Assembly: GCA_029945855.1 (NCBI GenBank)
Contig: JAQSDJ010000108.1
Coordinates: forward strand, 1-36,348
DNA from: Lacunisphaera sp.
GTDB taxonomy: Bacteria > Verrucomicrobiota > Verrucomicrobiia > Opitutales > Opitutaceae
Direction of reading: 5' to 3'
DNA: 36,348 nucleotides
Shown: positions 1 through 36,348 of the stretch, piece after piece
Layout: every line of letters starts with the position of its first letter
How positions within the stretch are numbered: position 1 is the first letter of the stretch
The notes under the pieces: generated by a model
The model's database searches: none
Told to the model about the DNA's origin: nothing
What the model saw: the letters and a program-made list of their open reading frames with translations, nothing else
Position numbers and translations under genes: made by a program

Positions 1-2
1 AA

Positions 3-689
3 GTGTCCGTGTCACCCCGTCAGTCCGGACTCGCCTGGACAGTGTGTGAAGAGCGTGCAACTCCTGTGGCCGCTGGCGACCGGCTGCGGCTCCGCTCAAT
101 CGCCCACGTGCAAACCCCGGCCGGCCAGGTCCGCCGGTTGGCCAACGGCAGCATGGTCACCGTCCAATCAGTCAACGCTTTCGGCCAACTCGTCCTGCAG
201 GATGGTTCCATCCTCCGCTCCCGCCAAGTGGCCTACGGCTACGCGCTCACTTCGCACGCTTCGCAGGGGACCACCGTCGATAAAGTTTTCCTTGCCGGGG
301 CTGCCTCCCGCGAGGGACTCTACGTTGCCGCCACCCGCGGCCGTGAATCCGTCCGTATCTTCGTGCCCGACCGGGAGCAGTTCCTTGATGCGGCCGGCCT
401 GCGAAGTGAGGCACGAACGAGTGCGTTGGAATTCACTCGACACCGGGAAATCCAACCGGCTTTCCGCTCCCATCTCGCCCGCGCGTGGAGCTACCTCCAG
501 CAGGTGCGCGCCCAGATCGGCGCCTACCTCACCGGCCATCCAGATGCCCAGTTCCTGCCGCAACCGGAAGTGCATATGATTCCGGTGCGGGCCGTGGCGC
601 GCACCCGGCCCCATTCCAACGCGGAGGATTACTCCCCCAGTCACCGCCACTCCGAGGCCCCGGACCAAGGCATGCGTATGCGCCTATGA
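3..689 (+). CDS. C-terminal part of MobF/TraA-like conjugative relaxase-helicase (partial, runs off window start)
   Basis: ORF open to the window edge; VAYGYALTSHASQGTTVDKVFLAG...LYVAATRGRESVRIFV resembles the helicase C-terminal motifs (YA.T.H.SQG, Y.A.TR.R) of TraA/TrwC-type relaxases. Confidence 0.8.
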   Translation: MSVSPRQSGLAWTVCEERATPVAAGDRLRLRSIAHVQTPAGQVRRLANGSMVTVQSVNAFGQLVLQDGSILRSRQVAYGYALTSHASQGTTVDKVFLAGAASREGLYVAATRGRESVRIFVPDREQFLDAAGLRSEARTSALEFTRHREIQPAFRSHLARAWSYLQQVRAQIGAYLTGHPDAQFLPQPEVHMIPVRAVARTRPHSNAEDYSPSHRHSEAPDQGMRMRL

Positions 690-1060
690 GCGGACTCAAG
701 CCGAAGTTTCCCGGCGAAGACCAGCCGCGCAATCCGGGTTGCCTGGTCACCCAGGATGTCCCCGCCGTCTGCCTCCGGCTGCAATCCCACCGGCAGCAAA
801 TCGCGTTGCCGTATGCTCTCCTGCTCCGCGCGGAATTATCCGAAGATGCGACCACCTGCGTGCTCATCTTCGCCACCCATGAAATCAGCGTGCGTGGTCG
901 CCACCTGCGGGAGGTTTACCTGGCGGTCAGTCGGGCTCAGGCCGCGGAGGTCAGCATCGGCCAATCCGCAATCCTGCGGGATGGGGCCACTTACCTCGGG
1001 CCTCTCGTCACTGAAATCCGGATTGAGCCGACCGACGGCCAGGGCCGTGCCCGTCAATAA
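686..1060 (+). CDS. hypothetical protein (124 aa), translationally coupled to the relaxase
   Basis: ATG at 686 overlaps the relaxase TGA (687-689) as ATGA; same strand; no recognised domain. Confidence 0.6.
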   Translation: MSGLKPKFPGEDQPRNPGCLVTQDVPAVCLRLQSHRQQIALPYALLLRAELSEDATTCVLIFATHEISVRGRHLREVYLAVSRAQAAEVSIGQSAILRDGATYLGPLVTEIRIEPTDGQGRARQ

Positions 1061-1490
1061 GACCAATTGCGCGCCTGGGGCAACGGGCGGCGAGCCGCGC
1101 GAGCCGTTTGCTGCACCCATAGCGGATGAGCGGGGTTCGTTTTTGCTTAAGTAACCGACGTTAGCGGTGGCGTGTCCTGACTGGTATCAATGAGAAAGTG
1201 CGGCAAATGCCGCGCCTTGTTCTGTTCGTGATTGTACATTCCGGCTTCGAGTCGCGTTTAACTAGTCGGTAACAATTGGGTGACGGCAGTTATTTAAGCT
1301 ATGTGCCCGTTGCCCTAGCGTGTGACCCGATTGCGATTCACCGCGGGCTGATTTGCTGATTGCTGAGGGCGCGCAGACCAAGCGCGATAACTGGCGCCGG
1401 ATAAATCGTGATACACAGCCGATGATGATCAAGGCGCAGGGCGGTGTGTGGAATATCTTGAGTTTGTGGTGCTCGCCGCCCATCTAGAAT

Positions 1491-1509
1491 TCATGAGCAG
1501 GGCTCATGA
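1491..1509. repeat. perfect 8-bp inverted repeat TCATGAGC-agg-GCTCATGA in intergenic DNA
   Basis: Read directly from sequence; lies between the mobile-element fragment and the transporter gene. Confidence 0.6.
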
Positions 1510-1688
1510 GCATGTCCGGGGGTTTGGTTTTGCCTGCCGCTGACCGTGCCCACTGGGCGGCACAGCACCGAGGGGGCCCGATCAAGGAAGGATCATCGGC
1601 TCGGGTATCGCCAACCCACGAATTTAGTCGGGATTTCAGAAACAAAAAGGTCGTCTGCCGCAGCGCACGGAAAGGCAGGGCCGGTTTA

Positions 1689-3719
1689 TCAAGCGATCAG
1701 GCGCAGGAGCCCCAGGAACAGGGCGATGATAAGCAGCGTCACCGCACAGCTGATCAAAAATCCAACCGTGTCCACTTTGTCCCATCGGGTCATCTCCCAG
1801 GACGACGCCGGCCTGAGTTTCAAGTGATCAAAACGATGAGGATTCCGGCGGGTTTCGGCTATGGCGGCGGCTTCGAGCTCGGGCGTGACCCCGACCGGGG
1901 TCTTCATTTTGCCGTAGAACTGATCGACGCGCTCCCGATCGGGAGCTTTGGTCAGCAGACTGACGCCGATGAGGAGAAGCAGGGGCAACAAACCATCGAT
2001 GAAAAAGCGGCCGGCAAGCCGCCCCCCGGGTGTCAGTCCCACCACATCCACGCCGACGGCGCGCAACAGCACAAGTTCGGTGTGAAGCCGGCCGCGGCCT
2101 CGCAACGGGCTTTCCTGGTCATGCGCCTGCGTGCGCACGACCGACTCGTAGTAAACCGGTGCAGGTCGCCCGGTGACATCGACGGTGCGGGCAATCAGGG
2201 TCGGATGGCTCGCCAATGCAGGAATACCCTGGGCGAGCAGCGGGAACACGATATTGATGAATGCCGAGACCAGCACCGCGATCCAGACACTAGTGAGGGT
2301 GAGCTTGCGCCAGAAGAACATCAGGAGAATGGCGGCGCCAAAAGGCACATTGATGGTCATGGCGAATTGCAGCACCGTATAAACGTCGGACAGCTGGGTG
2401 GACACGAGCACGCCGAGGATGAGGATGACGACGAGGGTCAGACGTCCGGCCCGGACCAGATCTTGGTCGGTGGCATTGCCGCGGAGAGTCCGGTACACGT
2501 TATGAGCAAACAGCCCGGAAACAGCCATCGCTTGTGATGCCACGGTGGACATGTTGGCCGCGAGCACGCCGGCCAGCATCAGGCCGAGCAGGCCGGGCCC
2601 GAGCAACTGGCGCGACATGGTGCCCCAGACCGCATCCGGATCAGCCAGTGTGTTTGGACCGGAGAACAGCGCGATCGCGATCAGACCGCAAAAGGCCCAC
2701 ATGATGGTCACCAGGCGCTTGCCGAATGTACCTGCCACGGCGCCAAACCGGGCAGCGAACTCGTTACGGGCAGAACTTCCGATAGTCATGTTGTGGGGCA
2801 TGGCATGCGCCTGCAGTAGCGTGGCGAAGAAGACTGCGGCGATGGTCCAGCCCGTGAAATCGGAGGTGCCGGCGGCGCCGAACAAATTGAGCGCTCCCGG
2901 AGGCAGAGCCGCGCCGAGTTGGCCCCACCCACCGATTGCGGCCAACCCAGCCGGGATCAAAATGACGGAAAACAACAGGATGAGGACACCTTGAAACGCC
3001 TCATTGAGCGCGGTTGCGGCCATGCCCCCCATCACTATGTAGAGGCCAACGGCTATCGTATAGACGATGTAGAACGACCACGGCTCCAAGGCGGTGACGA
3101 AGCTGTGCAGCTCCCCCCGCGCGTGTCGCTCCTGGAGCAACGCCAGCCGGGTTTGGTCCGGTGCGGACAGGGCCTGCTGCCGATCGGCGGCTTCCAGCTT
3201 GGTCAGTTCTCGATAGTCGGTCACGGACCGGGCCTCCGCCGCAGTCCACACCGCCGGGGGTTTGGTCACCAGCGCGGAGGAGATTTTGTATGAGACCAAA
3301 TTGCCGAACGCCATCGTGACGGCCACGGCCATGACGATCTGGAAGACCGCATAGAATAAGGCGAGACGTCGGCTGCCCAGCCGTTCCGCGAAAATATCCG
3401 CCGTGGTGGTCAAGCGTGCACGACGATACCACGTAAACATGAACCAATAGTACGGGTTGATGAAAATCATCTGGAAGCCGGCCCATACGCCCGACACCCC
3501 CTGCTGGTAGACGAGGCTTGAGGTGCTGACTGTGTCGTTGGCGGCAACAGAGTTCCCGAAATTGAGGAAGAACTGATACACCTTGCCTAGCTTGCGGCCG
3601 GCGAGGAAGAACCCGTCACCCGTCGTGGCGTGTTTGGCGGCAATCTTGCCCAAGATAATCAGGACAAGAAAGTAAATGACGACAATGACGTAGTCGAAGA
3701 AATGCAGGCTGGAAAACAT
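1689..3719 (-). CDS. Sodium:solute symporter (SSS) family transporter, 676 aa
   Basis: Multiple hydrophobic TM segments; N-terminus FDYVIVVIYFLVLIILGKIAA...GDGFFLAGRKLG typical of the SSS family. Confidence 0.9.
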   Translation of the reverse strand: MFSSLHFFDYVIVVIYFLVLIILGKIAAKHATTGDGFFLAGRKLGKVYQFFLNFGNSVAANDTVSTSSLVYQQGVSGVWAGFQMIFINPYYWFMFTWYRRARLTTTADIFAERLGSRRLALFYAVFQIVMAVAVTMAFGNLVSYKISSALVTKPPAVWTAAEARSVTDYRELTKLEAADRQQALSAPDQTRLALLQERHARGELHSFVTALEPWSFYIVYTIAVGLYIVMGGMAATALNEAFQGVLILLFSVILIPAGLAAIGGWGQLGAALPPGALNLFGAAGTSDFTGWTIAAVFFATLLQAHAMPHNMTIGSSARNEFAARFGAVAGTFGKRLVTIMWAFCGLIAIALFSGPNTLADPDAVWGTMSRQLLGPGLLGLMLAGVLAANMSTVASQAMAVSGLFAHNVYRTLRGNATDQDLVRAGRLTLVVILILGVLVSTQLSDVYTVLQFAMTINVPFGAAILLMFFWRKLTLTSVWIAVLVSAFINIVFPLLAQGIPALASHPTLIARTVDVTGRPAPVYYESVVRTQAHDQESPLRGRGRLHTELVLLRAVGVDVVGLTPGGRLAGRFFIDGLLPLLLLIGVSLLTKAPDRERVDQFYGKMKTPVGVTPELEAAAIAETRRNPHRFDHLKLRPASSWEMTRWDKVDTVGFLISCAVTLLIIALFLGLLRLIA

Positions 3720-3856
3720 TAGGCCGTAGCGTAGAGGGTTCGGTTCAGAAAGCGGGGGTCATGCCGCCGGACCTTGCCCCGGGCAGGAGAGGCGCCAGGA
3801 GTGGATAGAAGCAAGGCCGCCGGTTCGTGTTTGATGGCTTGATGAGTAGAGCGACG

Positions 3857-4831
3857 CTAGTCGCGAGTGAGCACCGCGGGGGTCTTTAGGTGAAGAAAGC
3901 TGAGCAGATTGTCATGCGCCACGACCGTTTGGACGGCTGGGGAAAGCGCCCGCAGGCAGGCAACCTCCTGCTGGTAGGTGCTGCGCAGCGCCAAGACCGA
4001 GCCCGCTTCTTTCGCAACGAAGGTTTGGAACGGCGTGTCCGAGCCCCAGATCAGCTTGCGGGGGTAGGCTTCCGTGAGGGCATGCAGGACGCCGGCCGGG
4101 TCGCGATAGTCGGAAGGGAAGCGCCGATGCGGGCGGGCGACGAAATCCAGTTCACGCACGGCCCCTTCACAATGGATGCGATGGGCGGAGCAGTCGAACC
4201 AGACATTGGGCAGGTGCGCAATCCGATCAAGATACACGCGGTCGAAGCGGCAGCTATGCGCGAGGCAGAACCGGATGTGGGGGTTGGCCTCGGCGATGCG
4301 CAGGAGCAGACCGGCATCGGACCAGGAATCGTTCGCAATGACACTGGAGTGAATCAGAAACGGCAGGTCTAGTTCCTCGGCCAGCTGCAGAAAAACGCGG
4401 CCGGGGCCCAGTAGCGCGCCGGTGTCGGACTGTATCATCGTCGCCTGGATTTTCAGGCCGTAGAACGGAAACTGCTGATGGAGGGCGCGCAGGGTGGCCA
4501 CCTGCGCAACAGGCTCCCGCATGGGGTCGAGCATCACAAACGGAATCGTGAGCCGGCCGAGGTCGGGGAATTGCTCGTAGACTTCGCGCAGCATGCGCTC
4601 GTTTTCAAAAGCGTACGGGACTTTCTCCGGACCGCCGGGCAGGAGCTTGCCGAGGCGCATGGCTGCGAGGTCGAACCACGCGGTGGCGACCATGGGGAAC
4701 ACCACCCAGCGGCTGATGCCCTGGCGCTGTCCCTCCGTGACGAGTGCCGGCAGATCCTGCGCGTACGGATAGAATCCGTTCAGATAGAAAAACAGATCCG
4801 CCCCGATGTGATTATGTGCGTCGATGAGCAC
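3857..4831 (-). CDS. Amidohydrolase (TIM-barrel metal-dependent hydrolase), 324 aa
   Basis: MLIDAHNHIG (HxH), GLKIQA, LIHSS, LAHSC, GSDTPF arranged as in amidohydrolase_2-type enzymes. Confidence 0.85.
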   Translation of the reverse strand: MLIDAHNHIGADLFFYLNGFYPYAQDLPALVTEGQRQGISRWVVFPMVATAWFDLAAMRLGKLLPGGPEKVPYAFENERMLREVYEQFPDLGRLTIPFVMLDPMREPVAQVATLRALHQQFPFYGLKIQATMIQSDTGALLGPGRVFLQLAEELDLPFLIHSSVIANDSWSDAGLLLRIAEANPHIRFCLAHSCRFDRVYLDRIAHLPNVWFDCSAHRIHCEGAVRELDFVARPHRRFPSDYRDPAGVLHALTEAYPRKLIWGSDTPFQTFVAKEAGSVLALRSTYQQEVACLRALSPAVQTVVAHDNLLSFLHLKTPAVLTRD

Positions 4832-4852
4832 GGTGTAGGACGGTGGCTGGAC

Positions 4853-5800
4853 TCAATACCCCTTGTTCCAGCGCGGCTCGATGTTCTCGGCGATCGACTC
4901 CGAGAGCCATACGTCGGTGCGGAGGGTCTGGAGGACCGATTGGGGCACGAGCGGGGTCACGGGTCCGTGCAGCGCCAGGCGGGTGGTAAAGCGCTGCCAG
5001 GAGGCAAACGAACCGTCGATGGTGATAGCATGGATATCAATCCGGTTCTTGGCGGCGATGACCTCGGCCGGTCCAATGGTCGCGGCTTTGGGGGGGACGG
5101 CGGCGAGATCGCCACTCATGCCAAAGCTGCCGTGCAGCGAGTTTTGGGCGATGGTCAGCGGATGCAGCGTGCACACGCGCGGTCCCATCTGCTTCCATTC
5201 CTCGAGGCTCGCGGCAGCAAATTCCGGCGCACCCGGATCAATGAACGCCAGGTGGCCGGCCCAGCCCGGTCCGCTGTAGCAGACATCCGCGCCGCCGAGA
5301 TCAGCGATCATTTGGCCGTAATGGCGTATGTTTTTGTTCGTAGGGCCCTGGATTTGCCTTTCCGGGGGGCGCAGCGACCGGTCGAGTTGCGACCAGAAAT
5401 ACTTCTTGAACGCGTGCATGAATCCAAATGGCCACGACTCGGGCGCGATCTCGCCCTTTTCGTTGGCGTATTCGTCCATGTTGAACGTGTAGAGCCGGCG
5501 GCAATCGATCCGGGATTTGTTGATGAGCGCCGCGAGCTTCTGATAATTGGGCCAAGGGTTCGGCATGATCATCACCAGCGTCTTTCCGGCCTCCATCGCT
5601 GTTTTGATCCGACAGAACATTTCGGTCATCCAGAGAAACTCGATGTCCGCATCGGGATAAACGCTGATCCTGAAGTCCGGATTCCAGTGCCGGGTAATGT
5701 CCTCCTTCTTGATTTTGCGGATGCGCCGGATCACCGCCAGGTCGCGAAACGGGATGAACTCAGCGGGTGCGTAGGTAAAACCAGCGGATTTATTTTTCAT
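4853..5800 (-). CDS. Glucosamine-6-phosphate deaminase/isomerase-like (NagB-type) protein, 315 aa
   Basis: TFNMDEY and GPGWAGHLAFIDPG resemble NagB motifs; start reassigned from 5914 to the ATG at 5800 (MKNKSAGFTYAP) to remove overlap with the upstream gene. Confidence 0.75.
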   Translation of the reverse strand: MKNKSAGFTYAPAEFIPFRDLAVIRRIRKIKKEDITRHWNPDFRISVYPDADIEFLWMTEMFCRIKTAMEAGKTLVMIMPNPWPNYQKLAALINKSRIDCRRLYTFNMDEYANEKGEIAPESWPFGFMHAFKKYFWSQLDRSLRPPERQIQGPTNKNIRHYGQMIADLGGADVCYSGPGWAGHLAFIDPGAPEFAAASLEEWKQMGPRVCTLHPLTIAQNSLHGSFGMSGDLAAVPPKAATIGPAEVIAAKNRIDIHAITIDGSFASWQRFTTRLALHGPVTPLVPQSVLQTLRTDVWLSESIAENIEPRWNKGY

Positions 5801-5867
5801 GACGCAAAGAGGGGTGAGGAAACAATACGCGACGGCGGGAGCAGGGCGAGGCAACTTGGGCGAACGA

Positions 5868-6701
5868 TCAGGTGGTGACCATCGCCAGCGCGGCTTCGAC
5901 GGAAAGTCCCTCATGCACGATCGCCATCAGCGCCTTCGTGATGGCCGCAGGTCGGGCATGTTGGATGATGTTGCGGCCATAGACGATCCCCGAGGCGCCC
6001 TGGGCGAGCAGGTCGTGGGTGCGCTGGAGGATCTCGCGATCGCCGACCTTGCCGCCGCCGCGAACGAGCACGGGGACGTCCCCAGCGACGCCGATCACCT
6101 GGTGGTATACGGAAACCACGTTGGTGGGATCGGCTTTGATGACATCGGCGCCGAGTTCGACCGCTTGGCGCACGAGCGGCGCGATTTTATTTTCATCGCC
6201 ATCGACCATGTAGCCACCGGCGGTGGCATTGGGTTGGAACACGAGCGGTTCGACCATCATGGGTAGGCCGTGGCGTTCACACTCCGGCTTGAGCCGGAGA
6301 ATGTTCCGGATGCATTGCTCGCCGACTTCAGGCTGGTCGGGGATCTGGAACAGGTTCACGCATACGCAGACGGCATCGAGCCGGAGCGCTTGTTCGACCG
6401 GTTCATCGATCATTTGGCTATAAAGCCGGCGGGGCAATTCGCGGCCATAAACGTTGGCGACGTCCACGCGCAACACGAGCGACGGTTTGAACCGGCCGGG
6501 CCGACCCTGGAGGTGATGCGCCTGGCCGGCGGTCAGTTGGATGGCATCGGGTCCGGCGGAGGCGACGGTGTCGACCGCGTGGGCGATGTTAGCGATGCCG
6601 GTGAGGAAACTGGCTTCATTGAAAAAGCCATGATCCAAGGCGACGTCGAAGCAGCGACGGGACCCGGGGTGAAAGAAACGGTTGAGCCGGAAGGATGTCA
6701 T
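5868..6701 (-). CDS. DeoC/LacD (DhnA-type class I) aldolase family protein, 277 aa
   Basis: CFDVALDHGFFNE..., GADVIKADPTN (Schiff-base Lys context), VPVLVRGGGKVGDRE, GASGIVYGRNIIQH; start set at the ATG ending at 6701 (MTSFRLNRFF). Confidence 0.85.
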   Translation of the reverse strand: MTSFRLNRFFHPGSRRCFDVALDHGFFNEASFLTGIANIAHAVDTVASAGPDAIQLTAGQAHHLQGRPGRFKPSLVLRVDVANVYGRELPRRLYSQMIDEPVEQALRLDAVCVCVNLFQIPDQPEVGEQCIRNILRLKPECERHGLPMMVEPLVFQPNATAGGYMVDGDENKIAPLVRQAVELGADVIKADPTNVVSVYHQVIGVAGDVPVLVRGGGKVGDREILQRTHDLLAQGASGIVYGRNIIQHARPAAITKALMAIVHEGLSVEAALAMVTT

Positions 6702-6712
6702 TATCGGGGTGA

Positions 6713-8104
6713 TCAGTTGCCGTAGCCGAGTTCCTTGGCCGTTTCGCCGATCGCTTCGTCGATGATGTCCAGCCCCTTGAGCAGGGTCTGTTCGTCCATC
6801 ACGATGGGGGGGCTCATGCGCAGGATGTGCCCCGCGGGTATCCAGGCGAGACCCTTGCGAAAGGCCTTCTGGTATACCATTACACCGGCTTTGTTGAACG
6901 GCTCCTTGGTGGTGCGGTCCTTGACCAACTCGATTCCCATGAGGCAACCTTTGGCGCGGACATCACCCACAATCTTGTGTTCGGCGAGCATGCGCTGCAT
7001 GCGGACCAACGCGATTTCACCGAGTTTTTTCGCATGGGGGAGCAGTTCCTCCTCCTCAATTACTTCAGTTGCAGCCAATGCGGCCGCGCAAGCCATCGGG
7101 TTTCCACCGTAACTGCTGGAAGCGGAGATCGACTCGAAGCTTTCCTTGTAGGGCTCGCGGACCGCGACGCACGTCACCGGGAAACCGTTGCCGAAGCCCT
7201 TGCCGATAATCACGATGTCCGGAATCACGCCCCAGTGCTCCAGGCACAGCCATTTGCCGGTGCGCCCCCAGCCAGTGAGCACCTCGTCCGCCATGAGCAG
7301 CATCTTGCGCTGGTCACAGAACTTCCGGAGCTTGGGGAAGAAATCATCGGGCGGCATGATGGAGCCACCCCAGCCCTGAATCGGCTCCAGCACGAACCCG
7401 GCGACGCTGCCCACCGTGGCTTTCTGCAGGTATTCATCGTAGAATCGGAGGTATTGGTCGGTGTCGATGGAGCCGTCGGGTTTGGTCCACAACGGCCGAT
7501 AAGCGTCCGGCCGTGGCACCATGTGGGAGCCCGGGCCGCGCACGGCGCCATAGACTTGCGAGCGAATTTGCCCAAGCGATACGGCGCCATAGGTCTTGCC
7601 GTGAAAATCGTTGAAACAACTGACCGTCTCATGCTTCCCGGTGGCAGCCCGGAGGACGCGGAGGCCCGCTTCCACCGCGGTTGTGCCGGAGTCGTAGAGC
7701 TGGAAGCCACCGAAATCTCCCGGCAGTGTCTGCGCGAGTTTCTCCATCAGTTCCGTCTTGATGGGAGTCGTGAAATCATGCGCATTCATCAGCTGTGACG
7801 TCGCCTTGGTGATCGCCTCAGTGATCTTCGGATGACAATGGCCGAGCGTCGTCACATAGATGCCGGAAGAGAAGTCGATGTACTGGTTGCCGTCGACGTC
7901 ACGCAGAACGCAGCCTTCCCCGGATTCAAAGGCTACTGGAAACAACTTTACCTGGCTACTGAGGCCTTTGAAGAAGCGGGTGCAGCGCGTATGCTGGTCC
8001 TGCGAGATCGGGCCGGGCGGCGGAACCGGTAGGTTCGGCACGCGCGTGAGGTCAACGCGGCCCCATTCCAATGAGGAAAATGCATCAAGCGGAGATGTAT
8101 TCAT
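6713..8104 (-). CDS. Class III PLP-dependent aminotransferase, 463 aa
   Basis: Motifs: FSSGIYVTTLGHCHPKI, LYDSGTTAVEAGLRVLRAATGKHE, LLMADEVLTGWGRTGKW, DIVIIGKGFGNGFPV (PLP Lys). Confidence 0.93.
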   Translation of the reverse strand: MNTSPLDAFSSLEWGRVDLTRVPNLPVPPPGPISQDQHTRCTRFFKGLSSQVKLFPVAFESGEGCVLRDVDGNQYIDFSSGIYVTTLGHCHPKITEAITKATSQLMNAHDFTTPIKTELMEKLAQTLPGDFGGFQLYDSGTTAVEAGLRVLRAATGKHETVSCFNDFHGKTYGAVSLGQIRSQVYGAVRGPGSHMVPRPDAYRPLWTKPDGSIDTDQYLRFYDEYLQKATVGSVAGFVLEPIQGWGGSIMPPDDFFPKLRKFCDQRKMLLMADEVLTGWGRTGKWLCLEHWGVIPDIVIIGKGFGNGFPVTCVAVREPYKESFESISASSSYGGNPMACAAALAATEVIEEEELLPHAKKLGEIALVRMQRMLAEHKIVGDVRAKGCLMGIELVKDRTTKEPFNKAGVMVYQKAFRKGLAWIPAGHILRMSPPIVMDEQTLLKGLDIIDEAIGETAKELGYGN

Positions 8105-8317
8105 GAAAAATCGTCAGACCGCCTCGACCGCCCGTCGGCCCGGCAGGCCAGCGCCTGGAATTGCAGGGTGGCAGCGTGGTGCCGCGGGAGCGAGAAACCG
8201 GCGATTCTGGGGCGCCGGCACCGGCTACACTGGGCATCGCGCTGGGCCGAGGGTAGCAAGTTGGAGCTGGGTAGCCCCGGGAATTGGACGTACATTAGCA
8301 CTAATGCGTGTTTTTCG

Positions 8318-8356
8318 GCTGATGTGATAGAATGTCAAGAAAACACTCATATAAAC
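8318..8356. promoter_or_regulatory. putative operator: half-sites GCTGATGTGAT-N17-CTCATATAAAC
   Basis: Inverted half-sites matching GTTyAyrTGwG (8/11 and 11/11), same 17-nt spacer as 12483-12521; in the divergent intergenic region 8105-8434. Confidence 0.5.
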
Positions 8357-8434
8357 AAATAATAACATTTTACATCCGACCATCTCTGCTGCCATGGTGA
8401 AAGAACAAGGGCTTTCTCGGCCCGTCGCGCTGAC

Positions 8435-9790
8435 ATGAATCATTCATCTTCCCAGCTTTCCGCCGGCCTCTGGGCCGGAGCCGCCACCATAAACATCTCC
8501 CCGGAAGGGCCAACCTTTCTTTACGGCTATCCCCACGTGCGACGCTACAGCACAGGCGTGCATGATCCGCTTGAATGCGCGGCCCTTTTCCTGCGGTCGA
8601 AATCCGCCAACGCACTGTTGCTGGCGAATGATCTGATCTTTGTGTCGAACGCACTGGTTCGCGAAGTCAGGCAGCGACTTGCCGAGGCCACCGGCATTGC
8701 GGAGGAGGCGATCTTAATCGGGGCGACGCACACTCATTCTGGGCCGATCGTGTCCGACCAGGTAAGCAATGAGGGGGATCCCGTGGTGCCTAAAGCGGAC
8801 CCGCGCTACCTCGCGTGGCTGGCGGACCGCCTGGTGGAGGCGGGCCGCTCCGCGGTGACGGCCGCTGAGCCGGCGGAACTGGGCTGGTCGATGGGCCGGG
8901 CCGAGGGGGTGGGAAACAACCGCCATGACCCAAAGGGGGCGACCGATTCGGAGGTTCCGGTCCTCGTTGTGCGCTCTCCGACCAGCCGGGAACCGCTCGC
9001 TTGTCTACTCGTGTATGGCATGCACCCCACGGTGCTGCACGAGGATTCAACCCTGATCAGCGCGGATTTCCCGCATTTTACCCGTCACTTCCTGCGCGAG
9101 CGTGTTCTGCCGGCGGCGTGCCCGGTGCTCTATTTCAACGGAGCGTCCGGAAACCAAAGCCCGCGGCACATGATTCGCAGCAACACGTTTGCGGAAGCGC
9201 GGCGCATCGGTGAAAATCTGGGGCGGGCCGTGGCCGAGGCAATCGACGGCATTTCCTATGGCCGCGAGGTGGAGATCTCTTTCCGCAATCGGCAGGTCAA
9301 GCTGGAGCCCCGGGTATTTCCCTCGGGCCCGGTCGCGGCAGAGGGGCTGGTCGCCGCGCGCACGCAGTTCGCGCGCCTCAAGAAAGCCGGCGCCGCGCCG
9401 GCGGTCATACGCACGGCGGAATGCGATGTTTTCGGAGCGGAAGAGACGGTTGAACTGGTGCGGGCGGCGGCGGATGGGCGGGTCGCCTCGACGATCGCCC
9501 GCTGCACGCCGGCGGAAATCCAGGCGATCACGATCGGGCCGTGGACCTTGGTCGCGTGGCCTGGGGAATTCTTCGCGGAGTACGGCCTCGCGTTGAAGGA
9601 GAAAGCCCCACGGGCGTGTCTCGTGACGCTGGCCAACGGTGAACTGCAGGGCTACATCGTCACGCCCGAAGCGGCAGAGCGCGGATGCTATGAAGCAATG
9701 AATACCATCTATTCCGTCGACAACGGCCGGCGTTTTGTCGAAACCACACTGGCTTTGCTCGCGGGCGCGCGGGGAACGCCCCCCCGTTGA
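8435..9790 (+). CDS. Neutral/alkaline ceramidase-like (N-terminal domain) protein, 451 aa
   Basis: WAGAATINISPEGPTFLYGY, GATHTHSGP, LLVYGMHPTVL resemble neutral ceramidase N-terminal domain proteins; no obvious signal peptide. Confidence 0.75.
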   Translation: MNHSSSQLSAGLWAGAATINISPEGPTFLYGYPHVRRYSTGVHDPLECAALFLRSKSANALLLANDLIFVSNALVREVRQRLAEATGIAEEAILIGATHTHSGPIVSDQVSNEGDPVVPKADPRYLAWLADRLVEAGRSAVTAAEPAELGWSMGRAEGVGNNRHDPKGATDSEVPVLVVRSPTSREPLACLLVYGMHPTVLHEDSTLISADFPHFTRHFLRERVLPAACPVLYFNGASGNQSPRHMIRSNTFAEARRIGENLGRAVAEAIDGISYGREVEISFRNRQVKLEPRVFPSGPVAAEGLVAARTQFARLKKAGAAPAVIRTAECDVFGAEETVELVRAAADGRVASTIARCTPAEIQAITIGPWTLVAWPGEFFAEYGLALKEKAPRACLVTLANGELQGYIVTPEAAERGCYEAMNTIYSVDNGRRFVETTLALLAGARGTPPR

Positions 9791-11148
9791 TGGCCCTGCT
9801 GCTCGGCATCGATCTCGGCACCACTTATTTCAAGGTGGGCCTGTTCGACGAGCACGGGACGCTCGCCGGCCTGGGCCGTGTGGCGACCGATCCGGTGGTG
9901 CCAGGTCCGGGCCGCTGCGTGCTGCCGTCCGAGATATTCTGGGAACGGCTGCGGCGCGCGCTGGCTGAGGCGCTAACCCAGGCGGGGGTATCAGCCGGCG
10001 CAATCGCGGGGATTTCGTATTCCTCGCAGGCGAACACTTTTGTTCTGCTGGACGATCGTGATGTGCCGCTAACGCCGCTGATCCTCTGGACGGATGTGCG
10101 GGGTGGGGCGGTGCCGGAGCGGTTGCGGTCGTTTTCGCGCACTGAGGAGTTCCAGCGGAAAGTGGGATTCAGCGAGATTTCCGCTGAGGCCGCGGTAAGC
10201 AAATGGGACTGGTTTCTGCAGCACGACCCGGCCCTGGCGGGACGCACCCGTTGGCTGATGACGATCTCCGATTACCTGGCCTTCGGCCTGACGGGCGAGC
10301 GGGTCGGCGATGCGAGTACGGCATCAATGCTGGGTATCTACCACCTGCGGGAACAGGGCTGGTGGACGGAAGCCTTGGAGGCTTTCGGACTCCAGCGGGA
10401 AAAACTGGTGCGGACGCTCCGGCCCGGTGCGTATTGTGGTCAAACGGTCGCCCGGGCCGCTACCTTGCTCGGGGTGCCGGCGGGAATTCCATTCGCGGCC
10501 GGAGGATTAGACCACCACATCGCCGCGGTCGCCGCGGGCCTGGGGCGCTTTGCCGACGTAAGCATTTCGACCGGCACGGTGCTGGCGGCAACAGGCGTGG
10601 TGGACCGGGTCGAGCCTATTCCGGAGTGTTATCATGGTCCGCACGTGGATGGCTCCCGGTATTTTCGCCTGGCGTTCGACCCGGCGGGAGCGGGGCAGCT
10701 GGACGATTACCAGCGCCGGTTCGCCCCGGATCAGAGCATCGAACAATTGATTTCCCTGGCGGCGACAGCTGCCCCTCGTAAGCAACCGGGCGGGGCCATA
10801 GTTTATGCAGCGGGAGACCGCGACCGAGGGGCCGACGTCCGATATTTGCTTGAAAAGATCGCGCGGGCGCAACGGGAACTGGTGAGAAAGGTGTCCGGCG
10901 GGCAGGTTGTGAGGATGATCTCCGCAACCGGGGGAGGCGCCCGTAGCGCAGCCTGGCTCGGCATCAGTGCCGATATTCTGGACGTGCCGATCGTGACTCT
11001 CGCCTGCGGCGAACGGGCATGTCTTGGGGCAGCGGTGCTCGCCGCGACGGCCGCCGGGATCTACCCCAACATAGGGGAGGCGACCAAGGCAATGGTTCAC
11101 CGCGACCGCGTACTCATGCCCCGCGCCCGCCCGGTCGCAAATTCATAA
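9790..11148 (+). CDS. FGGY-family carbohydrate kinase, 452 aa
   Basis: LLGIDLGTTYFKVGLFDEHG, LTPLILWTDVRGG, GGLDHHIAAVAAGLG, ISATGGGARSAAWLGISADIL; ATG overlaps the preceding stop (TGATG). Confidence 0.9.
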   Translation: MALLLGIDLGTTYFKVGLFDEHGTLAGLGRVATDPVVPGPGRCVLPSEIFWERLRRALAEALTQAGVSAGAIAGISYSSQANTFVLLDDRDVPLTPLILWTDVRGGAVPERLRSFSRTEEFQRKVGFSEISAEAAVSKWDWFLQHDPALAGRTRWLMTISDYLAFGLTGERVGDASTASMLGIYHLREQGWWTEALEAFGLQREKLVRTLRPGAYCGQTVARAATLLGVPAGIPFAAGGLDHHIAAVAAGLGRFADVSISTGTVLAATGVVDRVEPIPECYHGPHVDGSRYFRLAFDPAGAGQLDDYQRRFAPDQSIEQLISLAATAAPRKQPGGAIVYAAGDRDRGADVRYLLEKIARAQRELVRKVSGGQVVRMISATGGGARSAAWLGISADILDVPIVTLACGERACLGAAVLAATAAGIYPNIGEATKAMVHRDRVLMPRARPVANS

Positions 11149-11197
11149 AGTGTCGCGTGCCGCGCCCAGGGTGGCGGAGGCCCGAAGACCCGACGGC

Positions 11198-12355
11198 TCA
11201 AGCCCGGCATGATTTTACGGCGTGTTCGAGTTCCCGGGCTTCGGCGGGGGTGAGGGGGTCTTCCACGAGAATGGCCGTGGCGCGGCGGTCAAGGACGCGG
11301 GCCAGTCGGGAGACTTCGTGCTTGGGCGCAATCACGAGCACAGGCTTGCCGGCCGCCTGCAATCCCCGCAGCAGGTCCAGTTTGGCGAGGGCGGATGGGG
11401 TCCCGGCGCCTGGAGTGTATTGCACGGCCGTGATAGACGGTTCCGCCTGCAAGACTGGGGAGTGTCGCGCGGCCTGAGGCCCGTCGAGATGAAATAGCAG
11501 GTTGCCGGCAGACTCAGCCTGCTGCCGGAGGGAGGGCAGGCAGCAGTCCCGGAAATCGTCGGGCCCGATGAGGGCGGTGAAATCACAGGTTGGAATGGTA
11601 AACGGGCGGTTCGACCAGCAGGCCAGCCACTGCGTCACGCCCGTTCCGCGACTCAGCACCGCGTCCATGATTTCGGTGTAGATGTGGTCCCACGCGCTCA
11701 TCACCCGCAGCGATGCAGCAATCACCTCGGTCCGGTGGTCGTGCAAGTCGAGGCAGAGTTGGTCGGGGCCGCGCAGATTGACCAGCACATCAATGGCTCC
11801 ACTGAGATCGGGGGTGCAGACGAGATATCGGCCGCGGGCATCGTCTGCGACCAGTTTGAGGAGCGTAATGACCCGCTTAAACCACGGATTGTCGGGATCG
11901 AAGCCGAATCCAGGCGGATTCTGCCAATCCGTGATGATCGGGTGCTGCCAGGAAGTCTGCTCCGCTTCGCTCAGCGTGAGCGGGGCGCCAAGAAACGCGC
12001 CCACGGCGACCGGACCAATGTCGACGCGGATGCGCGGGATTGAATCGCCGACGAACATCGTTCCCTCCAGCTGGCGGCGCCGCAGCGCGAGCCACTCGGC
12101 CGGATGATCGAGGAGATGAAACGCCTTGCCGCGGTAGATCCCCTCGGTGGTGGGTGCTGCGGCGACCAGCAACGGGCACTCGGCGGAAAAATTCCACCAA
12201 CGTTCCCAGCGCGCAGCAATCTCCGGGAAGGCCGGACAATACTCCAGGGGTTGCCGGGCTATGGCGTAAAGCTGCTCAGTCCAAACCGGGTGGCGCGAAC
12301 GGGTCATGCACCCGAATAAAGGTCGGCAGACCGCCTTTGGCAAATGAAGCTGCAC
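11198..12355 (-). CDS. Uroporphyrinogen decarboxylase (URO-D)-like protein, ~385 aa (start could be 12307)
   Basis: NLLFHLDGPQAARHSPVLQAEPSITAVQYTPGAGTP resembles the UroD-like HLDG...LDAIQWxPGAG motif. Confidence 0.65.
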   Translation of the reverse strand: MQLHLPKAVCRPLFGCMTRSRHPVWTEQLYAIARQPLEYCPAFPEIAARWERWWNFSAECPLLVAAAPTTEGIYRGKAFHLLDHPAEWLALRRRQLEGTMFVGDSIPRIRVDIGPVAVGAFLGAPLTLSEAEQTSWQHPIITDWQNPPGFGFDPDNPWFKRVITLLKLVADDARGRYLVCTPDLSGAIDVLVNLRGPDQLCLDLHDHRTEVIAASLRVMSAWDHIYTEIMDAVLSRGTGVTQWLACWSNRPFTIPTCDFTALIGPDDFRDCCLPSLRQQAESAGNLLFHLDGPQAARHSPVLQAEPSITAVQYTPGAGTPSALAKLDLLRGLQAAGKPVLVIAPKHEVSRLARVLDRRATAILVEDPLTPAEARELEHAVKSCRA

Positions 12356-12482
12356 AACATCTTTGGTCAGTCCGGGTTCAGCTTTCTTAGTGTTCGGCAG
12401 CGGGGCGATCTCGGGCGAGGTGCCGCAAACTTCAAATGCTCGGCTACGTGGGTCGCGTTTTCCCGGTGTTTTCGCAATGTTC

Positions 12483-12521
12483 GTTTACGTGAGAATATTA
12501 TATATGTTGACACATATGAAC
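12483..12521. promoter_or_regulatory. putative operator: GTTTACGTGAG-N17-CACATATGAAC
   Basis: Inverted 11-nt half-sites; consensus GTTyAyrTGwG shared with 8318-8356; a perfect minus-strand TATAAT (12497-12502) lies in the spacer; directly upstream of the deoR-family gene. Confidence 0.55.
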
Positions 12522-12544
12522 ATTGGCATTGAAAACAAATCACT

Positions 12545-13330
12545 GTGAAGAATCTCAATTCCGCTGCGCGGCAGGCGAGCATCCGCGACCGTTTCGCAAA
12601 ACAGCCTGGCGTCACGATTTCCGAATTGGCGGCCGAGTTTAAAGTCAGTGAAATGACCATCCGGCGCGATCTCACGGCGCTAGAGGCGAACTCACAAGTT
12701 CGGCGCACGCATGGTGGCGCGGTGCTGACCGAACGCATGATGATCGAATTCAGTTATCGGGACAAGCGTCAGATGAACCGCGCGGAAAAATGCGCGATCG
12801 CCGCCGAGGCGCGCAAACACGTGTTGCCGGGGCAAAGAATCGTGCTCGATAACGGCACGACCACGCTCGAACTGGCGGTCCTGCTGAAGGATGGGCGTGA
12901 TCTCACGGTGATCACTCCGAGCCTCGCCGTCGCGTCGGAACTGCAGCACGCGCCAGGCGTGGAGGTGATTCTGCTGGGCGGGATCCTCCGGCGCGGCAGC
13001 CCCGATCTAACCGGCCCCGTGACCCAGCATTGCTTGGATCTGTTCTCTGCCGATATCACCTTTCAGGGTGCCGATGCCATCGGAGACGACGGCTCCATCT
13101 ACAACCGGGACTTGCGCCAGGTGCGGGTCGACAAGGCCATGCGCCGGATCGCGAATCGCTGTTGTGTTCTCGCGGATCACACGAAAATTGGAAAATTCGA
13201 ACTCGCGCGTACCGGATCGCTGGCGGACGTGGACATTTTCATAACGGACAAAGCGGTACCGGCCGCCACCTTGAAGCGTTTCAGCCGCACCGGAGCCGAG
13301 GTCATCGCCGTGCCTGTGTTGCCCAAGTGA
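12545..13330 (+). CDS. DeoR/GlpR-family transcriptional regulator, 261 aa (GTG start)
   Basis: N-terminal HTH VTISELAAEFKVSEMTIRRDLTALE...RRTHGGAV; effector domain DNGTTTLELA and CVLADHTKIGK. Confidence 0.95.
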   Translation: MKNLNSAARQASIRDRFAKQPGVTISELAAEFKVSEMTIRRDLTALEANSQVRRTHGGAVLTERMMIEFSYRDKRQMNRAEKCAIAAEARKHVLPGQRIVLDNGTTTLELAVLLKDGRDLTVITPSLAVASELQHAPGVEVILLGGILRRGSPDLTGPVTQHCLDLFSADITFQGADAIGDDGSIYNRDLRQVRVDKAMRRIANRCCVLADHTKIGKFELARTGSLADVDIFITDKAVPAATLKRFSRTGAEVIAVPVLPK

Positions 13331-13408
13331 TCCTTTTGCCACCGGGCGTGTCATGACCTGATGCGCGCGGAAGTTTCAGCCCACCCCCAACTCCAAATTT
13401 AGACTTCT

Positions 13409-16400
13409 ATGAAACCCAACAGTCACCACCAAGCTTGCGCGGCCGAGGCGCGCACACCGCTAACTTGCGGACGCTCGGCATTTCTGCCGCGCCAGCGACG
13501 CATTTTCCTGTCCGCCTGTTGCCTCTTGGCCGCGGGCACGATGTCCTGGGCGCAGACGGCCCCAGCCGAGAGCGCCACGCCGGGGACAACCGGTACAGCC
13601 ACGGAGACGAAACTTGATCGCCCGGCCCAAGCCGCGATCGAGACGCCAGCCAACAGCGAAGGCACCGCTGCCGAAGAGGTGCTGGTATTGACCCCGTTCG
13701 AGGTGGTGGCGGGAGGACGCGGGTATCATGCCACGAATACCATGTCGGGAACACGGTTCAATTCCCGGCTCGAGGATCTGGCCTCGTCAATCAGCGTGGT
13801 GACGAAGGAACAAATGGAGGACCTTGGGCTCCTCGACATCAATGATGTGTTCAACTATGAGATGAGCACCGAAGGCATGGGAAATTTCACCGACATCGAA
13901 GTCGAGACCAGTGGCAACGTGAACGACAATTCGATGGCGGGACCGAACACCGCGAACCGCATCCGGGGCATCGGCAGCGCCAACCTCTCGCTCGGGAACT
14001 TCGAGACCAGCCGTCGGGTGCCGGTCGACAAGGTCGGCATTGATGCCATCGAAATCAGCCGCGGCCCGAACTCGAGCATCTTCGGTCTCGGCAATTCCTC
14101 GGGCACCGTCAACATGGTGGCATCCTCGGGCAATCTCGGGCGTGATCGCACCCAGATACAATTGCGGGGAGACAGCAACGGGGGCTATCGCGAGCACATT
14201 GACGTCAACAAGGTGCTGATAAAGAACAAGCTCGCGCTGCGTTTCAGCCAGGTGTTCATGCACACCGGCTACGATCTGAAACCTTCCGGCACCGACACCG
14301 AGCGCTACAACTTCATGCTCAAGTATCAACCCACGCGGACGACGACCCTCACCGCCTCGGTCCTGAGCTACCGGATGTACGGCAACCGGCCCAACACGAT
14401 CATGCCGCGCGACGGCACCCAGGACTGGCTCGCCGCCGGCTCGCCGACCTGGGATCCGTTGACGTCGAAGGCCTATATCGGCGACGAGGTGATTTACTCG
14501 AGTTCAAAGGGCTCGTTGCCGAGTTACTTTCAGAGCCTTTACCAGCAGACGGGTCGTGGCTCCGCGCTGCTATATGTCGACCAGGGCGATGTCGTCTATT
14601 GGACCGCCCCTAGGGGAACCGCGACCGGCACGCCGGTCGGTCAAGCGCCCAACTGGGATGCGGTCGTCAAGGCGAGTCAGGGGATGTACAATTACGTGGT
14701 GCCGACCTTCGGGGTGCTAGGGCAGACGCAACCGTTGTTCCGGGGTCCACCCTCGGTCAGTGACAAGTCGGTCTACGACTGGACCTCGCTCAATCTCGGG
14801 GCCATGAACTACGAGTCCTCCAAGACGACCCAGTATTTGGTCCAGTTGACGCACGTTGTCTTTGAGACGCCCACGCAACTCGCCGCGCTGCAGGCGGGAT
14901 GGTTCCGGGAAGATTCAAGCAATTTCAGCAATTTTGCCTATGGAAAGCCTTACGGCTATCTGCTCGTCGACGTCAACCGGCGGCGCATGGACGGTTCGCC
15001 CAATCCCAACCTGGGCCGACCGATGATCACCCTGCCAGACACCACGGTCACCGAGAGTCCGCTGCTCAACGACACTTTCCGGGCGCAACTCGCCTACAAG
15101 CTGGACATGAGGGACAACCGCAACTGGAAGCGCTGGTTGGGGTTGCATCAGCTCACGGGCTATGCCGAGTACAAGAATTTCAATGTCCGGAACTTTCGGT
15201 ACAAGCCGGCCATGTTGTCGGAACACGCCTGGCTGCCGGGCGGGATCAGCCGGGCGACGAGTAGCGGCGTCTCGACGAACTATGGGCCGGAAATATACAA
15301 CAAGAACTCTCCTACCGGCACCCGCAACTACGCCCTGCATTACGTGGGCGATGCGCAAGGTGGCAACATCGAGTATGCCCCGCTGGATGTACAAGCGGGG
15401 ACATACCAATACACCTTTGGTGACGCCGCCAAGGCCGCCGCCGGCCAGACCGGTGCGTTCGTGAGTGAGGCCGTGGAACTGGGCTATGCCGCGACCCTCG
15501 ACGGCACCGGCAATCTCGGCAACGCCAAGAAGATTCAAAAGACGTCTGGTGTCGTGCTGCAGAGCCATCTGCTCAAGAACCGCATCGTCACCACGCTGGG
15601 CATCCGCCGCGATGAAGTGTTCGACAAAAACGGCGTGCTGCCCCGGATGATGCCCGATGGCGTGACCCACGATTATGACTGGGACAGGCAGTGGGCGGAA
15701 GAGTGGGCGCTGAACAAGGGTGAAACCCGGACCGCCGGGGTGGTCGTCAAGGTGCTTCCCTGGCTCCATTTGTTCGGCAACAAATCTGATAGCTTCATGC
15801 CGGACGATCCGGCGGTCGATCTGGCCGGCAATTCGGTGCCAAATCCGCGGGGCGAAGGCGAGGAATTCGGCATCGCGCTCTATCCTTTTGGGGGCAAGCT
15901 GAGCATCCGGGCCAACCACTACAAGGTGGTGCAGAACGGATCCCGGCGCGGCACCTCGAGCACCATCGCCAACCGCGCGATCGCGATCGACATATTCGAC
16001 TTCACCACCTCCCGCGATTTTGCCCTGCAAAACCGGGCCGCGACATGGATCCAGAATGCCGCGGGCGGCACTCTGTCGCCCGATCAGCTCGCGGCCAGGG
16101 TGGCGGAGACGATGAAGATGGACCCGGCCCGCATCGCCTTGTTGTCCGATCCCAACGTCAATCTGGCCGAGCCGGAGGACACTTTGGCGCAGGGCAACGA
16201 AATCGAGATCAACTATAATCCTACGCAACACTGGACGCTGAAGCTCAACCTCGCCGAGCAGGAGTCCATTCAGGCGAAAGTGGCCGGGGGCCTCCTGCAA
16301 TATCTGGAGGAACGGATTCCGGTATGGGAAAGCATCATCGACTTGGACACCGGCATGCCTTGGTACACGACCCAGTATCAGGGACCAAATTACGGTTCCG

Positions 16401-16876
16401 CGAAGATGTACTTCGAGGGCACCCAGGTGGGTGTGCCGCTGACCCTGGCGATCGCCCAGGAAGGCTTGAGCATGCCGCAGGTCCGCAAATACCGCGCCAA
16501 CTTGGCCACCAGTTACCGGCTCTCCGGTCTCACCAGCAATCGCTACCTGAAACCGCTCACGGTGGGTGGGGCGGTCCGGTGGGAGGACAAGGGCGCCATC
16601 GGCTACTACGCCGTGCCGGCGATTCCCCCGGCGACGCAAATGACCGCGCTCGATCGCAACCGGCCGATCTACTCCGCGGCCACGACCAGTATTGACCTGT
16701 TCCTGACTTACCGAACGAAATTCCGCAAGGTCGGGGCCACATTCCAACTGAATGTTCGCAACGTGGGCGAGAGCGGTCGCCTCGATGCGGTCAAGGCCTG
16801 GCCTGACGGCACCGCGAGCGCCTATCGCATCGTGCCACCGCAAGAGTTCCTGTTCACCACGACGTTCGACTTCTGA
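13409..16876 (+). CDS. TonB-dependent receptor, 1155 aa
   Basis: Signal-like N-terminus; EVLVLTPFEVVAGG (TonB-box-like region), plug domain (SISVVTKEQMEDLGLLDINDVFNY), RGPNSSIFGLGNSSGTVNM; C-terminal aromatic FTTTFDF. Confidence 0.93.
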   Translation: MKPNSHHQACAAEARTPLTCGRSAFLPRQRRIFLSACCLLAAGTMSWAQTAPAESATPGTTGTATETKLDRPAQAAIETPANSEGTAAEEVLVLTPFEVVAGGRGYHATNTMSGTRFNSRLEDLASSISVVTKEQMEDLGLLDINDVFNYEMSTEGMGNFTDIEVETSGNVNDNSMAGPNTANRIRGIGSANLSLGNFETSRRVPVDKVGIDAIEISRGPNSSIFGLGNSSGTVNMVASSGNLGRDRTQIQLRGDSNGGYREHIDVNKVLIKNKLALRFSQVFMHTGYDLKPSGTDTERYNFMLKYQPTRTTTLTASVLSYRMYGNRPNTIMPRDGTQDWLAAGSPTWDPLTSKAYIGDEVIYSSSKGSLPSYFQSLYQQTGRGSALLYVDQGDVVYWTAPRGTATGTPVGQAPNWDAVVKASQGMYNYVVPTFGVLGQTQPLFRGPPSVSDKSVYDWTSLNLGAMNYESSKTTQYLVQLTHVVFETPTQLAALQAGWFREDSSNFSNFAYGKPYGYLLVDVNRRRMDGSPNPNLGRPMITLPDTTVTESPLLNDTFRAQLAYKLDMRDNRNWKRWLGLHQLTGYAEYKNFNVRNFRYKPAMLSEHAWLPGGISRATSSGVSTNYGPEIYNKNSPTGTRNYALHYVGDAQGGNIEYAPLDVQAGTYQYTFGDAAKAAAGQTGAFVSEAVELGYAATLDGTGNLGNAKKIQKTSGVVLQSHLLKNRIVTTLGIRRDEVFDKNGVLPRMMPDGVTHDYDWDRQWAEEWALNKGETRTAGVVVKVLPWLHLFGNKSDSFMPDDPAVDLAGNSVPNPRGEGEEFGIALYPFGGKLSIRANHYKVVQNGSRRGTSSTIANRAIAIDIFDFTTSRDFALQNRAATWIQNAAGGTLSPDQLAARVAETMKMDPARIALLSDPNVNLAEPEDTLAQGNEIEINYNPTQHWTLKLNLAEQESIQAKVAGGLLQYLEERIPVWESIIDLDTGMPWYTTQYQGPNYGSAKMYFEGTQVGVPLTLAIAQEGLSMPQVRKYRANLATSYRLSGLTSNRYLKPLTVGGAVRWEDKGAIGYYAVPAIPPATQMTALDRNRPIYSAATTSIDLFLTYRTKFRKVGATFQLNVRNVGESGRLDAVKAWPDGTASAYRIVPPQEFLFTTTFDF

Positions 16877-16888
16877 TCGTCTTTATTC

Positions 16889-16960
16889 GGCGGAGCCGGC
16901 CATGGCTGGCTCCGCCCCTTAAACGGCCGGGGTAACCGCTGGCTGGCGGTTCTACCCCGG
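16889..16960. terminator. tandem strong hairpins after the TonB receptor (GGCGGAGCC.../GGCTCCGCC; CCGGGGTA...TACCCCGG)
   Basis: 9-bp stem at 16889-16897/16908-16916 followed by CCTT; second hairpin 16927-16960 with extended pairing (ACCGC/GCGGT). Confidence 0.55.
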
Positions 16961-17023
16961 CGATAAGTTTCTGACTTTCGGTCACGGCTAATTGTCCCCG
17001 CGCGCCATTGCGCAAACATCCCC

Positions 17024-19000
17024 ATGAAAAGATCATTCTTCTCCCTCTCGACCTTGCTGGCGGCGCTGGCGAGTCTCGCCTCGGTCGCGATGGCCCTGCC
17101 GTCAAACGGTGTTCCCATAGTTCAAGCTGGAACGGCGGTGGCCGTGGTGGTCACCCCGGATCGCCCGAACGCAGTGGTCCGCTATGCGGCCGAGGAACTC
17201 GTCTATCACGTGGCCAAGGCGACCGGTGCGAAACTCGCGGTCGTGACCGAATCATCCATGCCTGCTGGCAGCCAGAGCCGGATCTTTCTGGGGGGGACCC
17301 ACGCCGCTCACGCGGCGGGCATCGATGTCGGGCAGATCACTCCCGAGACGTTTGTACTGCGGACGGACGGTCGCGACCTTTACATCGCCGGCCGGGATGG
17401 TGAAGGCGAGCCCCTCGATCGGGACACTGCCGCCGGCACGCTCTTCGGCGTGTACGAATGGTTGGAGCGGGATGCGGGGGCGCGCTGGGTCTGGCCCGGC
17501 GAACTCGGCACCTACGTTCCGAAGGCCAGCACGATAACGGCCCAGCCCGTCGACGTCTCGATAACCCCGCGCTTTTTCCAGCGTTATGTCCGGCCCGGCC
17601 TCGGGTTCACCAGCGGCAATCCGGCGCTCGGCTTCACCAAGAAAGCCGCGGAGGAATACGCCAGGGTGCAAACGATCTTCCTGCGCCGCAACCGGATGGG
17701 GCGGAGCGAGCGGATGACCTACGGCCACGCTTTCACCGATTGGTGGGAGAAATACGGCGCAGCGCATCCGGAATGGTTCCAGCTCGTCGACGGCAAGCGC
17801 GGCCCTGTCAGGCCCGGCGCCCGATACTCGATGTGTGTGTCGGATGCCGGTTTCCAACGCGAAATCGTCCGGCTCTGGCGCGAGAAGGGTGGCGCCCGGG
17901 ACAAGTCCGGCCGGCCCAGCTTCATCAATGTCGTCGAAAACGACATCCTTGGACAGTGTGAGTGTGACAACTGCCGCGCTTGGGATGGGCCGACGCCGCC
18001 TGACGCGATGAAGTACTACGCCCCTAACTTCAAGGTGTACGGTTCCCGCTTCGTTTCCGATCGCTATGCGCGTTTCGCGTCCGCTGTGCAGCAGCTGGCG
18101 GCGGCGGAAAACCCGCAGGCGGTCACGATCGGCTACGTGTATTTTAACTATTTCCAAGCCCCGACGTCGGACGTGAAGCTCAACGAAAACATCCTGCTCG
18201 GCTTCTGTCCCTCTGCCGGTTGGTATCCGAGGACCGACGACGAGCATGTCTGGTACAAGCAGCAGTGGAAGGGCTGGCGCGACACCGGTGCCCGGCTCTT
18301 CTTCCGGCCGAACTACTTTCTGGACGGCTACAGCATGCCGTACATCTTCGCGCACCAGTTTGCGGATGACTTCCAGCACAACGCGAGGAATGGCATGGTC
18401 GGAACAGACTTCGATGCGCTCACGGGCCAATGGGGCACGCAGGGGCCAAACCTTTACCTCTTGATGCGACTGCATGTGACGCCGGACGCGAATCCCGACT
18501 CCATGCTGGCCGAATACTATTCGGCCTTCGGTCCGGCGGCCGCGCAAGTGAAGGCATATTTTGATTACTGGGAAAGCTACACCATGGACAACCGAAAGCT
18601 GATCAACGACGTGTTTTACGATCGGGTCGCGATCCGCTGGCGAACGTGGGCCAAGGCGCCGCACCGGGTCTATCCCGCTGAATGTTTCCTCCCGGCCGAT
18701 GCGCTGCTAGCGCAAGCCGCCGCCGCCGCCGTGAACGAGCCGCAGGCAGCCGCGCGCGTGCAGTTTCTCCGGACCGGCCTCGAGCACGCCAAGCTGTGCG
18801 CAAAGGTGGCCGCCCTGCTCACGCTCGCCGATCCGGAGGCGACGGCCGAACGCGGCCAGAAGGCCTTGCTTGAATTGCTCGCGTTTCGGCGTGCGCACGA
18901 GCGCGACTGGTTCGCGAATCTCAATCACAACGCCTGGGTGGAGGATCTCAGCTGGAAGCTCGCCAATGAAACAAAGCAGCCCGCGGAGTACTATCCCTAA
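17024..19000 (+). CDS. DUF4838-type secreted protein with alpha-glucuronidase N-terminal-like region, 658 aa (paralog A)
   Basis: Signal peptide MKRSFFSLSTLLAALASLASVAMA; AAEELVYHVAKATGAKL...TLFGVYEWLERDAGARWVWPGELGTYVP; CECDNCRAWDGP. Confidence 0.75.
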   Translation: MKRSFFSLSTLLAALASLASVAMALPSNGVPIVQAGTAVAVVVTPDRPNAVVRYAAEELVYHVAKATGAKLAVVTESSMPAGSQSRIFLGGTHAAHAAGIDVGQITPETFVLRTDGRDLYIAGRDGEGEPLDRDTAAGTLFGVYEWLERDAGARWVWPGELGTYVPKASTITAQPVDVSITPRFFQRYVRPGLGFTSGNPALGFTKKAAEEYARVQTIFLRRNRMGRSERMTYGHAFTDWWEKYGAAHPEWFQLVDGKRGPVRPGARYSMCVSDAGFQREIVRLWREKGGARDKSGRPSFINVVENDILGQCECDNCRAWDGPTPPDAMKYYAPNFKVYGSRFVSDRYARFASAVQQLAAAENPQAVTIGYVYFNYFQAPTSDVKLNENILLGFCPSAGWYPRTDDEHVWYKQQWKGWRDTGARLFFRPNYFLDGYSMPYIFAHQFADDFQHNARNGMVGTDFDALTGQWGTQGPNLYLLMRLHVTPDANPDSMLAEYYSAFGPAAAQVKAYFDYWESYTMDNRKLINDVFYDRVAIRWRTWAKAPHRVYPAECFLPADALLAQAAAAAVNEPQAAARVQFLRTGLEHAKLCAKVAALLTLADPEATAERGQKALLELLAFRRAHERDWFANLNHNAWVEDLSWKLANETKQPAEYYP

Positions 19001-19009
19001 GGCCCAGCC

Positions 19010-21040
19010 ATGAGGTCAATGGACAAGCCCGCACCTGACGCCCGGCAGGTTCGCCCTGCCAGTGCCGACCGCATCCTTCCGCTGATGTGGGCGGGACTGT
19101 TGACGCTCGCCTTCGCGGTAGGTGCCCGGGCCGACGTCGAGCTGGTGAGAAACGGCGAGGCAGTCGCGGTCGTGGTGATCGCGGACGACGCCAACGCGGT
19201 TAGCCGCTACGCGGCGGAGGAGATCGTCTATCACGTACGGAAGGCGACGGGCGCGACTCTTCCGATCCTAACCGAGTCGGCGGCCTCCGCCGGTCCCCGA
19301 ATTTGTGTGGGGGCGACGCGCGCTGCGCGGAAGGCGAATATCGCGGTGGACCGGTTGGCGCCAGAAACGGCGATGATTGTCACGACAGGCACCGCGCTGA
19401 TCATTGTAGGGGGTGACGCCGCGGGTGATCCCTTGGCAACAGACACGTTCGCGGGCACGCTGTTCGGCGTTTACGAATGGCTCGAGCGGGATGTCGGCGT
19501 GCGCTGGCTCTGGCCCGGCGAGCTTGGCACGTACGTGCCGGAACTCCGGTCACTCCGCGCGACGACCGCGAATCTCACGGTGGCCCCCCGTTTCTTCCAA
19601 CGCAACGTTAGGCCGGGCCTTACATTTAAGGGCGAACATGCCGAGCTCGGGTTCACGCCGGCCGTTGCAGGGGAGTATGCGCGCGATCTCGCCATTTATC
19701 TGCGTCGGCACCGGATGGGCCGGAACGTGCGGCTGAGCTACGGCCACGCGTTCACCGATTGGTGGGCGAAGTACGGCGCGGAGCATCCGGAGTGGTTTCA
19801 ACTCGTAAAGGGCAAGCGTGGGCCGACCCGGCCCGGCGGGAGCTACTCGATGTGCGTGTCGAATCCGGAGCTGCACCGGAAGATTGTCGAACTTTGGCGG
19901 GGAAAGCGCATGCGGTCTTCCGGAGCGGAGAGCCGTTTCGTCAACGCGATCGAGAACGGGATCATGGGCTTATGCGAGTGTGACAGTTGCCGGGCCTGGG
20001 ACGGTCCGCAGCCAGACGGCTTCCTTGAATTCTATCCGCCGCAATCGAAGGTGATGGGATCGCGCTTCGTCACGGACCGGTACACGCGGTTCTGGCTCGC
20101 GGTGCAGCGCGAGGCGGCGAAGACGGATCCGACGGCGACGGTCGTCGCCTATAACTACTTCAACTATTTTCATCCGCCGACCGCGGGAACCAGACTGGGA
20201 GCGCAGATCCTGGTCGGCTCGTATCCCTCGGCCGGCTGGTATCCGCGCTCCGCGGAGGAACAGGCGTGGTTCCTGGCGCAATGGAGCCAGTGGCAGGAGA
20301 CCGGGGCGCGGCTATTCTCCCGCGGTAACTACTGCCTCGATGGCTACAATCTCCCCTGGATCTTCGCGCATCAATTTGCCGACGAGTTTCGGCATCAGGT
20401 GCGCCACGGGATGGAGGCGACCGACTACGACGCCCTCACGGGACACTGGGCGACCCAGGGCCCGAATCTTTATCTGCTGATGCGCCTGCACACGCGGCCC
20501 GATGCGTCGGCAGAGGAGCTGCTGGCGGAGTACTATGGGGGCTTCGGCGCGGCGGCGCCGGCGGTGAAGGATTACTTCGATCACTGGGAAAGGCACACGC
20601 AAGGGCAGCGCGAACAGGCGAATCGGCTGTTCGCGGACAACACCACGCGCTGGCGGGCCTGGGCGACGGCGGCGCATCTGCTCTTCCCGCCGGAAAGCTT
20701 CGTGCCGGCGGAGGCGATCCTCGCGCGCGCGGCGGTCCTCGCCGCCGACGACCCGCAGGCCGCCGCACGCGTGGGTTTTCTGCGTGCCGGGCTCGCGCAC
20801 GCAAGACTGGAAGTCGACGCCGCGCGCGAGCTCACGCTCGCCGGTCCGGCGGCGAACCCAGAGCGCGGGGCCGCCGCGCTCGCCAAGCTGATTGCATTTC
20901 GACGTGCGCATGAGCGCTCCTGGATCAGCAACTTCAATCACGCTGCCTGGGTAGAGGACCGGAGCTGGCGGCTGGCCGAGCCGCGGTTGCTGTCGGGTTC
21001 CCCTTCATTCGCTCCAGGTGAAACCATCGCCTCGCCGTAA
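19010..21040 (+). CDS. DUF4838-type secreted protein, 676 aa (paralog B)
   Basis: Clear end-to-end similarity to the 17024-19000 product (GTLFGVYEWLERDVGVRWLWPGELGTYVP; CECDSCRAWDGP; YGHAFTDWWAKYGAEHPEWFQLV). Confidence 0.75.
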   Translation: MRSMDKPAPDARQVRPASADRILPLMWAGLLTLAFAVGARADVELVRNGEAVAVVVIADDANAVSRYAAEEIVYHVRKATGATLPILTESAASAGPRICVGATRAARKANIAVDRLAPETAMIVTTGTALIIVGGDAAGDPLATDTFAGTLFGVYEWLERDVGVRWLWPGELGTYVPELRSLRATTANLTVAPRFFQRNVRPGLTFKGEHAELGFTPAVAGEYARDLAIYLRRHRMGRNVRLSYGHAFTDWWAKYGAEHPEWFQLVKGKRGPTRPGGSYSMCVSNPELHRKIVELWRGKRMRSSGAESRFVNAIENGIMGLCECDSCRAWDGPQPDGFLEFYPPQSKVMGSRFVTDRYTRFWLAVQREAAKTDPTATVVAYNYFNYFHPPTAGTRLGAQILVGSYPSAGWYPRSAEEQAWFLAQWSQWQETGARLFSRGNYCLDGYNLPWIFAHQFADEFRHQVRHGMEATDYDALTGHWATQGPNLYLLMRLHTRPDASAEELLAEYYGGFGAAAPAVKDYFDHWERHTQGQREQANRLFADNTTRWRAWATAAHLLFPPESFVPAEAILARAAVLAADDPQAAARVGFLRAGLAHARLEVDAARELTLAGPAANPERGAAALAKLIAFRRAHERSWISNFNHAAWVEDRSWRLAEPRLLSGSPSFAPGETIASP

Positions 21041-21059
21041 TGTCTCTTCCCTTAAACCC

Positions 21060-22622
21060 ATGAAGACTCCATCGACCTTATTCGCTCGCCCGGTTCGCAC
21101 GGCTGGGCTCGCCAGCCTCGCGCTGCTCGCCGCCATCAGCGGCTGGAGCGCAGACAACGACAATACTGCGCTTCGGGCCGACGCCCTCGCCGGCCTCAAG
21201 CGGGCCGCGACATATTTCCGCACACAGGTCGCCTCGCACGGCGGCTATGTTTACTACGTCAGCGAGGACCTAAAGCAGCATGTGGGCGAAGGCATTGCCA
21301 CGCGCGACCAGATCTTTGTCGAGCCTCCGGGCACGCCGACGGTTGGCCGCGCCTATTTGGAGGCGTACGAAGCCACGGGCGACGGCTACTATCTGGAGGC
21401 GGCAAAGGAAACGGCTTACGCCCTAATCTACGGGCAACTCGAGTCGGGGGGCTGGTCGCAACGAATCGATTTTGATCCTAATGGGACTCATGTCGGACGC
21501 TATCGCAACGGGAAGGGAAAAAAGGACGGTTTCAACCATTCGTCTCTCGACGACAACCAGACGCAGTCCTCCATACAATTTCTCGCGCGACTCGACAAGG
21601 CGCTGCAATTCAAGGATGCCACGATTCACGAGTCGGCCCAGTATGCACTCGCCGGCTTGCTAAAGGCGCAGTTCCCGATCGGCGCGTTTCCCCAAGGCTG
21701 GAAAGAACCCGTCGCGACCTATCCCGTGCTCAAGGCAAGCTACCCCGCGGAGTGGCTGCGCGTGTGGCCCCACGAGAACTACTCAAAGTATTACACGTTG
21801 AACGACGGGCTCGTGGGCACCGTGTCCGACACGCTCTTGGCGGCGGTCGAGGCCTACCCCAACGACATCTATCGCGCTGCGTTGACCCGGCTGGGTGACT
21901 TCCTGGTCCTCGCGCAGATGCCGGATCCGCAGCCGGTGTGGTGCCAGCAGTACAATTACGAGATGCAACCGACTTGGGCACGGAAGTTTGAGCCGCCGGC
22001 GATCTGCACCTTCGAGTCGGAGGATGCGATCAAAACGCTGATGAAGGTCTACCGCGTGACCGGGGACCGGAAGTATCTCGAGCCGATCCCGCGCGCGCTG
22101 GCGTACCTGCGCACCTGCGTGCTGCCCGACGGACAGGTCCCGCGGTACTTCGAGTTGCAGACCAACCGACCCCTCTACATGACCCGCAAGCCCGGCGTGA
22201 GTGGCAACTCAAACGCCCCGGGCTACTACGATTTCAGCTATAGCGACAAGAATCTCCCCTCGCATTACGGCTGGAAGCAGACGCCGCGACTCGACGATAT
22301 CGAGAAGGAATTCGCCGCGCTGCGGCAAGGGCCGGTGCCACCTGCGCGGTTGGCGCAGAAGGTCACTCGTGAAGGGAAACTCGTGGCGATTGATCCGGCG
22401 GAGTACGCGGCGAAGCCATCCGTCAAACAGCTCGAGCGGGAAGTACGCCAGATTCTGAGAGCGCTCGATCAGCAGGGACGCTGGTTGACCGTTTATGACG
22501 GGAAGGCCCGTCTGATCGGCCAACCGAAGTTTGCCAAGGGCTTCCGTTATCTGAGCAGCAATGACTTCAACTACAACGTCGAGGTGCTCAGTAAATATCT
22601 CGCCGTCACCCGCCCAAACTGA
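21060..22622 (+). CDS. PL10-like pectate lyase family protein, ~520 aa, secreted
   Basis: Start moved to ATG 21060 (MKTPSTLFARPVRTAGLASLALLAAISGWSA signal peptide); GGWSQRIDFDP, SSLDDNQTQS, QPVWCQQYNYEMQPTWARKFEPPAI resemble PelA/PL10 proteins. Confidence 0.65.
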   Translation: MKTPSTLFARPVRTAGLASLALLAAISGWSADNDNTALRADALAGLKRAATYFRTQVASHGGYVYYVSEDLKQHVGEGIATRDQIFVEPPGTPTVGRAYLEAYEATGDGYYLEAAKETAYALIYGQLESGGWSQRIDFDPNGTHVGRYRNGKGKKDGFNHSSLDDNQTQSSIQFLARLDKALQFKDATIHESAQYALAGLLKAQFPIGAFPQGWKEPVATYPVLKASYPAEWLRVWPHENYSKYYTLNDGLVGTVSDTLLAAVEAYPNDIYRAALTRLGDFLVLAQMPDPQPVWCQQYNYEMQPTWARKFEPPAICTFESEDAIKTLMKVYRVTGDRKYLEPIPRALAYLRTCVLPDGQVPRYFELQTNRPLYMTRKPGVSGNSNAPGYYDFSYSDKNLPSHYGWKQTPRLDDIEKEFAALRQGPVPPARLAQKVTREGKLVAIDPAEYAAKPSVKQLEREVRQILRALDQQGRWLTVYDGKARLIGQPKFAKGFRYLSSNDFNYNVEVLSKYLAVTRPN

Positions 22623-22625
22623 GCG

Positions 22626-25091
22626 ATGGTCCCATTCCGGATGCCGCCTTCCCGTCGATGGAGCCCGCTTGCAGCCATCCGCCGCCCCGGGCTGGTGCGT
22701 GGAGCCGCGCTGGGCATGGTCTGCCTCGGGCTCGTCCTGACGCAGGCCCCGGGGGCCGATAGGTTGGCCACGGCGGCCGCCGGAGAAATTCGCTGCTCGA
22801 ACGGTGACGCCGTCCTCGTAATCGATCAAAATCCCTGGCGGCTGCGTCTGCTGGATCGCGACGGAACGGAGCGTTTTGCCGAGGCGGAGGCACCGGCGTT
22901 CCAGGTGGGGGGGCAATGGATAAGCCTGGGTCGGGTCGACCTGGCCGAGTCGGGTGACCCAACGGTCGCGCGGTTGCGCGTCCAGCTTGGTGATAAGATG
23001 ACCGCGATGGCCGACGTCCGCCGAGCCGGGCCGAGCGGATTCAGGGTGCAGGTGCGCGCGGAGGCGGCTACGATCACAGCGGTGCGCGGCACGGCGGCGC
23101 TACGCGTGGTTGAGGAGATCTATGGATTCGGCGAAATGTGGAATGGGCATGTCGCGCAGCGCGGACAAGCGTTCGATCTCTGGGACCGAGGCGGCACACC
23201 GGACGAGTGTGCCTTCATGCCGTACTATGTGTCGACGAACAACTACGCCTTGTTCCTTAATTACGGCGGACGCGTCCGTATCGATGTCGGCCAGCATCGT
23301 TCGGACCGGCTCGTCTACGAGGCGACCGCGCGCGAACTCGATCTCACACTCGTCCGCGGGGAAAGCCTGCCGGGGACCGTGCGGAATTTTCTGACTGAAA
23401 TCGGGCTGCCTCAGCGCCCGCCGCGCTGGGCGTTCAAGCCGTGGTTCTGGCTGATGGCCGATCCGAAGCAGCCAGGCGCAAAGATCGATACCCTCCGGGG
23501 GGAGCACTTCCTCGAGATGACCGACAAACTCCACGAGCTTTCGATTCCAATTGGACTCACTTGGTTCGAGCCGCCGTGGCAGGACGCGCGGACGACCTTT
23601 GTCCCGAACCCGGAGTTCAGCCGCGATATGCCGGGCCTCGTCCGGCAACTCGAGACACGGGGAGTCCGGACGCTGGCGTGGACCGTGCCGTATACCACGA
23701 AGACGGCCTCTAATTGGAAAGAGGCGGTCGAGCGTGGATATCTCGCCGCCAAGCCGGGCGCGATGACGGACGGGGGCGCCGTGAAGCTCTCAGCCACGGG
23801 GGAACTTGACGGGAGCTACTACAATGCCATCGATTTCTACAATCCCGACGCGGTCCGCTGGTGGCAGGCGCAGATTGATCGCAGCCTCGATACGGGCATT
23901 CGCGGATACAAGCTCGACGCCGGCCAGGATCTCGAGCCAGACGCACGCTTGCACGGCGGCCGCCTCGGCGCCGATGTACACAATTCCTACGCCCTTGAAT
24001 ATAGCCGCACGTTCTTCGGGGTATTAAAGCAGCGCTTTGGTGGTGATTTCCTGATGGTGCCGCGCGCGGCGTGGGTTGGTTCGTCGGCCTACACGAACTT
24101 CAAGTGGCCCGGTGATCTCAGCGGCAGTTTCGGCAACAATGGACTGCCCTCGTCGGTCTACTCATCGCTTTCCCTCGCGTTCTCGGGGTTTCCGTTTGTG
24201 TCGACCGACATCGGGGGGTTCGACGACCAGCCGGCGCCCGAGGCGGTCTGGCTGCGGTGGGCGCAGTTCGGTGCCATGCTGCCGGGCATGCAGACGCTCC
24301 ACATGCCGTGGTGGTATTCGCCGGAGGCACTCACACATTTCCGCTATCTCACGTGGTTGCACACTGACCTCACGCCACTGTGGAACACCCTGGCGAACGA
24401 AGCCGCCGCTACCGGGGCACCTGTGTGCCGGCCGCTCGTGTGGACGTTTCAGGACGACATCGACTGCTGGCGCGTCGACGACGAATTTACCGTTGGTGAG
24501 TCCCTTCTCGTCGCACCCATCATCAATGGGAATCCCTACCGCGAGGTATACTTGCCTGCCGGCGAGTGGTTCGACTTCTGGGACAATGGCGAGTCGGTGC
24601 ACGGACCGGCCCGGGTCCACTGGTTCAAGGGCTGGGCCGCGCGCGACAAGTTTCCGCTCTACGTCCGCGAAGGCGCAATCCTGCCGCTCGAAGTCACGAA
24701 CGACTTCAGCGGGTTTGGTTGGGCGGAGTCAGCGGGGTTTGTGACGCTAGCGATCTGGCCGAAGGCGACCGGCGCGAGCGAGTTTACGTTGCATGACACT
24801 GAAGCGCCTGTACGCATCACCGTTGCCCGCGACACCGACGAGGAATTGCTCATCCGCTGGGATGCGACGCAGCGTAATCACCTGCTGCGGGTGCACCTGG
24901 CCGGCGGGAAGCCGCCGGTTGCTGTTCAAGGTCCGGCGGGCGTGCTCCCCAGATACGGCTCGCTCCCTGAGTTCCGCCGGGGAGACGACGGCTGGTTTTT
25001 TGATGCCCCCGAACGAAAGTTGTGGGTGCGGAAAAGAAGCCATGGAGCGGCCGTCACGCTGTCGGTTCGCTTTGGCCCGGCAACCCCCTGA
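22626..25091 (+). CDS. GH31-family glycoside hydrolase, 821 aa
   Basis: GIRGYKLDAGQD (nucleophile region), KWPGDLSGSF (acid/base-type WxGD), STDIGGFDDQPAPEAVWLRWAQFGAMLPGMQTLHMPWW. Confidence 0.88.
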   Translation: MVPFRMPPSRRWSPLAAIRRPGLVRGAALGMVCLGLVLTQAPGADRLATAAAGEIRCSNGDAVLVIDQNPWRLRLLDRDGTERFAEAEAPAFQVGGQWISLGRVDLAESGDPTVARLRVQLGDKMTAMADVRRAGPSGFRVQVRAEAATITAVRGTAALRVVEEIYGFGEMWNGHVAQRGQAFDLWDRGGTPDECAFMPYYVSTNNYALFLNYGGRVRIDVGQHRSDRLVYEATARELDLTLVRGESLPGTVRNFLTEIGLPQRPPRWAFKPWFWLMADPKQPGAKIDTLRGEHFLEMTDKLHELSIPIGLTWFEPPWQDARTTFVPNPEFSRDMPGLVRQLETRGVRTLAWTVPYTTKTASNWKEAVERGYLAAKPGAMTDGGAVKLSATGELDGSYYNAIDFYNPDAVRWWQAQIDRSLDTGIRGYKLDAGQDLEPDARLHGGRLGADVHNSYALEYSRTFFGVLKQRFGGDFLMVPRAAWVGSSAYTNFKWPGDLSGSFGNNGLPSSVYSSLSLAFSGFPFVSTDIGGFDDQPAPEAVWLRWAQFGAMLPGMQTLHMPWWYSPEALTHFRYLTWLHTDLTPLWNTLANEAAATGAPVCRPLVWTFQDDIDCWRVDDEFTVGESLLVAPIINGNPYREVYLPAGEWFDFWDNGESVHGPARVHWFKGWAARDKFPLYVREGAILPLEVTNDFSGFGWAESAGFVTLAIWPKATGASEFTLHDTEAPVRITVARDTDEELLIRWDATQRNHLLRVHLAGGKPPVAVQGPAGVLPRYGSLPEFRRGDDGWFFDAPERKLWVRKRSHGAAVTLSVRFGPATP

Positions 25092-25124
25092 GCCTTCTGC
25101 CCCCTCCAACCGGAATATTCTATC

Positions 25125-26594
25125 ATGACCCGCGCTTTTCATTCCGCCCTCTTCCTGCCCGCGTTCGCGCTAGCAGGTGCGGTGAACTCCGTCGCTCTCC
25201 CGGCGGCCCCCCGTCCTAATATCCTCCTGATTGTCTCCGACGATCACGGTCGCGAGGCCCTCGGCAGCTACGGCAACCCGGTCGTCCGGACCCCAAATCT
25301 GGACGCGCTCGCGGCGGACGGTACACGGTTTACCAACGCCTTTTGCACGGCGGCGAGCTGCAGTCCGTCCCGTTCCGTCATCCTGACCGGCCAGCAGAAT
25401 CATCGCAACGGCATGTACGGACTTGAGCACGACGACCACCATTTCAGCTCTTACGCCAACGTGAAAAGCCTGCCGGTGCGGCTCGCGGAAACCGGCTACC
25501 GGACGGCGCGCGTGGGCAAGTTTCACGTGGCTCCCGCAGCCGTCTACGGATTCCAAACGATCCTCTCCGGCGGCAAGGCCAACGATCCGACGACGATCGG
25601 CCGCAGTCCGGTTGAGATGGCGGAGCTTTCGCGCGGGATCATCGAGGCGGCGGACACGCGGCCCTTCTTCCTCTATTTCGCGACCGACGACCCGCACCGC
25701 GGCAACGCCGTGCTACCCGACGGCAAGCCGACGTTCGACACCTATCCGAGGCCGAATCCGTTTGGCAACCGGCCGGAGGGTCGACCGGGCGTGGTTGCGG
25801 AGCGGTATCGGCCCGAGGACGTGATCGTGCCCACCTATCTCTCCGACACGCCGGAGACGAGGGCTGAACTCGCGGAATATTACCAGGCGATCTCGCGGCT
25901 CGATCAAGGGGTCGGCCACCTGATCCAGATCCTGAAGGACACGGGGAAATACGAATCGACCGTGATCATCTATATTTCTGATAACGGCGCGCCCTTTCCG
26001 GGCGCGAAGACGACGCTCTACGACGTCGGCATGCAACTGCCGTGTCTCGTGCGCGCACCGGGTCGGAGGCATCCTGGTTCGGTGCAGGACGCGATGGTCA
26101 CGTGGGCGGATCTGGCGCCCACGCTCCTCGAGGTTGCGAGCGTGCCCACCGATCCGGCGGAGTTCGACGGCCGCTCATTCCGCGCGGGATTGGATGGTGG
26201 GGAGCTGCGTGGCTGGGACGAAATCTTTGCTTCGCACAGCTTTCACGGGATCACGATGTATTATCCGATGCGCGTGGTGCGCACGCGGCAGCACAAGCTG
26301 ATCGTCAACCTTGCGCACGAGCTGACATTCCCCAACGCGAACGACCTTTATCACTCCCCGACCTGGATCAGTGTGGAGCGCTCCGCCGGCCAGCAGCTGG
26401 GACGGCGTACGATCGAGCAGTTCCTGCATCGACCGAAACTCGAACTGTACGATCTGATCCGCGATCCGGATGAGATCCATAATGTGGCTGACGATCCGGT
26501 GTATCAGACGGTGAAGGCGGAGTTGCTGAGGAAGCTCAAGGCGTGGCAGGCAGCGACGAAGGATCCGTGGCTGCATAAATGGAGCTACGAATGA
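25125..26594 (+). CDS. Type I (Cys) sulfatase, S1 family, heparan N-sulfatase-like, 489 aa
   Basis: RPNILLIVSDDHGREALGSYG; formylglycine motif CSPSR in AASCSPSRSVILTGQQNHRNGMYG; ATDDPHRG; signal peptide. Confidence 0.9.
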   Translation: MTRAFHSALFLPAFALAGAVNSVALPAAPRPNILLIVSDDHGREALGSYGNPVVRTPNLDALAADGTRFTNAFCTAASCSPSRSVILTGQQNHRNGMYGLEHDDHHFSSYANVKSLPVRLAETGYRTARVGKFHVAPAAVYGFQTILSGGKANDPTTIGRSPVEMAELSRGIIEAADTRPFFLYFATDDPHRGNAVLPDGKPTFDTYPRPNPFGNRPEGRPGVVAERYRPEDVIVPTYLSDTPETRAELAEYYQAISRLDQGVGHLIQILKDTGKYESTVIIYISDNGAPFPGAKTTLYDVGMQLPCLVRAPGRRHPGSVQDAMVTWADLAPTLLEVASVPTDPAEFDGRSFRAGLDGGELRGWDEIFASHSFHGITMYYPMRVVRTRQHKLIVNLAHELTFPNANDLYHSPTWISVERSAGQQLGRRTIEQFLHRPKLELYDLIRDPDEIHNVADDPVYQTVKAELLRKLKAWQAATKDPWLHKWSYE

Positions 26595-28120
26595 GCCGTT
26601 TCCACACCGTATTCGCCCCGCGCATTTTCCCGCTGCGTCCCGGCCTCATCTGGCTGATGGTGGCCGGCTGTACCGCGGGCGCGCCAACGCGGGCCGCCGT
26701 GTTCATGGCCGACGGGGCCAAGGCCGGGGAGATCACGCAAGATTCTGCCATCATCTGGACCCGGCTGACGCAGAAGGCGGAACGCAACGTGCCGGGAATT
26801 CCTTTTCCCCACGTACAGGTCGATCCCAAGGGCATCCCGATACCGCCCGGCAAGACCGCCTATGAAGCCGACGCGATCCGGGTGAGTGCGCCCATCTCCG
26901 CGGCGCGGCAGCTGGCCGGCCACGCGCTGGAGGAGATGGCGGGCGCCGTGCCCGGTGCACCGGGTGCGGTGCGGATCGCCTACTGGCCGGCGTCGGCCGG
27001 CGAGGGCACGGCCCGACGCACCAGCCGGGTCGCCGTGACCGCCGCGAGCGACTTCACGGCGCAGATCGCGCTGCACGACCTGCAACCGGGCACCCGTTAC
27101 CGGTTCCGGGCGGAGGGCTTCCTCCCGGGCCGCGACGAGGTGGCCGGGACCTTCGAGGGTGGCTTCAAGACGGCGCCCGTGCCCGGCACGCCGGCGCGCA
27201 TCAGTTTCACCGTGGCGACCTGCCAGGATTACGATCGGCGGGACGACCCGGAAAACGGGCACATGATCTACGCGGCCATGGGCCGCCTCCAGCCGGACTT
27301 CTTCGTGCATACAGGCGATATCGAGTACTACGACAAGCCCACGCCGCTGGCCACGAACGTGGCGCTCGCTCGCTTCAAGTGGAACCGCATCTTCGCATTG
27401 CCGCATCAACGGGCGTTCCATGCGCAGACGAGCAGCTATTTCATGAAGGACGACCACGACACCCTGAAGGACGACGCCTGGGCCGGTCAGACCTACGGCG
27501 ACCTCACGTGGGAGCAGGGGCTCGCCCTGTTCCGCGAGCAGGTGCCGATCGGCGTGAAGACCTACCGCACGGTCCGTTGGGGCAAGGATCTGCAGATCTG
27601 GCTGGTCGAGGGCCGCGACTTCCGGAGCCCGAACGACCAGCCGGACGGACCCGGAAAAAGCATCTGGGGCGCGGAACAGAAGCGCTGGTTCTTCGACACC
27701 GTCCGGGCCTCCGACGCAACCTTCCGGATCCTGATCAGTCCGACCCCGCTGGTCGGACCGGACCGTGAGGGGAAGGCCGACAGCCACGCCAACCGCGCCT
27801 TCGCCCACGAGGGGCGCCAATTGCGTGAATTCATCGCCACACAGCGAAACATGTTCGTGCTCAGCGGCGACCGGCACTGGCAGTATGCCTCCGTCGATCC
27901 GCTGACTGGCCTGCGGGAATACGGCTGCGGGCCGAGTTCGGATGCACACGCGGGCGGCTTCAGCGAAGCCGAGCGGACGCCAGCCCACCGTTACCTGCGG
28001 ATCAAGGGCGGCTTTCTCTCCGTCCTGGTCGAACGCGTGGACGGCCATCCCCGGGTCGTGGTTCGTCACCACGCGGTCGACGGAAAACTCCAACATGAAG
28101 ATGTGCTCCCCGCAGAGTAG
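26591..28120 (+). CDS. PhoD-like alkaline phosphatase/phosphodiesterase, ~509 aa
   Basis: TCQDY, HTGDIEYYD, MKDDHDTLKDDAW, LSGDRHWQYA; ATGA overlap with the sulfatase stop. Confidence 0.85.
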   Translation: MSRFHTVFAPRIFPLRPGLIWLMVAGCTAGAPTRAAVFMADGAKAGEITQDSAIIWTRLTQKAERNVPGIPFPHVQVDPKGIPIPPGKTAYEADAIRVSAPISAARQLAGHALEEMAGAVPGAPGAVRIAYWPASAGEGTARRTSRVAVTAASDFTAQIALHDLQPGTRYRFRAEGFLPGRDEVAGTFEGGFKTAPVPGTPARISFTVATCQDYDRRDDPENGHMIYAAMGRLQPDFFVHTGDIEYYDKPTPLATNVALARFKWNRIFALPHQRAFHAQTSSYFMKDDHDTLKDDAWAGQTYGDLTWEQGLALFREQVPIGVKTYRTVRWGKDLQIWLVEGRDFRSPNDQPDGPGKSIWGAEQKRWFFDTVRASDATFRILISPTPLVGPDREGKADSHANRAFAHEGRQLREFIATQRNMFVLSGDRHWQYASVDPLTGLREYGCGPSSDAHAGGFSEAERTPAHRYLRIKGGFLSVLVERVDGHPRVVVRHHAVDGKLQHEDVLPAE

Positions 28121-30542
28121 CCTGAAAATAGCCGGACGCATCCTGATGGGCACCGCCCTCGCGGTGGCTATGGCGCACGCGGCCGGGCCGGCAACCGTGG
28201 AAGGCGAGGCGCTGTGCGCCGCCTTGGTGCGCGAGGTTTCCCTGCCGGTGAAGCCCGCGTGGCGGCCGATGATGCTGAATCTGGCCGAGCTACACGGCCG
28301 GAGCATCATGCCGGCGGTGGGGCACTTCCCCTATCCCTATCAGTCGATCGGGCCCGGATACGAGAATGGCCGCATTTTTGGTCACATCGACCTCACGCAC
28401 GAGCGCCTCGACACCGTGCGCGCGCGGCCGGAGCACGTGCGCAACCAGATCCGCAACGAGCTCGCGGGCCAGCAGGCGGACGGAATGATCCCGGGCATCA
28501 TCTGGTTCGACCCGGCGGGCAAGCCGACGTGGAAGGATTTCAAGAGTTTCCCCCCGATCTGGGTGGTCTCCGCCGAGGCTTACGTCGACCAGACGGGCGA
28601 CGAGGCGTTCCTGCGCGAGTGCCTTGAGGCGTTGCGCCGGCAGATCGGATGGTTTGAGGCCAAGCGCGGTCTGCCGAACGGCGGATTCTACTACCTCGAC
28701 CAGGTCAATGACAATTGGGAGAGCGGAATGGACGAGGGCATCCGATATAATCCGCGCCCGGCGCAGCGGTCGGCGGCGGTTGATGCGTGCGCCCACGTCT
28801 ACCTGCTCTACGACCACGCGCTGCGCTGGAGCCGGCGCGTGGGCCAGCCGGCGGAGGAGTGGGAACGCAAGGCAACCGCACTGAGGGCGTTCATCCGCAC
28901 CGAATTATGGGACGAGGGCACCGGATTCTTCTACGATGCCTGGGTGGTGCGTGATCCCGCGAAACGGCACCTGGCGTTCGAGGGCATGTGGCCGGTGGTG
29001 GTGGGAGCCGCGACAAGCGGACAGGCGCGGCGCGTGATCGACGAGCACCTGCTTAATCCGCGGGAGTTTTTCACCCCGCATCCGATCGCCACGGTGGCGG
29101 TGTCGGACCCGCGGTTCGAACTGCGCATGTGGCGCGGCCCGGCCTGGAATTGCATGACCTATTGGGCGGCGCGCGGCTGCTTGCGTTATGATCGCGCCGA
29201 CGGGGCGCGCCGGCTGCTCGAGGCGGCGCTAGATGCAACCGCGGTGCAGTTCGAACGCACGGGCGCGATCTGGGAATTCTATCACCCGCTGCTGGGCGAC
29301 CAGGGAGAGTTGAAAAGGAAGCCGACGGCGCGGAAAGAACCATGTCGCGACTACATCGGGCACAATCCGCTGTTTGCGATGGCCGACCTGTGGCGGAAAA
29401 CCGGCGGGTCTGAGGCACCCGCAGGAAGGGAGTTTCAACAGGTGGGGGTGAGGCAACAGCTGCCCGCCTTCGCCGACCGGCTCGCGCAGCGGACGACGCA
29501 CCCGCTGGCGTGGGCGTCGGGAGCGGTCGCCGATTTTCACGTCTGGCGAGAACTCGGGCGAAAGAAAGTCCTCGACTGCCTGCAGAATCCGCCGCCCCCC
29601 GCGCCGTGGAACGCGATGGTGATCGCCGAGGAGGATCGCGGCAGCTACATCGCGCGAAAGATTGTGTTCAACGTTACGGGCGACAGCCGGGTGCTCGCCT
29701 TGATGACCGTGCCGAAGGGGCCGGGCCCGTTTCCGGCCGTGCTGTTGCTGCACGATCACGGCGCGCGATTTGACATAGGCAAGGAAAAGGTCATCCGGCC
29801 GTTCGCGACGGACGCGGCCCGGCTGAGGTCGGGAGAACAGTGGGTGGCGAACTATGGCGGAAAGTTTCTCGGCGACGAACTTGCGCAGCGCGGGTATGTG
29901 TGTTTTGCGACCGATGCGCTCAACTGGTCTGATCGCGGCGGCGGCGGTTACGGTGGACAGTCGTCGCTGGCTTCGAACCTCATGCATCTCGGCATGTCGC
30001 TCGCCGGACTGATCGCTTGGGAGGATCTGCGCGCCGCCGAATTTCTTGCCGGCCAGCCCGAGGTCGAACGCGGGCGGATCGCCGCCCTCGGCTGGTCGCT
30101 GGGTGCGTTCCGGGCCTGGCAGGTGGCGGCGATGTCGGAGCACATCGCCGCTGGTGCGGCGGTTTGCTGGATGAGCGAGGTAAAAAGCGTGATGACCGCC
30201 GGCAATAATCACACGCTGTCACAATCCGCGTTCACGATGCTGCATCCGGGGCTACTCGACGATCTCGACTACCCGGACATCGCGAGTCTCGCCTGTCCGA
30301 AGCCGATGCTCTTTTTCAATGGCCGGGAGGATGACCTGTTTCCGGTTGACGGCGTTGAGCGCGCATACGCCAAGATGCAGGCGGTCTGGGACTCGCAGGC
30401 GGCGGGTGATCGACTGGTCACGAAATTGTGGAATACCGGTCACACCTTTGACGCCGCGATGCAGGCCGCGGTGTTCGATTGGCTGAAGGGCGCAACGGCC
30501 CCGCCCGGCCGACCGCCGCCGCCCGATTCAACGCGCCGCTAG
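28095..30542 (+). CDS. Two-domain protein: GH63/GH37-like (alpha/alpha)6 glycosidase fused to alpha/beta-hydrolase (acetyl-xylan-esterase/dienelactone-hydrolase-like), ~815 aa, secreted
   Basis: N-domain: ESGMDEGIRYNPRPAQ, FEGMWPVV, WRGPAWNCMTYWAARG, AIWEFYHPLLGD. C-domain: LLLHDHGARF, ALGWSLGAFRAW (GxSxG), NGREDDLFPVD, NTGHTF. Start set at ATG 28095 before a signal peptide. Confidence 0.75.
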   Translation: MKMCSPQSSLKIAGRILMGTALAVAMAHAAGPATVEGEALCAALVREVSLPVKPAWRPMMLNLAELHGRSIMPAVGHFPYPYQSIGPGYENGRIFGHIDLTHERLDTVRARPEHVRNQIRNELAGQQADGMIPGIIWFDPAGKPTWKDFKSFPPIWVVSAEAYVDQTGDEAFLRECLEALRRQIGWFEAKRGLPNGGFYYLDQVNDNWESGMDEGIRYNPRPAQRSAAVDACAHVYLLYDHALRWSRRVGQPAEEWERKATALRAFIRTELWDEGTGFFYDAWVVRDPAKRHLAFEGMWPVVVGAATSGQARRVIDEHLLNPREFFTPHPIATVAVSDPRFELRMWRGPAWNCMTYWAARGCLRYDRADGARRLLEAALDATAVQFERTGAIWEFYHPLLGDQGELKRKPTARKEPCRDYIGHNPLFAMADLWRKTGGSEAPAGREFQQVGVRQQLPAFADRLAQRTTHPLAWASGAVADFHVWRELGRKKVLDCLQNPPPPAPWNAMVIAEEDRGSYIARKIVFNVTGDSRVLALMTVPKGPGPFPAVLLLHDHGARFDIGKEKVIRPFATDAARLRSGEQWVANYGGKFLGDELAQRGYVCFATDALNWSDRGGGGYGGQSSLASNLMHLGMSLAGLIAWEDLRAAEFLAGQPEVERGRIAALGWSLGAFRAWQVAAMSEHIAAGAAVCWMSEVKSVMTAGNNHTLSQSAFTMLHPGLLDDLDYPDIASLACPKPMLFFNGREDDLFPVDGVERAYAKMQAVWDSQAAGDRLVTKLWNTGHTFDAAMQAAVFDWLKGATAPPGRPPPPDSTRR

Positions 30543-30600
30543 GCGGACGCAGCTGCAGCTACATTATCACCCTAATAGCCCGGGATCCCTTCACCCCAGC

Positions 30601-32742
30601 ATGGCCGCCTACCACTTCAAAGCCACCTCCTCTTCGCCTGAGGTCACCTGGTCGATTATGCATCCGGTGAGACCGTATTCCGGGTACATGCGTGAGGTCA
30701 TAGCCGCGGCGGCGAGTTATCACGTCGACAGTTTCGAGGTTTGCGGGGACGTCCATGGCTCGGGCGGCGGTCTCGACGGTGCCATTCTGTTCCGGGACTA
30801 TGCTGTGGCCGCCGGCGGCGTGGATCCGACCACGGTAGCACAAAATGTCGCGCGACTGCAGAAAATCATCGAGCTGGCGCACGACTCGGGTCGTCCGATG
30901 TACTACTGGCATCGCGAGGTGATGGTGCCGCAGTCGGTCGTCGAGCAAATTCCCGGACTGCTCGATGAGAACGGCGAGTTCAACCTGATGGGGGAGGCTT
31001 ACCAGTCGTTGATACGCTCGAAGATCCGGGAATTCTTCGAGCAGGTGCCGGCGATGGATGGGCTGGTGTTGACGCTTACCGAGTCGGATTACTCGGTGAT
31101 CCACAACTCCGATCAGCAGCGCTATCCCTCGCAGGAGGTGGTAGCGCGGGTGGTGGGAGCCTTCGCGGAAGAGCTGCAGGCCCGCGGGAAGCGGTTTATT
31201 TTGAGAAGCTTCGGCTCAATAGCGCAGGACTACGAGGATATCCTGAGAGGCGCAGAGATGGTTGCCGAGCGGTTCTCGTTCGAAATCGAGACGAAGATCA
31301 CCCCCTATGACTTCAGTCCTTTTCTACCCTTCAACCCCTACCTGCGCAAGAGCGGCGCCTGCTCGCTGTCGGCGGAGTATGATTCGATCGGCGAGTTCCT
31401 GGGCGCGGGCTTCCTGCCTGCGCCGGATCCCGAACGGGTGATCGAATCCGTCAACCACGCCCGGCAGCAAGGGGTCGACCGGCATGTCATACGTATCGAC
31501 CGGATCGGCCATGCCGCATTTCTGTCGACGCAGTCGGTAAATCTGCTCGCGTTCGATCGCGCCATTCGCGACCCGAACGTGAAGGCTGACGCGATTTGGA
31601 CTGAATGGGCCGATGCCCACTGGCCGGATTGTCCGGAGGCCATGGTGGCGGTGATGCGGCAAGGGATCGCGATGACCAAGGGGACCCATTTCATCGACGG
31701 GCACGTCATCTTTCATGCTTTTCCCATCCAGCCGGACCTTAAGTGGCTGAAAGCCTGTGGTATATTCTCGGTTTTTCGACCGCGCCAACCGCTGGACGAA
31801 CATGTGGGCATGTGGGGTATTCTGACGAATCGTGTCACCCCGGCGAGGGAAACCCTGCTTCGCGAAAAACACGAGGCGGTGGCGCTGGCAGACGAGGCCT
31901 TACGCACGTTGGAACTACTCAAAGGAAAGTTGTCACAGCCGGAGTTTCAACTGGCGAAAACGGCGTGGCGGAATGCGGCGCAGGTCACCCGAGCGATCTA
32001 CCATTGGTGTCGCGGCGTATGTGCTTACTTTAACGACATGGAGGCCGGCCGGCCGGATCATCCGACACTGGATCAGGCCATTGTGGCGGCGCGGGCGGAG
32101 TTCGAAACAATGCTCGGCGTGAGACTCACCAAGGGTGGGGGGGCGTCGCGGGCGGCACCCGGAGTGACCGCCCACGAGTACGGTGGCGGATCAGAGCCGG
32201 AGGAGGACTGCATTGAAGACGCCTATATCCAACCTATCTGGCGGCTACTAGTGCAACTCCCCGACGAGTACGAGGGCGAATTCAGGGAGCGGATGTATTG
32301 GGCGATGCGGGGCGAAGTCCAGGACTGCATCGTGTGCGGCGGTTTGCTGGACGATCTGCGCGTGCACCGCTACATGCACGCGAGTCACGCCCGGCTCATC
32401 GCCGGACGGCCAGCGAGAGCTGCGGGCAATCGTGTGTTTCCCAACGGCTTTATCGACGTGCGGCTGGCGCTGCCAGCGGGCGAAGCCTGCCGGTTGATCG
32501 TCCGCGGGGAAGCGGGCCCCCGGCGGGAGTTCCAGATTACGGTTGAAGAGGAAAACCATGTCGTTCGATTTTCTGCCCAGGGGGAGTACGTGCGTGTCTT
32601 GACAAGGTCCGCGGGGCCGCGCCGTGCCGCGGAAACGGTGCGGGTTCGCATCCAGAAGGTCGGCTCCGACTTTCCTCTAATTTACGCGATCGCAACACTC
32701 AGTGGCTCAGGCCAACCCTCACATCATCCGCTTTATGACTAA
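30601..32742 (+). CDS. Uncharacterised 713-aa protein, possible TIM-barrel glycosidase-like enzyme
   Basis: Long ORF co-directional with neighbours; segments such as SFEVCGDVHGSG, MDGLVLTLTESDYSV, ILRSFGSI, DAIWTEWADAHWPDCPEAM suggest a beta/alpha barrel; no signal peptide seen. Confidence 0.6.
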   Translation: MAAYHFKATSSSPEVTWSIMHPVRPYSGYMREVIAAAASYHVDSFEVCGDVHGSGGGLDGAILFRDYAVAAGGVDPTTVAQNVARLQKIIELAHDSGRPMYYWHREVMVPQSVVEQIPGLLDENGEFNLMGEAYQSLIRSKIREFFEQVPAMDGLVLTLTESDYSVIHNSDQQRYPSQEVVARVVGAFAEELQARGKRFILRSFGSIAQDYEDILRGAEMVAERFSFEIETKITPYDFSPFLPFNPYLRKSGACSLSAEYDSIGEFLGAGFLPAPDPERVIESVNHARQQGVDRHVIRIDRIGHAAFLSTQSVNLLAFDRAIRDPNVKADAIWTEWADAHWPDCPEAMVAVMRQGIAMTKGTHFIDGHVIFHAFPIQPDLKWLKACGIFSVFRPRQPLDEHVGMWGILTNRVTPARETLLREKHEAVALADEALRTLELLKGKLSQPEFQLAKTAWRNAAQVTRAIYHWCRGVCAYFNDMEAGRPDHPTLDQAIVAARAEFETMLGVRLTKGGGASRAAPGVTAHEYGGGSEPEEDCIEDAYIQPIWRLLVQLPDEYEGEFRERMYWAMRGEVQDCIVCGGLLDDLRVHRYMHASHARLIAGRPARAAGNRVFPNGFIDVRLALPAGEACRLIVRGEAGPRREFQITVEEENHVVRFSAQGEYVRVLTRSAGPRRAAETVRVRIQKVGSDFPLIYAIATLSGSGQPSHHPLYD

Positions 32743-33865
32743 ACCCCAAATATGCTCCCGCGTTCTATTGATGGCCTTGACTCTCGGACTCGCCGGACTT
32801 CGCGCGGCAAGTCCTGGCTTTGACTTTGGCCCGTGGCCGAAGGGTGCGGAGCCAGCCGTGGTCGGCAAACAGCTTGCCGATCGTTTCGTGTCGCGCGACT
32901 ATCGGCTGCTCAAGGCCGGCGTCATTCACTATGTTGAGACGTGCACCTGGTATGGTGCGCTCAACTACGCGCAACTGGCAGAGGATCCGGGCCTGATGAA
33001 ACAGCTCGTGGCACGCTTCGATCCGCTGTTCGGGCCGAAGGCCGGGCTGGTGCCGCCCCCGCTGAATGTGGATTTCGCCGTGTTCGGCGCGGTGCCGCTC
33101 GAACTTTACCAGCAAACGCGCGATGAGCGCTATCTGAAGCTGGGGGTGAAACTGGCGGAAGCCCAGTGGACGCCGCCGGCCGACGAGACTTCGCTCGACT
33201 CCGAAGCGCGCGAAGGCATCGCGCGCGGACTGAGCTGGCACACCCGTTTCTGGATCGATGACATGTATATGATCACGATGCTGCAGACCCAGGCCTACCG
33301 GGCAACAGGCGATGCGAAGTATGTGGACCGGGCTGCCCAAGAGGCGGTGGCGTACCTTGAGAGGTTGCAACAGCCGAATGGCCTGTTCTACCACGCACCG
33401 GATTCACCGTTCTTCTGGGGCCGCGGCAACGGCTGGTTCGCGGCCGGCATGTCCGAGCTTTTGCGTTCGCTGCCGACCGACCACGCGCTGCGGCCGAGCA
33501 TTCTGGCGAGCTACCAGAAGATGATGGCGGCGTTGTTGAAGGAACAGGGCGCGGACGGTATGTGGCGGCAACTGATCGACGACCCTACTTCGTGGGCCGA
33601 ATCATCAGGCACCGGGATGTTCACGTATGCGTTCATCACCGGCGTGAAAAACGGCTGGCTGGACGCGAAAATCTACGGTCCCGCGGCGCGGAAAGGCTGG
33701 CTGGCGCTGGTCGGGTATATCAACGAGAACGCCGACGTTCGGGAAGTCTGCGAGGGCACCAACAAAGGATTTGACCGGCAGTACTATCTCGATCGCGGCC
33801 GCTATGTCGGTGACCTCCACGGCCAGGCGCCGGCGTTGTGGTGTGCGGTGGCGCTGATGCGATGA
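32735..33865 (+). CDS. GH88/GH105-like unsaturated uronyl (rhamnogalacturonyl) hydrolase, ~376 aa, secreted
   Basis: FWIDDMYMITMLQTQAYRATGDAKYVDRA, FFWGRGNGWFAAGMSELLRSLP, AESSGTGMFTYAFITGVKNGWLD; ATG overlaps the previous stop by 8 nt; signal peptide. Confidence 0.88.
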   Translation: MTKPQICSRVLLMALTLGLAGLRAASPGFDFGPWPKGAEPAVVGKQLADRFVSRDYRLLKAGVIHYVETCTWYGALNYAQLAEDPGLMKQLVARFDPLFGPKAGLVPPPLNVDFAVFGAVPLELYQQTRDERYLKLGVKLAEAQWTPPADETSLDSEAREGIARGLSWHTRFWIDDMYMITMLQTQAYRATGDAKYVDRAAQEAVAYLERLQQPNGLFYHAPDSPFFWGRGNGWFAAGMSELLRSLPTDHALRPSILASYQKMMAALLKEQGADGMWRQLIDDPTSWAESSGTGMFTYAFITGVKNGWLDAKIYGPAARKGWLALVGYINENADVREVCEGTNKGFDRQYYLDRGRYVGDLHGQAPALWCAVALMR

Positions 33866-33938
33866 ACTCAGGCGACGGTTTCGGCGTCGTGGCGTCCGCC
33901 ACGCGCCGGATTCGTCGAAAATATTCGAACGTCTTTCC

Positions 33939-36348
33939 ATGAAACCATTCCTGTCACTTCTGTGTGCGGCCACGGCCGTGGTTCTGGGCTGCGCGGCCGA
34001 ACCCGGACAGGAACCTGTCCGGGTCGCGACGGGGCAGCTTCTGGTCGAACCGAGCTTCGAGGCAGCCAGCTACTATTTTCGAGCCCCTGCGCCCTCGGGC
34101 GCGACGGCATCCGGCTACGCGGTCGAGTTCCGGCGTGTGGGCGCGACGGACTGGATGCGGGCGCTTGAACCGGTGAGCGACCAACCGCCCGGCGTTTGGA
34201 AGGGCAGCCTGTTCGACCTGGCGGAGGACACGGCGTGGGAAGTACGCGTGCTCGCGCCAAGCGGCGCGGAGGTGAGCGCCCCGGTGGCGTTCCGCACCTG
34301 GTCTAGCCGGCCGCCGATCGCGAGGGTAGTCGATCTTAGCTGTCTGCCGATTGGCCCGGAGGGGCTGGTGATTTCCGACCAAGGCACGCCGGAGGGCTGG
34401 ATCAAATACACTGCGCCGGCGGGCTGGCGGCTTGAACGGCCCGCGGACGGCGGTGATCCGCAGGTGGCGGCGATCACCTTCCGCCGGGCACGTCATGTCA
34501 TCCTCGAAAACGTCACGATTGTCGGCGGAGCGCGGCACGCCGTGCTGGTGCAGGAGTGTGAAGCGGTGCGGATCCTGAATTGTGATCTTTCGGGGTGGGG
34601 CCGCGTCGGCGTACAGCAGTTCACCAACACGGGCACTCGCGGCAAATACGTCGATGCAAGGGGCGAGACCATCAACTACGACGGGGCGGTCGCGATTGAC
34701 CGCAGCGCGCGCACGGTTGTCGAGCGCTGCTATGTGCACGATCCGCGGCATCGCGCGAACTCCTGGATGTTCTCCCACCCGGCGGGACCCTCGGCGGTAT
34801 ACGTCAACTACGCCCGTGGCGGCACCGTGTTGCGCTGGAACGACTTCGTGGGCAGCGACGAGCACCGCTGGAATGATGTGATCGAGTCCCGCAGCAACGC
34901 GGCTGCGGACGGGGGGTTCTTTCGCGATAGCGATATCAGCGGAAACTTTCTGGCGTTCGGCAACGACGACGGCGTCGAACTTGAGGGCGGCGGCATGAAC
35001 GTGCGTTTTTACCGCAATAAGATCGAGGGCACGACCTGCGGCATCAGCACGGGGCCGTGTTTCTTGGGCCCCCAGTTCATCTACGGCAATCTGGTCGTGA
35101 ACCCCGGCGACGAGGCCGGACTCGCGCTGATGTTCTTCAAGAACAGTCACCGGGTGGAGCAGACCGGCCAGCGCTACTTCGTCGGTAACACCCTCTTCGG
35201 ACCAAACTGCAGCGCGTACGGCGGCTACGGCAATCCGGGCGCCGGATCCCGGCGGCTGGGGTTCATGCGGAACAACGTGTTTGTCGCGAACGATGCGCGA
35301 CGGCCGGGTGAGGAGTCACAGCGCGACGATTTCGACCATAACGTGTATTGGGCCGGCGGCGACCACCGCGCTGCAGAGGCGTTCCTCGCGGGGCTGCGGG
35401 CGATCGGTCAGGAGAAGCATGGCGTCGCGATCGATCCGCAACTCGCATCACCAGCTCTGGGTGATTTCCGATTGGCTGGGAACAGCCCGGCCCGCGATCA
35501 GGCGGTCGCGGTACCTAACCTCGCGCGAGAGGGCGGGGATCCGGGGGCCTTCGCCGAAACCGGCGTGGAAGTCCCTTTCCGGCCGCTGGCGCTGACCGCG
35601 TCGCCGCGGCAACTCGACTTCGACGCCCGGGCGAGCGATGCGCGGATGCAGGTGACGCTCAGCGTGCCGGCCGGGGCGGAACCGGTGCCGTTTGAGATTC
35701 GGAAAAACGAGGTGTTCAAGTGGTTCACGGTCACTCCAATGGCCGGCACGGTCGCGCCGGGCGCACCGGTGACGCTGACCGTGACACTCGATCCGGCGGT
35801 GCTAAGCGGCCGGCCGCGGTTCAAGGGTGCGTTTCTCGTGCGGACGCCGACGGGATTGTCGCGGCCCGTTTCGGTGTATGCGACGGCCAGTTTCGCCGAG
35901 GATCTGCGGCCGGCGTCGGCGCCGGCCACGATCTACCTCGATCCTGCGGAAATGCGGGGTTTCGAGGGGCGCGTCCGCGTGGCGAAGGAGCCGGGCATCG
36001 CGAGGGGGCGGTTCGTCGCGTTCGCGGGCGACGGGGGCGATCCGGAATTCGAAGCGCAGTTCACCGTGTCGCAGCCGGGCACGTACGGACTGCTGATGCG
36101 GGCCGCGATCAGCGGCGCAGTGATGAACGGACGGGAGTTCGAAGTGGCGCTGGACGACGGCCCGCCCATCCCGGTGTCGGTCCATCCGAGCTACCAGTGG
36201 AACACGGGCGCGACGAACTTTCGCGCAGTGTTCCTGCATTCGCTGGGCGAACTCACCCCCGGCAGCCACCGGCTTCGCTTCAAGGTCCGCGCCGGCGAGC
36301 TGAAGTTGAATGAACTCATCGTGACGGAGAATCCTGCGGCGTTCTTCA
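33939..36348 (+). CDS. Right-handed parallel beta-helix (pectate-lyase-like) lipoprotein, truncated by window end
   Basis: My translation from ATG 33939 stays open to 36347: MKPFLSLLCAATAVVLGCAAEPG (lipobox LGCA), ...RRARHVILENVTIVGGARHAVLVQECEAVRILNCDLSGWG... repeats, then an Ig-like segment. Not in the supplied ORF list because it has no stop in the window. Confidence 0.8.
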   Translation, partial: MKPFLSLLCAATAVVLGCAAEPGQEPVRVATGQLLVEPSFEAASYYFRAPAPSGATASGYAVEFRRVGATDWMRALEPVSDQPPGVWKGSLFDLAEDTAWEVRVLAPSGAEVSAPVAFRTWSSRPPIARVVDLSCLPIGPEGLVISDQGTPEGWIKYTAPAGWRLERPADGGDPQVAAITFRRARHVILENVTIVGGARHAVLVQECEAVRILNCDLSGWGRVGVQQFTNTGTRGKYVDARGETINYDGAVAIDRSARTVVERCYVHDPRHRANSWMFSHPAGPSAVYVNYARGGTVLRWNDFVGSDEHRWNDVIESRSNAAADGGFFRDSDISGNFLAFGNDDGVELEGGGMNVRFYRNKIEGTTCGISTGPCFLGPQFIYGNLVVNPGDEAGLALMFFKNSHRVEQTGQRYFVGNTLFGPNCSAYGGYGNPGAGSRRLGFMRNNVFVANDARRPGEESQRDDFDHNVYWAGGDHRAAEAFLAGLRAIGQEKHGVAIDPQLASPALGDFRLAGNSPARDQAVAVPNLAREGGDPGAFAETGVEVPFRPLALTASPRQLDFDARASDARMQVTLSVPAGAEPVPFEIRKNEVFKWFTVTPMAGTVAPGAPVTLTVTLDPAVLSGRPRFKGAFLVRTPTGLSRPVSVYATASFAEDLRPASAPATIYLDPAEMRGFEGRVRVAKEPGIARGRFVAFAGDGGDPEFEAQFTVSQPGTYGLLMRAAISGAVMNGREFEVALDDGPPIPVSVHPSYQWNTGATNFRAVFLHSLGELTPGSHRLRFKVRAGELKLNELIVTENPAAFF

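Follow-up and report, generated by a model that had tools for sequence, protein, structure and literature searches.

A single gene in an Opitutaceae polysaccharide locus encodes a GH63-like glycosidase and a serine carbohydrate esterase in one reading frame, and we consider it probable that this is a real fusion, private to its lineage, that arose by deletion at a short microhomology and gives one exported, bicatalytic enzyme. The gene lies at 28095–30542 of the window, the 36 348-nucleotide stretch of DNA that was analysed, and all features described here are on its forward strand. As the initial annotation had proposed, the frame is uninterrupted: it runs from the ATG at 28095 to the TAG at 30540–30542 with no earlier stop, and specifies an 815-residue product that begins MKMCSPQSSLKIAGRILMGTALAVAMAHAAG. 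Pfam places two domains on this one chain, MGH1-like_GH (PF22422, E = 4.3e-35) followed by Abhydrolase_7 (PF12715, E = 1.3e-9), and the motifs previously quoted for them (ESGMD, GWSLG, EDDLFP and NTGHTF) were all located in the sequence. Residues 1–30 (28095–28184) form a predicted signal peptide, identified by eye from its basic start, hydrophobic core and AHA-A end. This is the only leader in the protein and it points to export. The PhoD-like phosphatase gene just upstream (26579–28120), whose homologue directly precedes a stand-alone esterase gene in the related genome G114, shares its last 26 bp with the fused gene. Such overlaps are common for co-translated genes.

The N-terminal domain (28170–29402) was assigned to the GH63/GH37-type (alpha/alpha)6 glycosidases from Pfam, a structure model and an alignment. 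It matches MGH1-like_GH with 122 bits, against a gathering cut-off of 27, and its sequence also matches GH63 members of the YgjK and Thermus type; the NCBIfam GH63 equivalogs are matched too, but with scores that fall far short of their cut-offs. An AlphaFold model of this half, built with homologues fetched for this analysis (pLDDT 91.7, pTM 0.89), has as its top structural matches GH63 YgjK, the GH37 trehalases and the Thermus mannosylglycerate hydrolase. Both catalytic acids are present. The general acid is D213, within WESGMD (28716–28733), and the general base, which had not been named before, is E394, within IWEFYHP (29268–29288) and aligned with the Glu of the YgjK PIQENYNP segment. D213 is found in 31 of the 32 rows of the glycosidase alignment and E394 in every one; the Asp acid and Glu base roles were assigned after GH63 and GH37 (PMC7263609). 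The domain thus resembles Escherichia coli YgjK, the Thermus enzyme TTHA0978 and the Mycolicibacterium glucosylglycerate hydrolase, all of GH63, in its (alpha/alpha)6 fold and in the positions of the Asp and Glu, although its identity to solved GH63 members is just 17–20%. It differs from these enzymes in being predicted to be secreted, in belonging to a polysaccharide locus and in carrying an esterase domain.

The esterase domain (29430–30506), an alpha/beta-hydrolase, was defined by the same three kinds of evidence. Its match to Abhydrolase_7 scores 38 bits against a gathering cut-off of 21, and S668 in GWSLG (30090–30104), D746 in EDDLFP (30327–30344) and H783 in NTGHTF (30432–30449) make up a catalytic triad that is invariant in all 29 esterase rows of the alignment. 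The domain also has an HDHG loop at 29751–29762. The AlphaFold model of this half, again built with fetched homologues (pLDDT 88.4, pTM 0.88), matched 3g8y and 3nuz first, followed by CE15 glucuronoyl esterases, acetyl xylan esterases and the BT1017 pectin methylesterase. The SusD/RagB-associated esterase-like proteins 3g8y (BVU_4111) and 3nuz (BF1801) are the best matches in both sequence and fold, at about 18% identity, but their chains are stand-alone. CE15 enzymes, such as OtCE15A of Opitutus terrae, and BT1017 have a related alpha/beta-hydrolase fold, and here the similarity is one of fold only. CE15 enzymes have the nucleophile motif GCSRxG, with a catalytic Arg; the fusion esterase has GWSLG, which rules out its membership of CE15. 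Its Ser-Asp-His triad is arranged as in BT1017, in which the arrangement is canonical (PMC7939467). The deacylation originally suggested is one option among several for a domain with these modelled properties, since its fold neighbours are acetyl, uronate-methyl and glucuronoyl esterases.

The two domains meet close to where the initial annotation had expected, at the start of the range 29400–29480. The junction segment LWRKTGGSEAPAG (29388–29426) consists of the glycosidase tail followed by the stretch that comes after the esterase signal peptide in G114, and the join point falls within it, at about 29400–29415. The glycosidase matches stop no more than about 10 residues from where the esterase matches start. 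The segment KTGGSEAPAGREF between the domains, about 13 residues, starts within the junction segment; it is modelled with low confidence in the esterase half and is probably a flexible linker. Comparison with G114, in which the glycosidase ends LWRESGGRSE-stop and the esterase reads leader-VAGGSDAPAAG, places the join (LWRKT-GGSEAPAG in the fusion) exactly where the leader of the G114 esterase ends; the glycosidase stop codon and the esterase leader are both missing from the fused frame. At the DNA level, CCGGCGGGTC is common to the fused gene and the G114 esterase at the join, and the tail of the G114 glycosidase has GGCGG, so that a CGGCGG-type microhomology marks the junction. The simplest reading, drawn from living homologues, is that a deletion between short matching runs kept the frame while removing the glycosidase stop codon and the esterase leader, together with any spacer between them.

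We also considered that the genes are truly separate and were joined by the assembler or by a sequencing error. The join is known from a single assembly, on one contig, that assembly is a draft of 330 contigs, and the fusion is absent from every other genome examined, all of which would suit an artefact. A base error in the stop codon, however, would have kept the esterase leader in frame, and the leader is absent. The join is in frame and without a homopolymer, the genome has no further copy of the esterase, and a microhomology of about 10 bases is far shorter than the word lengths usually used in assembly. Purifying selection acts on both halves up to the join (pS 0.59–0.70 versus pN 0.15–0.23), and neither these values nor GC3 show a break there. 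Because the esterase leader and the glycosidase stop codon are gone and the join carries a microhomology, a real deletion fusion fits better than a frameshift or read-through, which we judge unlikely; we regard an artefact of any kind as quite improbable.

Homologues of each half were sought in overlapping draws of 252 genomes of the family, 273 of the order and 385 of the class, and in 78 glycosidase loci from many phyla, a collection that may omit records of the source genome. No second case of both halves in one gene was found among them, which bears out the view that the architecture is not standard and rules out a conserved one. Among the 252 family genomes, a close glycosidase occurs in 12, including the source (47–77% identity in the others), and a close esterase in six (58–65%); three genomes (the source, G114 and G322) have both halves, and they are fused in the source only. 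These stand-alone homologues are far above chance similarity, with identities of up to 77% for the glycosidase and 65% for the esterase. The glycosidase homologue is usually a protein of 400–450 residues; the G114 esterase has 403 residues and its own leader, and is encoded directly downstream of the PhoD homologue. No window-type esterase was found in the flanks (up to 6 kb) of the 78 glycosidase loci, and long frames from a phylum search (752–1005 residues) gave distant glycosidase matches only (25–29%), with no window esterase found. In the other species of the genus Lacunisphaera that were searched, neither half was detected at E 1e-20. The source genome has a stand-alone glycosidase paralogue (65% identity, contig C223); no other Abhydrolase_7 protein was found in it. 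That homologues are always encoded as two genes, which had been named as grounds for doubting the fusion, holds for every homologue found, and the fusion in the source genome still stands. With all homologues separate, the fusion is a private event among the genomes searched. Each half also occurs in genomes without the other, so on these distributions the glycosidase and the esterase are not obligate partners.

The same distributions bear on what the fusion does. It might be real yet neutral, with the domains working independently as in relatives and the tether bringing no advantage. In relatives each half is an enzyme in its own right, often in genomes that lack the other half, and one-off joins with different partners are also seen (a nucleoside hydrolase for the esterase in G345, a 713-residue protein for the glycosidase in G013), as neutrality would allow. 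On the other hand, selection has kept both domains intact, and fused carbohydrate-esterase domains can act in synergy: BoCE6-CE1 showed intramolecular synergy on corn cob, though not on every substrate of the same study (PMC7110780). On balance we hold a neutral fusion to be unlikely. That one of the domains lacks activity, or only binds, seems very improbable indeed; no measured activity was found for the subfamily of either domain within the material examined, but none of the five expected catalytic residues is missing, all of them are conserved, and constraint extends across both domains. Of the secreted polypeptide with two activities that was first proposed, the architecture, the intact catalytic residues and the single leader are thus supported, and the dual activity is predicted from them.

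We therefore prefer a functional fusion, which the locus neighbours, acting as they do on polysaccharides, also favour. In this view, a deletion at a short microhomology would have taken the glycosidase stop codon and the esterase signal peptide and so have joined a serine carbohydrate esterase to an inverting exo-glycosidase of GH63-like type, two proteins that relatives encode separately. The product would be a single bicatalytic enzyme that is exported and has a flexible linker. Most likely the esterase would act first, unmasking an oligosaccharide by hydrolysing an acetyl ester or the methyl ester of a uronate, after which the glycosidase would remove the terminal sugar; both steps would take place in the periplasm or on the cell surface. 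The tether would hold the two activities at 1:1 on the same substrate. The order of action, the substrate and any synergy are guesses from the families and by analogy with other fused esterases (PMC7110780, PMC8040265).

Esterase domains are already known from other multicatalytic enzymes. Natural examples are BoCE6-CE1, DmCE1B and a Penicillium acetyl xylan esterase/arabinofuranosidase (PMC7110780, PMC8040265, PMC5615437), each with two complementary carbohydrate activities per chain, as predicted for the fusion, although the domain families differ. Nothing specific to the pairing of a GH63-like domain with Abhydrolase_7 was found in the literature searched, and the present pair of families appears to be new. 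It neatly illustrates how a multicatalytic carbohydrate enzyme may originate, with one stop codon and one leader lost and both active sites kept. Since the parts are separate in relatives (both occur in G114 and G322), a direct comparison of the fusion with its unfused counterparts could reveal whether the tether is of benefit. The fusion also hints that the two predicted activities meet on the same polysaccharide.

The surrounding genes, by their families and order, form a polysaccharide utilisation locus (13409–33865) that encodes, in sequence, a TonB-plug receptor, two DUF4838 proteins, a Pec_lyase-like protein, a GH31 enzyme, a sulfatase, the PhoD-like phosphatase, the fusion, a 713-residue protein (30601–32742) and a GH88 enzyme. 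The lyase-like, GH88 and sulfatase genes suggest that the target is a uronic-acid-containing, probably sulfated polysaccharide. In G013 the order is sulfatase, glycosidase in one frame with the 713-residue protein, and GH88; the PhoD homologue is found at another place in the fetched stretch, and no esterase homologue was found at the fetched locus. In G114 the order is sulfatase, PhoD, esterase. The locus in the window thus looks like a composite of these two arrangements. When composition was compared on sampled contigs of the assembly, the tetranucleotide correlation with the assembly was 0.63–0.66 for the window contig (1–36348) and 0.60 for C223, and 0.80–0.97 for the other sampled contigs. 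Horizontal acquisition or mis-binning of these two atypical contigs is possible, and either could also account for the lack of hits in the other Lacunisphaera species. Given the unusual composition of the window contig, the gene itself is more secure than its assignment to this host.

A broader proposal casts the MGH1-like exo-glycosidase found in uronide loci as a 'hub' that has repeatedly captured a catalytic locus partner: the esterase in the window, a domain resembling oligogalacturonate lyase in one member of the Bacteroidales and the neighbouring 713-residue protein in G013. In the source organism the esterase would then have to free the residue that the glycosidase cleaves, making the fusion a channelling enzyme for a novel esterified glycan. 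We regard this proposal as rather unlikely. Judged from the frames found, it is not rare for these domains to enter one-off fusions, and the partner differs each time.

Several other features of these loci and frames were recorded. Both members of the tandem DUF4838 pair (17024–21040 of the window) are conserved with the locus in relatives. The 713-residue protein, which has no match in Pfam or NCBIfam, is likewise conserved in related loci and is perhaps an unrecognised carbohydrate enzyme. Its homologue shares a frame with the glycosidase at L145:7283–11161 (G013:C22), where the two are joined by a low-complexity linker. This linker contains a run of 12 G, so the join may reflect either a variable tract or an error in sequencing. 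A Planctomycetota frame of 1047 residues (L098:4015–7155) ends with the glycosidase, its approximately 660 N-terminal residues having no Pfam match. In one member of the Bacteroidales, an 829-residue protein (L108:5896–8382) has the same glycosidase family fused to an oligogalacturonate-lyase-type Pectate_lyase22 domain. At L022:520–2724 (G345), an inosine-uridine nucleoside hydrolase domain is fused to the C-terminus of an esterase homologue.

Follow-up and report, generated by a model that had tools for sequence, protein, structure and literature searches.

Family GH67 comprises alpha-glucuronidases, represented here by the reference structures of GlcA67A from Cellvibrio japonicus (1gqi, 1h41) and AguA from Geobacillus (1k9d, 1mqr). 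The Geobacillus GH67 enzyme is intracellular, as is predicted for the protein described here, and uronic acid is also the specificity of GH138 (BP0997, rhamnogalacturonan II). The fold relatedness of GH67 and a further group of alpha-glucuronidases, GH115, has been published (PMC3879575). To place these systems beside a protein that lacks a family name, we examined P0001, encoded in a degradation operon of Lacunisphaera sp.; the window, that is, the whole stretch of DNA analysed, comprises 36,348 nucleotides. As judged by comparisons of profiles, folds and active-site residues, the P0001 family is distantly related to the GH67 alpha-glucuronidases and has a rearranged architecture.

P0001 is a conserved gene encoding a protein that lacks a signal peptide

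The P0001 open reading frame occupies exactly the interval given in Table 1, with 713 codons and an ATG start, and a genome search revealed a single copy in its own genome. The preliminary description regarded the product as a protein without a signal peptide, flanked by two secreted-looking hydrolases, and our inspection of the start and the flanks agrees: the sole in-frame starts are at 30601 and 30658, both ATG, so that a signal peptide cannot be gained by re-choosing the start, and both the upstream product, which contains MKMCSPQSSLKIAGRILMGTALAVAMAHAA, and the downstream GH88/105 product, which begins MTKPQICSRVLLMALTLGLAGLRAA, have an exported look by inspection. With P0001 as the single query, nothing in Pfam, NCBIfam or the PDB sequences matched over threshold. 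Since 26 full-length homologues, with 30-57% identity to P0001, align with 56 invariant columns (alignment A1), P0001 is a real gene and not a chance open reading frame. The invariant columns include E161, R202, E230, K232, D237, E259, E265, R298, D300 and R301. Whole-genome searches identified orthologues with 54-58% identity within the same taxonomic family; relatives in other families of the phylum have 40-46% identity and those further out about 30% or less. The family occurs in Verrucomicrobiota-like genomes and on one Bacteroidales contig (L007, 37% identity), the nearest relative in the tree being G026. No relative was detected in the viral contigs and phages searched, and a literature search did not find a description of the family. 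A match confined to the C-terminal part (L030) was considered as a free-standing module and resembles a gene remnant.

Table 1. Positions in the window of P0001, its domains and candidate active-site residues, and of associated genes
Feature	Position	Strand	Basis
Sodium:solute symporter gene	1692-3719		
Two tandem DUF4838 proteins, 658 and 676 aa	17024-21040	+	Pfam
Pectate-lyase-like protein, same gene run	21018..22622	+	PF09492; weak PDB match, pectate lyase 1r76
GH31, alpha-xylosidase-like	22626..25091	+	Pfam, NCBIfam
Sulfatase	25125..26594	+	Pfam, NCBIfam
MGH1-like (GH63-type) glycosidase + abhydrolase, upstream partner	27942..30542	+	Pfam, phmmer, ORF
P0001, GH67-like, 713 aa, without signal peptide	30601..32742	+	ORF, translation, family alignment A1
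TIM-barrel region, about residues 13-350	30637..31650	+	hhalign to GH67, AlphaFold secondary structure, Foldseek
E161, candidate general acid, counterpart of GH67 E292/E285	31081..31083	+	Invariant 26/26, joint alignment, 1h41
R202, aligned with barrel Arg of GH67 WRAFVY	31204..31206	+	Joint alignment, invariant in A1
K232...D237 (KITPYD), aligned with GH67 KNGPxD (K360, D365)	31294..31311	+	hhalign, joint alignment, A1 invariance
E259...E265 (EYDSIGE), aligned with GH67 ELQxTQE (E387, E393)	31375..31395	+	hhalign, joint alignment, A1
Helical region, residues about 350-490	31651..32070	+	hhalign; weak PF07477 matches in 8/26
C-terminal module, residues 555-713, beta-rich	32263..32739	+	A1, segment conservation, low-confidence AlphaFold strands
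GH88/GH105-type unsaturated uronyl hydrolase, downstream	32736..33865	+	Pfam PF07470, E 2e-57

Profile comparisons relate the P0001 family to GH67

To position the family, the A1 profile was compared by hhalign with a profile of 13 bona fide GH67 proteins from the same phylum, and with control profiles constructed in the same way. The direct match to GH67 (Prob 82, E 1e-5, 280 columns) is of moderate strength, and at the catalytic acid it is not clean, being offset by one column. A1 and GH67 are bridged by A3, an alignment of distant unnamed relatives (L039, L004, L005, L006 and L037), which matches A1 with Prob 99.9 (E 6e-37) and GH67 with Prob 98 (E 8e-14); the pooled profile matches GH67 with Prob 97.7 (E 2e-12). 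The A3 proteins, and the more distant L038, L040 and L032, have the same barrel-helical core as P0001 and corresponding residues in ET..., KETPHDF and EFDAAGEY, but their identity to P0001 is about 25% and the P0001-type C-terminal module is absent. They are likewise unnamed, with at best a sub-threshold GH67 match in Pfam. Further unnamed GH67-like families of the phylum are represented by these eight proteins and by L031, and in some of them catalytic residues have been changed or lost. Control profiles for GH115, GH84, GH20, GH31, DUF4838, the pectate-lyase-like protein, the symporter and the sulfatase all gave Prob of at most 2.8, on which grounds GH115, GH84, GH20, GH31 and DUF4838 were rejected as the closest families. 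In the case of GH115 the value was 0.4 (2.8 with the pooled profile, outside the barrel), and for GH20 and GH84 it was 0.3-1.0.

Membership of GH67 itself is a different matter. With the Pfam GH67 models, P0001 gave a match to PF07477 only (E 0.15, 12 bits against a cut-off of 27). This C-terminal domain is also the commonest sub-threshold Pfam match in A1, found weakly in eight of the 26 members, the best of which (E 0.027) is again below the cut-off, and an hmmsearch of PDB sequences with the family profile returned noise only. A search of the genome with PF07488 found, instead of P0001, a separate true GH67 protein, which matches solved GH67 alpha-glucuronidases with E values down to 7e-236. 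Since P0001 is not recognised by the GH67 models, lacks the N-terminal domain and carries another C-terminal module instead of ending with the helical domain, it is not a member of GH67, and because it does not pass this membership test, an unassigned glycoside hydrolase family is a possible reading. The preliminary description, in which P0001 could not be placed in a named family and was the best candidate for an undescribed glycoside hydrolase, is correct insofar as P0001 is a candidate cytoplasmic TIM-barrel glycosidase to which Pfam and NCBIfam assign no family; the protein is not an orphan, since profiles and fold relate it to the GH67 superfamily. P0001 represents a branch of that superfamily which is unassigned in Pfam and NCBIfam, rather than a new fold, and a CAZy number for it may already exist.

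Fold and domain architecture

With two sequences as input, AlphaFold reached a pLDDT of 55 on the whole protein; the model limited to the barrel and the helical part reached 69. The originally proposed succession of a barrel, a helical part and a beta-rich C-terminal part is seen in full in the predicted secondary structure, the last of these at low confidence. Barrel strand 1 starts at residue 14, with no room ahead of it for the alpha/beta domain that precedes the barrel in GH67, and the helical region aligns with the C-terminal helical domain of GH67 in hhalign. Beyond this lies the module that GH67 lacks, containing the strongly conserved, family-specific motif DDxRxxRYMHASH...GNRVFPNGF (residues 575-618; 32323-32454). 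Conservation by segment indicates that this C-terminal part is conserved about as well as the outer barrel.

The preliminary description had recommended a Foldseek comparison of the predicted structure with glycoside hydrolase families. With the whole model, GH115, GH67 and GH84 were on top of the PDB matches, whereas with the trimmed barrel model ranks 1-9 were all GH67 chains (E 4e-10 to 2e-8), followed by GH20 and GH138. As no TM-score exceeds 0.54, a low to middling level, we treat this result as support and not as proof. GH138, compared by fold only, reaches a TM-score of 0.53 with the barrel model and is larger than P0001. The high Foldseek scores of GH115, GH84 and GH20 structures would be expected if P0001 belonged to one of these families and were not GH67-like, and GH115 does resemble it in fold and general architecture; given the negative same-phylum profile comparisons and the first rank of GH67 for the barrel-only model, we consider such an assignment highly improbable. 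Shared ancestry of the P0001 barrel and helical domain with GH67 is indicated alike by the direct profile match, the intermediates, the negative controls and Foldseek.

Candidate active-site residues

In a joint alignment, R202, K232, D237, E259 and E265 of P0001 share exact columns with R325, K360, D365, E387 and E393 of GH67 (motifs WRAFVY, KNGPxDF and ELQxTQEYxG), at an overall identity of about 12-20%. We take these to be the numbers of the Cellvibrio enzyme, consistent with the observed chain offset; the Geobacillus equivalents of the E259 and E265 columns are E386 and E392, and the E386Q mutant structure 1mqr marks the former. In GH67 the Glu of SEGQ serves as the acid; the E292A mutant structure 1h41 has Ala at exactly this position, and the residue is located on a mobile loop (PMC3879575). 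Its candidate counterpart in P0001, E161 of TLTE, is found one column before E292, at the end of the same strand, and the alignment points to D237 and E265 as the likely candidate bases. The two acid motifs suggested in the preliminary description fared differently: E161 of LTLTESDYSV is invariant in 26/26 members, whereas IWTEWADAHWPD was rejected as a catalytic acid motif, since its D338 and D343 are not conserved and its E335, conserved in 24/26, falls outside the pocket motifs, the aligned GH67 residue being an invariant Glu where the helical domain begins.

The lysine located four residues ahead of the acid in GH67 (KANSE) is replaced by L157 in P0001, so carboxylate recognition is not fully conserved and the glycone pocket is not identical. 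Together with the residues that are invariant in the family and have no GH67 counterpart (HRE 104-106, E230, R298, D300 and R301), this substitution could suggest an exo-glycosidase that retains the GH67 fold, catalytic acid and bases while its target is an alpha-linked neutral sugar. We regard this as rather unlikely, since R202 and K232 are kept and the fold neighbours GH67, GH115 and GH138 all act on uronic acids.

A degenerate protein, in which catalysis has been lost from a sugar-binding or regulatory barrel, has precedents among the more distant relatives L038, L040 and L118, where the acid is lost or a base changed. It is an improbable description of P0001 itself, whose putative catalytic residues are all invariant in the 26 members in spite of identities of 30-57%, and whose gene has been retained in a degradation operon and, in relatives, joined to that of a glycosidase. 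L118 (Klebsiella aerogenes LR134122.1, 7788-9447) is a distant GH67-like protein split over two frames, adjoining RhiN, a transporter and a polygalacturonase. Because L118 has no counterpart of E161 and carries E where P0001 has D237, the linkage to RhiN was not used as functional evidence.

Gene neighbourhood and fusions with GH63-like enzymes

All credible genes from 17024 onward are on the + strand, in the order two DUF4838 proteins, pectate-lyase-like protein, GH31, sulfatase, PhoD-like phosphatase, MGH1-like glycosidase with abhydrolase, P0001, GH88/105 and a beta-helix protein. The last of these (33939-36347, +), which has weak matches to BACON and to the GH115 C-terminal domain, runs off the end of the window. 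No profile link to the GH67-like family was found for the tandem DUF4838 proteins. Elsewhere in the window, a 385-aa open reading frame (11201-12355, -) flanked by an FGGY kinase and a DeoR regulator has no Pfam or NCBIfam match. P0001 starts 58 bases after the end of the MGH1-like gene, and the likely ATG of GH88/105, at 32736, overlaps the P0001 stop codon (32740-32742), which speaks for a single operon.

In G026, one 1277-aa open reading frame joins a counterpart of the upstream MGH1-like domain to the front of the P0001 homologue, whereas a clade from other families of the phylum (L021, L023, L073 and L078) has the reverse order, with a different MGH1-like domain behind the homologue. The loci with such fusions include L063 (8883-12713, -). 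These separate fusions, with the domains in reversed order, argue that P0001 and its GH63-like partner share a substrate. By its Pfam name, this partner belongs to a group of neutral alpha-glucoside and mannoside enzymes, which would suit removal of a neutral sugar by P0001, but the GH88/105 and pectate-lyase-like neighbours point to a uronic acid polymer. A sodium:solute symporter gene directly adjoins the P0001 homologue in four relatives, and on the Bacteroidales contig the homologue is adjacent to GH88/105, together with an AXE1-type esterase. As this Bacteroidales protein has a lipoprotein-like N-terminus, the cellular location is not fixed across the family.

Proposed function of P0001

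We consider it fairly probable that P0001 belongs to the glycoside hydrolases of the GH67 superfamily while standing outside GH67, and that it acts in the cytoplasm as an inverting exo-enzyme on short acidic oligosaccharides. Its probable task is to release an acidic sugar from short pieces of polysaccharide, and we infer the following order of action. A lyase, an esterase and a sulfatase would cut the polymer outside the cell, giving short acidic oligosaccharides that enter the cell, where P0001 would take off a terminal alpha-linked uronic acid with inversion. E161 would protonate the leaving sugar and D237 and/or E265 would activate the attacking water; the glycone may be held with the help of R202 and K232, probably through the carboxylate of the alpha-linked uronic acid. 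P0001 would work after or together with the neighbouring unsaturated uronyl hydrolase, and the GH63-like partner would take off the neighbouring alpha-linked sugar. More tentatively, P0001 could represent a new glycoside hydrolase family within the superfamily, an exo-alpha-uronidase in which the C-terminal module shapes the pocket and which is closely paired with the GH63-like enzyme. This reading supposes a linkage for which, to our knowledge, there is no known intracellular enzyme, for example alpha-1,2-linked galacturonic acid in pectic oligosaccharides, which would mirror the alpha-1,2 bond that GH67 enzymes cleave.

GH67 had seemed to be a narrow family with a single activity. Our data suggest that it is one branch of a broader unnamed superfamily, common in one bacterial phylum and located in loci for the degradation of acidic polysaccharides. 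With its active-site residues named, the supposed orphan becomes a gene for which a few substrates can be listed and tested, and its fusion in both directions to a GH63-like enzyme suggests the identity of the two bonds that are cleaved one after the other.
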